A stretch of DNA of 64,000 nt, taken from Zygnema cylindricum. Lineage: Eukaryota; Streptophyta; Zygnematophyceae; Zygnematales; Zygnemataceae. The stretch spans positions 64,001-128,000 of the forward strand of contig JBBHKE010001110.1 of assembly GCA_037447655.1 (NCBI GenBank), written 5' to 3'. The position numbers were made by a program, and so were the translations under genes. Position 1 is the first letter of the stretch, and each line of letters starts with the position of its first letter. Under the pieces are notes generated by a model. The model saw only the letters and a list, made by a program, of their open reading frames with translations, ran no database searches and had not been told where the DNA came from. Of this stretch, positions 1-64,000 are shown piece after piece.

Positions 1-28
1 ATCCCGGTTTTCCTTTAGGATCTAACTT

Positions 29-517
29 CTAATTAGACCAATCTGTATCTAGACTGAATACTTGACTACCGAAAACCTTTAAGTGAGATATGTCTAGTTT
101 CCGGCCTGTCCATCTCTCATAAGCTGTTTGATCTTTTATAGCTGAAGTAAGAACTCTATTTTTGAGGTAATTAGCACAATTCATTGCTTCTGCCCAAAAC
201 CTTTTTCCTTTTTTTTTATCTGACAGCATACTTCTAGCACTATCACTTTGTGTTCTATTTAACCTTTCAGCTACCCCATTCTGTTCCGGGTTTTCTCGAA
301 CCGTCTTTTGGTGTTGGACTCCATCTTCCCTCTGAAAATCCTCAAACTGGTTAGAAGTATACTCCCCACCATTGTCATTCCTTACTCTCTTGATTGGAGT
401 TTCATGGAGTTTTTCACTCCATGCTTTATATTGTCCAAAACAATCCTGAGCTTTTGACTTATTTTTCAAATAATACACCTGGGAATACCGAGACCAATCA
501 TCAGTGATAGTCATCAT
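29..517 (-). pseudogene. Copia A integrase catalytic core fragment
   Basis: 162 codons of rve-type integrase core. Visible in order are TDDWSRY (first catalytic Asp), DNGGEYTS (second Asp) and PEQNGVAERLNRT (catalytic Glu), giving a complete D,D,E set, followed by the start of the linker (YERWTGRKLDISHLKVFG). A stop follows LDTDWSN. The piece upstream (623-1603) is in another segment, so a stop or frameshift separates them. Function in an intact copy: strand transfer of cDNA into the genome. Confidence 0.85.
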
Positions 518-622
518 AAATCTCTTCCCCCCCGGTGAGGGAACTTTAGCCGGTCCCCAAATATCTGTGTGTACTAGATCTAGAATTTTTTCTCCTCTGT
601 AGGTGGTTGTTTTAGAAAAGGG

Positions 623-1603
623 TTACCTGTGTGCTTTACCTTGAGCACATCCACTACAAACACTTATATTATCACTCTCACTGAACTTAAACCCTTCCAC
701 CACTCCCATCTTTTTCATCTCTCTTAACTTATCTAGATTCAGATGCCCAAGCTTCTTATGCCACATCATAATATCATTAACACCAGCATAATAAAGTTTC
801 TTTTTTTCATTGTTTAAAATCAGCCTAAACATCCCTTGGTTACCATTTTCAGCAGTGAAATAGACTTCCTCCTCAAAACTAGCAGTAAAGACTCCTTTCC
901 TAGTGCTAGTATCAAAACCCTTATCATCTAATACAAACTTAGAGATTAGGTTTTTGTTCAACTCCGGAATAAACAATACATCGGAGAATGTAACAATGAA
1001 TGTCTTTCCTTCTACTAACACTTTCACATCTACCGATCCTACAAGAGTAGTAGTGACTATCCTCCCATCCGCGTACTCTATCTCTACGGTGGGAATCTTT
1101 CTTATCTTAGTGAACAGGTGTTTATCCTTACACATGTGCATGGAGGCACTTGAATCTACAATCCAACCTGCTTCACCTTTCAATCCACCGAAAGCACATT
1201 TCTGCTTTCGTGGAATTTTTACCTCGTTTGTCGCTTCCAACTCCTCATCCAATAGGAGCTCATCGTCCTCGTCCTCGGATTCCGCCTCAAGTACTTGTGT
1301 CACAAGGGCCTTTTTCTTTCTTCTCGGGGCTCCACCGGTCTGCCCCTCCTTTAATCGAAGCTCGGTTAGCTTAGTGCACTCTTCCATATAGTGCCCAAGT
1401 TTCTTACAAAAATGGCATAAACCTTTGGAAGCCCTTGGTCCGAACTCGTCGGTCTGATTTTTCTGCTCCCTTCCCCCATAGTTTTTGACCGGTTTCCGGG
1501 AATCCTTGTTCCTCCAATCGGTCGCAGTTGCCAAGGCTTGGCCACTCTTTCCTCCCCTCTGGATCTCAATCGTATTCTCTCGAACGAGAATCATCCCTAC
1601 CAC
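623..1603 (-). pseudogene. Copia A Gag C-terminus, protease and GAG-pre-integrase
   Basis: 326 codons. A CCHC zinc knuckle (CHFCKKLGHYMEEC) binds RNA in Gag. An acidic stretch (ESEDEDDELLLDEEL) follows, then the retropepsin region around WIVDSSASMHMC. The protease signature is normally D(S/T)GAS; here Gly is Ser, which may inactivate it. Next comes the integrase N-terminal HHCC zinc module (WHKKLGHLNLDKL ... CSGCAQGKAH). The plus-strand frames over this stretch are antisense shadows. Confidence 0.85.
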
Positions 1604-1621
1604 TGAGTTCTATATCAACCT

Positions 1622-2315
1622 TCAGTCCGACAAGTCCTGCACACGGTTGACTATGTTCTCGAACTCATCAGATAACTTCATCAATAAACAGTTAACCTTT
1701 TCTTTTTCACTAAAATCTTTTTCCGCACTCTCTAGCTCTATGAAGAGTGTAGCAAGCTCATTGCAAAAATCCAACATCTTCCCCCCTTTGTATACATACT
1801 CCTTAACTTTTTGATCAACCAATTGTTGTTGTTGAATAGTACTATTTTGGTACATCTCTATGAAAGCCATCCAAAGATCCGATGCCCTTTCTACTTAAAA
1901 ATGAGGACATGCAAGTCCTTGAGTGAGATGGCCTAGGATGAAGTGCTTTTCGGCCATATTGTTGAAGTCCCAGGTTTCAATATAGTTCTCCTCGTTCCTC
2001 GAAATAGGTGACATGAATGCCAAACCAATTGCTTTATGGTGTGGTCGTCTCCTTCTCCTTTCGTTTGTCCACCACCTCTTCTTCGTTTGTTTCCTCCGTT
2101 GAAGGTGGATCCTCTTTCCTTGTGAATGTGCTTCCTCGAAACCCTGGAGGCACTCGAAGACTTGATGGACGCCCCACTCGTCCACTCACTATCCCCCAAA
2201 ACCTTTTCTCGCATAGAGCTCTTATCATCGTACTTTCCCAGTATATGAAGCCAGTTCCATTAAAGATGGGTACCCTAGAAGGTGGGCCTATAATCAGAAA
2301 CTCTGAGACATCCAT
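1622..2315 (-). pseudogene. Copia A gag N-terminal half, frameshifted
   Basis: Gag start region read from about 2315 (MDVSEFLIIGPPSRVPIFNGTGFIYWES), the usual copia gag opening of a Gly-Pro-Pro motif, a short spacer and a W/Y-rich segment. It continues through two other frames to the 1622-1870 piece (coiled-coil-like KEYVYKGGKMLDFCNELATLF). At least two frameshifts break it. The start lies at the LTR edge, as in other copias here. Confidence 0.7.
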
Positions 2316-3338
2316 AAGTCCTCAGAGTAAGAAGCTCACCGAAGCTTCTAAGATAACCTTGACCCCTTTGTGTTTCAACAAGAACAACTGCCACCCAGGC
2401 AGACAAAAACTCTACCCACCTTCACCCTTGTAGAGGCAAGACTCCCCTAAGTTGATAGCAAAAAAAATCTCCAAATTTGCTCCCCTGAGCAGTAAGTTAT
2501 ATAGGGTCAAAGTTGACCTTTTGAACAGAAGCTCTCTTGGAGAGAGGCTCCTATCTCCTAATTTTTCTAAGTCCTATCTCTCTCACAAACTCTATCTATT
2601 GATGTATAGAGCCAATCAAATTACACTTCCGTAAATAAAAGTACAGCTGTCGGTGTACTTTCTGTATGGACATTGTACGACATGGCCTAAATGTCGACAC
2701 ATGTCATATCCGGATTCGTTGCAATAATCTCCGGAGATACCACGATCCAATGTAATTTTGCCACGTGTCATCCGATGTGGCGATGACCACAAACCGCCGA
2801 AATCCTCTTCCGCAATCTCGGCGTTAATTTCGGTCGTCGTAGCCGTAATAAATACATGCGTGGTATTCGTTTCGTAAAGAAATAAATGCGCGGTATTCGT
2901 TTCTCATCCGTAGTGTAATCCGTACTTTTACATTACTGGATCTATGTTTCTCGTAAAACTGTTTCAGTTAAATGAACTATCCTACGTATTAATGTTTAAA
3001 TAATTATCAAACCCATTGATACGTAACACTATGTCTATACTTAACGGTTAAGGCTACCGGCTACCGGCAGCTTACCGTCTGTCAGGTACCAAGATCAAAT
3101 CCTGGGGTAAACACATATTCTTTTAGTAAATCCCCAACGGTAAATAAAGTAATATATATATTTCCCGTAAACCTCTGGATAGCCTAGTTAGCCATGGCTC
3201 TACCTTCCTCTCTAACTTCTCAATGACTGCGACAAGTTTGAGAGTTGGAGAGAGAAGTTAGAGGTAGACTGCCTCGGCTTCTTTCTATATTTCTATGTAG
3301 ATCTAGATAATACTTTAAACAGACTATTAATTTCTACA
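2293..3338 (-). repeat. Copia A 5' LTR
   Basis: No second copy is in the window, so the ends come from homology. The sense start (TGTAGAAATTAATAG) is where copia F sequence resumes at 3339; the sense end is the gag start near 2293. The block near 3190-3290 matches LTR starts of copias B and C (CTTGTCGCAGTCA, CCATGGCTA). It also carries a degraded tRNA-like segment and sequence homologous to the small LTR ORF of other families. Confidence 0.65.
3043..3107 (+). other. tRNA-like sequence in copia A LTR (antisense)
   Basis: Degraded tRNA-like segment with a D-arm-like stretch (ACGGTTAAGGCTACCGG) and a B-box-like stretch (AGATCAAATCCTGGG), on the strand opposite to copia A. It sits where better preserved copies lie in the LTRs of copias B, C and H. 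Not a functional tRNA gene. Confidence 0.4.
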
Positions 3339-4868
3339 TCATGGACATGGGAGCGTCTGCCCACATGTGTTGGAACAAAGCGGCTTTTACAAATTTGCAG
3401 CATACAACTCCAATGAGTATCTACTTTACTTGTGGCATGAGTGTTCAAACCTCAGCTCAGGGTGATGTATCTTTGATGGTAGATGTGGGGGGAAAGTTGG
3501 TTAAGAGAACCTTTCAAAATGTTTTGTATGTTCCAAACTTTTAGAAAAATCTATTTTCTACATCATTAGTGGAGAGCAATGGCTTTGAAGTTGTTTTAAA
3601 AGGAGGGAGACAGGTTGTTAGCAAGAAAGGGAAAGTAGTTGTAAAAGGAACTAGAGATGCTAGCAAAATGTACCGGATCGACATGGTTGAATGTAAAGAA
3701 AATGATGTTCTCTACTCCAGTGTCCAATCTGACAATGAGCTGTGGCATAAAAGATTAGGACATATGAAATATGATAGTCTTAAGAAAATGGTAAATTTGG
3801 GAAAAGTCAACGTATTTTCTCTCAGTTCTCATCGCATAAAATCATGTGATGGTTGTTTAGTTGGCAAGATTCACAAATTGTCGTTTCCACGGGAAACAGA
3901 CCACAGATCGGAGAAAGTTCTACAACAAATACACTCTGATGTTGTCGGTCCTTCACAAGTGGCTTTAGCAGGAGGCGTCCACTATATGGTTACATTCACA
4001 GATGACTACTCGAGGTACACAAAAGTCTACGTCATAATACATAAGAGTGAAGTGTTCACTCACTTGAAACACTACAAAGCATGGGCGGAAAAGCTTCATG
4101 GAGTTCCAATCTTGGCGTTGAGATCGGACAATGGAGGAGAATACACATCAAAGGAATTCGAAGAATTTCTCATTCAAGAAGGTATTAGTCACAATTTTAC
4201 TGTTCAATATACACCAGAACAGAATGGTGTTTTCTGAGAGATTATATAGGACAGTGACAGAAAGTGCTCGGTCCATGATTTCTAGATCTGTTAGCACCAC
4301 ACCTTATGAGCTTTGGACAGGAGAGAAACCTGATGTTAGCCACTTTAAAATCTTTGGCAACAAGTGTTTTATTCTAGATACGTCACAAGATAGATGGAAA
4401 ATGGAGGCTAAGGGCTTTCGAGGAATTTTTATGGGGTATGATGATAATGCAAAAAGAAATAGAGTTTTTGTATTTGAGAAACAGAGAGTGATTATTTCTA
4501 CAAATATCCAGATTAAAGATGAACAGGATTCGGTTTACCTTTTTAAAGTGCTAGATCAACCAGCAAAGAAAAAGCAAGAATATGTCATTTTCCACTATAG
4601 GCAGCGAGTCTACTTTCCACCGACAAGTGGGTTACCTCTTCCTTCAGTTCTTTTGGTGCCTTTACAGAATGCTTCACCACAAGCTACGCCTCAGGTGGAA
4701 GGAATTACTATAGACTCTTTACCGGATCAAGTTATGGTTCAAACTAAACAGAAAAATCAGAGGTTGCCTACGATCTTAGCCTCAGAATTTCCGGGGGGAA
4801 AAAATCTAGCAGCCGTTTGCAAGCAAGCTCTCACTTTGCTTTTTCTGGAGCTACAGAGGAGCCTCTAA
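3339..4868 (+). pseudogene. Copia F protease, GAG-pre-integrase and integrase
   Basis: Protease region opens with MDMGASAHMC, where DMGAS replaces D(S/T)GAS. A TAG at 3541-3543 ends the first frame; the next starts inside SLVESNGFEVV and carries the HHCC module (WHKRLGHMKYDSLKK ... CDGCLVGKIH), then TDDYSRY and RSDNGGEYTS. Near 4234 there is one extra T relative to copia G, shifting the frame just before the catalytic Glu (ERLYRT), which continues in another frame. Copia G has the unbroken version of this protein. Confidence 0.85.
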
Positions 4869-6436
4869 TGATCCAAGAGGCCTTCTCATCACTTGAGAGA
4901 AATCAGTGGATCGAGGCGGCAAACGATGAAATGAAGCCTATTATGGAGGCACAGACATAGGAGTTGGGGGATCTTCCTCCAGGCAGAAAAGCCATCGGTA
5001 GCAAATGGGTATTCAAGGTGAAGCTGAACCAGGACAACACCATCGAAAGGTATAAGGCCACACTAGTGACCAAGGGGTATAATAAAAAAGAAGGCATTGA
5101 CTTTGAGGAAACCTTCTCTCCAGTTGTTAGATTTCCCACTGTCAGAATTTTGCTAAGTCTAGCGGCCATAGAGAATATGGAAATACAACAAATGGATGTA
5201 AAAAGTGCTTTTTTCCATGGAGAGTTAGAAGAAACCATTTATATGAAACAACCTGAAATGTACGTTGAAAAGTGAAAGGAAGAATTAGTGTGTAAATTGA
5301 TGAAATCTTTGTATGGGCTAAAACAAGCCATACGTCAATGGATTTTGAAGTTAGGTGAGTTTTGAGTGGGCTAGGATTTAAGAGATTTAGCTCAGATCAT
5401 TCTGTATATGTCTTACAAGGGGAGGATGGGATACTATACATTGTTGTATATGTGGATGACTTATTATTAATAAGTAAGTGAATGGATGAAATAAACCGCA
5501 TTGAAGCAGCTTTAAGGTCTAGGTTCGAGATGAAGGACCTTGGTGAGGCCAATTATATTTTAGGAATACAGGTAGAAAGAGACAGAAACAAAAGGCTGAT
5601 TATGTTAACTCAAAAAGGAGCAATAGGTAACATGTTGGAAAGATTTGAAATGAAAGATGTAAAGGGATCTATAACTCCCATGGAATTCAGGCATAAATTG
5701 GAAAGAAGGGATTCAGAGTCGGGCATTATGGTGTGTGAGAGTATAGAGTCAGGGGAGGAGGAGTTTATGGCTTCAAAGCCATATAGACATGTAGTTGGAA
5801 GTCTTATATATTTTATGAACTGTACGAGACCTGACATTTTAGCGGCTGTGCGGGTGTTGAGTACAAGGTTGCTAAATCCTAAAAAAGCAGACTGAGAAGT
5901 AGCAAAAAGGGTACAGAGATATCTTGCAGGTACTCGAAATCTTAAGCTTGTACTCGGAGGAAGAGAGGTGAAAATACAGACGTTGAGCGATGCTAGCTAT
6001 GGAGACATGCCAAGCCGAAAATCTACGAACGACTTTGTTTTGAAGATTGGAGACAAAACTTGCTGCAGGAGTAGCAAATTACAAAAGGTTACAGCTCAAT
6101 CCACAATGGAGTCAGAATATATGGCAGCAGCTTCCGCCCTTTAGGAGCTCCTATGGGTCAAGTTCGTTTTACAAAAACTTAGGTATATGCAAACTGGTCC
6201 TCAAGCTATCTGGTGTGACAACCAGGCAGCCATTACAAATTGCCTCTAACCCCAGCCATCACTTTAAGAGCAAACATTTGGATGTTAGACTTCACTTTGT
6301 TAGAGAAAAAGTACTTGCGAAAGTCGTTAAGTTATGTTATTTATCGGACGAGAAGATGGTAACTGACATGTTAACAAAAGCCCTTCCTGCTCCTAAGTTA
6401 CAATTTTGCAGAGATGTTATTGGACTAAGTGAGTAA
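4869..6436 (+). pseudogene. Copia F reverse transcriptase and RNase H remnants
   Basis: RVT_2-type RT in several pieces: GSKWVFKVKLNQDNTIERYKA, the catalytic YVDDLL block (about 5450-5465), EMKDLGEANYILGIQVERD, and RNase H fragments ending in SDEKMVTDMLTKALPAP. TAG and TGA codons (for example near 4958 and 5272) and frameshifts interrupt it. This is the stretch where F and G differ most, because G carries an E-like version. Confidence 0.8.
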
Positions 6437-6459
6437 CTAAGTCTAAAGATTTTGGGGAG

Positions 6460-7487
6460 TGTTGTAATTTATAAATCTTTATTTTCAGTAAATAGGGGTA
6501 AAAATAACTTATAATATTTTTCAAAGTAGTCTATTGTAACTTACCTTAATTAGCGTTACAGTAGCAAAAAGTACAGTAGAGTGTATTTTACTTTTACAAA
6601 GACACGTGTCTGCAAAAGAACATATGCAGGTTTTTCGGAGTGGCGCTGACACTCAGCCACACGCGTCACGGAGTTGACGATTTGATTCACATGATCGGAC
6701 GAACGTGAACTGACCCGGGTATTCCTAAAACATATAGTACAGTTCGACAATCTATCATCGATCGAATTTTCTCCAACAGACGCGATTCACCCGTGACCAC
6801 AAGCGTGATTCATGAGGGACTACAAGCGTGATTCGCATAGGACCACAAGTGACGAAGCACTCAGGTGCTTCGTACTACACGACGACATTCGGCTGGACTT
6901 TAGCAATTACGGCTGACTAAGCATTTGGAACGTTTTGTGTACGGTTGGAACGTTTTGTGTACGGTTCAATATCTGTAAATATCTGAATAACATTGGTTTG
7001 TACTTTAGTGTAGTAAAAAATAGTGCTCCATTAATCAAGTTTTTACAAAATAATAATTAGGATTTTTAAGGTATAGTGACGTACAAGTAGGATGCTTTGT
7101 CGTTAGTCAAGATAATAACCATAGTAACAGTTACCAAAATTAGTGTAGATCAACAAATACACACTGTGAGTATATAACTTAGAACTTAGCCAATTTTGTA
7201 GTATCCAGTATTGGGATTATGATTTTCTAAGGGCAGTTTTTGCGAAACTTCCAGACATCATATCTTATGGTTTAAAAGTTCATTTGGGCTGAAATTTAAA
7301 GAATTGTCAGTTTACTAGATTTTTTATCATTGTGGAAAATTTGAGGCATTTTGACTATCTGAGTCATATTTTGTGCCTATTCAAAGTTGGCTGTTAAGTA
7401 GGTACTTTGATAGTTTCTGTTGTTTTTCATGTCTACTTCCACTACTACTGCTGGTTCTCCTCCTGCAATGGTGGTTGTAGAACAACA
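6460..7487 (+). repeat. LTR shared by copias F and G
   Basis: 1028-bp LTR, TGTTG...CAACA, paired with 11552-12581. It follows the purine-rich GGGGAG tract that ends the copia F internal region. The first 760 bp are virtually identical to the other copy and the last 260 bp about 80 percent identical, so the pair is itself mosaic. It contains repeated ACAAGCGTGATTC units (6800-6832), a 20-bp tandem duplication (TTGGAACGTTTTGTGTACGG, near 6926-6965) and the hairpin CGAAGCACTCAGGTGCTTCG (6854-6873). The gag ATG (7429) lies inside. Confidence 0.9.
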
Positions 7488-8264
7488 GGTTATAGGCCTT
7501 TCGTCAAGAATTCCTATCTTCAATGGCTAAAAGTATGCTTAGTGGGCGGCGATGGTTGAATCGTCGTTTGAAACTGCTGACTTATTGGGGGTCTTGGATG
7601 GCTCCTTTGATGAAATAGATCCATCTTGGGCGAAAAAGAATTCAATGGCAAGGAACAATCTGATTCTTTGTATTTCAGAAAATTTGGTCATGTCTCGACT
7701 GAAAATGAAGAAGGCGAGTGAGATTTGGACATCACTAAATCTGCTTTTGAGAAAGCGAATGTTCAAGAGGAGTTGCTGATGGCTGGAAAAATTTGGGGAT
7801 ACAAACACTCTGGGGGAACTATGGTCGAGTATTGTGACAATTTTTGTGCCCTTATTGATGCTCACTCTTCTGCTTGGGGGTCATTTCCTAAGTTTCAACA
7901 AATAGCTGTGCTTATTAGAGGTCTCCCTAGTAGCATGAAGGGTGTCTGTGTTCAATTAAATAGTCATGATAAAGCTAGCTGGTCATTTCAGTTAGCGCAT
8001 AATCTTATTTTGGAGGAAGAGACTAATACCAAACCCCTTGAAGGAGAAGGAAAAGTTGAAGCATTTGCCATAGACTTTGACAAAAGAAATCAAATTAATC
8101 AGAACACGAGTCAATTTAACCAGAATCAGAATCAGTTTAATCAGAAACAGAATAAGTCATCTACTACTACTTGTTTTTATTGTTCTGAGAAGGTTCATGG
8201 ATACAAGTACTGTCCTAAACTGAAAAAGGCTAATGAAACAGGTTTATACAGGCCAGGTTGGTAG
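7429..8264 (+). pseudogene. Copia G gag, start codon inside the LTR
   Basis: The ATG at 7429 is 59 bp inside the 5' LTR and opens MSTSTTTAGSPPAMVVVEQQ; the next residues (VIGLSSRIPIFNG) are the copia gag opening. A TAA after IPIFNG and a frameshift near 7725-7779 break the frame. The second half (7725-8264) has a Gln/Asn-rich spacer (QFNQNQNQFNQKQN) and a CCHC knuckle CFYCSEKVHGYKYC. Gag packages the RNA and forms the particle. Confidence 0.8.
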
Positions 8265-9958
8265 CAAAGCCAATATCACAAAGGCTTTTCCGGAAATCCT
8301 TCCCGTGGAAATGCTCTTTTCTCAGCTTCTGCAACTGATGCAGATGAGTCTTTAAGCTTTAATGAGCATAAGAGGCGGAGCTCTTTGCTATGGCGGTTGC
8401 AATGGAGGGTCCAAAAGATGCAGGATGGATCTAGGACACGAGAGCGTCTACCCATATGTGCTGGAACAAAGCGGCTTTTGCAAATCTGCAGCAAACATCT
8501 CCAATGAGTATTTACTATGCTTGTGGCATGAGTGTTCAAACCTCAGCTCAGGGTGATGTATCTTTGATGGTAGATGTGGGGGGGGAAGTCGGTAGAGAGA
8601 ACCCTTCACAATGTTTTGTATGTTCCAGACTTTAAGAAAAAATATTTTCTACATCATTAGTGGAGAGCAAAGGCTTTGAGGTTGTTTTAAAAGGAGGGAG
8701 ACAGGTTGTTAGCAAGAAAGGGAAAGTAGTTGTAAAAGGAACTAGAGATGCTAGCAAAATGTACCGGATCGACATGGTTGAATGTAAAGAAAATGATGTT
8801 CTCTACTCCAGTGTCCAATCTGACAATGAGCTGTGGCATAAAAGATTAGGACATATGAAATATGATAGTCTTAAGAAAATGGTAAATTTGGGAAAAGTCA
8901 ACGTATTTTCTCTCAGTTCTCATCGTATAAAATCATGTGATGGTTGTTTAGTTGGCAAGATTCACAAATTGTCGTTTCCACGGGAAACAGACCACAGATC
9001 GGAGAAAGTTCTACAACAAATACACTCTGATGTTGTCGGTCCTTCACAAGTGGCTTTAGCAGGAGGCGTCCACTATATGGTTACATTCACAGATGACTAC
9101 TCGAGGTACACAAAAGTCTACGTCATACAACATAAGAGTGAAGTGTTCACTCACTTGAAACACTACAAAGCATGGGCGGAAAAGCTTCATGGAGTTCCAA
9201 TCTTGGCGTTGAGATCGGACAATGGAGGAGAATACACATCAAAGGAATTCGAAGAATTTCTCATTCAAGAAGGTATTAGTCACAATTTTACTGTTCAATA
9301 TACACCAGAACAGAATGGTGTTTCTGAGAGATTATATAGGACAGTGACAGAAAGTGCTCGGTCCATGATTTCTAGATCTGTTAGCACCACACCTTATGAG
9401 CTTTGGACAGGAGAGAAACCTGATGTTAGCCACTTTAAAATCTTTGGCAACAAGTGTTTTATTCTAGATACGTCACAAGATAGATGGAAAATGGAGGCTA
9501 AGGGCTTTCGAGGAATTTTTATGGGGTATGATGATAATGCAAAAAGAAATAGAGTTTTTGTATTTGAGAAACAGAGAGTGATTATTTCTACAAATATCCA
9601 GATTAAAGATGAACAGGATTCGGTTTACCTTTTTAAAGTGCTAGATCAACCAGCAAAGAAAAAGCAAGAATATGTCATTTTCCACTATAGGCAGCGAGTC
9701 TACTTTCCACCGACAAGTGGGTTACCTCTTCCTTCAGTTCTTTTGGTGCCTTTACAGAATGCTTCACCACAAGCTACGCCTCAGGTGGAAGGAATTACTA
9801 TAGACTCTGTACCGGATCAAGTTATGGTTCAAACTAAACAGAAAAATCAGAGGTTGCCTACGATCTTAGCCTCAGAATTTCCGGGGGGAAAAAATCTAGC
9901 AGCCGTTTGCAAGCAAGCTTTCACTTTGCTTTTTCTGGAGCTACAGAGGAGCCTCTAA
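8265..9958 (+). pseudogene. Copia G protease and integrase (integrase frame intact)
   Basis: The protease region (8430-8660) is broken by stops and has DTRAS in place of D(S/T)GAS. From 8660 a 432-codon open frame covers the HHCC module (WHKRLGHMKYDSLKK ... CDGC), the DDE core (TDDYSRY, SDNGGEYTS, EQNGVSERLYRT), the linker (YELWTGEKPDVSHFKIFG) and the variable integrase C-terminus. It stops at RSL (9958); RT begins in another overlapping frame at 9907, so Pol is frameshifted here. Confidence 0.85.
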
Positions 9959-11528
9959 TGATCCAAGAGGCCTTCTCATCACTTGAGAGAAATCAGTGGA
10001 TCGAGGCGGCAAACGATGAAATGAAGCCTATTATGGAGGCACAAACTTGGGAGCTTGTGGAGCTTCCACCGGATCGGAAAGCCATCGGGTGTAAGTGGGT
10101 TTTTAAAGTTAAGCTGAATCCGGATAATTCAATTGAAACGTATAGGGCTAGGCTTCATGCAAAAGGCTATAGTCAAAATGAGGGAATTGACTATGAAGAG
10201 ACTTTCTCACCAGTTGTTCGGTTTCCAATTGTTAGAATTATGTTGTCATTAGCAGCCATTGAAAATATGGAATTACATCAAATGGATGTTAAGACGACTT
10301 TTCTGCATGGAGATTTAGAGGAAGTGATCAATATGAAGCAGCCTGAAATGTATGCAGAGACCGAAAAAGAAAATCTGGTCTATAAGCTGTTGAAATCCTT
10401 GTACGGACTAAACCAAGCTCCACGTCAGTGGAATCTGAAACTAGATGAGTTTCTAACTAGTCTTGGCTTTGTGAGGATTAGCTCAGATCACTCAGTCTAT
10501 GTTATGGAAGGGGAAGATGGGATTATTTACATTGCGGTGTATGTAGATGATTTACTGCTACTAAGTAAGTCATTAAATGAAATTAACAAAATAAAGACAG
10601 CCTTGAATTCCAGATTTGAGATAAAAGATTTAGGGGAGGCAAAGTACATTCTCTGAATTCAAGTAGAAAGGGATAGAGATCGGAGAATAATCTATCTAAC
10701 GCAGCGTGAAGGGATTGGGAACATGCTTGAAAAAATTGGCATGGCAGAGGTAAAGAGAAGTTCCACTCCCATGGAATTTAAACAAAAACTGGAAGGCACG
10801 GAGAACGATGGAGGAGTCATTTTTTATGACACCTTCGAATCAGGGGAGACAAATCTATGGCTGCCATTCCATATCGTCAAATTTTCAGAAGTCTAATCTA
10901 CTTCATCAACTGCACACGTCCCAATATTGCGACAGCAGTCGGTGCTTTAAGCCCGAGTTTACAAAATCCGAGGAGATCGGATTCGGAGGCAGCTAAGAGG
11001 GTTCTTCAGTATCTTGTAGGAACAAAGAATCTGCAACTTGCTCTCGGTGGAGATGAAGTAAAAATTCAAACTTGGAGCGAGGCGAGTTACGGAGACATGC
11101 CAAGCCGCCGCTCCATTACCGGATTTATTCTGAAGATTGGAAGTGGAACATGCTGCTGGAGCAGCAAACTTCAGAAAGTCACAGCTCAGTCTACAATGGA
11201 GGTTAGAATACATGGCAGCCAGCTTCAACTGTTTAGGAGCTCCTATGGGTCAAGTTCGTTTTACAAAAACTTAGGTATATGCAAACTGGTCCTCAAGCTA
11301 TCTGGTGTGACAACCAGGCAGCCATTACAAATTGCCTCTAACCCCAGCCATCACTTTAAGAGCAAACATTTGGATGTTAGACTTCACTTTGTTAGAGAAA
11401 AAGTACTTGCGAAAGTCGTTAAGTTATGTTATTTATCGGACGAGAAGATGGTAACTGACATGTTAACAAAAGCCCTTCCTGCTCCTAAGTTACAATTTTG
11501 CAGAGATGTTATTGGACTAAGTGAGTAA
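9907..11528 (+). pseudogene. Copia G reverse transcriptase and RNase H, E-derived middle
   Basis: RT frame 9907-10656 includes CKWVFKVKLNPDN, FSPVVRFPIVR, HQMDVKTTFLHGDLEE, LKSLYGLNQAPRQW and the active site YVDDLLLLSKS. A TGA at 10654-10656 truncates it at EAKYIL, the identical lesion seen in copia E. RNase H pieces follow (TWSEASYGDMPSRRS). Near 11212 the sequence switches from E-like to F-like, and a base insertion there shifts the frame. Confidence 0.85.
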
Positions 11529-11551
11529 CTAAGTCTAAAGATTTTGGGGAG

Positions 11552-12581
11552 TGTTGTAATTTATAAATCTTTATTTTCAGTAAATAGGGGTAAAAATAAC
11601 TTATAATATTTTTCAAAGTAGTCTATTGTAACTTACCTTAATTAGCGTTACAGTAGCAAAAAGTACAGTAGAGTGTATTTTACTTTTACAAAGACACGTG
11701 TCTGCAAAAGAACATATGCAGGTTTTTCGGAGTGGCGCTGACACTCAGCCACACGCGTCACGGAGTTGACGATTTGATTCACATGATCGGACGAACGTGA
11801 ACTGACCCGGGTATTCCTAAAACATATAGTACAGTTCGACAATCTATCATCGATCGAATTTTCTCCAACAGACGCGATTCACCCGTGACCACAAGCGTGA
11901 TTCATGAGGGACTACAAGCGTGATTCGCATAGGACCACAAGTGACGAAGCACTCAGGTGCTTCGTACTACACGACGACATTCGGCTGGACTTTAGCAATT
12001 ACGGCTGACTAAGCATTTGGAACGTTTTGTGTACGGTTGGAACGTTTTGTGTACGGTTCAATATCTGTAAATATCTGAATAACATTGGTTTGTACTTTAG
12101 TGTAGTAAAAAATAGTGCTCCATTAATCAAGTTTTTACAAAATAATAATTAGGATTTTTAAGGTATAGTGACGTACAAGTAGGATGCTTTGTCGTTAGTC
12201 AAGATAATAACCATAGTAACAGTTACCAAAATTAGTGTAGATCAACAAATACACACTGTGAGTATATAACTTAGAACTTAGCCAATTTTGTAGTATCCAG
12301 TATTGGGATTATGACTTTCTAAGGGCAGTTTTTGGGAAACTTCCAAACATCATATCTTATGGTTTACTTTGTCATTTGAGCTGCAATTTTGGGAATTGTC
12401 ATTTTCTTGTATTATTTATCACTAAGGTAAATTTGAGGCATATTGGCATTCTGAGTCATATTTTGTGTCAGTTCAAAGTTGGTTGTTGAGTAGTTACTTT
12501 GATAGTTTCTACTGTTTTTTTCATGTCTACTTCCACTACTACTGCTAGTTCTCCTCCTGCAACGGTGGTTTTAGAACAACA
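11552..12581 (+). repeat. Copia G 3' LTR
   Basis: 1030-bp LTR TGTTG...CAACA, partner of 6460-7487, preceded by the same GGGGAG tract. It duplicates the gag start codon region (MSTSTTTASSPPATVVLEQ), confirming that the LTR end lies inside the gag reading frame. Confidence 0.9.
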
Positions 12582-13380
12582 TCACACAGAAAGAAGATAT
12601 TGGTAATATGCTAGAAAAAATTCAGATGGAAAAAGTAAATGGATGTACTACTCCCATGGATTTGAAGAAAGTGTTTGAGGGGAGTGAAGAGAGAGGAATA
12701 TTGACTTTTAATAATGAGATGGATGAGATAGAAAGAAAATTTATAGAAAATATCCTTTATCGGTTGATTGTAGGCAGTTTAGTCTATTTTATGAACTGCA
12801 CCCGTCCGGATATAGCCGCAGCTGTATGTGTCCTTAGTAGAAGTTTAAATGAACCAAGAAAGAGAGACTGGGAGGCTGCCAAAAGGGTGATGAGGTATAT
12901 GGTGGGAACAAGGGAATTGTGACTGCATTTGGGAGGGGAGCACATTGACATCACCACGTGGAGTGATGTCAGTTATAGAGATGTGCCTTTAAGGCGGTGT
13001 ACGACTGGATATGTGTTGCAAATTCGATCCGGTGCATGTTGCTGGAGTAGCAAACAACAAAAAGTAGTTGCTCAGTCCACTGTTGAGGCTGAATACATGG
13101 CTTCCTGTGCTGCATCCAAAGAATTAATGTGGGTGAAATCTCTCCTTGAAGAACTTGGGTTCATGAAGTCTGGAACTCAAAATGTTTTTTGTGATAATCA
13201 AGCTGCTAACTCTATTGCAGCTAATCCGAAAAATCACTTCAAAGCTAAACATATGGATATTCGAAAATAAAATAATTAAACTGGTTTAGAAAACTGATAA
13301 AGAAACGATTGCAGACATGATGACAAAACCAACGCCTTCCCCTAAGTTGATTTTTTGCGGAGAAAACTGTGGATTAAAAT
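12582..13380 (+). pseudogene. Copia H RT C-terminus and RNase H
   Basis: Frame 12608-12922 has the RT tail (GNMLEKIQMEKVNGCTTPMD, then NCTRPDIAAAV). After a TGA at 12920-12922 the RNase H continues at 12929: TTWSDVSYRDVPLRR, STVEAEYMASC and CDNQAANSIAANP, carrying the Asp/Glu/Asp set. A short deletion after HMDIRK shifts the end (MTKPTPSPKLIF). Function in intact copies: degradation of RNA in the RNA-DNA hybrid. Confidence 0.85.
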
Positions 13381-13546
13381 AAAAAAGTGATAAGGAATTA
13401 ACTTGAGTGTTTAAAAGAGGTAATTAATAGTTCACTTCTCTAATTTATTTCCACATTAAAGAGAGAGAGTGAGGATCAAAGGCACGCCATTGCTGCCGCG
13501 ATATTTAGAAAGTGGAAAAGTTAGAAGTAGAGGATATTTTACCAAA

Positions 13547-13631
13547 GTAGCGCCTAGGTCCAGATTTGAACCTGGGTCTGTGAATCTCTATATAGTCCTA
13601 CGTCCTAACCACTAAGGCATTATCGAAACGA
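13547..13631 (-). other. tRNA-like sequence in copia H LTR (antisense)
   Basis: Read on the minus strand: a D-arm-like stretch (GCCTTAGTGGTTAGGACG) and a B-box-like stretch (CAGGTTCAAATCTGG) at tRNA-like spacing, opposite to copia H. It corresponds to the segments at 25085-25163 and 40682-40748. No convincing acceptor stem, so probably not a tRNA gene. Confidence 0.55.
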
Positions 13632-13710
13632 TACACGTGACGGGTTTCATAGATACATAAACATTAACCCAACAGCAAGTTAACACCAGACTAACGAAAA
13701 GGAACAATTC

Positions 13711-13905
13711 ATGCATTTACGCAAATCTGAACCGTGTAAAATATGTTTTGATCAAACGGTCGGCATAATAGCCGCCACGCGAAGTGAGCTTTTGGCGGCA
13801 TACGGAGATAGCGTCACGCGGTGCCATGTGGCGCCACATTATTTGATACCGGAGAAGATGGGAGGAGGAACCATGGCTTCCGATTTGACTGGTGTCACCT
13901 TGTAG
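13711..13905 (+). CDS. Conserved small ORF in copia LTR (copia H copy)
   Basis: 64 codons, sense to copia H, beginning MHLRKSEPCKICFD and ending GGGTMASDLTGVTL. Two other LTRs, of the differently oriented copia B, contain a sense ORF of the same length with the same core (EPCKICF, AATRSELLA, HVAPHYLIPEKMGGGTMA). It has Cys-rich and Gly-rich patches and matches no family I recognise. It may be translated, or the DNA may be conserved for promoter or leader function. Low certainty that it is a gene. Confidence 0.35.
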   Translation: MHLRKSEPCKICFDQTVGIIAATRSELLAAYGDSVTRCHVAPHYLIPEKMGGGTMASDLTGVTL

Positions 13906-14295
13906 ACCTTGTTGTACAATGGTCGTACAATAAGTACATCGCCCATTGTACCTTCTTCTACTATATATTGTTCCTATTGGACTAGGGTTTAGTAGTAGGT
14001 AGTCGTGAGTAGGCAGACCAAGACTTAGTAATATTTAGGTACCTCTCTCTAAGAGAGCTTGTAACTATAAAGGTCATCTTTGACCAGCCATATCATACTG
14101 CTTAGAGGAGCAAATTCAGTGATTTTTTTTGAGTTTGAATCAAAAGAGTCTTGTCCTCACATGGGTGAGGGTGGTTAGAATTATTTTGTGCATGGGCAGC
14201 ACTAATTCAGTGGGAAAGTGGAATGGGCAATTATTATCCTAGAGGCTTTATATAGGCTGCTCATTTTGTGGGTCAATGGAGACCATAGAATTTCA

Positions 14296-15021
14296 GAACT
14301 ATCCTAAGCATACACAACAACTATACGCCAGAATCCATAACCATTTCACGCATGTCGACCATCACTAAAGCATAGCTGCACAAAACGACAATCTATTACA
14401 AGGGATGTATCGATCCTCTCTCACGTGAACACACCTATGTGGCCAAATCCCTATCTAAATGCTATTCGATTAAACACATGTACCATCAAGCTTAGCATGC
14501 GGGTAATCAAAGGCTCCCCTAAAACTAACCACAAACTATCTTTCTTTTTAAGTTTACTAGGTATGTGATTTTGCTAGTGAATATTTCACCAACGTATTGA
14601 TAAGCTGACTAATTCATGGTTATTATTCTATCAATGTGTCTTTTGATTCACATGCGTCTTGATCTAACTTATGAAATTCATCTTTGACATTATTCTTTAG
14701 GCTACGCCTTATACACAGAGGGAGGGGCGGCCTTGTGAAGGTCATCAACACAAACCCGCGATCCGACCTTTGTGTGCCATTAGTACGCGTGAGCAATATC
14801 TTGGTCGTTTCCCAGCGTAGTGCTCATTCTTCTTACAGTATAATCTTGTGGTCGACTGAATGTTCATTTTTTGTAGCCTATAGGCAAGGTTTCTTAGACA
14901 CCATCGCCATATTTTGGTCCTGAAATGAAATCCTCGTCCAATTTTAAATTTTCTTCTTAAACTCGTATAACATATTCGATCAAGAAACTCCCTCTTTTAA
15001 GAGTGAAATTTTAATGCTTCC
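14296..15021 (+). other. No recognised gene, 0.7 kb between copias H and E
   Basis: AT-rich sequence without retroelement domains or convincing frames on either strand. A plus-strand frame at 14684-14923 has no recognisable domain. It may be the original insertion target of the neighbouring elements or an unidentified decayed repeat. Confidence 0.4.
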
Positions 15022-15949
15022 TGTTGTTTTTGGAAACCTTTAGTCCTCTCTTTATCTCACTGCTATAATGCCATGCTGCGCTAAGTCTTACATCGCAGCT
15101 GGAAACCTGTAATCCTTTCTATATTTCGTTGATATGCTGCCATGCTGCGCTGCTCTAATATCACAGCTGCATTGGTAGAGCACCGCAGCCATAGCAGTTT
15201 GTGTGAAGGATGAATTGTCGTAGACAATATTTAGTGTTGTATGTAACTCCAAAAGGAGTACACTGACTTGGTACACCTCAGGCACACGTGTCCGTCTGTG
15301 GGGGAGTCTAGGTTGGTTGATTTGGACAACGAAGTACAAATTCATTTGGGGACCGGATTTACACGTAGATGTTCATATTCAGTGGGGAACAAACGCTTTG
15401 ATGGCGAACGGAGTTCTTGGTCATTTTTGGAAGAGAAATATTGATTGCGCCGTCATTTTCGGTGAACGAACTTTTGTTGCACACTTCAGCGGCGTGTAAA
15501 GTTAAAGACTGATGTTAATACTTTGTACGGTAAACGGTGAATGTTTGGTTTGGTAAAGATTTATTGTACCGATAGACCACGGTAATTGTGGTACGGTTTA
15601 GATCAGCTGTAGGCTCACTTGCAAATGCAGGACTAAGAATATTTTTGAAGTTAGGAATACGTTGTATGAAAACTGCGAAGCAGTTTTTTGGGTTTTTTGA
15701 ATTGTAAGATCATTATGATCTTTTGGCAAAACTTTGTGAAATTTTGCATGTGCTTTCTTTGGTGTATTGTATTTTTTGTGGAAAATTTTTATACCTAGTG
15801 TGTGTCTGGTTTGCTTGGGACTTCTTTGTGAAGTCGGTCATTTGTGGGTATTCGTGAGAGTTTCCTCTTTGTACTTTGATTGTGATTATGGCAACTGTTG
15901 CTGCTGCTTCTTCTTCTTCTTCAGGGGCACCAGCTGCCGCAAATCAACA
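15022..15949 (+). repeat. Copia E 5' LTR
   Basis: 928 bp, TGTTGTTTTTGGAAACC...AAATCAACA. It carries imperfect repeats of a CTGCCATGCTGCGCT unit near 15065-15160 and the gag ATG at 15888, 62 bp before its end. Confidence 0.85.
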
Positions 15950-17241
15950 GGTCACGGGCCCACCCTCACTGATCTCGGTGTTTAATGGAGAAAAATATAT
16001 GCATTGGGCTGATTTGACTAAATCTTACCTTAAACAAGTAAAACTATATGATGTGGTTTCTAGTGTTCTTCCGGATACGGACCCTGAATTTGAAAAGATA
16101 AATGAGGATGCATTACATGTTCTCAAATTTATTTTGTCGGAAGACTTAAATATGACATATATCCATATCACTACAGCATCTGAATTATAGAAGAGTTTGA
16201 GAGAATCTCATGTCATAGCTATTGAGCAGAATGAGGTTATAACTGTTGGAAAAATTTAGGATTATAAATATACCGGGGGTGATATGAAATCATATTGTAG
16301 TGGTTTGAAACTTTTGTTGTCGAAAAAATGCATGCTCCGGGTGGAATTTCCCTCCCTATTACCAAGCAATGATTTTAATGAGAGGGCTTCCTACTGAATA
16401 TAATGGAGCCTCGGAACAGTTAAAGAGGTTAGAAAAGAGTAGATGGAATATAGCTGTAGCCAAAATTTACATTCTAGAGGAAGAGGGAAATCACATAGCA
16501 TTGAATAGAGGACATTCAGCAGTAGCTTACAATGCTCATACATATAGGCCGGCTGGATTTTCAGAAAATAAGAATTTTACTCCTAATCCGAACTATAAGC
16601 AATATGATAGATGTGTATATTGTTTTGGTCAAGGTCATGTTTTCCAGCTATTTCCGGCATTTATGAAAGCATGTGAAATAGGAATTTATCGTGCGGGATG
16701 GAAGGTGCGATCGGAGGATTCATCACCAAAATTTTCGGCATCGAAACTGCCGGTTAAAAATACGGCTTTCTTTGCAATCGACGAGATGGAACAAGATAAT
16801 CCGGCGGAAGAAAAAGACGATGTGGTCAGATTTCCGCAATCGGATGACAATGAATTTTTTTCTCTTGCGAAAGATCTCATGGAGGGACCTCAAGAGAACG
16901 GGTGGATTATGTATTCCGAGTGCTCTTCCCACATGTGCGGCAACCAGGCTTACTTCAAAACCCTTACTCCAATTCCCACTCGTCACATTTATTACGCGGA
17001 TGATACCGGTGTGGAGGCTACGGCGAAGGGAAGCGTGGAGTTGGCATGTGATATCAATGGTCAGATTGTAAAGAGAACCTTACATGATGTTCTCTATATC
17101 CCAAAATTTAAGAAAAAAATGTTTTCCACTTCGGTGGCTGAAATGAAAGGATTTGAAATTTTGCAAAAGAATGGGAAAAAGGTAGTAACCAAAGATGGGA
17201 GAGTAGCCTTGGTAGAAACTAGAGGCCCAAACTTGTTATAA
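15888..17241 (+). pseudogene. Copia E gag and protease
   Basis: The ATG at 15888 lies inside the LTR (MATVAAASSSSSGAPAAANQ); translation crosses the LTR edge into VTGPPSLISVFNGEKYMHW. A TAG at 16188 and a frameshift near 16360 break gag. The 16369-17241 frame contains the CCHC-like CVYCFGQGHVFQLF, lacking the last Cys, and a protease region WIMYSECSSHMC, where the Asp of the DSG site is replaced (YSECS), so the protease is probably dead. Confidence 0.8.
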
Positions 17242-17244
17242 CGG

Positions 17245-18082
17245 ATGAACATGGCTAATGGAATTGACTTTGCATACTCTAGTGTCTTTCCGGAAAATGT
17301 TTTGTGGCATAAGAGGCTCGGTCATGTTCATCATGAAAGGCTTGATAAAATGGTAAAGCAAAATATGATAGATGGTGTCAAATTAGAACAAAAGATTCTC
17401 ATGTATGTGATGGTTGTGCTTTGGGCAAGCTTCACAAGCTGCCCCTACCTCAGACCGCGGATAACCCGGCCACGGATTTGCTACAAGTAATTCATTCGGA
17501 TGTCTAGGGACCGTCAAAAGTTTGTTCCCTTAGTGGCAACGGGTTTTAGGTTACTTTTACAGATACAGCAAGGTTTACTTTATGAAGGAGAAGAGTGAAG
17601 TGTTTACTCACTTCAAGCACTTTCAGATTTGGGCGGAGAAGCTTCACGGGAAGCCGATTCTCTCCCTTCAATCCGACAACGGAGAAGAATATATTTCTAA
17701 TGTATTTTCAGATTATTTAAAAGAAAATGGCATTTCTTGTCAATTTACGGTTCCCTATACTCCGGAGCAAATTGGAGTATCGTAAAGACTTAACCGAACT
17801 TTAACAGAAAGTGCAAAATCTATGATGTTAGATAAAGGGATAGATTTTAAATTTTGGGTTGAAGCCTTCTCTTGTGCATCCTATATTAGGAATAGAATAG
17901 AAACTAGAGCCGTAAAAGGTAAAACAACCTATGAAGTGTGGACCGGAAGGAAACCCAATTTGAGTCACTTCCGGGTTTTTGGTAGCAAATGCTTTATTTT
18001 AGATAATCTTCCTATTTCTAAGCTTCATCCGAAATCAGTTCCCGAAATTTTTATGGGATATGATGATTCAGTAGGCTATTGA
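17245..18082 (+). pseudogene. Copia E integrase
   Basis: HHCC module present as LWHKRLGHVHHERLDKM, but a frameshift near 17400 removes the Cys pair from frame. The core is fragmented: the second Asp is visible in SDNGEEYIS, the catalytic region is PEQIGVS followed by TAA (17783-17785), and the linker is YEVWTGRKPNLSHFRVFGSKCF. A TGA at 18080-18082 ends it. Confidence 0.8.
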
Positions 18083-18091
18083 GTATACAAT

Positions 18092-20052
18092 ATGGATAGA
18101 AAAACTCTTCTAGTTGCTAGGAATATTCAGGTTAAGGAAGAAAGTCACTCGGTTGATGTTTTTGGCATGACAAATTTTGAGAAAAATGCCAAAATTCAAG
18201 AATATGTAATTTTTAAACATGTTCCTCTTCCATCTGCAACAAGTTCTTCCTCATCTGTCGCCAGAGGATCATCTCCTATCCATACTCCAGATATTCTGGT
18301 GGTTCAACAGGTAGGACCTACTTCGTCTCCTCCTCCTCCTCCTCCACCTCCTCCTCCTCCTCGGCAGACACGGTTGGCTCCAACAGTTCCAGCCTCTGAT
18401 TTTCCGAGGGGAAGAAGGCAAAGCAGCAGGCTACGAGGGTGCAAAGCTGCGAGGCTGCGAAGTGAACAGGTGGAGCATGCTCTATTTTTTGCCACCATAA
18501 TGGATCCAGTCACCATACACAAAGCTTTTTTAGCTCCGCAAAAGGGTCAATGGATTTCCGCGACGAATGACGAAATGCGATCGATAATGGAGGCTCAAAC
18601 TTGGGAGCTTGTGGAGCTTCCACCGGATCGGAAAGCCATCGGGTGTAAGTGGGTTTTTAAAGTTAAGCTGAATCCGGATAATTCAATTGAAACGTATAGG
18701 GCTAGGCTTCATGCAAAAGGCTATAGTCAAAATGAGGGAATTGACTATGAAGAGACTTTCTCACCAGTTGTTCGGTTTCCAATTGTTAGAATTATGTTGT
18801 CATTAGCAGCCATTGAAAATATGGAATTACATCAAATGGATGTTAAGACGACTTTTCTGCATGGAGATTTAGAGGAAGTGATCAATATGAAGCAGCCTGA
18901 AATGTATGCAGAGACCGAAAAAGAAAATCTGGTCTATAAGCTGTTGAAATCCTTGTACGGACTAAACCAAGCTCCACGTCAGTGGAATCTGAAACTAGAT
19001 GAGTTTCTAACTAGTCTTGGCTTTGTGAGGATTAGCTCAGATCACTCAGTCTATGTTATGGAAGGGGAAGATGGGATTATTTACATTGCGGTGTATGTAG
19101 ATGATTTACTGCTACTAAGTAAGTCATTAAATGAAATTAACAAAATAAAGACAGCCTTGAATTCCAGATTTGAGATAAAAGATTTAGGGGAGGCAAAGTA
19201 CATTCTCTGAATTCAAGTAGAAAGGGATAGAGATCGGAGAATAATCTATCTAACGCAGCGTGAAGGGATTGGGAACATGCTTGAAAAAATTGGCATGGCA
19301 GAGGTAAAGAGAAGTGCCACTCCCATGGAATTTAAACAAAAACTGGAAGGCACGGAGAACGATGGAGGAGTCATTTTTTATGACACCTTCGAATCAGGGG
19401 AGACAAATCTATGGCTGCCATTCCATATCGTCAAATTTTCAGAAGTCTAATCTACTTCATCAACTGCACACGTCCCAATATTGCGACAACAGTCGGTGCT
19501 TTAAGCCCGAGTTTACAAAATCCGAGGAGATCGGATTCGGAGGCAGCTAAGAGGGTTCTTCAGTATCTTGTAGGAACAAAGAATCTGCAACTTGCTCTCG
19601 GTGGAGATGAAGTAAAAATTCAAACTTGGAGCGAGGGGAGTTACGGAGACATGCCAAGCCGCCGCTCCATTACCGGATTTATTCTGAAGATTGGAAGTGG
19701 AACATGCTGCTGGAGCAGCAAACTTCAGAAAGTCACAGCTCAGTCTACAATGGAGGTTAAATACATGGCAGCCAGCTCAACTGTCAAGGAGTTACTTTGG
19801 CTAAAGTCTCTCTTTCAAAAACTTCATTTTATACAATCTGGAACTCAAATAGTGTGGTGTGACAACCAGGCAGCTATAGCGATTGCATCTAACCTAAGTC
19901 ATCACTTCAAAAGCAAACACATTGATATCAAGCTACATTTTGTAAGAGAGAAGGTGATGAATAGAATTTTGAAACTTAGTTATTTGCCGGATAAGATGAT
20001 GGTAGCAGATATGATGACTAAGCCTTTACCTGCACCTAAATTGAAATTTTGA
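18092..20052 (+). pseudogene. Copia E reverse transcriptase and RNase H
   Basis: RT frame 18092-19210 starts with the integrase tail, a proline run from a CCT repeat (18327-18362), then canonical RVT_2 blocks (CKWVFKVKLNPDN, HQMDVKTTFLHG) and the active site YVDDLLLLSK. TGA at 19208-19210 interrupts it before GIQVERDRD. RNase H (19411-20052) has TWSEGSYGDMPS, TMEVKYMAAS (catalytic Glu position reads VK) and CDNQAAIAIASN, ending in MTKPLPAPKLKF. Defective. Confidence 0.85.
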
Positions 20053-20102
20053 AGAGACACATGCAAACTTAGTGACTGATAGAGTCTAAAGGTTTAAGGG
20101 AG

Positions 20103-21102
20103 TGTTGTTTTCGGAAACCTTTAGTCCTCTCTTTATCTCACTGTTATACTGCCATGCTGCGCTAAGTCTGACATCGCAGCAGGAAACATGTAATCCTCTC
20201 TATATTTCGTTGTTGTACTGCCATGCTGCGTTGCTCTAATATCATAGCTGCGCCGTTAGAACACCCCAACCATAGCAGCTTGAGTGAACAGCTGCGCTGC
20301 TCTAAAACTACACGGCAACGCTGGTAGCGTACCGCAACCATTGCAGTTTGTGTGAAGGATGAATTGTTGTAGACGAGATTTAGTGTTGTATGTAAATCCA
20401 AAAGGAGTACAGAGACTTAGTACACCTCAGGCACACGTGTCGGTCCATGGGGGAGTCTAGGTTGGTTGATCTAGACGACGAAGTACAAATTCATTTGGGG
20501 ACCGGATTTACACGTGGAGGTTCATATTCAGTGGTGAACAAACGCGTGGACGGCGGACGAAGTTCGTCGTCATTTTTGGAAGAGAAATATTGACTGCGCC
20601 GTCATTTCAGTAAATGAACTTTTGTTGCACACTTTAGCGGCGGCTATAGTTAAAGACTGATGTAAATATTTGTACAGAAAACGGTGAATGTTTGGTTTGG
20701 TAAAGATTTAGTGTACCGGTGGACCACGGTAATTTTGGTGCTGTTTAGATCAGCTGTAGGCTCACTTGTATATGTAGGACTAAGAATATTTTGGAAGTTA
20801 GGAATTCGTTGTATGAAAACTGCGAAGCAGTTTTTTGGGTTTTTTGAATTGTAATATCATTGTGATCTTTCGGCATAACTTTGTGAAATTCTGCATGTGC
20901 TTTCTTTGATTTATTTTCTTTATTGTGGAAAATTTGCAGACCTAGTGTGTGTCTGGTTTGCTTGGGACTTTATTGTGAAGTTGGTCATTTGTGGGTATTC
21001 GTGAGAGTTTCCTCTTTGTACTTTGATTGTGATTATGGCAACTATTGCTGCTGCTGCTGCTTCTTCTTCTTCTTCAAGGGCACCGGCTGCCTCAAATAAA
21101 CA
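20103..21102 (+). repeat. Copia E 3' LTR
   Basis: 1000 bp, TGTTGTTTTCGGAAACC...AAATAAACA, preceded by an AAGGGAG polypurine tract. Longer than the 5' copy through an expanded CTGCC/TGCGCTG-rich segment (20150-20330). It repeats the gag opening (ATGGCAACTATTGCTGCTGC) at its 3' end. Confidence 0.85.
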
Positions 21103-23491
21103 CCTCATGTTGCATGGTTTATTTAAGACTAGGAGGTTAAATAACATAAACGTAGGGGTAGATGTTTTCGAGATGTAGTTGTCTTTTTTTGCCCAATCGT
21201 CCTTATTTTGGTGCCGCCATTCAATTCACATTGACTTTTTTTTGGCCTTACATATGTGTTTTTGGTCCTTGCGGATTTTGGTGCCTGCTCATCCAACAAA
21301 TGTCATTCAACATCTGTAATGTAGCGCTTATGTTGTCCCACGACCAGTGGGAGATTTCGTATCCACAAAACAATAGTCCACTTCCCTTTGGCGTCAACAT
21401 CCATTTTGAGCACCTACGCAAAATATTTGTTAGATTCCATAAGATGAATTGGGTGTCTTCCTCTCACAAGTGCTTGCTTTTGCACAGGATCTTAATATTC
21501 CGTTCTTGCCATTTGATATTGTGATCGGTAGATGTTCAGTAACTTTGTGGCGTCGTCTTCAATAATCGGTGCTTACATAGAATCCCTATCAGATTTCTTC
21601 AATAAGACCATTGTCGTCACCTAGAATTCCAATTGGATATTGATTGAATTTCCATTGTCACCAACGTGGACTTTTATCAGGATCCGACTTTGACTCCCCG
21701 TAATTTTGTACACACTCAACTGAATAAAACGATCAAATTTTTTTATAACTATGTCTTGGCTTTCGCTTTGCAACAAGCAATCAAACACTTGTGTCAGCCA
21801 TTCCTACACAAAGATATTTCAAGTCAAAAATACCCTTTCAGGTCATGAGCAGGTGCATCTTGCCCCTCTTTTTATAAAAACATTGTCTCGCTTGCCGATT
21901 CCTGGAGTCCCTAAAACCTCATTTCGCTCTACGTCATTCGCCATTTTGATGCAACCTTCTTTTGATCTTCAAATGATTCATTTTATTGTTCGGCGCCCCG
22001 GCAATCGAGCTTGAGACGTCGTTGTCATATTCCGTAGCTCTGTCCTCACTTAGTACAACAATGACATTTTTTTGCTATAAATGAGAAACAAGTCGCTAAT
22101 TGGTCGCTATTATCACTTTGTAAACTGGTGATATTGATTAGACCAGATTGATGATTTTGATCCTTAGAGCAGCTACTTCATCTTGACTGATATGACATCC
22201 AATGTCACCGATAATAAGTCTTCCTCTACTGCCAGCTCTAGTGAAAAGATAATGAACATCGGAGCCATCGGGACAATGTACATTTGATGTTTCTGTGATG
22301 GTTGAACCTTTGGAGGAACTTACTTTGTTATCCTTTGTCTACTTAAGGTAGTAAACGCATAACTACAATTTTCTATCACAAGAAATTTCTACTTAAGGTG
22401 AAGCAATTTATCGGGTAAGGCATTTCCAAATCTGGTCATCTTATCATTTTCTCTGATCACTCTTCCATTCTTTAGACGATGTAATATAATATTGTTGTAT
22501 CTCGTGATAACTTTGTCTATAAACTCATTATAATGTTATTTGAAATGCATGAAATCACCAAAAAATGTTGCCCTTTATGTTGCGTTCTCAGTATCCGTTC
22601 TTCGTTGAGTACCTTCTTATATTTATGGGACATACTATGAATAAGGAAATGTAATGAATGGAAGCACCACATGATTGCATTAATTGTAGCGATGCGGTTC
22701 TTCCTCTTTTTTACTCTCATTGCATCACAATTTTCCATCCAAATTTTCGTGTCTGTCCTTCACCTTCTACAAATGTTGTGGCATCAAATGTGCCCAAATA
22801 TACTTTTTCCAAGTTTTGTAGCTAGTTCTGTTGAATATAACTATTTTTCTGAGGCATCAAGCACATTTACCCTTGCTCATATCCATCATCCAAATCGGAA
22901 TTGGGACTTGTTTCCACTTCCTAACATTCACCTTCTGCGCTTCATCATCCCCTCCATCGTGATCATCTCCAATTCAGATACCGATCAATTTGGATCCGGA
23001 TCTTGATTCCATCTAGCTGGTTCTTGATCCCTCTGATTATCTATCACATTCGCTTCTTTTTGTAGCGAATGAAATTATTAAGAAGAGCGAGTAACCACTC
23101 TTCGTAAATTTCAGTCCCTCAAACTTAGTCCCACCACCTTTGTCTTTGGTGAAAAGATCAATGGGTATACCTTCTTCAAATACCAAAAATCTAACTTTTT
23201 TTTTTGTGAGGATCCATGGGAGATAGACGATCATTTCTATAATCCATAAAAGGGGCAACCAATCAAGAAGGGGTATATGAGAAAGGTTTCTTCTTGTAAT
23301 TCCCACCCATTGCCGCCACACTTGTCACTTCTAAAAAGCATTTGGATCTGCTCCGATTAAAATCTAGAGGATTTTAGACAGATACAAAATATGAGAAGAA
23401 CTAATAAAGGCGTAAGCATTCTTATTGTTCGGATATTGGGCGAATCGGCATTTGCCGAAATCAAGCCGTCAATATTTTAGTTTGTCAGTTA
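21103..23491 (-). other. Decayed region, possible copia gag remnant, otherwise unrecognised
   Basis: 2.4 kb with no intact gene. Minus-strand reading near 22395-22470 gives VIRENDKMTRFGNALPDKLL, resembling the gag of copia J (a NEDKVM...LLSALP pattern). Minus-strand reading of 21170-22010 gives short protein-like stretches interrupted by stops; I cannot name the family. Low-confidence remnant of one or more old elements. Confidence 0.3.
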
Positions 23492-24078
23492 TGTATTGTT
23501 CATTGGTATTTTATTTTGTGTCCATTTACATGTATGGTTTGTTTGGTACTTTCGCTACTTTTTGTTTTGAGTGAATCGGGCGTCTGTTGATTGTATTCAA
23601 TGTTGGCGAAAAGTGACACGATTTCCGCCTCAGCAAAAATGTTCCATGTGTGCGACGAAGCTGATTCATATTTTTTACAGCCAACCTTGCGAGGATGCAA
23701 GGATCTTGCTATATTTTTGCGAGGATGCAAGGATCTTGCTATATTTTTGGTTTTGAGATTATTTGGCAGATTGAGGATCGCTTGAGTTAGCATGTTATGG
23801 CCGACGCACCTAAGCATATACCAGTCATCTTTGGTAGAATAATATTTTTTTGTATTATTTCTAGTTGTATTTCTTATTTTCTTTGCATTAGGTAATTGTT
23901 GGGTGAGTGGGATTGAGGAAAAGCATCAAAAGTTAATCAATATAATAGTTATCAGAATTTGTTTTATGGAGGCAAAAATGCCTACGATGAAACAAAAGAC
24001 TTTTGTCAGATTTCTTTGTTGTATTATCTTCCTTCCAATATATTTAATCTTTTTATATTTGTGGCATTCAATCTTATA
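23492..24078 (+). repeat. Copia I 5' LTR
   Basis: About 587 bp. The 3' end (TCTTATA) precedes the primer-binding site, by comparison with copia J (TCTTACA). The 5' boundary rests on alignment with the J LTR and is approximate. It holds a tandem duplication of GCGAGGATGCAAGGATCTTG. Confidence 0.55.
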
Positions 24079-24413
24079 ATAAGTATCAGAGAGTGATTAG
24101 CGCTCCAAGCTTTATGTCACAGTGATTAGCGCTCCAAGCTTTATGTCACAGTGGCGAGAGTGTTTGTGATAGGGAGGAAAAATAAGAACAAGGCTTCCCC
24201 TTTCACCCCATCATTATCCTTTCCTCCTTTGGAAACTTCGGTTGATCAATCTGATTCTCCAAAAAAAACACATGAAGCTAATTTTGGAGTTGTGGATCCT
24301 CATGCTCACGATCCTCCCAAACATAAAATGGTGGAGGAACCATAGCAACGGTGAAGTTCACTTCACGATAACCTCCTCAACTTTATAGATCAACGATTTT
24401 TGGACATTGATCG
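23492..24413 (+). mobile_element. Copia I, left part (5' LTR and gag leader)
   Basis: Plus-strand copia remnant homologous in reverse to copia J. It has a 5' LTR (23492-24078), a degraded primer-binding site (AAGTATCAGAG at 24079-24092) and leader/gag sequence. At 24413 it is interrupted by copia B and resumes at 40879, where the joined sequence matches copia J without a gap. It contains tandem duplications at about 23690-23748 and 24096-24150. Confidence 0.7.
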
Positions 24414-24804
24414 TGAAATTTTGTGTGCTCCGTTGCCCCACAGAATGCACAATTCACAAGTAGCCACTAAGATAGCATCAACCCACTTTGGATTCCCCAA
24501 TAATAACTGCCTTTCTGGCAGGCAATGACTATGACCAGCCTCATCCCTTTGAGGACAAGACTCCTTTGAGTCTAACGCAAAAAAAATCACTGAATTTACT
24601 CCCCTGAGCAATTAGTTATGGATGGCCAAAGACAGCCTATTTATACAAAAGGTCACCTGGAGAGAGGCGCCTCAAATATTACTAAGTCTTAGTCTGCCTA
24701 CTCTCATCTATCTATTACTAAACCCTAGTCTTATAGGAATACTATATAGTACAAGAAGGTACAATGGGCGATGTACTTATTGTAGGTCCATTGTATGACA
24801 TGGT

Positions 24805-24999
24805 CTACAAGATGACACCTCTCAAATCGGGAGCCATGGTTCCTCCTCCCATCTTCTCCGGTATCAAATAATGCGGCGCCACATGGCATTGCGCAAAGAA
24901 ATCTCCAAATGCCGCCAAAAGCTCACTTCGGGTGGCGGCTACAATGGTGGCCATCCGATCAAAACATATTTTACACGGTTCAGATTCGCGTACGTGCAT
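24805..24999 (-). CDS. Conserved small ORF in copia LTR (copia B 3' LTR copy)
   Basis: 64 codons, sense to copia B, MHVRESEPCKICFD ... PEKMGGGTMAPDLRG. Same length and core as 13711-13905 and 40403-40597. See the copia H copy for interpretation; no known family recognised. Confidence 0.35.
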   Translation of the reverse strand: MHVRESEPCKICFDRMATIVAATRSELLAAFGDFFAQCHVAPHYLIPEKMGGGTMAPDLRGVIL

Positions 25000-25084
25000 G
25001 AATTGTTCCTCTTAGTGACTTCAGTGTGAATTTGCCGTCGTGTAGCGGTTTAAGTACGTATCAAATCTAATGAGTTCATCGTTT

Positions 25085-25163
25085 CGTAGCACCTTAATGG
25101 TTAAAGCGCCCGGCTATATAGAATGCAGAGGTCGCGAATTCAAATCTGGCTGTAGGCACTACT
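25085..25163 (+). other. tRNA-like sequence in copia B 3' LTR (antisense)
   Basis: A-box-like CGTAGCACCTTAATGGTTAA, then GCGCCCGGCTATATAGAAT and a mutated B-box GAATTCAAATC, at tRNA-like spacing. It lies on the strand opposite to copia B. Confidence 0.55.
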
Positions 25164-25230
25164 TTGGTAAAAATGTCCTCTATTTCAGTCTACCACCTTT
25201 CTGAATAACGTGGCAGTATGGCATGTCTTT

Positions 25231-25231
<1 letters not shown>

Positions 25232-25271
<40 letters not shown>
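25232..25271. repeat. CT dinucleotide microsatellite
   Basis: About 40 bp of CT repeat inside the copia B 3' LTR. The 5' LTR has a much shorter run (40813-40827), so it expanded after insertion. Confidence 0.9.
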
Positions 25272-25275
<4 letters not shown>

Positions 25276-25334
25276 AAGACTAAAATAAATAGAGACAAGA
25301 TATAAATTACCTTTTTCAACACTCCCCTTAATTT

Positions 25335-27010
25335 TTAGCTCTCTCTTTCTCTCAACCCACAACCTTTTCTGCAATAAACTAATTTTTGTGAAGGAACTCC
25401 TTTGGTCATCATATCGGCTAGCATTTCCCCATCCGGTTTATACACAAGTTTGATGATTTTGTTTTCAATTTTTTCTCTCCCAAAGCTACGCCTTATGTCC
25501 ATATGTTTGGCTTGAAAATGATGCTTAGCATTTGCAGCAATTGCAATTGCTGCCTGGATATCGCAGAAAATGTTTTGCACTCTATTCTTTATAAATCCCA
25601 ATTCTTGCAGCAAAGATTTCACCCATATAAATTCTTTCAGAGCTGCGCATGATGTCATATACTCAGCCTCTATTGTAGAGAGCTGCGCATGATGTCATAT
25701 ACTCAGCCTCTATTGTAGATTGAGGGACATCTTTCTATTGTTTGCTGCTCCAGCACCATGCGCCCAACCTAATTTGCAAAACATACTCAACCTAATTTGC
25801 AAAACATATGCAGAAGTTGACCTTCTGAGTGGCACATCTCCATACCTAGCATCACTCCAAGTGGTGATGGTAGTATTCTCCCCTCCTAGATTTAACCATA
25901 TTCCCTTAATCCCACAAGATATCTCATTACCCTCTAGGCTGCCTCCCAGTCTTTCTTTCTCGGATTATTCAGACTTCTATTGAGAACTCCTACATTTGCT
26001 GCTATGTCCGGACGTGTACAGTTTATGAAGTAGATCAAGCTTCCTACAATTTGTCGATACGGAATATTTTGTAAATTATGTTCTTCTGGAGTATTTTGAT
26101 CATCCTGGACTATTACTCCCCGTTCAACATTCCCCTCACTAACCCTTTTAAGTTCCATAGGAGTAGAGCAACCATTGGCTTGGTCCATCTGAAATTTTTG
26201 AAGCATATTACTGATTGCTTCCTTTTAAGTTAGTCTGATTATTTTCCTGTCTCTATCCTTTTCCATTTGTATTCCCAAAATGTACTTAGCTTCTCCTACG
26301 TCTTTCATATCAAATTGACTACTTAAACTTATTTTTAGTTGATTTATTTTCTCAATATATATACTCAAAACAAGCAAATCATCCACATACAGTGCAATGA
26401 AAATAGCACCATTTTCATCTTCAAAAAGATAAATGGAGTGATCTGAGCTGATCCGTATGTAATCCAGACCAGTAAGGAACTCATCCAATTTAATGTTCCA
26501 TTGTGAGGGCGCTTGTTTCAACCCGTATAGTGATTTAATTTACCTGCACACCTTGCTTTCTTCTCCCTCCCCTACAAATCCCTCCGGTTATTTTTATGAA
26601 AATTTCTTTTTCTAGTTCCCCATTTAGAAAAGCAGTTTATATGTCCATTTGATGTATTTTTATGTCTTCCGCTGCAGCTAGACTTAGAAGGATTCTGAGG
26701 GAATCCGGATTACCGGTGCAAAGGTTTCCTCATAATCAATTCCCTCCTTTTGAATGTATCCGTTTGCTACCAACCTAGCGTTGTAGCTTTCTATAGAATT
26801 ATCCGGGTTCAATTTTAGTTTAAAAACCCATTTACAACCGATTGGTTTTCTATCCAGAGGACAATCTACTAACTCCCAAGTGTTTGCCTACATTATGGAA
26901 CTCATTTCCTCATTAATAGCTATTGTCCATCTATCCCCTTCCAAGCTATTTATGGCTTCCAAATTTGTTTTAAGTTCTCTCGGATGGGACAGCTTCGTTA
27001 ACTTACTGTT
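25335..27010 (-). pseudogene. Copia B reverse transcriptase and RNase H
   Basis: RT in pieces: catalytic block YVDDLLVLSIYIEK (about 26375-26390), QAPSQWNIKLDEFL, YILGIQMEKDRDRK and NCTRPDIAANV; RNase H with CDIQAAIAIAANAKHHFQ and MLADMMTKGVPSQKL. A 41-bp tandem duplication at 25638-25719 disrupts the RNase H catalytic Glu region, and a TAA near 26226 separates RT parts. Upstream RT sequence (26600-26960) contains further stops. Confidence 0.8.
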
Positions 27011-27022
27011 GGCCATTCTCTC

Positions 27023-28250
27023 TTAAATTCGTTTGCTGCTTCTTCGTCCTCCCTCAAATTTTGATGTCGGTATTGAGGGCTTCCTCAGATTCTGTTTGGG
27101 TACAACTTCATCTCCCTTATCTGCCGACTGTGGTTCTTCTTCAGTTTCAGTTTGAAGTGGAGCCTCATGCGTCTCCTCCACTTTCTTGTCATCTAAATTT
27201 CCTGCAACTTCAGATTCTCCCTTGTGTGCTTCCTCAATTAGTTTAAGGTCAGGATTAAAATCCAGATCCAATACTATCTTGATTTTTACTTCTTTGGTGT
27301 ATTTAAACGGATCTATGGATTTTACTTCATCCATAACTAGAATGTGTTTGGCTAAGATTATATCATTTTTCTTTAGATCATACACTCGGAATCTTTTGCT
27401 ATCTTCGTCATATCCGACCAAGTATCCAAGCTTTCCTCTTCCTTCTAACTTCCATTTTGTTTTGTCATTATCGAAGCTAATCAATTGACTTCTAAACACT
27501 CTCAAACGAGACAAATCTGGTTTTTTGCCGATCCACCTCGTATATGGAGTTTCATTTTTATTAACTGAAGTTAGAATTCTATTTTTGATGAAGTTTGCAT
27601 AATTTATAGCTTCCGCCCAAAACCGCAATCGTCTTATCAGTTAGCATACTCCTTGACATATCACGAAGTGTTCTATGTAGTCTTTCGGCTACTCTATTTT
27701 GCTCTGGAATATCGGGAACAATTTTCTGATGATGAATTCTTTTGTGTATTAAGAACTCTTTGAACTCATTTGAGGTGTACTCCTCCCCATTATCACTTAT
27801 TACTTCATTGATGGAGGTCTCATGAAATTTCTCACTCCAAACTTTATATTCCTTAAAGTACCGCAACATTTCTGATTTATGTTTAATGAAGTATACCTTA
27901 GTATATCTTGACTAGTCATCCGTGATGGTCAGCATATACCTTTTCCCTCCGTGTGAGAGATATCTCGCCGGTCCCCACACATCTATATATACAAGTTCCA
28001 AGACCTTTTCCCTCCTAAAAGTGGCAACCTTTGGGAAAGGAAGTCTATGGATCTTCCCTTGTGCACAACCACTACAATCATCTATCATTTCGGATTCCTC
28101 AAACTTTATCCCATCCATTATTCCCTTGGTCTTCATTTCTCTTAATCTATCTAGATGCACATGTCCAAGTCTCTTATGCCACAACATAATATCACTTACA
28201 CAAGAGTAGAGGGTACCTTTCTTTTCATTGCAAAGTACAATTCTGAACAT
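27023..28250 (-). pseudogene. Copia B GAG-pre-integrase and integrase
   Basis: HHCC module WHKRLGHVHLDRLREM ... CSGCAQGKIHRLPF, then WGPARYLSHGGKRYMLTITDD ending in a TAG within the first catalytic block (expected TDDWSRY). The core continues at 27579-27869 with SDNGEEYTSNEF and PEQNRVAERLHRT, and the linker at 27023-27628 (YTRWIGKKPDLSRLRVF) with the acidic integrase C-terminus. Catalytic residues are present but the frame is broken. Confidence 0.8.
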
Positions 28251-28429
28251 TCCCTGGCTACCCTTTTTAATTATGAAATAGACCTCACCATCAAAACTAA
28301 CAGTGAACCTTCCTTTTTTAGTTCTTGTGACAAAATCTTTCTCATCTAAGACAGCTGTAGAGATCAGATTTTTGCTAAGCTATGGTATTTATAGCACATC
28401 TGAAAGAGTGACAATGGAGACTTTCCCTT
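28251..28429 (-). pseudogene. Copia B protease C-terminal part
   Basis: Protease to pre-integrase linker, interrupted on the sense side at 28429 by the Ty3/gypsy element. The reading frame KGKVSIVTLSDVL on this side joins VKG at 39539-39550 on the other, marking the exact insertion site. Confidence 0.75.
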
Positions 28430-30003
28430 TGTCGTGCATGTGTCCAATAACATGAAGGTGCATGCAATATCATCAGCTGTGCTCAACTTAAACTCAAATG
28501 ATAGCGAGATATCGGAAATGAAATAAATCATAAAAGTAAAAATGGGTAAATACAACAACAGGCAAGGTGGAAGAAAAAGAAAGGTCAACGACTTAGCTGG
28601 TTATGGTTAGGTCGGTTTAATACTAAGCCGATGGATGACCACTAGGCCCCACAGTCTATTTATATTCCTTGCAGGAGTTATCTTATCAAGGATAATCTGA
28701 ATTTATACTTAAATATAATAAATCAAAGCATAAACAACCGGGAGAGATAAATAAAAACCGCAAATGACAATATGCCCGACACTTATGAGGTTTGAGATAA
28801 CCAAACTCAAAAGATGCGCAAAAGCCAAATAGAAATAAATACAAAATCACAATAAATAAAAACAACACAACAATAATTCCAACATGCAACTTCCACACTA
28901 ATTAAAGTTCAGCCACAATCGGGAAAGAAGTTTGTGTTGTGAGATCGCGGTCGAAATCCACTCAAAAAGATGAGAAAAATGAAGGGAAACCGTGTAGGTC
29001 CTAGCCGAAGCCGTATAGATTAATTTGTAAGGCTTTACAAGATATGATAATATAATAGAAAACTAGACGCTTCACGCAAAGGCAGAAAATCGCCTCTAAG
29101 CTGTCCGGACAATTTCACAAATAAAAAGATGGCTGCAGAGAATCCTCAATACTGAAAATAAATCAAATGAATAATTCCTGCACTTGAAAATTGTGTGCAG
29201 GAAATGATGCGAAATGAACTAAGTAACCAAAACTACGCCTAGCGAAAACAAGCCAATCAGAGTACAGCGTGCTATGTAAATATTTGCGTCAAGTTTGGAT
29301 TCGACCAATAGGAGGCCGAAATCCTATGCCCTACGTTAAAAAATCTATAACCTACGGATTAAAACCCTTCCTATCTACATGTGAATGCGTGAACCTCCAA
29401 ATGGTTCACGACTTAAAATAGTCCAATAGCGTAGCTTCGTCAGAACTGACAGCGAATTCGTCTGTCATTTGCGTCGACGGTCCAGATGCGAAGTTACGAA
29501 AATGACATAATCAGCGTCGACGGCCGGGATGCTACTTTACGAGAAACGATTAAAAATTGTTGTCGGCCGGGATTTTCGGAAATGAAAGTAGGTACGGTAG
29601 GACCGAAAGTACGGTCCAATTTGTAATCGCGGAAATTCCGGGTAATGTAAGTCGTACGGTGGACGTAAAATAATCGAATCCACCGTCGGCAAAAATCGCG
29701 TAAGATATCTATTGTACGGTAAGTCGTGGCCGCGGGAATTCCGGTCGGCGTAAGTCGTACGGTCGAAGCGAAATAATCAAATCCGCCGTCGGCGGAAATC
29801 GCGGAAAAATATACGTCGTACGGTAGGACCGCGGGTACGATCCAAATCGTTATCCCGGAAATCACTGAAAATGTAGGTTGTACGGTACACGTCGTACGGT
29901 CCTGCAAAACCCAATAATACCCAAATACAAATTAGTGTAGCGGCTGCCGGTCTTAACGCCTAAATATAAACAACTAAAATGTCCGACGACATGCGGCATG
30001 ACA
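28430..30003 (-). repeat. Terminal repeat copy B plus A (downstream end of Ty3 element)
   Basis: 1574 bp. Sense strand begins TGTCATGCCGCATG and ends ATGCACGACA at the host junction. The B part (28620-30003) repeats at 38155-39538 and the A part (28430-28619) at 30006-30195. By its TG...CA ends this is the full repeat unit; the B/A joint is at 28619/28620. Confidence 0.9.
29590..29905. repeat. TACGGT repeat array in the Ty3 terminal repeat
   Basis: Eight copies of TACGGT, mostly as GTCGTACGGT, within about 320 bp, embedded in two imperfect units of about 100 bp that share ATCCACCGTCGGC / ATCCGCCGTCGGC and AATCGCG. The array is CpG-rich against an AT-rich background and lies in the 5' part of the sense repeat, where U3 control elements are expected. 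An identical array is in the other copy (39125-39440). Confidence 0.8.
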
Positions 30004-30005
30004 GC

Positions 30006-30195
30006 TGTCGTGCATGTGTCCAATAACATGAAGGTGCATGCAATATCATCAGTTGTGCTCAACTTAAACTCAAATGATAGCGAGATATCGGAAATGAAAT
30101 AAATCATAAAAGTAAAAATGGGTAAATACAACAACAGGCAAGGTGGAAGAAAAAGAAAGGTCAACGACTTAGCTGGTTATGGTTAGGTCGGTTTA
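30006..30195 (-). repeat. Detached A' segment of the Ty3 terminal repeat
   Basis: 190 bp, one mismatch to 28430-28619. On the sense strand it follows the polypurine tract directly and is followed by GC and then the start of the B block. The upstream repeat copy (38155-39538) lacks this segment. Confidence 0.9.
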
Positions 30196-30210
30196 TTCCC
30201 CCCCCCAGCT
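30195..30210 (-). other. 3' polypurine tract of the Ty3 element
   Basis: Sense strand AGCTGGGGGGGGGAAT, directly upstream of A'. A purine tract at this place normally primes plus-strand DNA synthesis and defines the first base of the LTR. An identical 16-mer occurs at 33579-33594. Confidence 0.7.
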
Positions 30211-30212
30211 CT

Positions 30213-32099
30213 TTATCCGGCAGAGGAGCTGGCCAACACGACCGGTAGCTCGCAACATCCGTGGCAAAACCAGTGACCGTCCGGAACTGCCAATAAAGGT
30301 GGCACCAAACACTCCATGTGAAACCCCTGATTGCAATGATCACAAAGTAACATGGTAGTTTCCCCGTCCGATCGATGACAAAAGGTACATGCCGTCGCCT
30401 CCGTAATCGGCATCCGCATAGGATCCATATCCTGCGACAAATCTGGTAAGTAACATGGAGCACAATTCTTGGAGTGCTCTCGAAAAGTCCGCGTGTCCGC
30501 TCCTTGTAATCCCAACATCCCGTTCGGATCCACCTCGATTATTCGTAGGATGTGTGCAGAAACATCCGTGTCCAAAGTGTCAAAAGATTGCCTGCGAAGA
30601 TAAACATAATCTCCCACCCGATAGGGCTTCTGTTGCGGCCTGTAACTGCCGCTGCGAGTGGTGGCAAACCGAAGTGTGTCCCGATGCTGGGCAATCTGCA
30701 AGTTATCAAAAGCCATGGGCATTTCACGGGCAAAAAGCAAAGCACGACGAGTGAGTTCTTCCAAAAAAATAGTGTCAGACATCAGCGGAAGTGGGAAGCT
30801 TGCGGCCTTCTGAATATTGCGACCGAGCAAGGGTTGTCGCCAAAATAAAACATAATACGGGCTGAAATTAGCCAGACTAGCCTGAACCGACATGCGATAT
30901 CCCATGGTAATGTAACCGAGGGACTCGTCCCAAACTGAAATGTGTTTTTCTAAGCAATGCTTACGCAAGGCACGCTTAAATGTCTGGACTGCTCGTTCAG
31001 CCAGGCCATCGGCCTGGGGGTGATCCCGACTAGTACGACGATGATCGATGAGAGCCTCATCAAGCATCTCTTGAAATTCTCCCCGAAATTCTGTACCTTG
31101 ATCCGTAAGGACCTCGGCTGGGGCACCGTATCTCATAAGGACATGTTCCTTAAAAGCTGTGGTGGTTAACTTAGCGGTCTTGTGAGGCAGGGCTACGACT
31201 TCTACCCACTTACTGAAATTTTCAATCATAATCATAATATATTGTTTACCCCTACGCGAGATAGGAAAAGGTCCGGCCAGATCGACCGACCATCGATAGA
31301 ATAAACCTCTAATAGGTAGAGGTTGGAGCGTAGTCTGCTGGTTAGAGAAAGAAGTTCGGAGACGGTCGCAGGTGGCACACTTGTGTAGAATAGCAGCGAC
31401 ATCAGCTTGCATTCGTGACCACCAATACCGTGCCTGAACTAGACTTAACGTTCGCTTGGTACCGTAGTGACCAAGCTCGGTGTGAATCTGCCCAATGAGA
31501 GAAAGACGCTCGGTAGGCCGTGGAACGTGCCTATGGCTTCCGTCTGCCAACAACCGAACTAAAGATCCCCCGAGCCAAAGGTAACTTTTGGCCCTCTTTT
31601 TCACTCTATCTTCTTCATCAGAGGTGGTGCCGGACCTGAAGGTCTGGGAGGATAGGAAAAGAATGAGAGGCCCATCACGCCAAGGATCGGTGGCGGGACG
31701 GGGGTTTGGAATAGACGCCAGGCAGTAAGTAAGATAAGAACCCATTGACATGACGGGAACATCGTCGTCATCGAAATCCTGTCGAACTCCGTTATCTGTT
31801 GCTCGGGGCAAAGGATTTCGGGAAATTCCGTCTGCGTTTAGACTAAGCAGACCTGGTCGGTGAATTATTTCAACGTCATATTCTTGTAAGATTAAAGCCC
31901 ATCGGGCTAACTTCCCGGAAAGCTTATCGTTCGTCATTAGCCAATGTAAGGGTTGATGGTTAGTTAAGAGTGTGAAAGGTTTTCCGTACAAATAATGGCG
32001 GAAGTGAACGACTCTCCAAACCACGGCTAGACACTCTCCTTCGTAGCTACTATAATTTGATTCAGCCCGGTTATTGCTTCTACTCGCGTAAGCTACTAC
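30213..32099 (-). CDS. Ty3 Pol: RNase H, DDE integrase and PHD finger
   Basis: Continues the RT frame after a single TAA (32100-32102). Sense order: RNase H (SYEGECLAVVW, then LTNHQPLHWL and SLNADGISR), the integrase HHCC module (HTELGHYGTKR ... CATC, about 31370-31500), the core with VDLAGPF, LTDQGTEF and GLAERAV as D,D,E, and a GPY/F-like module (GDYVYLRRQ, ILRIIEVDPNG, EHSKNCAPCYLP). The end is a C4HC3 PHD finger (CTFC, LLCDHC, HMEC, WFCHGC; about 30250-30402). PHD fingers usually read histone H3 tails; here it occupies the place of a chromodomain and could guide integration. All catalytic residues seen. Confidence 0.9.
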   Translation of the reverse strand, partial: VVAYASRSNNRAESNYSSYEGECLAVVWRVVHFRHYLYGKPFTLLTNHQPLHWLMTNDKLSGKLARWALILQEYDVEIIHRPGLLSLNADGISRNPLPRATDNGVRQDFDDDDVPVMSMGSYLTYCLASIPNPRPATDPWRDGPLILFLSSQTFRSGTTSDEEDRVKKRAKSYLWLGGSLVRLLADGSHRHVPRPTERLSLIGQIHTELGHYGTKRTLSLVQARYWWSRMQADVAAILHKCATCDRLRTSFSNQQTTLQPLPIRGLFYRWSVDLAGPFPISRRGKQYIMIMIENFSKWVEVVALPHKTAKLTTTAFKEHVLMRYGAPAEVLTDQGTEFRGEFQEMLDEALIDHRRTSRDHPQADGLAERAVQTFKRALRKHCLEKHISVWDESLGYITMGYRMSVQASLANFSPYYVLFWRQPLLGRNIQKAASFPLPLMSDTIFLEELTRRALLFAREMPMAFDNLQIAQHRDTLRFATTRSGSYRPQQKPYRVGDYVYLRRQSFDTLDTDVSAHILRIIEVDPNGMLGLQGADTRTFREHSKNCAPCYLPDLSQDMDPMRMPITEATACTFCHRSDGETTMLLCDHCNQGFHMECLVPPLLAVPDGHWFCHGCCELPVVLASSSAG

Positions 32100-34013
32100 T
32101 TATTCCTCTCCGCTCAACTCTCTTTGTGTCAAAATGGCAGCGATTCCGGGTTTCCCAAAGTCTGTTTGAAGACAAAAAGGGAGTTTGTGATTGGGAGGAC
32201 GGAGAATTGGAGCACTTGATAAAGCGGTTTTTAATTTTTGAAATGCGAAAATCTGATCGGGACCCCATATAAACGCCACTTCTTTCTTGAGAAGGTCGTT
32301 TAACGGAGATGCGATGGTGCTAAAATTAGATACAAACCTGCGATAATAATTAGCAAGTCCGAGAAAAGCTCGCAGACTAGTGAGGTCCGTGGGAGCAGGC
32401 AATTTACTGATTGCCTCTACCTTTGCTTCGAGAGGAGTGATTCCCTCAGCCGAGATAAAATGGCCGAGGTAAGGCACTCCCTCGGCTCCAAAGGTGCATT
32501 TTGCTGGATGACATTTTAATCCGACCTTTTTCAATTCAGTCAATACCCATTCGATGTGAGCAGCGTGCTCTTTGATAGTAGCCGAGGCAATGATGAGGTC
32601 ATCGATGTAACATCTAGCAAACTTACAGCCTCCAAGAACGGAGTCCATGACTTTTTGAAATACTGCCGGAGCATTTTTCAGTCCGAATGGCATTACGGCC
32701 CATTCCCATCGGCCATCGCTACCCCAAAAGGCAGTTTTATGCCGGTCTTTTTCCTCTATCTCGATTTGATTGAATCCTTGACGGAGGTCAAGGATACTAA
32801 AATAATTTGCTCCGCCTACATGATCAAATATTTCTTCGGCAAGAGGCATGGGATGACGATCTTGAACTGTTCTAGCATTTAGTTCACGATAGTCACCACA
32901 CATTCGACGTTCAGTAAAATTTCCCTCGGAATCTTTTTTCCGAGGCATGACAGTGGGAGCTGCAAATGTGGAGTCTGACCGATAGATTAGGCCAGCTTCC
33001 TCTAGTTCAGCACATCGCTTGTCTACCATTTCCCATTCAGTTTCTGACAAACGATGTTTCGGTTTAAATATAGGGCGATCATCTTCGAGATCTATCGACA
33101 TTTTATAAGCAGTGTGACGACCCAAATCATTCATAGAAAAGGCAAAGGCATCGATATTTCGTAAAACTACGTCATTCAGTAACTCTTGTTCGGCCTTTGT
33201 TAGATTTGTGCCGAATTTCCATTTAGGAGCATCAGGATTTTCGGTCGTCATAGCTTCCATGGCTTGTGCAAAGGCCAACTGCTCATCTGCGATAAGCGTT
33301 TGACCTAACTCGTAAGCTACAGGTGTCTGTTTAAGGCAATTAACCGAATGATTCCAACTGCGTGTTGGAAAAGCAGCACTCCAATGAGGAGTGGGTGGAA
33401 TATGCATGGGACTTGTAGACTGGACAGCCGTATATGCGGGAATAGACCAGGACATATGGCTAGGATTGAGGAAATCGTAGACAGAGATTTCCGGAACTGG
33501 TGGAATTGGAGAAGGAAAGAGGAAAAATTGAAATGTGGTCCCTTGGAGAGTGGGACGGAAAGATTTTCTTAGTGATGCATTCCCCCCCCCAGCTGGTTGA
33601 GACGGATGTGCCTGAGAGTGGCGACCAGCTGCAAACCCAAGACCTAAAACAAAAGACAAAGACTGAGGGTCCATGACACGACCTAATAAAGTGCATCTTT
33701 GACGTTCAGTAAGACCAGGAGCGGCAGTAGTGCCGGGAATGAAATGCATTAGGTGTTCTCGTTCCGTAGAGGTAGGCTCTTCGAGCTCACCGGTATGAAT
33801 GTTTCGGAGCATGCCAGGACCGTCATTAGAGAATGCATGTGAATGTGGGTAAGAAACTAAGGTAGGAAGCACCTTGAGAGGTTGACCCGGGACATTGACA
33901 CTGAAATTAGGGGGACAGTCCTTTTGAATGCAAGGCTGCACCTTATGAAAAGGAAGAAGGGCAGCCTGAATGTCTGTAGGAGGAGGACGACTAACAAGTT
34001 GGCCTCCCGAAGT
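32100..34013 (-). CDS. Ty3 Pol: methyltransferase C-terminus and reverse transcriptase
   Basis: The frame is open from 34013, just after a TAG at 34014-34016, and is -1 to the Gag-protease frame, overlapping it by about 157 bp. The first part (TSGGQLVSRPPPTDIQAAL ... RQRCTLLGRVMDPQSL) looks like the end of the methyltransferase domain, including an RxxLLGR motif X-like segment, so that domain straddles the frame change. After a proline/serine-rich linker comes Ty3-type RT: KPKHRLSETEW, MCGDYRELNA, FSILDLRQGF, the active site YIDDLI (about 32592-32604) and FLGLANYYRRF, then the start of RNase H (QTDFGKPGIAAILTQ). It ends at TAA, probably one nonsense change or a readthrough site. Confidence 0.9.
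   Translation of the reverse strand, partial: TSGGQLVSRPPPTDIQAALLPFHKVQPCIQKDCPPNFSVNVPGQPLKVLPTLVSYPHSHAFSNDGPGMLRNIHTGELEEPTSTEREHLMHFIPGTTAAPGLTERQRCTLLGRVMDPQSLSFVLGLGFAAGRHSQAHPSQPAGGGNASLRKSFRPTLQGTTFQFFLFPSPIPPVPEISVYDFLNPSHMSWSIPAYTAVQSTSPMHIPPTPHWSAAFPTRSWNHSVNCLKQTPVAYELGQTLIADEQLAFAQAMEAMTTENPDAPKWKFGTNLTKAEQELLNDVVLRNIDAFAFSMNDLGRHTAYKMSIDLEDDRPIFKPKHRLSETEWEMVDKRCAELEEAGLIYRSDSTFAAPTVMPRKKDSEGNFTERRMCGDYRELNARTVQDRHPMPLAEEIFDHVGGANYFSILDLRQGFNQIEIEEKDRHKTAFWGSDGRWEWAVMPFGLKNAPAVFQKVMDSVLGGCKFARCYIDDLIIASATIKEHAAHIEWVLTELKKVGLKCHPAKCTFGAEGVPYLGHFISAEGITPLEAKVEAISKLPAPTDLTSLRAFLGLANYYRRFVSNFSTIASPLNDLLKKEVAFIWGPDQIFAFQKLKTALSSAPILRPPNHKLPFCLQTDFGKPGIAAILTQRELSGEE
33579..33594 (-). 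other. Candidate central polypurine tract
   Basis: Sense AGCTGGGGGGGGGAAT, identical over 16 nt to the 3' polypurine tract and about 590 bp from the midpoint of the internal region. It lies in the Pol linker, encoding Ala-Gly-Gly-Gly-Asn. Central tracts that copy the 3' tract are known from lentiviruses and Ty1 as second plus-strand start sites. Function here is inferred. Confidence 0.5.
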
Positions 34014-37000
34014 CTACCAATATCGATCAGGTTCGTCCATTTGGAGCGAACCCGGTGTGCTAGTGAGCCATGGCGAGCCGCGTCAATAATAAGAGGCGGA
34101 CCAATTAATTGTTCGATTCGTTGATAATCAGCCAAAACCGTAGGTCTCGGATCATTATAGGCCGCGACATTTTCCAAGATATACCCCACAGGATAATCTA
34201 AAGTTTCTAGAAAATGCAAGATGCGAACCAACTCAAAAAATAATTTGGTGCGGGGGTCGGCTAATCCGAGACCTTTCCCGGCCCGGGACATTCCCTGGCA
34301 CTCCCATCCGCCAAAAACTAGATCGATTGGACCAATCTCCAGTAAGTGATGGTTGCCCACAATCCGAATGTCTTGTGGGAGGGCGGTATGCATATGCTCG
34401 TATGCAGATTTTGGTAACAAATGCGGGTATTGGGAATGCAACAGATTACAATGATGTAATTGTGATTTCCGTGCTAACGGATCAATCTCCACCGAATAAT
34501 AAAATCGGATTAATAATCCATTCCGCAAACATGCCAGGAGAGACGTGCCTATTCCAGCAAAAAGGTCCAAAATCACTAATCCATTTGGATGAGGTTTCAA
34601 TTGGACCGGATTCCAATCAATGGGAAGAAACCCAGAAGAGTCTGTAGGGACTGGGATTGGGTGAGAGATTGGAGAAAGTGGAATTGACAAGGTTTGGTTA
34701 TAGATTCGGTCAACTTCCCTCGTATCTATAAGAAAACCTGGGTCACTGAAAATTTCTGGTAAGTAAGAACTATCGGGCAAAATTTCTTCTGCTGACAATG
34801 AATGAAATATTTCGGCCCCCACCGAATTCCCTGAAAATGCAGGTATGGAGGTGGCCGAATTCGCCATAATAGGCATGGGCTTCCTAGCGGAAATTAGCGG
34901 AATGCATATTTTGCGTTCCGTGAAGCTAGTGGGCCTATAAGAAAATGTCTGATCATGCATGTCAACACCACCCCCTACACGAAATATAATGTCCGGCCCC
35001 ACTAGGCATTCATAGTCACTACATTTAGTGACTAGAGCGTGAACCGAGATTTCAGCAAAGTCTGTGGCCGTTTCGTTCTGGAACCTGAAAACCAGCGGTT
35101 CCTTAGTGATTCCTAGGACCGGTTCGGTTGTACCCGCCGATGTTAACAACCAAGTAGAAGTGGACTGAAGCTTGTCCGGAGTTAGACCAAGCTTCAGTGC
35201 AAAGCTAGAGCCCAATATCACCGGCTTTGCACCCGTATCCATGAGAGGCAGGGAAGGGGCTATACCATTGATCAGCAATGCACCCTTCGCATTATCCAAA
35301 AAACTAATGTGAGGATCGAGAGACTTTCGCTCCTCCATGGAAATAGGCTGAATAGCAGCAAGATTTCTGTGCAGCTGAAGTGCTTGTAGCGCGGCAGCTG
35401 CAGCAGAGCTATCGGAGAGTAAAGAGATAGGGGAGATTCTCGGTGAGTCGGAAATCATAGCGGATAGAATACACAAGCGTTCTTTCACGCGGTGTGCCTC
35501 ATGTATAGTTCGATCCACTATGTTGAGAGCTTCAGCCGCGATGGCTGAAGCGGTTTCGGGCAAGAGAGGAGAAGGTTCTTTAGTGAAGGACAAAGGAATA
35601 CGCGTATTAGGTATTTTACCGTCACGATTGTGATCGGTCGAACCTTTGTCGAACGTAGCCTCTCGTTGTCGGATGGTGGAATCTCGTAAGATTCGACCTG
35701 CTAATGTGGGCATGTGTACGACGGTGCGAGCCATGCCTGTAAATTGTGGCTTCATTTGGGTCATGAAAGCTGCGAATTGTTCTTTCATCATAGCCGCCAT
35801 TTGCTCTTGCATTTCTAAACGCTCTCTCTCTCTTCGAGATACCTTAGGTGGAGTGGTGTCTTTTTCCGGTTCTTTAACCGGTTGAACCGGTCTTGCAGAT
35901 CGAGCTGGGATGCCACCTGTCTTAATTTGGTTTTGATATGAATATTCCGGGTTTTTTATATGACAGCGATGGACATAATGTCCGGTTTGCTTGCAATGTG
36001 TACAGGTAGCAGATTTGTCTGGACACATTCGGGCATCATGCCCGGTCTTCCCACATCGGAAACATAATCGGTTTCCGGGAGCAACAGGTGGGGTTCCCAT
36101 GGCCGGGACTTTAGGAGGCCGGTTGTTAGGACGAGGATTGTTCCATGGTGGAACAATCGGTTCTTTCGGGACCGCTTTAGGTCGGTCATGGGCTTCCCAC
36201 CAACAATTTTGCATTTCGTATTCCACGGCATGCTGGGCGGCTTGATCGAAAGTGAACTTCAAGCCATATGTTTGAGTCAGGTGACTCTGGATGAATTTTT
36301 TAGACTGACTCGGAAACTGTCCTACAAATTTTTGGACAGCTTCAGCATCCGACATTAAGTCCGGCAATGCTTCACGAAGAGCTTCCATGCGAGCACGCAT
36401 GGCAGGGGCAGTCTCTCCTAACTTCCGTTCGAAGTTCATTAACTCGCGAACTTGGTCAGGGTTTTGCATACGGTATTCCGCTTGCAACATTTCAAACATG
36501 ACAGAGAGCGGATCCAATATAGGGATCGTCATCGCTGGTCGTGCTGGAATTCCAGCACGTGCGGCTATAGCAAACTGTTGCGGTATTTCCGCAACTGCTG
36601 CTGTAATAACATCGCCATTGAGATCAAGGACTTCCGGGATAGCCGGTTGGTATGGAATTTCTGGTTGTCCTATAATAGCAGGACTCCCAGCAAAAGACGG
36701 AGAGAACTCTGTCATCGCAAGTACGGAATCATACTTGCGAGAATAAAGAGTAAGGGCTGAACCTCGAAGGTAACGACCTAAGAGAGAGAAAGCGACCCGT
36801 AGGTCGAACCGATCTTGGTACCGAAATGCAAGATCACGCATTTCGGTATCGAATAGCATTCGAAAATGCGATAACGTCATGGTATCCTTCATTCCTGAAA
36901 AACAGAAATGAAGGCGGCCCCCCCCCTCGGATGTGGAAGCCATTTCCAATAATGGAATGCTTGGAGATAAAACAAGCTTGGAAATTTGCGGAAACCAAAA

Positions 37001-37258
37001 AGATAATGAATCGGAATCCGACCCGTCAAGGGAATCGCGGTCAGATTCCTCTTCGAAAAATGTGGAAGAGACTGATGATAAGGAAGATACTGAGGTGAGA
37101 GTGGATCGAACCGAAGGGGAAATTTGACCCGAGATATTTAGGGAAGGATGGTCCAAAAGACTAGAGAAATCTGATGGTCCGGATTCCGTGGGCCTAAACG
37201 AGGCCGACGATCGAGTGGTTCCGACAGGATAATCAAGATTATCCCAATTGGTGGGCAT
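33857..37258 (-). CDS. Ty3 Gag-protease-DNA methyltransferase polyprotein
   Basis: 1133 codons from ATG 37258, the first in-frame Met after a 0.9-kb leader. Ser-rich N-terminus (1-100); capsid-like alpha-helical region (about 110-390, with FERKLGETAPAMRARM); two CCHC knuckles (about 399-434: CFRCGKTGHDARMC, CTHCKQTGHYVHRC); retropepsin around LMDTGAKPVILG (about 670-680); then from about 890 a C5 methyltransferase: motif I LDLFAGIG (897-904), motif IV GGWECQGMS with candidate catalytic Cys987, motif VI ENV (1029-1031) and motif VIII IDAARHGSLAHRVRSKW (near 1070). Motif order is canonical, so not DRM-type; the LFFE and IDA...HRxR..W pattern is closest to DNMT3-like enzymes by eye. The usual PCQ reads ECQ. 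The last 55 residues are out of the domain's frame; the domain continues at -1. Confidence 0.9.
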   Translation of the reverse strand: MPTNWDNLDYPVGTTRSSASFRPTESGPSDFSSLLDHPSLNISGQISPSVRSTLTSVSSLSSVSSTFFEEESDRDSLDGSDSDSLSFWFPQISKLVLSPSIPLLEMASTSEGGGRLHFCFSGMKDTMTLSHFRMLFDTEMRDLAFRYQDRFDLRVAFSLLGRYLRGSALTLYSRKYDSVLAMTEFSPSFAGSPAIIGQPEIPYQPAIPEVLDLNGDVITAAVAEIPQQFAIAARAGIPARPAMTIPILDPLSVMFEMLQAEYRMQNPDQVRELMNFERKLGETAPAMRARMEALREALPDLMSDAEAVQKFVGQFPSQSKKFIQSHLTQTYGLKFTFDQAAQHAVEYEMQNCWWEAHDRPKAVPKEPIVPPWNNPRPNNRPPKVPAMGTPPVAPGNRLCFRCGKTGHDARMCPDKSATCTHCKQTGHYVHRCHIKNPEYSYQNQIKTGGIPARSARPVQPVKEPEKDTTPPKVSRRERERLEMQEQMAAMMKEQFAAFMTQMKPQFTGMARTVVHMPTLAGRILRDSTIRQREATFDKGSTDHNRDGKIPNTRIPLSFTKEPSPLLPETASAIAAEALNIVDRTIHEAHRVKERLCILSAMISDSPRISPISLLSDSSAAAAALQALQLHRNLAAIQPISMEERKSLDPHISFLDNAKGALLINGIAPSLPLMDTGAKPVILGSSFALKLGLTPDKLQSTSTWLLTSAGTTEPVLGITKEPLVFRFQNETATDFAEISVHALVTKCSDYECLVGPDIIFRVGGGVDMHDQTFSYRPTSFTERKICIPLISARKPMPIMANSATSIPAFSGNSVGAEIFHSLSAEEILPDSSYLPEIFSDPGFLIDTREVDRIYNQTLSIPLSPISHPIPVPTDSSGFLPIDWNPVQLKPHPNGLVILDLFAGIGTSLLACLRNGLLIRFYYSVEIDPLARKSQLHHCNLLHSQYPHLLPKSAYEHMHTALPQDIRIVGNHHLLEIGPIDLVFGGWECQGMSRAGKGLGLADPRTKLFFELVRILHFLETLDYPVGYILENVAAYNDPRPTVLADYQRIEQLIGPPLIIDAARHGSLAHRVRSKWTNLIDIGRLREANLLVVLLLQTFRLPFFLFIRCSLAFKRTVPLISVSMSRVNLSRCFLP

Positions 37259-37359
37259 AAAAATGATAACACCAAATGATGACCAGATAACAAAACCGAT
37301 CTATCCGATATGCTTCAAATGCCAGGCCACACCACTCTTTTGTCCAATCAGCCAATCAA

Positions 37360-37780
37360 TCCCTAACAGGGCCTCGATGGCCAGATCTATCAGGAAGCCG
37401 TATTACCAAAACCTTCTACCCTGCAAACAAGGGGACAAGGCCGAAGGGCCAGATCTATAAAGGCAAATAACTTACTATCCAAGCACTCCCAAGTGCAGAT
37501 CTAAAGCGGCACAATCCACAAAAATGCTAACCAATGCCTCCAACGGCAAGATCTATGAAAGAACTCCCACTCCGGGCAAAGCAAACTCAGCCAAGGCCAC
37601 TCAGGGCCAGATAGCAGGCAAGGAAAGCTGGACGAATGCAATGCTCAATACAAGTGGATTAACACTAATCCACTCCAAACACGATCCCTCTATACGATCA
37701 ACCGACTACCTTAACACGCGCCTGTACCCGCAAGGCATCGTGATACTTACATACACTCTTAGCAATCTGGTGATTGCCAA
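37360..37780 (-). promoter_or_regulatory. Array of small stem-loops in the Ty3 5' leader
   Basis: Plus-strand notation: five perfect stems each abutting AGATCTA or AGATA: GGCC-tcgat-GGCC (37370), GGCC-gaag-GGCC (37440), GCACT-ccca-AGTGC (37483), TGCC-tccaac-GGCA (37535) and GGCC-actcag-GGCC (37595). In RNA sense each hairpin follows TAGATCT or TATCT. Two more stems follow: GTGGATTAACACTAATCCAC (37653-37672) and GCAATC-tggt-GATTGC (37762-37777). Stem sequences differ while the pairing and flank persist, which suggests RNA structure such as a packaging or dimerisation signal. Confidence 0.6.
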
Positions 37781-38135
37781 GGGTGAACTGCGGTTGTTCG
37801 CTATAACCGAAGTTTTGCAGCGCTCCCAAGAACGGATCCGCTCCACTAACTCCACTCCTTGGTGAAGTACGTCTCAATGTGAGCAAACGATGCTCAAGAT
37901 ATATAACAAGGAAAATGGGGAAAACAAAAACCAAATACTTAAGTTAGTGTAGTATATCGTTGGCCGAAAATTGGCCAATAAGATAAAACGTCAACAAACA
38001 AGCAAATGGTATTTATATATGAAAAGCTAGTTATAGATTTTTGTAGAAATGTATCTATAAATATATATTTTTTTTCTTTAAATAAAAAGAAACCGAAATT
38101 GAAATAAAAACAAACAAGGGAGAAAAGAAAATACG

Positions 38136-38156
38136 ACAATTTTCAAGTGCAGGAAT
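38136..38156 (-). promoter_or_regulatory. Candidate self-priming primer-binding site of the Ty3 element
   Basis: Sense sequence straddling the end of the upstream repeat (ATT, then CCTGCACTTGAAAATTGT). It matches no tRNA 3' end I know. It is a perfect 21-nt reverse complement of 38709-38729, which lies 553 bp upstream in the same transcript. A primer pairing there would have its 3' end next to the repeat boundary, the geometry of Tf1-type self-priming. Confidence 0.5.
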
Positions 38157-39538
38157 ACTAAGCCGATGGATGACCACTAGGCCCCACAGTCTATTTATAT
38201 TCCTTGCAGGAGTTATCTTATCAAGGATAATCTGAATTTATACTTAAATATAATAAATCAAAGCATAAACAACCGGGAGAGATAAATAAAAACCGCAAAT
38301 GACAATATGCCCGACACTTATGAGGTTTGAGATAACCAAACTCAAAAGATGCGCAAAAGCCAAATAAAAATAAATACAAAATCACAATAAATAAAAACAA
38401 CACAACAATAATTCCAACATGCAACTTCCACACTAATTAAAGTTCAGCCACAATCGGGAAAGAAGTTTGTGTTGTGAGATCGCGGTCGAAATCCACTCAA
38501 AAAGATGAGAAAAATGAAGGGAAGCCGTGTAGGTCCTAGCCGAAGCCGTATAGATTAATTTGTAAGGCTTTACAAGATATGATAATATAATAGAAAACTA
38601 GACGCTTCACGCAAAGGCAGAAAATCGCCTCTAAGCTGTCCGGACAATTTCACAAATAAAAAGATGGCTGCAGAGAATCCTCAATACTGAAAATAAATCA
38701 AATGAATAATTCCTGCACTTGAAAATTGTGTGCAGGAAATGATGCGAAATGAACTAAGTAACCAAAACTACGCCTAGCGAAAACAAGCCAATCAGAGTAC
38801 AGCGTGCTATGTAAATATTTGCGTCAAGTTTGGATTCGACCAATAGGAGGCCGAAATCCTATGCCCTACGTTAAAAAATCTATAACCTACGGATTAAAAC
38901 CCTTCCTATCTACATGTGAATGCGTGAACCTCCAAATGGTTCACGACTTAAAATAGTCCAATAGCGTAGCTTCGTCAGAACTGACAGCGAATTCGTCTGT
39001 CATTTGCGTCGACGGTCCAGATGCGAAGTTACGAAAATTACATAATCAGCGTCGACGGCCGGGATGCTACTTTACGAGAAACGATTAAAAATTGTTGTCG
39101 GCCGGGATTTTCGGAAATGAAAGTAGGTACGGTAGGACCGAAAGTACGGTCCAATTTGTAATCGCGGAAATTCCGGGTAATGTAAGTCGTACGGTGGACG
39201 TAAAATAATCGAATCCACCGTCGGCAAAAATCGCGTAAGATATCTATTGTACGGTAAGTCGTGGCCGCGGGAATTCCGGTCGGCGTAAGTCGTACGGTCG
39301 AAGCGAAATAATCAAATCCGCCGTCGGCGGAAATCGCGGAAAAATATACGTCGTACGGTAGGACCGCGGGTACGATCCAAATCGTTATCCCGGAAATCAC
39401 TGAAAATGTAGGTTATACGGTACACGTCGTACGGTCCTGCAAAACCCAATAATACCCAAATACAAATTAGTGTAGCGGCTGCCGGTCTTAACGCCTAAAT
39501 ATAAACAACTAAAATGTCCGACGACATGCGGCATGACA
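38155..39538 (-). repeat. Upstream terminal repeat B' of the Ty3 element
   Basis: 1384 bp, about four mismatches to 28620-30003. Starts TGTCATGCCG in sense next to the host duplication and runs directly into the leader without the A segment. It contains the hairpin CCTGCAC-loop-GTGCAGG (38711-38735) that includes the partner of the candidate primer-binding site, and the second TACGGT array. Confidence 0.9.
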
Positions 39539-40055
39539 CCTTTAACTGTGACCTTTAGATCCACTAATCCTACAAGGTTTGTACTTACAACTCTACCATC
39601 CCCATAATCTATATCAACAGTGGGGATCTTCCTCAACTTTGTAAACCACCTCTTGTCTTTGCACATATATATAGATGCTCCCGATTTTATTATCCACCCT
39701 TCCTCCGAGGGTTCTTTCTTACCTCCAAATGCACATTTTGCTTTATTGGTATTTCCACTTCATTATCTCTTTTTTCATTGTGGAGAAGCTTCTCCATCTC
39801 CTATTTGTTGCTGTTCACTTGCCTGTATTTGATACTTAATTCTTCCAATAGGGTGGAATCAACCATGTAATGTCGCGGTGTTCTGCAAAAGTGACAAACG
39901 TTTTTCTTTTGAGCTCCTATTTCTTGTTCATTGGGTTGTCCTCCTCCTTTTTCCTTATAGGTAATGCCTGAAATATATTTAATGGCCACCGTAGGTGGTG
40001 GGCCCATAACCTGAAATTTTGTGGGCTCGGTTGCCCTACAGAATGCATAGTCCAC
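39539..40055 (-). pseudogene. Copia B gag end and protease N-terminal part
   Basis: Gag opening overlapping the LTR (MDYAFCRATEPTKFQVMGPPP from 40055), a short degenerate zinc knuckle (CHFCRTPRHYMVDS, last Cys lost), then protease-region sequence MCKDKRWFTKLRKIPTVDIDYGDG and VDLKVTVKG, cut by the Ty3 insertion at 39539. Much of gag is missing between the opening and the knuckle. Confidence 0.75.
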
Positions 40056-40402
40056 AAGTAGCCACTAGGATATCATCAACCCACTTTGGTGTCACCAATA
40101 ATACCTGCCACCCTGGCAGGAAAAAACTCTGACCATCCTCATCCTTGTGAGGACAAGACTCCTCTGAGTGTAACGCAAAAAGAATAACTGAATTTGCTCC
40201 CTTGAGCAATTAGTTATGGCAAGCTAAAGACAGCCTATTTATATAGAAGGTCACCTGGAGAGAGGCGCCTCAAATATTACTAAGTCCTAGTCTACCTACT
40301 CTAAGCTACCTATTACTAAACCCTAGTCCAATAGGAACACTTAATATTACAAGAAGTTACAATGGGCGATGTACTTATTATACGTCCATTGTATGACATG
40401 GA

Positions 40403-40597
40403 CTACAAGGTGACACCTCTCAAATCGGGAGCCATGGTTCCTCCTCCCATCTTTTCAGGTATCAAATAATGCGGCGCCACGTGGCACCGCGCGACGCAAT
40501 CTCCGAATTCCGCCAGAAGCTCACTTCGGGTGGCGGCTACAATGCTGGCCATCTGATCAAAACATATTTTACACGGTTCAGATTCGCGTACGTGCAT
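40403..40597 (-). CDS. Conserved small ORF in copia LTR (copia B 5' LTR copy)
   Basis: 64 codons, MHVRESEPCKICFDQM ... HVAPHYLIPEKMGGGTMAP. Third copy of the LTR ORF with an intact frame. Its position in the 5' LTR would put it in the U3/R region ahead of gag. Confidence 0.35.
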   Translation of the reverse strand: MHVRESEPCKICFDQMASIVAATRSELLAEFGDCVARCHVAPHYLIPEKMGGGTMAPDLRGVTL

Positions 40598-40681
40598 AAA
40601 TTGTTCCTCTTAATGAGTTTGGTGTGAATTTGCCGTCGTGTCACAGTTTCAGTACGTATGAAATCTAATGAGTTCATCGTT

Positions 40682-40748
40682 TCGTAGCGCCTTAATGGTT
40701 ACGGCTATATAGAATGCAGAGGTTGCAGGTTCAAATCCGGCAGTATAC
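40682..40748 (+). other. tRNA-like sequence in copia B 5' LTR (antisense)
   Basis: TCGTAGCGCCTTAATGGTTA followed by a perfect B-box AGGTTCAAATCC. Lacks about 12 bp of the middle found in the 3' LTR copy. Opposite in strand to copia B. Confidence 0.55.
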
Positions 40749-40878
40749 CACCTTTCTAAATATCACCTTTCTAAATAGCGAATAGCGTGGCAGGGATGGC
40801 GTGTCTTTCATTCTCTCTCTCTCTCTACTTAGAGACTCAAAAAAAATAGAGACAAGATATAAATTACCTTTTTCAATA

Positions 40879-41908
40879 GATTGAAGGATCACGTAATTGA
40901 GGCAAAGCAATCCGAATCCAAATTTGAATGGTTGTTAGAGTTACGATGTGAACAAAAAAGGGAAACTATTGTCAACAATGACTCAGAATAGGAAAAAGGA
41001 GATGAATAGAAAATTTTTTAATCAATGCGGGGTATTCATATATTTTCAACGGCACTAATTACGTATCGTGGAAGAAGTATATGAAGACCCAATAATGGTT
41101 ATGTCACCTTTGGAAGGTGGTAACTGGAGAGAAGAAACTCTTCAATTTCCATCGTAGTGCTCGAGGAACATAGAAGCAAAAAAAACTTGGCACCAATTGC
41201 CGAACTTATTCAATCCTACAACCTTTCAATTCACGACCATTTCTTCACCTATGGGAGAATACATAAGTGCGTGAAATCATTTGAGAACTAGTTTGAAAAG
41301 GGAGGTCAAAATAAGGGTAAACGTATTTTTTGAGATTTTATGCAATTCAAATTTAGACAAAATGAATCAATTGATGATGCACTTAAAAGGTATAAGAAAT
41401 TTATGGAAAAATTACTCAACAATGGTAGGATAATTATGGATGAAGACAAGGTCACGGGCTTCTTGAATGCCTTACTAGAAAAATTAACTCACCTCAAACA
41501 AATTTTAAATGTATAGGACGATTCCACATTTGAGTATGCTAATAATTTTTTGAAAAATGCAGAAGATGAAGATAACTTGCCAAGAGAGTCAAATAGTGGA
41601 GGAACACTTAATATAACCTCATCCAATGTCACTGATATTAGTTATCTCCATGGCGAATGGGGCGACAGAAGTAGAGATGTTTGAGGAAATGATGGAGGCA
41701 CTAAATTTTAGGATAAAAATGGCGACTTTGAAAATCAGAAGCCTTGATCTGATTTTTGCAATGTCACTTGCTAACAATGTAGTAAACTCGACCATATCTC
41801 GGCCTCTTGCCCCGGAAAAGACCGACAATGTCATTATTGTGGCAACTGAGGCCACACCAACCCACATTACTAGAATAATGACATTTTCGCTCTTTGTCCA
41901 AAAATGAG
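40879..41908 (+). mobile_element. Copia I, right part (gag)
   Basis: Continuation of copia I beyond the copia B insertion. Gag-like sequence with many stops; near 41840 a knuckle fragment (CHYCGN). It pairs in inverted orientation with copia J across 41908, with roughly 80 percent identity judged from short aligned stretches. Confidence 0.7.
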
Positions 41909-43108
41909 ACTGAGAAATTGTCGAGTTTACCACACCGGTAACAAGTGACATCATAGAAATCAAAATGCTGCTTGTGATCTTTAAGGTTGTCATTTTTATC
42001 CTCGAATTCATTACCTCCTTTATACCTTGTAAGCTCTCTACCTCTACTCCCCCTTTTGCCGCGTAAATAATTAATGTCTGTGACATTGGGTGAGGTTACC
42101 TTAAGTTTTCATCCACTATTACACTCTCTTGGAAAGCTATCTTCCTCTTCTGCATTTTTCAGAAATTTAACTACATACTCAAATGTGAAATTGTCTCTTA
42201 CATTTAGGTTTTGTTTGTAGTGAACTAATTGTTATGGTAAGGCACTTAATAACTACATGACCTTGTCTTCATTCATGATTGTCTTATCATTATCGAGTAA
42301 GTTTTCCATACTTATGCTATCCCTCTTCAGTGCATTATCAACGGACTCATTTTGTCTAAATTTGATTTGCATGAAGACTACAAACATGATGGCTCTTATT
42401 TTGACCCCCTTTTTCAATTTGGTTCTCAGGTGGTTTCCAAAGCTCATCCCTTTTTCAATTGGGTTTTCAAGTGATTTCCAAAGCTCATGGTCATTCACAT
42501 GGGTGAGGAAATGGTTGATTTTTTTCTCTTCTATGTTCCTCGAGCATTACAGTGGAAATCCGAGGTTTCTCCTCCCTGATCACCATCTTCTAAAGGTGAC
42601 GTAACACTAGTAGGGTTTTAATATACTTCTTCAACGATGCGTAATTAGTGTCATTGAAAATATGTGAATACCTCGGCATTGAACATAAGTTTTCGTGTGC
42701 GTCTCTCTCTTCCAAGTTCGAGTCATTGTTGACAATAGTTTCCCTTTTCCGTTCACATCGTAACTCTCACAACCATTCGAATTTAGATCCGGGTTGCCTT
42801 GGCTCAATTTTGGGATCATTCAATCAATGTAAAATCGTTAATCCATGAGGCTAAAGAGGTTATCGAAAAGTGAACTTGATCGCTCCTACATGACCCCGGT
42901 TCCTCCACCTTTCTCTTCTTTGGAGGATCGGAGGATGAAGATCCACAACTCCGAAACTAGCTTCAACTGTTTCTTTGCCCAAGTTTCTTAAGGAGGAAAG
43001 GATGTGGATGTGGTGAAAGGGGAATTTTTGTTTTTCTTTTTCCCCCTCATCGCAGACACTCCCCTCTTGACACAAATCGTGGAGCACTAATCTTGCTCTG
43101 ATACCATT
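41909..43108 (-). pseudogene. Copia J gag (UBN2-like), minus strand
   Basis: Reading from the PBS at 43095-43106 leftward: gag with HELWKSLENPIEKGMSFG, an Asn/Asp-rich segment (ENLLDNDKTIMNEDKVM), LLSALP, then a knuckle CYRCGKLDNFS near 41930. Stops interrupt it. Nothing beyond gag is seen; at about 41908 the sequence turns into the inverted copy (copia I). Confidence 0.7.
43095..43106 (-). promoter_or_regulatory. Copia J primer-binding site (initiator tRNA-Met)
   Basis: Sense TGGTATCAGAGC, the classical plant copia PBS complementary to the 3' end of initiator tRNA-Met, two bases after the LTR end (CTTACA). Confidence 0.9.
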
Positions 43109-43703
43109 TGTAAGATCAAATACCACAAATATCAAAATATTCAACAGATTGGAAGCAAGATTAAACGAGAAAGAAATCATGCAAAAGTCTATTATTTCAC
43201 CGAAAACTTTTTCCCCTCCAAAATACAAATTTTGATCTCTACATTGATTAACTTTTGATGCTTTTCCTCAATCCCAATCACCCACTAAATACCTACTACA
43301 AAGCAAAGAAAAAATACAGCAATCTCAATCACCCACTAAATACCTACTACAAAGCAAAGAAAAAATACAGCTAAGCAGTATTTTTCTACCAAATATAGCC
43401 ATGTACACGCAGAGGTGTGCCGGCTATAGCCTCTAGCACTGAGCTAACTCAAGCTACCTTCAATGTGCCAAATAACTCTTTGTGGACGAAACAAAAAACG
43501 TAGCAGGATCGTCGAAGGATTGGCTGTACTAAAAGTGCTACCGCTTTGTCACCTTTGTCATATATACGCGAGCGTGAAATCGCGTGGCACTTTCGCGAAC
43601 AAACATTTTCCTTAATATCGTCAGACGCCTGATTCATACAATTCAAACAACATATAGCAAATGCACCAAATCAAACGTATACGCGAACCGACATAAAAAT
43701 ACA
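43109..43703 (-). repeat. Copia J 5' LTR
   Basis: About 595 bp, sense TGTATTTTTATG...GATCTTACA, aligned with the copia I LTR. It contains a tandem duplication of about 54 bp (AATCACCCACTAAATACC unit, 43270-43375). Confidence 0.65.
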
Positions 43704-43711
43704 GTGTAGTA

Positions 43712-43732
43712 CCCACCGTGAATTGTTATTAG
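43712..43732. mobile_element. MITE0, left end (split copy)
   Basis: Left terminal inverted repeat CCCACCGTGAATTG...ATTAG, cut by copia C with a perfect ATTAG duplication. The middle is at 57333-57447 and the right end at 61991-62087. Reassembled length is about 220 bp, the size of the intact relatives. Confidence 0.8.
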
Positions 43733-44056
43733 TGTAATTTTGTGACCTCCATTGGTACACAGAATGTGGTACACAGAATGTCCAGCTTATATGAAGCCTC
43801 TAGGATAATATTTGTATTATTGAATTTGAAAATGAATAAGTGTCACCCTGGCAAGCAAAAACTTTGAACGACTACACCCCTGTGTAGCATGGACTCCTCT
43901 GAGACGGCAGCAAAAAAAAAATCACTAAAATTGCTCACCCGAGCATTAAGTTTTGGCTGATCAAAGTTGGCCAATAAATATAAGTGCTCTTTGGGAGAGA
44001 GAGACGAACTCCTAATTTTTTCTAAGTCCTAAGCTACATCTATGAGCTTACTACTA

Positions 44057-44255
44057 CACCTTGAATTGTTATTAGCGTATAGAAATTATTAGGGTAAAGA
44101 AAAAATTAGTGTCATTCTTTCTAATTTAGTTTTAGGAGACGTGGCAGATTATGGTCCACTTTCTTAAATAGTGTAATTTATTTTATTTAAGGTATCAATG
44201 TCAAAATTTTGGGGTGCCGATATAGAGTACATAAGGCTAATAACGATTCACGGTG
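44057..44255. mobile_element. MITE1, 199 bp, TA-flanked
   Basis: Terminal inverted repeats CACCTTGAATTGTTATTAGCG and its complement (CTAATAACGATTCACGGTG), flanked by TA on both sides. Absent from the 5' LTR at the equivalent place, so it inserted after copia C. Confidence 0.8.
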
Positions 44256-44684
44256 TAGTGTACTCTAGCTAATTAAAAGACTATAAAGTACAAGAAGGAA
44301 CAGGTACCGCTGTACTTCTTGTACACCCATAGTACGGCATGGCCGATCCGCTGACGGGTGTCAGCTCTTGAGCCGTAACGTAATTGCTCCTCCAGTAATC
44401 CCCGCTGTCCAATCATATCTCACCACGTGACGTCCGCAGACATTAGCTCGCAAACCGCCAAAAAGTCCATTTCGAGATTTCGGCTCATTTGCGAGCCGTT
44501 CGATCTTATCCGGACATTTGATTTCGTCCGTCGAAATTAAATGTTGTTTCGTAATTTCCGTGCGGTTCGGATTTCTTGCGGCCTGGTACATATCTATGTT
44601 CAGCCTGTTCGTAAGTAGTTAAATGAAATATATTGCTTCGTAAGTAGGTAAATAGTTATCGTACCTTATATGTGCATCGCTTTC

Positions 44685-44770
44685 TACAAGACCTACCAGA
44701 TAAGGCGGACGACTAACCCGTACTGGAGTCATCCGGAGGTCTCTGGTTCAAATCCCACATCTAACCACCT
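44685..44770 (+). other. tRNA-like sequence in copia C 3' LTR (antisense)
   Basis: D-arm-like CCAGATAAGGCGGACGAC and a perfect B-box GGTTCAAATCC with TCCCACATCT after it, opposite in strand to copia C. The 57090-57170 copy in the 5' LTR agrees. Confidence 0.55.
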
Positions 44771-44941
44771 ATCATTTGCATAGGGTTGTCCCCTTCTTTT
44801 TCAACTTGTCTTTTATGTCTGCTTGAGCTAGCCATGGCTGCTTGATAGTCCTTCGTGACTACGACAAGTATGAGGACTGCAATGAGACCATGAACAAAAG
44901 ACCAGAATAAAAAATACTCTTTTCAACACTCCCCTTATTTT

Positions 44942-46514
44942 CTACTCTATCTTTTGCTTCAGTCCACACTTCTCCCTATGAAATATTAATTTGGGAGAAG
45001 GAACCGGTTTAGTCATCATATTTGCTACCATTTCTCCATCTGGTCTATATTCCAAACTAATTATTTTATGCTCAACCTCTTCTCTAACAAAACTCAAACG
45101 AATATCCTTGTGCTTTGCTTTAAAGTGATGCTTAGGGTTTGCTGCAATTGGAATCGCAGCTTGATTGTCACAAAATATATTTTGCACTCCATTCTTGATA
45201 TATTTCAATTCTTGCAGCAAAGATTTCCCCCACAGTAATTCTTTCACAGCCAAACAAGAGGCTATATACTCAGCCTCTATGGTGGACTGAGCAATCACCT
45301 TTTGTTGCTTACTGCTCCAACAGCAAGCCCCATTCCCAACATACAAAACATACCCAGAAGTCCACCTCCTCATCGGTGCATCCCTATAATTGGCATCACT
45401 CCAAGTGGCGATGTCAGTGTTTTTCCCTCCCAAATGGAACCATAGATCTCTCGTTCCTATCAAGTACAACATGACCATTTTGGTCGCTTCCCAATCTTTC
45501 TTCTTAGGATCATTCATACTCCTACTTAATATCGCCATAGCTGTTGCTATATCAGGACGAGTACAGTTCATAAAATAGATCAATCTACCGAAAACCTGTT
45601 TGTACGAAATAGTTTGCATGAACTTGATTTCCTCGGGTCCTAACTCATTATCCAATATCAAGAATCCCTCTTCAGTGCTCCCCTCATTTCCCTTATTTAA
45701 GTCCATTGGAGTTGTACAACTATTTGCTTTTTCCATTTGAAATTTTTCAAGCTTATTTCCTATCGCTTCCTTTTGAGTTAGTCTTATCGTTTTCTTCTCT
45801 CTATCCCTCTCTATGTGAATTCCCAAAATATATTTTGCCTCCCTTAAATATTTCATTTCAAATCTACTCTTTATATCCTTTTTCAATCTATTAATTTTCT
45901 TCATTGATTTAGTCAAAACAAGCAAATCATCAAAATATATGGCAATGAAAATTATACCCTCCTCATCCTCAAATAGATAGATGGAATGATCCGAACTGAT
46001 TTAGATATATCCCAAACTCGTCAAAAACTCGTCCACCTTCTTGTTCCATTGGCGTGGAGCTTGCTTTAGTCCATAAAGAGACTTTATCAATCTGCACACC
46101 TTACTTTCTTCTCCTTTATCCACAAATCCTTCCAGTTGTCGCATGAAGATCTCTTCTTCTAATTCTACGCGTAAGAAAGCGGTTTTGATGTCCATTTGGT
46201 GCACTTCCATGTCTTCCGCTGCCGCTAGACTAAGTAGAATCCGAATGGAGGGAATTCTAACTACCATCCATTCCCTCCTTTTGTGTACACCCCTTTGCCA
46301 CCAATCTGGCCTTGTATCGCTCGATAGTGTTATCCAGATTGTTTTTCAACTTAAACACCCACTTACAACCTATCGGCTTTATGTCAGGAGGATAATCCAC
46401 CAGCTCCCATGTGTTTGCTTCCATAATGGAAGCCATCTCATCATTAATAGCTGTCGCCCATCTACTACGTTCCGGACTATTAACTGCTTCCGAGTAAGTC
46501 TGGGGTTCGCTCAA
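44942..46514 (-). pseudogene. Copia C reverse transcriptase and RNase H
   Basis: N-terminal RT at 46257-46514 ([21 protein letters not shown]), then a short deletion removing the DYxETFSPVVR block; middle at 46001-46267 (MDIKTAFLRVELEEE, SLYGLKQAPRQW); after a TAG, the catalytic block IYFDDLLVLTKS (Phe in place of the common Val) and a long open frame to 44942 with complete RNase H (TWSDANYRD, STIEAEYIAS, CDNQAAIPIAANP, MMTKPVPSPKL). Confidence 0.85.
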
Positions 46515-46550
46515 ATGTGACAGCTTAGTTACCTTGTTGTGAAGTTGTCT

Positions 46551-47352
46551 CTATTGAAGTCTCTTGCTGCTTCTCCTTTCTCCTTCAAACTCCAACGGTA
46601 GAATGGAGGCTAATCTTGGATTTCTCCGAACAGCTTCATCTTCTCCCCTATCCGTGGATTCCATCTCCGGAAATTTATCGTCCATTTCGTGTCTTTCCTT
46701 GTTTTCTTCCTCGGTTTCAACCAGAAGATGTGACTCTAAGAGAGGGTCATTCTCGGTCAGATTTTTCTCTTTCTCTGCAAGGTCAGGCTGAACCAGAGTT
46801 TGGTTAGAAGATTCTGAATCTAACTCATTTTTGGATTCAATTCTAATATTAATTGGTTTAGTGTATTTAAAGGGATCTATGGACTTACCTTCATCCATGA
46901 CTACCAAGTGTTTTCATATAATGATGTCTTCTCTCCCGAGATCATAAAATCTATATCCCTTTACATTTTCATCACACCCAAGTAGGTATCCCTGTTTTCC
47001 TGTTGCATCTAATTTCCAATTTGATTTTTGTGTGTTTAGACTAAACACTTGACTGCAAAACACCTTTATGTGTGAAATATTTGGTTTTCTCCCGGTCTAT
47101 CTTTCATTAGGTGTTTGTTCTTTTACTGCCGAGGTGAGGACTCTATTTTTCAGATAGTTAGCACAATTCATAGCTTCTGCCCAAAAACATTTTCTTATCG
47201 TTTGATGTGACAACATACTACGGACACTATCACTTAATGTCCGATTTAGTTTCTCAGCTACGCCGTTTTGTTATGGGTTCTTTGGGACACTTTTTTGGTG
47301 TTGAACCCCTTCCACTTTCAAGTAATCCTCAAACTCATTAGAAGTGTATTCT
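46551..47352 (-). pseudogene. Copia C integrase C-terminal half
   Basis: Integrase catalytic Glu region and linker (about 46930-47340, several stops) and the acidic C-terminal region at 46551-46907 (SIDPFKYTKPINIRIES ... FEGERRSSKRLQ) that leads to RT. Confidence 0.7.
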
Positions 47353-48672
47353 GTTGTTCTTTGGTCTAAAATAGACCGCAGAAGCCACCCAAACTATCAA
47401 ACAAAATGTTAAGCAAAGATAGGCCAATGAACAATCATTTGAAATGCATCCTCCATCTAACATACTTCAACTAAGGTTTGATGGAATAATCAACATAAAC
47501 AAACCTTAGGATAACATCAAAGGTTTGATGGAATAATCAACATAAACAAACCCTAGGACAAATGCATAAACAATGCATATTAAACATATATAAAATAACA
47601 TAAATAAATAATAACAAACGAATGCATCACACATAAACAAAAGTATAATCAAAGTATAATCAAATAATCATTATATCATTCAAAGTGCATGACCTAATCG
47701 AAAACCCTGAAATACTACATCTTTGGTCCCTACTTTTCTAACCAGCATTGATGATTCATTCCTAACAAAGCTCATTCCTATATATATACTTGTGAGCTGT
47801 CAACAAATCGCTACATGTCAAGATAACCAACGTAACTTCCACTAAGTTGTATTACACCATCAGAAACTATTACGACAAATAATCCTAACTGTAAGTGTAC
47901 ACCTGAGAGACGACCAATCATAAGAGTACACTTGTCTGCAAGTACGACACAACATACACACAAATTAAACTGCCAAAACCCTAAATGATCACCTAAATAA
48001 AAACTATCATAATCAATTCTAAATTATTAATACACATAAGACAAGAAAATGTTGTTTCAAATATTTACACTGATGCGTCCGCAAAATCCGGTCGCTAAAT
48101 GATTGCTTGCTTAGTCACTTGTGAACAATACCACGTAGTTAACCGACATCGCATATGTACGGTCCACTTAATAATACGTCATCAAAAATAATGTGATCCC
48201 TTGAAAATATCGGCGGACACCGTCCGCCCTCCACGTGTAGCTCAAACCACTGCCGAAATTAAACCGTACTATCCAAATCCTGTCCGTTTAAAACCACGTA
48301 CTTTGCCGTAAATCTCACGTGCCAAATTTAAAGTACACCTATCAAATACGACACTCCGTACCGGCGGCGTCCTATTTAATAATTGCTGTCTATCGCAATA
48401 TTTTTTCGTATGGCCGGCGTACTTTTTCAAACACTTCGAATATTTCAAATTGGATCGCGAAGCGATCCGCCGTCTATTTCTATATCGCATTCCGTATTTT
48501 TCGTACGCTTCTTCGCGTCACTCAATTTGTACTTTACGTCACTTTAAATTCATTCGTACAATTACCCCCCAATCCACAAATCCACTTGAACCACCATATT
48601 ACATCTGGCTACTAAGTATGCGAACACGCGAGCGCACGCATGTACGAAAATGAATCTCTCCTCGCTCTCTTT
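47353..48672 (-). mobile_element. LTR-like insertion in copia C integrase
   Basis: 1.3 kb with no coding potential splitting the integrase between its second Asp region and the preceding helix; about 30 bp of host coding sequence are missing. The sense end GACCAAAGAACAACA is LTR-like; the other end starts at a TATA box-like TATAAAGAGAGCG, so the U3 may be lost. It contains a duplicated GGTTTGATGGAATAATCAAC unit (47470-47550). Confidence 0.5.
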
Positions 48673-48873
48673 ATAGGTGTCTCATGAAGCTTTTCAATCC
48701 ATGCTTTATACTCCTTAAAATAAGCCAAGCCTCATATTTTTTTTTCAAGAAATCTACTTTAGAGTATCTAGACAAATCATCAATGATAATAAGCATAAAT
48801 CTTTTTCCTCTAACTGATGGCACTTTGGCTGGTCCCCATATGTCAGTATGAACTAGATCTAAGACCTTTTTGT
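48673..48873 (-). pseudogene. Copia C integrase N-terminal core fragment
   Basis: Reads LDLVHTDIWGPAKVPSVRGKRFMLIIIDDLSRYSKVDF, with the first catalytic Asp region (IIDDLSRYS). It is bounded by copia D on the sense-upstream side and the LTR-like insertion downstream. Confidence 0.8.
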
Positions 48874-49697
48874 TGTTTGGAGACAACTGTTGCTACTGAA
48901 GATGAAGAAGAGGCAGCAGTAGTCATAGTATAACAAATCAAGAGAGGAAGATTCCACAAAGACCGATGGCAGAACAACAACTTTGACAAATAATAACTTG
49001 CAATCCAAAGACACAATAGTCTTACAAATCTACCAAATTGTTAATTACATACAAAGGAACATACACACAAAACTTCACTTTATTTTGCATATAGATCTAT
49101 GAGATATTCAGAGATGAAATTAAATAAAACTGAGTATCCAGTTTTCATATCATTTGTTCCTTAACCCCAAAATTTACTAAGTCCTACTTTTAAAATAAAG
49201 TTATACTAAACTATAAGGAGACATACCAACCGTTCTTCTAAAATAAATACTTTAAGTATACCTGTGTACACAAGGCATGTCAAAAATCACGCATTCTACA
49301 CTAATCAACTAATTCACTTCGAATAAAACTTTGTTCTAACAAATATTACACCGACAATCAGGTCACGATAATAGAGAAAAGCTATCCTAAACTAGTCACG
49401 CCTCTTCAACAGATTTTGGCAGCAACAGTCAGCCGTCAAATCACCAAATTCGGCACCATGGATGTGCTCTCAAGAATCATGTGGTCCTTCCCGAATGTAT
49501 GTATGTCCACAGAAGACATACTCAAGCATTCCTCGCAGCAGACGACTCATGTCACTAGTGTGAAAGTTCACTCTCACACTAATTCCAGCAAATACTTAAC
49601 TGGACTTACCCAAAAATAAACTAAGTCCTGAATAACTCTCTCTCTCTCTCTCTCTCACAACCCAAAAATAGAGAGGACATGCTTTCCAAAAACAACA
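48874..49697 (-). repeat. Copia D 3' LTR
   Basis: 824 bp, sense TGTTGTTTTTGGAAAGC...CCAAACA, preceded by the purine tract AAAGCTTTAGGGGAG. Its end repeats the gag opening (MTTAASSSSSVATVV). Confidence 0.8.
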
Positions 49698-49739
49698 CTC
49701 CCCTAAAGCTTTAGACTCACTAGTCACTTAACCCACATG

Positions 49740-51437
49740 CATCCCTACAAAATTATAATTCGGGTGCGGGTAAAGGTTTTGTCATCATGCTAGTTACCAT
49801 TTGCTCATCCGGTAAATAGCTCAACTTCAAGACTTTTCCCATCACCTTTTATCTCATAAAATGCAATGTGCTTACTCTTAAAGTGATGGCTTAGATTAGA
49901 TGCAATTGCTATGGCTACCTGATTATCGCACCACACTATTTGAGGTCCAAATTACATAAAGAGAAGCTCTAAGAGGAGAGACTTTATCCACAGTAACTCC
50001 TTAACTGCGGAGCTGGCAGCCATGGATTAAGCCTCCATAGTAGACTGAGATGTTACCTTCTGAAGTTTGCTGCTCCATAACTGCGGAGCTGGCAGCCATG
50101 GATTAAGCCTCCATAGTAGATTGAGATGTTACCTTCTTAAGTGAAGTTTGGTGCTCCAAGAGAAAGTTCCATTGCCGATCTTCATAATGTTTTTGGTAGT
50201 GGAGCGTCGGCTAGGCATATCTCCCTGGCTCGCATCGCTCTATATATGAATTTTGACTTCCTCTCCACCGAGAGAGAGTCTAATATTTCGAGTTCCTGCA
50301 AGATAACGAATAACTCTCTTTGCTGCCTCATTGTCCAACTTCCTCAGATTTTTCCAGTTTCGGCTCAAAGCTCGAACTGTCGTTGCGATGTCGGGACAAG
50401 TACAGTTCATAAAATAAATGAGGCTTGCGACAATGTGCTTGTAAGGAATGGTTGACACAGAATGTGCGTCCCTTGAATCAAATAAATCATTAACCAAAAC
50501 ACCACCATCCGTTTTCGTACCCTCCAACTTGTGTCTGAATTCCATAGGGGTGGCACTCCCCTTTGCTTCCGACATGCCAAACCTTTCTAGCATGTTCTCG
50601 ATTGCGTTTTTCTAAGTTAAATAAATTATTTTATGTTTTTTGTCTCTTTCTACCTGAATTCCTATAATATACTTAGCCTCATCCAAGTCTTTCATTTCAA
50701 AGTGGGAATTCAAAGCTGCTTTTATTTTATTATTCTCATTGATAGATTTGCTAATCAACAGCAAATTATCTACATACACAACCACATAATTCATTCCGTC
50801 CTCACATTGCATTACATAGATTAAGTGATCTGAACTGGTAAAGTCAAGATTGGTTAAAAACTCATCTAATTTCAGGTTTGGAGCTTGTTTCACGCCATAC
50901 AGGGACTTCAACAGTTTACAAACCAGATTTTCTTTCCCTTTTTCTGCATACATCACTGGCTACTTCATATAAATTACTTCCCCCAAATCACCATGCAAGA
51001 AAGTCGTCTTAACGTCCATCTGATGCAATTCCATATCATCTATTGTAGCAAGAGACAACAAAACTCTAACAGTAAGGAAAGCGAACCACATGAGAGAATG
51101 TCTCTTCATAATCAATTCCCTCCTTCAAGCTAAATCCCTTAGCCACCAATCTAGCTTTATATCTCTCAATTGTATGATCAAGATTCAATATTAATTTGAA
51201 GGCCCACTTAGAACCAATAGCTTTTCGGTTCGGTGGGAGCTCCACAAGTTCCCAAGTTTGGGCTTCCATAATTGACATTATCTCGTCATTTGCAGCCGAG
51301 ATCCAATGATCCTTTTTAGAAACGGAAAATGCTTCTTGAATAGTAAGCCGCTCCCTTGTGCTTGCAGAAATAGCACTCTCCACTTGTTCGCTTCGAAGGC
51401 GATTACTTTGCCTTCTTCCCCCCGGAAAATTTGACAC
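49740..51437 (-). pseudogene. Copia D reverse transcriptase and RNase H
   Basis: RT N-terminus 51066-51437 ([33 protein letters not shown]); middle 50612-50956 (LYGVKQAPNLKLDEFL, with a gap in QAPRQW, and the active site YVDNLL, where the second Asp is Asn); 50240-50593 (EFRHKLEGTKTDGG, NCTCPDIATTV). RNase H is degenerate, with a tandem duplication of about 80 bp at 50005-50130 (CTGCGGAGCTGGCAGCC unit). The YVDN change alone predicts an inactive RT. Confidence 0.8.
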
Positions 51438-51453
51438 GAGAACTGTTGGTCCC

Positions 51454-52620
51454 CTAGTTTGGCGTAGAGAGCAGGATTGGTTGGAGCATCAAAAGAAGGA
51501 GCATTTGGGAGAGAGGTAGAGGAGGTAGAAAAAGATAGAGTAAAAGGTACTTGCTCAAAAATGATATACTCTTGTGCTTTCTCATTCCTTTAAACTGCAT
51601 CCATACTAAAAACATCCACAGATTGAATCTTTTCATTAATCTTAATATTCTTGGCTGTCTGAAGGCATCCTCTTTGAGAAGTATACACTTTATAACCTGC
51701 AGATTCATCATCATAGCCTAAAAAGACAACAGGTACAAATTTTGTACTAAGCGTCCAATTTGGAAGATTATCCAGGATAAAACATTTGCTACCAAAGACT
51801 CTAAAGTGACCGACATTTGGCTTTCTGCCTGTCCACACTTCATAAGGTGTCTTACCCCTAACAGCTCAAGTTTCCACTCTATTTTTGATGTAGGAAGCAC
51901 AATGTAAAGCTTCCTCCCAAAACTTTGGATCCACACCTTTATTGGCCATCATAGAGCGAGCACATTCAATCAAATTCAAATTAAGTCTCTCAGCCACACC
52001 ATTCTGTTCCGCTGTGTACGGAGCAGTAAGTTCACGAGAGATGCCATTTTCTTTCAAAAAATCTGCAAATTCATGGGATACATACACTCCACCATTATCC
52101 GTCCGCAAAGCAAGAATAAATTTGTCGTGAAGTTTCTCCGCCCAGATTTTGTAGTGCTAAGTGAGTGAAGACATCTCTCTTCTCCTTCATGAAGTATAGG
52201 CAACTCTACCGGGAGTAGTCGTCTGTAAAGGTGACAAAATAGCGGCTGCCACCAAGAGAGGGAACTTTGGAAGGGCCAAAGACATCAAAGTGAATAATAC
52301 CAAGAAGATTTGTGGCTCGGTGATCATGAACTTGTGGGAGGGGAAGCTTGTAAAGCTTTCCGAGAGCACAACCATCACAAACATGAGACTCTTTTTGACC
52401 AAGCTAGACTCCCTCTATCATATCATGCTTTATCATCTTAGTAAGTCTCTCATGATGCATATGACCAAGCCTTTTATGAAACAAAACATTATCACATAAG
52501 ACACTAGAGTACGCAAATCAATTTTATTAGCTAGGTCCATGCGATACAAAAAGTTTGGGCCTCTAGTTCCTACTAGAGCTACTCTTCCATCCTTGCTCAC
52601 TATTTTCTTGCCATTTTTCT
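51454..52620 (-). pseudogene. Copia D integrase
   Basis: Pre-integrase and HHCC region (about 52360-52500) in broken frames; core at 51866-52108 with RTDNGGVYVSHEF and AEQNGVAERLNLN; linker at 51590-51838 (MWTGRKPNVGHFRVFGSKCF). Stops at several points. Confidence 0.75.
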
Positions 52621-52679
52621 GGAGAACCTCAAAGCCTTTGCTTTAGGCTATATACGTAGAAAATAGATTTTTCTTAAAC

Positions 52680-53862
52680 TTTGGAACATACAAGACATCC
52701 TACAGAAATCTCTTAACAACCTTTCCATCTATCACACAATCCAGATCTATATTTCATTTGGCATTTGATTCAAGAGCATAGCCACAAGCATAAAAGATCT
52801 GGCGTAAAGGAGTAGAAGACATCTCCTTAAACCAAGACTTGTTGAAGCACATGTATGAAGAGCTGTCTGAATCCATTATCCATCTCAAGTTCTTTTCTCC
52901 TTCCATCATGTCGAGTTTGGCAAGAGCAAAGAACTCTTTGTCATCTGTTTTTGGAAAATTGGTCACATGAGGTGTCTCTTCCTCGGTCTTCTTCTTCACC
53001 AATTGCGTATCCTCCGCTGAAAACGCAACAGTTTTATTCGAAGGTTTTGGGAAATGGGAGGTCCGCTATGTTTCCATCCTTTCCGGAAGATACTTGTTTC
53101 AAGAGCTTTTATATACAAAGGACAAGCTCTAAAGGAATGAACATCGGTATAACAATAAACACATTTCTCAAACTGTTGATTAAACTAGTTCCCTTGATAT
53201 CTACTTTCCCTTTGAAATTGAGCCGTGAATGCTACAGTTGGTTTTCCAAATCTTAAAAATGTCTAAGTAGCCTCTTCTGCCCAGATAAACTCTATAGCTA
53301 TTTGCAAATTCTAGAGAGGTTTAGACAATTTTTTCATTTCATCTGAGGCTCATTTATATTCACTAGGAAGCCCCTTTAAGAGAATCATGGCCTGATGATA
53401 AAGGGAGAAAGTCCCCCCAGAACATGCATTTTTTGACATTAACATTCGAAACCAATTAGTGTATTCCACCATGCTACCGCTCGTGTACTTATACTCATAG
53501 ATCTGACCAGCATTTATAATCTCACGCTGGTCACTAACTTTAACATAAGAAGATTTCAATGCTTCCCACAATTCTGATGCCTTTGAAACATTAATATATG
53601 TCATATGCAATTATTTTGATACCATAAGCTTCACTAAATGCAAAGCTTGGTCATTATTCTGATCAAAAAGGGCATCAGATTCTGCCAGGGATCCATTTAA
53701 CACATCAATAAATTTCACTTGCTTGAAGTAAGACTTAACCAAATTTTCCCAATACAAATATTCACGTCCATCAAAGACCGAAATTCGTGAAGGCGGGCCT
53801 GTGACCTCTTGTTCTAAGACAACTGTTAGAACTAAAGATGAAGAAGAGGCTGCGGTAGTCAT
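52680..53862 (-). pseudogene. Copia D gag and protease
   Basis: The gag ATG at 53862 is inside the 5' LTR (MTTAASSSSLVLTVVLEQ) and runs into VTGPPSRISVFDGREYLYW. Middle gag at 53350-53610 (LWEALKSSYVKVSDQREIIN). Protease region at 52754-53002 (LRWIMDSDSSSYMCFNKSWF; DSDSS replaces DSGAS). Frames are interrupted between these pieces. Confidence 0.8.
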
Positions 53863-54627
53863 TGTAGAACAAATCAAGAGAGGAAGCTTCCACAAAGACT
53901 GATGGTAGAACAACGATTTGACTGATAATAAATTGCAAAACAAGGACACAATAGTCCTACAAGTCTACCACAACATAAAGAGGAACATACACACAAAATT
54001 TCAATTAATCCTGCTCACAGATCTATGAGATATTAAGAGATGAAATTACATAAAAGTGAGTGTCCAGTTTTCATATCATTTGTTCCTAAACTCCAAAATT
54101 TACTAAGTCCTATTTATATAATGAAGCTATACTAAACTATACGGAGGCATTCTAGCAGTACTTCTAACAAAAATACTGTGAGTAAGGCATGTCATAAATC
54201 ACGCATTCTACTCTAATCAACTAATTCACAACAAACAAAATTATGTTCTAACAAATATTTACACCGACAATCAGATCACGATAATAGAGAAAGGTTATCG
54301 TGATCTAGTCACGCCTCGTCAACAGTTTTCGGCGGCAGCTGTTATCCGTCCAATCACCAAATTCGGCACCGTGGATGTGCTCTCAAGAATCATGTGGTCC
54401 CTCCCGAATGTATGTATGTCCACATAAGACATACTCAAGCATTCCTCGCACCAGATGACTCATGTCCCTAGTGTGATTGAACCGTGAACTCCCAAGTTCA
54501 CTGTCACACTAATTCTAGCAAATACTTAACCGGACTTACCCAAAAATAAACTAAGTCCTGAATAACTCTCTCTCTCTCTTTCTCACAACCCAAAAATAGA
54601 GAGGACTAAAGCTTTCTAAAAATAACA
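53810..54627 (-). repeat. Copia D 5' LTR
   Basis: 818 bp partner of 48874-49697, sense TGTTATTTTTAGAAAGC...TTAGAACA. The gag start codon lies within it. Confidence 0.8.
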
Positions 54628-55353
54628 CAATTCACTCTAATATGTTTCGGTTTTTGGAAACGGCAATCTGTGGGCCTTTCTTTGAGCACATCCACTACAA
54701 TCATCTAAACTCTCATTGTCTCCAAAATGTATTCCCTCAACTACAACCATTTTCTTCATTTCCTTCAATCTATCTAGATGCACATGTCCCAATCTTTTAT
54801 GCCACATCATCAAATCAATTACACCAACATAGGAAACTCCCGTCTTGCCATTACTCAAATTTAGCCTAATCTTTCCTTGACTACCTTTTTCAGTTGTGAA
54901 GTACACTTCATTCTCATGGCTAGCAACAATGACTCCTTTCTAAGTACTAGTCTCAAAACCCTTATCATCATAGACCGACGTAGAGATAAGATTCTTGTTC
55001 AACTGTGGAATAAATAGAACATCAAAGAAAGTGACTATAGATATCTTACCATCAACTAAGACTCTCAGATCCATTGATCCCACTAAATTAGTGGTCACTA
55101 TTCTCCCATCCCCATACTCTATCTCTACAGTGGGGATCTTTCTCATCTTGGTAAACAATGGTTTTTCTCTACACATATGCATAGAGGCTCCTGAATTAAT
55201 AATCCATCCTTCTTCAAGAGCTTCTCTTACTCCACCGAAAGCACACTTTTGCCTCCTTGGAATCTCCGACTCACCTTTCACCTCCAGCTCCTCGTTGAGG
55301 AGGAGTTCTCCATCGTCCTGATCGAAATCCTCTTCGATGACTTGTGTTGCCAT
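54628..55353 (-). pseudogene. Copia C protease and GAG-pre-integrase
   Basis: Protease region WIINSGASMHMC (55190-55210; Asn in place of the catalytic Asp) with acidic upstream ELLLNEELEVKGE, then pre-integrase MWHKRLGHVHLDRLKEM ... CSGCAQRKAHRLPFPKTETY, cut by copia D. Confidence 0.85.
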
Positions 55354-55417
55354 AAATGCCTTCTTTTTTTTCTTACACTTGGCTTTCTGACCTGTTCCTC
55401 CTTTAATCTCAACTTTG

Positions 55418-56376
55418 TCAGTTTAGTAGATTCGCCATATAATGTCCCGGCTTCTTACAAAAGTGACAAAGCCCCTTCGGAGGCCTCGATCCAGATCCAT
55501 CTAATTGATTTCCTCTTCCTTCTCCACCAAAGCTTCCATAAGGTTTCTTGGAATCCTTATCCCCCCAAGTAGTCCCAAGAGCCAATGCCTGAACACTCTT
55601 TCCTCCTCTCCAAATCTCAATTGTGCTTTCCCGAACCAAAATCATTCCCACAACGGAGTTCCAGTTCCATCGATGATCTAGCAAGTCTTGAACCTTGTTA
55701 ACAATGTTGTCATCATCATCTGGGAGTTTCATCAACAAAGTATTCACCTTCTCTTTCTCGGTCTCTTTTTTCCCAGCACTCTCCAACTTCATAAATAACC
55801 CGCCCAAGTGATTACAAAAATCTATATCTTTCCCCCTTTGTACACATATGTGTGTACCTTCTAATATGCTAGCTTTTGCTGGTGAATTGTACCACTATTG
55901 TAAATGTTGACAAGAGCCTCCCACAACTCGTCCGCCCTGTCCACATAAAGATGAGGTGTAGCCACTGCTTGGGTGATACGCTTGAGAATAAAATGAGTCG
56001 CCACAATATTGTTAAAATCCCATATTTCACTATCATTAGCCTCGGTTTTCGGAACATCTGCTACCAAAACGGATCCAGTAGGCATCCGTGTGAGTTTCTC
56101 CTCCCTCTTCTCATTCATTGTGTTCGACACAATGATTTCTCTAACATCCTTTACCACCTCTGCCCCCGCAGATCCTCCTGTGAACCGAGATCCTCCAAAC
56201 CCTCGTGGAACTGCCAATTTTGCGGATGGCCGGCGCACACAGCCACTCACAATGCCCCATAGCCATTTTTCAAACAATGCACCCCTTATCATGGTTTCCC
56301 AATAAATGAACCATGTTCCATTGAGAATAGGCACCCTAGAGGGTGGGCCCATAACTTGTAATTGTGTGACCTCCAT
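55418..56376 (-). pseudogene. Copia C gag
   Basis: Start MEVTQLQVMGPPSRVPILNGTWFIYWE at 56376, the ATG being inside the LTR (LTR edge at 56359). 171 codons run to 55861, then after a break NTLLMKLPDDDDNIVNKVQDL and the knuckle CHFCKKPGHYMANL (last Cys lost) to 55418. Confidence 0.8.
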
Positions 56377-57332
56377 TGGTACACAGAATGTCCAACTTAT
56401 ATAAAGCCTCTAGGATAATATTTGCATTTTTGACTTTGACGATGAATAACTGCCACCTTGGCACGCAAAAACTTTGACCGACTACAACCCTGTGTAGCTA
56501 GGACTCCCCTAAGTCCGCAACAAAAAAATTCAGAGAAATTACTCACCCGAGCATTAAGTTATGGCTGACCAAAGTTGGCCAATAAATACAAATGCTCTCT
56601 GGGAGAGAGAGACGAACTCTTAATTTTTTCTAAGTCCTAAGCTACCTCTATGAGCTGACTTCTAGTGTACTCTAGCCAATTATCAGACTGTAAAGTACAA
56701 GAAGGTACAGGTAGCGCTATAATTCTTTTACGGCCATAGTACAGCATGGCCGATTCGCTGATGCGTGTTAGTTCCTGAGCTGTAATTGCTCTTCCCGTAA
56801 TCCCCGCTGTCCAATCATATCTTGCCACATGTCATCTGCCGACATTAGCTCACAAACGGCCAAAAAGTCCATTCCGATATTTCGGCTCATTTGTGAGCCG
56901 TTCGATCTTATCGAAACATTTGATTCCGTCCTTCGAATTTATATGTCGTTTCGTAATTTCCGTGTGGTCCGGATTTCGTGCGGCCCAGTACATAAATATG
57001 TTCAGCTTGTCCCGTAAATAGTTAAATAAAAAATAGTGCGTCGTAAGTAGTTAAAAAATTATCGGTCCCTATATGTGCATCGTTTTCTACAAGACTTACC
57101 GGATAAGGCGGACAGCTAACTTGCACGGCATTCATCCGGAGGTGTGTGGTTCAAATCCCACATCTAACCGCCTAGCTTTTGCATTGGGTTGTCCCCCTTC
57201 TTTCTCAGCTTGTCTTTTATGTCTGCCTGAGCTGGCCATGGCTGCTTGACAGTCCTCTGTGACTACGACAAGTAAGAGGACTACAATGAGACCATGAACA
57301 AAAGACCAAAATAAAAAATACTCTTTTCAACA
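56359..57332 (-). repeat. Copia C 5' LTR
   Basis: 974 bp, sense TGTTGAAAAGAGTATTTT...CAATTACA, partner of 43733-44928. Right flank ATTAG. Confidence 0.85.
57090..57170 (+). other. tRNA-like sequence in copia C 5' LTR (antisense)
   Basis: TACCGGATAAGGCGGACAGC (D-arm-like, tRNA-Arg-like by eye) and GTGGTTCAAATCCCACATC (T-arm-like with a short stem GTG/CAC around the B-box). The best preserved of the LTR tRNA-like segments; strand opposite to the element. Confidence 0.6.
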
Positions 57333-57447
57333 ATTAGTGTTCATGCTATTTTCGTCTTTTAAAACATTTTTTCTCCGTAAGCACATGTCTTATGGTGGAT
57401 CGGATGGTTTCGATTGAAATCTAAGATTCTTAGCTTCGGGTTGACAG
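57333..57447. mobile_element. MITE0, middle part
   Basis: Resumes at ATTAGTGTTCATG after copia C and follows the internal sequence of MITE2 and MITE3 (CTTTTAAAACATT, TCCGTAAGCACATG, GGATCGGATGGTTTCGATTG) until the hAT element begins at 57448. Confidence 0.8.
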
Positions 57448-57972
57448 TAGAGGTTGGAAACGGTCAACCGAAACCGTGACCGACAGTTAATCGACCGCTC
57501 GCGCTAGATCCGGAATGGATTCGGTTGCCGAATTTGGGGGACCGAGAGGATTCGGGTGGTTGATTCACAAAAAAAAAAGTTTGGTTACGGTAGGTTAAGC
57601 AAATAACGAAAAAAAGTGAAAATTTTGTACTAACCATGCAATCCAACATTAATGTATTTTGTACTCTAAGTATAAATGAATTACGTGACATCATGATTAG
57701 CATCGCAAATCTGACACGGTACTAACACTATCCATTTCGCAAATCTTACCGGAAGATAAGGGCCGCAAATCCTACTCTATTGTAAAGTGTTAATTATGCA
57801 CTTTATAACGTGTTTTCACAAATATATCATATTATTATGTGAATGTCATGCAACATGTAGTAATTACTGCTTAATAAATCAGTTGAAATCTAATTATTAC
57901 GTCAATTTCCCACGACAAATCCTAATTATTAGCTTATTCACATGTTTCAAACAATAAATCGATATATTGAAT

Positions 57973-58783
57973 TGTTGTTTTTGAAACCTTTAGTCCTCTC
58001 TATATCTCGTGTGTGAGAAAGATATTTCGGACTTAGTCGTTTTTGTGTGCAGGCTGATTTGTCATAGAAAGGTTTTTAGTGTGATATGTAAGTCCGAAGG
58101 AGTTCACAAGTTGAGTACACTCCAGGCACACGTGTCGGTTCGTGGGGAAGTCAAGATTGTGTGTTCCAGATGATGAAAAGTACAATTTCGATTGGGGACC
58201 GGGTTTACACATGGAGGTTCACCTTCGGTGATGAAAAAATGCGCGGACAGCGGACGGAGTCCGCAGTCATTTTTGGAAGAGTAATATTGACTGCGTCGTC
58301 ATTTCAGCGGGCAAACTTTGACCGCGTACTATTTCATTTTAGCGGCTGTTAGTTTTAAGTTTGTTGTAAATATTTGTGTACGGTTGACGGCGAGGTTTTA
58401 TTCAGATAAGGTTTAGTGTACCGGTCGACCAACGGTGTAGATCAGCTGCAGGTTCACTTGTATATATAGGACTTAGAATATTTTGGAGTTAGGAATTCCT
58501 TGTATGCAAAACTGCGAAGCAGTTTTTGGTTGTCTTTGAATTTCAAGATCATTGTGATCTTTGGGCAGAACCTTGTGAAACTCTGCTTGTGCTTTCTTTG
58601 TTGTATATTTTACATATTGGCAAATTTGCAGACGTAGGGTGTGTATGGTTTGCTTGGGGCTTCATTGTGAAGTTGGTCTTTTGTGGGTTTTTGGTGAGAG
58701 TTTCCTCTTTGTGTATTGATTATTATGGCAACTGCCCGTGCTTCTTCTTCTTCTTTTGGGGCACCACTTGCCTCAGGACAACT
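57973..58783 (+). repeat. Solo copia LTR (E-like family) inside the hAT element
   Basis: 811 bp starting TGTTGTTTTTGAAACC and ending after the gag opening (ATGGCAACTGCCCGTGCTTC). TGAAT flanks both sides. No internal region follows, so it is a product of LTR-LTR recombination. Same family as the copia E LTR. Confidence 0.8.
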
Positions 58784-59529
58784 TGAATTGCTATTTAAGT
58801 TAGAGAAACTTGACCAAAATTCAAACAAAACTTAGTCATACACTAAAATGGAGAAAAACATCCTCGTTTTCCTTCAAACTAAAATCCAAAACGAACTTTG
58901 AAAATAAAAAAATGGTGAAATTGCTCAGTATTACCTAGTGAAAGAAAGTAGGGCCACTTCAAGTTGTTGGAAAAAATTTGAGCATGTATATGAAGTTAAA
59001 AAATCAAATAAATAATGGTAAAGGGGGCAGGTTTTGTGGCTTGTAATACATGTTTCATAGTTTATCAATTTTAAGTCAGTAAACGGTACTTCATCAATTA
59101 ACACTCACACGTGTTTAAATTTGGCCGACACAGATAGTTCAAGAGGACTTTTTCGTAAGTTTCTTTCAAAAACGGAGGCGAAAACGAGTGTCCGAAAAAA
59201 ATTGCGAAAATGGTGGCTTTGATGTGTTGTGGGGACCTTCACCATTTTCGATAGTCGACGGTTCAAGTATGATTTATTTTAATTTCCATTTAAGATGGCT
59301 TTAGTGTATATGTCATTATAACTTGTTTTGTTAATAGATTTATGTATTTGAGCTTTATCACTATTTTCTTATCAATAAAAAATATTCATACGCTTATTTT
59401 AATTTTATTATTATTATTTGGTTTGTCATGATGTTGTTTTTTATCTGTCGGTAGAAATCTTCTTTATCAATCATGGTTAGTGATTGTATGATATTTTTTT
59501 ATTGCTTTTTGTTTTTTTTCCCCTGGTTT

Positions 59530-61090
59530 TCAAGCATTTTGTCAAGCATTGTTTGATGTTGTTGTTTCGTCCAACAAAAGTGTTGACATCGACCAACTAC
59601 TCGTGTCCGTCAATAGCGTAAAAAACTACATTATATCTTCTGCGAAAGACATTCGTAGTTTGATCATCCCAAAACTTAGAGAAAATATTGATAACAATAT
59701 TTTTGTCGCATTTACGACAGACCTCTAGACCGAGATAATAAAAAGAACCTCATTCATGTCAGTAACCGCTCATTTTATTGACAAACAATTTAAACTTCAT
59801 GCACGGACGCTCAAGTCGATCATTTTCCGGAGGAAAAACACACCACTGAAAATGTTTTAACGGCTTTCAAAAATTGTTTAACCAATTTTGAAATGTCCAA
59901 TTTTGATGTTTTAGAAAATCGTTGCGTTGTCGTGACTGACAGTGGCTCTAACATGTGTGCGGCTGAAGGGCTACCGAGTATGTTTACTTCGATACCTTTC
60001 GTGGACCATAAAATTGCTACAATTGTGACAACAATCTTTAATAACAGCGAAACTTCCAAAAATACAAATACGATGCGGAAGTTCTTGAATTATTTGATCT
60101 AATTGACGCGTGTAAATCATTAGTCACGTTTTTCAAACAGAGTCATATACAAAATCTTTTGAAAAACACTTTAAAACAATAAAACGCAACGCGGTGGAAT
60201 TCTTTGCTCCGAATGCTTCAGAGTATTTACGATGCATTCAATGAGGTAGGACTAATCGATCAAGCAAAACATAAATTGATACTTTTTGCTTGTATCGATA
60301 AGACTCACCTTACCGAACTTATACGATTTTTTGGAAAGGTATCAAGAAGTGACCCTAAAGTTGGAAAAAATCAAAGAACCAACTTTACATTCGGTTTTGT
60401 TTGAACTATCGTCTCTCCATAACCACTCTAAGATAAGAATAACATCTTACAATTACGGTGAAAAAGAATGCCCCGCCAATTCCCCATACTTGCAAAAATT
60501 GAAAGAACTTTTTATGAAATTTGCACTACCGAAGTGGGGCCTTCATGAGTATTATATTGTTGCGGCTCTCTTAGATCCCCGACAAAAACAAAACCTTGAA
60601 ATAATTGGGGTATGGAAAACCGAAATTGAAAGCGCGAGGGTCAAACTTCGAGAACTCGCAAACGACCTCAGTGATGACGTTGATTTCGTTAGTCCTCAAC
60701 GTATCACAAAAAAACAAAAAACATTGCAAAGTACGGACTATTACCAAAAAAAAATTGGTGAGAGCGACGACAAAAATGAGGTTTTATTACCACCGACAAA
60801 AAAACGCTCGTTAGTGACGAATTGAAATGTTATTTTGATTTAAAATTAACCAGCGACAAAAACTTGAACTTTAACATACTTGAATGGTGTAAAAATAAAT
60901 CAAATGTACGTGCAAAAGATGGAGGATTTCCTATTCTAGCCAGTGTTGCTAGATCTATTTTAAATATTCTAGCTCCATTTCCGAATGTAATTTTTTGGAT
61001 GCCGGGAACACGATAACAAAGAAGAATAGCTCACTAGCGGCTTCAATTGTTAGTGATCTTTTGTGTGTTAGATCCAACCGAGATCTTTTT
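59530..61090 (+). pseudogene. hAT transposase remnant
   Basis: Pieces in changing frames: RTSFMSVTAHFIDKQFKLH (about 59750), VVVTDSGSNMCAAEG (59890-60102; TDSGSNM is the hAT RNase H-like core), NATRWNSLLRMLQSI (60190-60230), YYIVAALLDPRQKQNLEI (60550-60600, the conserved LDPR), and the C-terminal dimerisation region FNILEWCKNKSN ... FPILASVARSILNILAP (60870-60970) then LVSDLLCVRSNRDLF. Multiple stops and frameshifts; no function expected. Confidence 0.85.
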
Positions 61091-61596
61091 AATGCATAGT
61101 TTTTTGTTTTGTATTGTTTTCTAATTATTGTTTTTTTTTTAGTATAAGTTATATTGTTTTTTTTTTTCAATTTTTCTAGTATTATTTTGCTCTTTTTTAA
61201 AACCGGAATGCTTATTTTTATCAAATTACCAAAGCAACGTATTTATACCAAATTTAGATTTATAGATTTTGTGTAGTTTTTAAGTTTGAGGTTGAGAATT
61301 TATATAATAGAGTCGAAAATATGACGAGGTTGTGATTTGTTTATTTCTATATTTGATACAACAAAATAATATTTGTTTTTTAAAATGTAGCAAAAAAATT
61401 AGATTTGCGAGAGAAAAAACATTAACATAAGAGTTTAAACATTAATCTAAGAGTTACACGCAAAATTAGGGAAAAATCTCTTGAGGGAGGTGATTTTCGA
61501 GGAAAATATATATTCGTCAAGACAGATTACAAAAAGACAAAATAGTAAAAGAAGAGGTACACAAAATGTTTTTTTGCAAATGGAGATGTACCACTA

Positions 61597-61784
61597 CACC
61601 GCTCATTATTATTAGTGCTAATAAGTCGCTACTATTTACAGCAAAAAATCACAAAATAGAGTTAACAACGTTATTTTCAAGATGTGGATTACAACGTGCC
61701 ACGTCTCCTTCTATTAAATAGTATTATTAATCATAATTTTCCATTAACGTAATAAATGCTTAACGCTAATAACAATTAGCGTTG
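61597..61784. mobile_element. MITE4, 188 bp, inside the hAT 3' region
   Basis: TA-flanked; left end CACCGCTCATTATTATTAG, right end the inverse of CAACGCTAATTGTTATTAG. Internal GCCACGTCTCC matches GGAGACGTGGC of MITE1 in reverse, so both belong to one subfamily. Confidence 0.65.
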
Positions 61785-61990
61785 TAATTTTGTACTTTTT
61801 TGAGTATGGGCGGGTACGGTTAGTCGCGAAAAAATTGAGTTCCACTTAACTTTTATTTTTGTAAACGCGTTTCGGTTACAGTTAACAATTTAAGAGTGTG
61901 ACATAACCAGGTCGGGCGTCGGGTACTCAAATTTTGAAAAAAAAAACGGTCAGTTCTGGTTATGTAAAATTTTGAGTTTTGCGACCTCTA

Positions 61991-62087
61991 ATTGCCGGTC
62001 ACAAATTGAAATATCGAACAATTGTTAACGGAGTAAAGATGGTTTAAGTGCCGAAAAAAATATTAACCATAATAGCGATACACGGTG
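61991..62087. mobile_element. MITE0, right end
   Basis: After the hAT element: AACGGAGTAAAGATGG, TTTAAGTGCCG and the terminal repeat ending CACGGTG followed by TA. Completes the MITE begun at 43712. Confidence 0.8.
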
Positions 62088-62246
62088 TAATGTACTACAG
62101 TAATGAAACAATCTATAACTGGCGAACTTAACCGAACCAAAACAAAACATTGGCGGCGCGGTTTTGGCAAACTCCGATTCGCCTGATATTCCAACATCTC
62201 CTGTAACTCCCAAACAAACACGCCAATATCGGCTGGACAGAAAGTA

Positions 62247-62471
62247 CACCGTGAATCGCTATTAGTGTTCATGACTTCATGTTATTTTCACCACTTAAAA
62301 CATATTTTATCCGTACACAATTGTCTTTATTCCAGATGGAGACTACCAATCAGAAGCTGAAAATCTTATCTTTTAATCGCAGCCGTCAGATTTGACATTT
62401 GACATGTGTGTACGGAGAAAATATGTTTTAAGTGCCGAAAAAAACATCAACACTAATAGCGATTCACAGTG
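62247..62471. mobile_element. MITE2, 225 bp, intact
   Basis: Terminal inverted repeats CACCGTGAATCGCTATTAG and the matching inverse, TA on both sides. Subterminal CACTTAAAACATATTTTATC pairs with GAAAATATGTTTTAAGTG, so the whole element can fold back. Confidence 0.85.
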
Positions 62472-63356
62472 TACTATACTGCCACGACGTCAGCTCAAAT
62501 CGCGAAACGTATACGAAACTGAACCATATTCTGCGAACCGATGACTCGGCAAAATTGGCAGACACACGATTCTCAATAAGGGTGAACTTCCATTAGAACA
62601 AAAGTGGGGTTGTTTACTGTAAGCCGTACGCTTTTGTACAGATTCGTACCATTTTTTTTTGTTAGACGAAACATGACGATACATGTTTACTAGATGGCTC
62701 CAATATTATAGGCGTAAGTATCGACCGTTGGATGTTTCACTTTTTTAGATTCGCAAATCTATCGCGCAAGTCGTCTAGTGTGAAGAGACTCTCCTCAGCG
62801 AGGAGAGTTTCTTCACTTAGGTAGCGTGCCATTGGTACACGTGAAAAGTAAAAAAAAAATCACCACTAACAGGCGATGAGAAACGAACAAGACGTACACG
62901 CCATGTGCCTTGCGCCACGGTGTATGTAGGTCGACCGAAGTATCCTCGCACGCTTTTTGTGATATCGCGTGTCTTTTTGCCATTCTGTTTCGAAATTTTG
63001 ATTTCCAATTTCAAAATTAAAATTTGTTCGCAAAATTTTCGTACGAATCATTAACTACCTCCGCTCGTACAAATATTACGTACAAATTTTCAGTTTGGAG
63101 AATATTTTTAGATTTTAAGAATCTGAAAACTAACTTATGTGGCGCCAATCATAAATGAGAAACGATGTTAACTGGTACGACATAATGGAACGTCGTGTCA
63201 GAAAACACTAGAAATAGACGTCTCCGCATGTTCACTGGGACCGCCTATTGGAGAAGAGGCCTAATGCATCTAACGATATTCATCGACTCCGCGGATAACT
63301 AACGATTTCGCGCTGATTGACTGATTTGTTTAGTTTTTTAAGGTCTTTTAGAAGTA
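62472..63356. other. Intergenic sequence without a recognised gene
   Basis: No coding features found. It contains the stem-loop at 62780-62816; otherwise short AT-rich inverted motifs only. Confidence 0.5.
62780..62816. other. Strong isolated stem-loop
   Basis: GTGAAGAGACTCTCCTC, loop AGC, GAGGAGAGTTTCTTCAC: a 17-bp stem with one G-T type mismatch and a 3-nt loop. Not part of the MITE terminal repeats. Confidence 0.7.
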
Positions 63357-63566
63357 CACTGTGTATCGCTATTAGTGTTTTTTTTTCACTTAAAACATCG
63401 TTTTTCCATATACACCTATCGGATTATGGATCAGACGGTTGCGATTGGAAGGCAAGTTTCTCACCTTCGAATTGGCTGTCTCCATCTGATAATCAGACAA
63501 ATGTGTACGGAGAAAAGATGTTTTAAGTGGCGAAAAAACCATTAACACTAATAGCGATACACGGTG
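63357..63566. mobile_element. MITE3, 210 bp, intact
   Basis: Terminal inverted repeats CACTGTGTATCGCTATTAG and inverse, TA on both sides, same internal motifs as MITE2 (CACTTAAAACATC, GAAAAGATGTTTTAAGTG). Confidence 0.85.
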
Positions 63567-64000
63567 TACTTTACCAAACGTATGAACTACAATACAGCAT
63601 TTATTTATATCGTTGATACCAAAATAAATCGCTGATACCTTATAGTCAATATATCGACCATCCATGATACAATGCAGCAGTTTGAAATATCAAATATCGA
63701 GACCCGTACATTTTGATTATCGGCAAGACGTGTTCGGTACATCACTATCTTGAATGTATTTGTTTAATCGCGATTTGTCTTTTACAAGCCTTAGGTTCAA
63801 CGGTCGAGAAAAGGTTTCACATACTTTATTTGTGGAAACAAATAATTAGCGCCTTCGCTTAAACGGACGCGAGAGATTTCACAAAAACCGTGCCAATTTT
63901 AGTCAGCTGCCAACATTTAATACGTATTTATAATTTCAATATATGAAATAAAATTATGAACTATGTATGATACACTAAAATGTTTTTTTCTTTTGTTTGA
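63567..64000. other. Intergenic sequence without a recognised gene
   Basis: AT-rich; no frame, RNA gene or repeat identified. Confidence 0.5.

What the first reader, a model, noticed from the sequence alone, without database searches (positions are those of the whole stretch)
28430..39538. Young Ty3/gypsy element that carries its own C5 DNA methyltransferase between protease and RT
The frame directly shows motif I DLFAGIG, a motif IV Cys, ENV and an HRVR motif VIII in canonical order, fused after retropepsin and ahead of RT. Near-identical repeats show recent activity. Retroelement-borne methyltransferases are known (I recall Klebsormidium and Symbiodinium), so the class has precedent, but this copy adds a reader domain and unusual repeats. 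A self-methylating element could silence rivals or persist in methylated chromatin; that role is inference.
Basis: partly seen in the sequence, partly recalled or inferred. Interest (0 to 1): 0.9.

Follow-up and report, generated by a model that had tools for sequence, protein, structure and literature searches.

The report
Methyltransferase-carrying gypsy retrotransposon with split repeats
This is one copy of an abundant jumping gene, with relatives in green algae and liverworts, that carries its own DNA-methylating enzyme and a chromatin-reading finger, and its odd repeats suggest that it makes its DNA with one set of ends and inserts it with another.

Summary
The finding is real. Window 28430-39538 (minus strand) is a Ty3/gypsy element inserted in a copia element with a 4-bp target duplication. 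It carries a DNMT3-type C5 methyltransferase between protease and RT and a PHD finger after the integrase. This copy is damaged: a frame break inside the methyltransferase and a stop between RT and RNase H. Its own genome (353 Mb) gives 151 methyltransferase matches, 46 of 150 listed without a stop; dN/dS is about 0.3. The kind is known: KnitGypsy-Dnmt3 (2018), whose repeats were already called DIRS-like. What I add concerns the repeats: body-coding-PPT-A-gc-body-A. They recur in 22 of 50 copies examined. The palindromic A|gc|body junction keeps a 2-bp spacer in all 100 listed sites (of 231). The body|A junction, where U5 meets U3, takes 22 forms at 52 sites. The presumed PBS matches the element's own LTR, and a divergent subfamily has a different, also complementary pair. 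Best model: self-primed cDNA, ends joined imprecisely, then a DDE integrase cuts the built-in palindrome. The mirror product seems missing, which a simple circle model does not explain. What the methyltransferase does is inferred, not shown.

The parts
28430..39538 (-). whole element, TGTC...GACA termini, inserted in a copia gag-pol frame
   Evidence: joined flanks read through in one frame across the insertion point (the copia copy has stops of its own further on)
28426..28429 (.). target-site duplication CCTT, low side (AAGG in element sense)
39539..39542 (.). target-site duplication CCTT, high side
38154..39538 (-). repeat 'body', 5' copy (1385 bp)
28619..30003 (-). repeat 'body', 3' copy; 4 mismatches to the 5' copy
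30006..30195 (-). repeat 'A', inner copy, just after the polypurine tract
28430..28619 (-). repeat 'A', outer copy (element 3' end); 1 mismatch to the inner copy
30004..30005 (-). GC spacer of the palindromic junction GACA-GC-TGTC (A|body), presumed integrase cut site
30198..30206 (-). polypurine tract, nine G
38136..38156 (-). presumed primer binding site, 21 nt, complementary to the element's own LTR
38709..38729 (-). self-primer segment in the 5' body (second copy at 29174-29194)
33857..37258 (-). ORF: gag, zinc knuckle, protease, N-terminal part of the methyltransferase (ends in an out-of-frame tail)
36020..36067 (-). CCHC zinc knuckle (just under Pfam's cut-off)
35099..35272 (-). retropepsin (E 0.0013, below Pfam's cut-off)
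33633..34582 (-). DNMT3-type C5 methyltransferase; N part to motif VIII in one frame, C part (motifs IX-X) in the RT frame
   Evidence: motif names recalled
32103..34013 (-). open frame: methyltransferase C part, RT, start of RNase H
32460..32915 (-). reverse transcriptase (PF00078, E 4.3e-30)
31878..32267 (-). RNase H, interrupted by the TAA at 32100-32102
31017..31517 (-). DDE integrase (H2C2 zinc site and rve core)
30255..30389 (-). PHD finger (PF00628, E 3.6e-10), C-terminal to the integrase

Best explanation
A Ty3/gypsy retrotransposon of the KnitGypsy-Dnmt3 kind. SHOWN: its family encodes gag, protease, a DNMT3-type methyltransferase, RT, RNase H, DDE integrase and a PHD finger; it inserts with a 4-bp duplication; its repeats run body - coding - PPT - A - gc - body - A; A|gc|body is a near-constant palindrome; body|A varies from copy to copy. 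INFERRED replication: (1) the mRNA starts inside the 5' body and its first about 20 nt pair with the site at the end of that body, so it primes itself as Tf1 does; (2) with PBS and PPT where they are, reverse transcription makes an LTR of the order A-gc-body, so the ends of the cDNA are not the ends of the insert; (3) the two cDNA ends (U5 and U3) are joined imprecisely, which makes the variable body|A junction anew at each cycle; (4) the integrase cuts the palindrome GACA-GC-TGTC of the 5' LTR, drops the two spacer bases and inserts TGTC...GACA with a 4-bp duplication. The insert again has split repeats and can be copied the same way. INFERRED for the methyltransferase: a de novo CG methylase that acts on the element's own double-stranded cDNA before or during integration. 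INFERRED for the PHD finger: it tethers the integrase to histone H3 tails.
For: Domains. DNMT3 identity: phmmer DNMT3A E 1.5e-11; the profile of eight relatives aligns with DNMT3A/3C over the whole domain and DNMT3B over most of it, E about 1e-16 to 1e-14, and no other methyltransferase family is among the 60 rows shown of 255; the AlphaFold model of a sister copy's domain has pLDDT 88.9 and all 50 listed fold matches are DNMT3 entries, best E 8e-20, TM 0.72/0.81. Split repeats: 22 of 50 copies' 3' stretches hold the paired A repeats. Perfect 4-bp duplications in 7 of the 10 split copies with both ends and flanks in hand; 3 of 4 bases in two (C78, C2573), 2 of 4 in C2526. Palindrome: 131 exact sites, reversed-pattern control 0; with a free spacer of 0-8 nt, 231 sites (control 4), and all 100 listed have a 2-nt spacer: 63 GC, 16 GT, 14 AC, 7 other (my count of the list). 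U5:U3 junction under the same free spacer: 52 sites (control 0), 22 spacer strings of 1-8 nt, 42 of 52 reading as 0-4 nt of PBS side plus PPT/U3 side; some of the variety may be later point mutation or copied duplicates. Self-primer: 21 nt in the window and C1915, 15 and 16 nt in C2573 and C2526, and a different 18-nt pair in subfamily C1344; shuffles give at most 13. Selection: mean dN 0.022, mean dS 0.074 over 28 pairs of 8 copies, up to 200 codons.
Against: Directionality: if a circle with two equal palindromes were cut at random, half of the inserts should have the doubled repeat at the 5' end. Of 20 listed palindromes within 7 kb and on the strand of a listed methyltransferase match, 19 lie on its 3' side and 1 (C1535) on its 5' side (my comparison). 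Of the 33 U5:U3 junctions on contigs up to C2027, where the list of exact palindromes ends, none is followed by an exact palindrome (mirror form); but only 3 (C802, C829, C1915; a fourth, C624, in the looser list) have one about 1.5 kb upstream (usual form), so most of these sites are solo forms or have a changed palindrome and this second test is weak. The single-A copy C2577 has no matching flanks. C1807 departs: A-gt-body also at its 5' end, and an insert at the junction. No RNA, cDNA or methylation data. The transcription start is not known. Only 10 copies could be tested for duplications. 28 of 50 stretches did not show the paired A repeats (truncated, diverged, off range or single A).
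Confidence: 0.65

Rival explanations
1. Linear-cDNA variant of the model: the integrase cuts the 5' LTR palindrome in linear cDNA, inserts both pieces at once, and the host closes the remaining break between U5 and U3 by end joining. No circle is needed.
For: Gives the same product, the same variable U5:U3 junction and the same 4-bp duplication.
Against: Also predicts mirror products unless the 5' palindrome is preferred; leaves a break at the target.
Confidence: 0.2
2. Chance rearrangement of an ordinary LTR element in this one copy (a piece of the LTR lost at one end and duplicated at the other).
For: Reading the window alone one could think so.
Against: Same layout in 22 of 50 copies, including diverged subfamilies with unlike repeat sequences; 131 exact palindromic junctions; same layout reported in Klebsormidium.
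Confidence: 0.02
3. It is really a DIRS/PAT-type tyrosine-recombinase element that picked up gypsy-like pol genes.
For: Repeat order equals A1, then B1-A2-B2 of Ngaro/PAT/VIPER elements (passage).
Against: Integrase is rve/H2C2 and no tyrosine recombinase is among the Pfam hits (E up to 0.1) of the three ORFs; RT is Ty3-like; 4-bp duplications.
Confidence: 0.03
4. The methyltransferase is a decaying passenger without a role.
For: In this copy it is broken; 104 of the 150 listed matches hold a stop in the matched stretch (my count).
Against: dN/dS about 0.3 across copies; 46 of 150 listed matches without a stop; catalytic Cys and the ENV Glu invariant across 14 aligned relatives; present in charophyte and liverwort relatives.
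Confidence: 0.08
5. The enzyme serves to silence rival elements or the host defence.
For: Type of enzyme only.
Against: No data either way here.
Confidence: 0.1

Closest known systems
KnitGypsy-Dnmt3 of Klebsormidium nitens (PMC5890265; abstract, sections 6, 9, 10, 11 and a term search read; figures and supplement not seen)
   Same: Gypsy domain set with a non-rearranged Dnmt3 in the Pol ORF, repeats arranged as in DIRS elements, purifying selection on the enzyme
   Different: Other host; here PHD finger, 4-bp duplications, self-primer and the variable U5:U3 junction are documented. A term search of that paper's main text finds no 'target site' and no 'circular', and 'primer' only for PCR; site duplications are mentioned there for SymbioLINE.
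SymbioDIRS-Dnmt3 (same paper)
   Same: Dnmt3 in Pol, A-coding-B-A-B repeats; its enzyme methylated CG in yeast
   Different: tyrosine recombinase instead of DDE integrase
DNMT3 members in retrotransposons in the 2025 survey PMC12344493 (passages only)
   Same: states that some DNMT3 members are embedded in retrotransposon structures, as reported in streptophytes and dinoflagellates
   Different: names LTR Copia and DIRS families; no mechanism in the passages seen
PAT/Ngaro/VIPER split-direct-repeat elements (PMC6681497, passages)
   Same: A1, then B1-A2-B2 repeat order; some DIRS elements carry a methyltransferase
   Different: tyrosine recombinase
Tf1/Sushi and plant Tcn1 elements (PMC6317226, passages)
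   Same: predicted self-priming
   Different: chromoviruses; the survey's main text has no hit for 'methyltransferase' or 'PHD'
Foamy-virus and HIV-1 integrase cleavage of palindromic 2-LTR junctions (PMC1180852, PMC1905944, abstracts)
   Same: integrase cuts a palindrome formed by two LTR ends
   Different: there the palindrome is the U5-U3 junction of the circle; here it is built into the repeat and copied from the RNA

Membership tests
KnitGypsy-Dnmt3 kind | Gypsy pol domains with rve integrase | tested here: met
KnitGypsy-Dnmt3 kind | Dnmt3-type, not rearranged, methyltransferase inside Pol | tested here: met
   motif order I-IV-VI-VIII-IX-X (motif names recalled)
KnitGypsy-Dnmt3 kind | A-coding-B-A-B repeats | tested here: met
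KnitGypsy-Dnmt3 kind | direct sequence kinship with the Klebsormidium element's enzyme | tested here: inconclusive
   K. nitens RT fragments P0039 and P0065 fall within the 34-row RT set as its first branch, but no K. nitens methyltransferase row was retrieved
Ty3/gypsy (Metaviridae) | PR-RT-RNase H-IN order, Ty3-like RT | tested here: met
DIRS/PAT | tyrosine recombinase | tested here: not met
   none among the Pfam hits of the three ORFs; only window ORFs scanned
DIRS/PAT | no target-site duplication (recalled) | tested here: not met
   4-bp duplication perfect in 7 of 10
Self-primed elements (Tf1 type) | PBS complementary to the element's own RNA | tested here: met
   two unlike pairs
Self-primed elements (Tf1 type) | primer is the 5' end of the mRNA | not testable with these tools
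   no transcript ends
DNMT3 family | catalytic Cys, ENV, target-recognition region, motifs IX-X | tested here: met
   on sister copy L007; the window copy is split
DNMT3 family | CG methylation activity | not testable with these tools
   the K. nitens enzyme was inconclusive in yeast in the 2018 paper

The most novel reading that the evidence does not exclude
The methyltransferase is part of the replication machinery, not of a war with the host: it goes with split repeats. In gypsy elements with DDE integrase (here and in Klebsormidium), in SymbioDIRS-Dnmt3, and with other methylases in some DIRS elements, a DNA methylase sits in elements with split repeats. Marking the older 3' LTR before the newer 5' LTR would let the integrase tell the two identical palindromes apart, which would explain why almost only the 3'-doubled product is seen. 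The palindrome's core CAGCTG varies mainly by C-to-T on one strand or the other (30 of 37 variants among the 100 listed), as expected if it is methylated, by whichever enzyme. I made no count of split-repeat elements without a methylase, so the association is untested.
Probability: 0.12. Interest if true: 0.9.

Novelty: new member of a known kind. Interest (0 to 1): 0.62.

Why it matters
Methylase-bearing gypsy elements were reported from one alga in 2018; here one lineage is seen in a 353-Mb genome with at least 151 matches, and with methyltransferase-bearing relatives in Closterium, Calypogeia and Marchantia. The copies give the first evidence I know of for how an integrase element can live with DIRS-like repeats: ends made by reverse transcription and ends used for integration lie at different places, with a ready-made circle junction inside the repeat. 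That makes an old question, whether joined LTR ends can be a true substrate of integrase, open to direct test, and offers a testable link between DNA methylases and this way of replicating.

Tried and rejected
Tried without result: two scans of viral contigs with the window's ORFs (no relatives); a full-text search for 'split direct repeats' with integrase and gypsy (five papers; by title and abstract start none describes such a gypsy element); searches for related Dnmt3 elements (by title and abstract start none beyond the 2018 paper, surveys and reviews; PMC6338049 on accessory domains in retrotransposons was seen in listings only).

Considered and dropped: a programmed frameshift inside the methyltransferase (four of the seven other copies compared, L005-L008, read on across the point, though three of them break elsewhere in the fetched stretch and only L007 stays open); tRNA priming (not tested beyond noting that the self-complementary segment sits at the LTR end); solo-LTR counts (not done). 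I first thought of a plain circle model; the rarity of the mirror product does not fit it, and I kept both circle and linear variants.

Rows dropped: L032 (49 bp, contig end). C1807 is counted among the 22 split copies but is odd, and is not among the ten tested for duplications because its 5' end shows no flank. Ten of 22 split copies could be tested; the others' 5' ends were outside the fetched stretches. In the methyltransferase tree P0001-P0003 were labelled by hand as 'after RT'.
Full report
1. What is there. The window holds, on the minus strand, an 11,109-bp element at 28430-39538 flanked by CCTT on both sides. Joining the two flanks in a script with one CCTT removed gives one continuous copia frame across the insertion point (that copia copy has stops of its own further on), so the element jumped into a copia copy. 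Three frames carry gag with a zinc knuckle, protease, methyltransferase, RT, RNase H, integrase and a PHD finger. Protease and zinc knuckle are below Pfam's own cut-offs. The methyltransferase is read in one frame to motif VIII and in the RT frame for motifs IX and X (motif names recalled), and a TAA lies between RT and RNase H. So this copy does not encode a whole polyprotein in one frame.

2. The enzyme. The N part's best PDB match is DNMT3A (E 1.5e-11); DRM2 scores 1e-4. A profile of eight relatives aligns with DNMT3A and 3C over the whole domain and with 3B over most of it, at about 1e-16 to 1e-14 (60 of 255 rows shown). An AlphaFold model of the domain from sister locus L007 (pLDDT 88.9) matches only DNMT3 entries among the 50 rows listed. 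Sixteen positions are invariant over 14 aligned relatives, among them the catalytic Cys and the Glu of ENV. The usual Pro before the Cys is Glu here; relatives have Pro or Glu. The PHD finger is closest to those of PHF12, KDM5/Lid, WSTF, DPF and BAZ2; what it reads is not tested.

3. The family. The window lies in a 353-Mb assembly without a name. The N part of the enzyme gives 151 matches, all 150 listed rows at E 3.4e-56 or better, from 1511 first-look candidates of which 150 were scored; 46 of the 150 listed have no stop inside, 104 have (my count). Over up to 200 codons in 8 copies, 28 pairs, mean dN is 0.022 and mean dS 0.074. These values include decay after insertion. Among the closest named relatives of the RT frame are proteins from Closterium, Klebsormidium, Calypogeia and Marchantia (best 120 of 288 listed); the Marchantia protein P0056 carries RT and methyltransferase. 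Of 67 proteins with a match to my methyltransferase HMM, 29 have it before RT, 6 after RT, 2 are unclear and 30 hold no RT match. In an RT tree of 42 rows the lineage forms one set of 34 rows (100/99; 18 with the enzyme before RT, 5 after it, 11 with no enzyme seen in the fragment or with unclear order), and the order RT-methyltransferase is one branch within it (100/98); the 36-row methyltransferase tree agrees (100/97; 18 rows labelled, three by hand). Some rows have long branches that meet, and no DNMT3 outgroup was available, so one capture followed by a move of the domain is likely but not shown.

4. The repeats. In element orientation the order is body (1385 bp) - coding - nine G - A (190 bp) - GC - body - A. 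The bodies differ at 4 sites, the A copies at 1. This is the A-coding-B-A-B layout of DIRS relatives. I looked at the 3' stretches of 50 copies (window plus 49; one further stretch of 49 bp was dropped): 22 have the paired A repeats, 28 do not show them (truncated, diverged, off range or with a single A). Subfamily C1344 and relatives have unlike repeat sequences in the same layout. Of ten split copies with both ends and flanks in hand, seven have a perfect 4-bp duplication, two match at 3 of 4 bases, one at 2 of 4.

5. Two junctions behave differently. A|body is GACA-GC-TGTC, a palindrome. It occurs 131 times exactly (control 0). With the spacer left free from 0 to 8 nt there are 231 sites (control 4), and each of the 100 listed has exactly 2 nt: 63 GC, 16 GT, 14 AC, 2 AT, 5 other (my count). 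The body|A junction, searched in the same way, has 52 sites (control 0) with 22 spacer strings of 1 to 8 nt. Forty-two of 52 read as up to four bases of the PBS side plus PPT/U3-side bases. In further copies U5 is cut short (C262, C232, C1407, slightly C2158b), runs about 327 nt on into the 5' leader (C216) or is followed by an insert and a whole G run (C1807). So A|body looks copied from the RNA, whereas body|A looks made anew each time by imprecise joining of the U5 and U3 ends. Later point mutations and copied duplicates (for instance the two like sites on C2165) may add to or take from the variety.

6. Priming. The sequence at the end of the 5' body is complementary over 21 nt to a segment 576 nt upstream in the same body; C1915 has the same pair; C2573 and C2526 have 15 and 16 nt; subfamily C1344 has a different pair of 18 nt, 475 nt upstream. 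Shuffled controls reach at most 13. Two unlike pairs at the same place speak for self-priming as in Tf1; plant Tcn1 elements are predicted to do so too.

7. Model. PBS and PPT define an LTR A-gc-body. Termini and duplications define inserts from body to A. The two fit if the cDNA ends are joined and the palindrome in the 5' LTR is then cut. Foamy-virus and HIV-1 integrases are reported to cut palindromic 2-LTR junctions (abstracts). Here the palindrome would be permanent.

8. What does not fit. A circle has two equal palindromes. Cutting the other one would double the repeat at the 5' end. Of 20 listed palindromes within 7 kb and on the strand of a listed methyltransferase match, 19 are on the 3' side and 1 (C1535) on the 5' side (compared by eye; both lists are cut). 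Of 33 U5:U3 junctions on contigs up to C2027 none is followed by an exact palindrome, but only 3 have one about 1.5 kb upstream (4 with the looser list), so this second comparison has little power; the rest may be solo forms or have a changed palindrome. A pause of minus-strand synthesis at the palindrome, a difference in methylation, or faster loss of the mirror form could explain the bias; none is tested. The single-A copy C2577 lacks matching flanks.

9. Known or new. De Mendoza et al. 2018 (PMC5890265; abstract, sections 6, 9, 10, 11 and a term search read; figures and supplement not seen) describe KnitGypsy-Dnmt3 with Dnmt3 in Pol, Gypsy domains and a repeat structure 'the same as that of a DIRS retrotransposon'. 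The window element is a member of that kind. That paper's main text has no hit for 'target site' or 'circular'. A 2025 survey (PMC12344493, passages) again mentions DNMT3 members inside retrotransposons. Within the ten searches, judged by titles and abstract starts, I saw no account of self-priming, duplications or the variable junction for this kind; subscription papers and preprints are not held.

10. Function. The 2018 authors propose methylation of the cDNA; SymbioDIRS enzymes methylated CG in yeast, the K. nitens one was inconclusive. I adopt cDNA methylation as the likeliest role, by inference.

Noticed in passing
window 1-28400 and 39540-56400: Dense nest of copia-type elements: several interrupted copies, among them two closely similar ones at about 3545-4868 and 8636-11528 (+), and others on the minus strand.
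   Followed up: partly
window 60280-60825 (+): ORF of 181 aa with only a sub-threshold Pfam match (Caps_synth, E 2e-4, below cut-off); nature unknown.
   Followed up: partly
window 29592-29892 and 39127-39427: Within the body repeat there are diverged internal repeats of 75-76 bp rich in GTACGGT/GTCGTACG; possible promoter or protein-binding repeats.
   Followed up: no
genome G000, A|body palindrome sites: Variant spacers are mostly GT (16) and AC (14) of 100 listed, the two C-to-T products of GC, as if the CAGCTG core were methylated.
   Followed up: no
proteins P0002, P0004, P0005, P0053, P0128, P0132 (and perhaps fragments P0001, P0003): Second domain order with the methyltransferase after RNase H and, where an integrase is present, before it; P0002 has a further Tudor-like stretch (recalled) after its PHD finger.
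   Followed up: partly
P0143: Protein named as from a Candidatus Obscuribacterales MAG is a relative of the elements' methyltransferase; probably eukaryotic contamination of that bin (inference).
   Followed up: no
locus L078 (C1807): Copy with A-gt-body also at its 5' end and a 17-nt insert plus a whole G run at the U5:U3 junction; may be a tandem or concatemer insert.
   Followed up: partly
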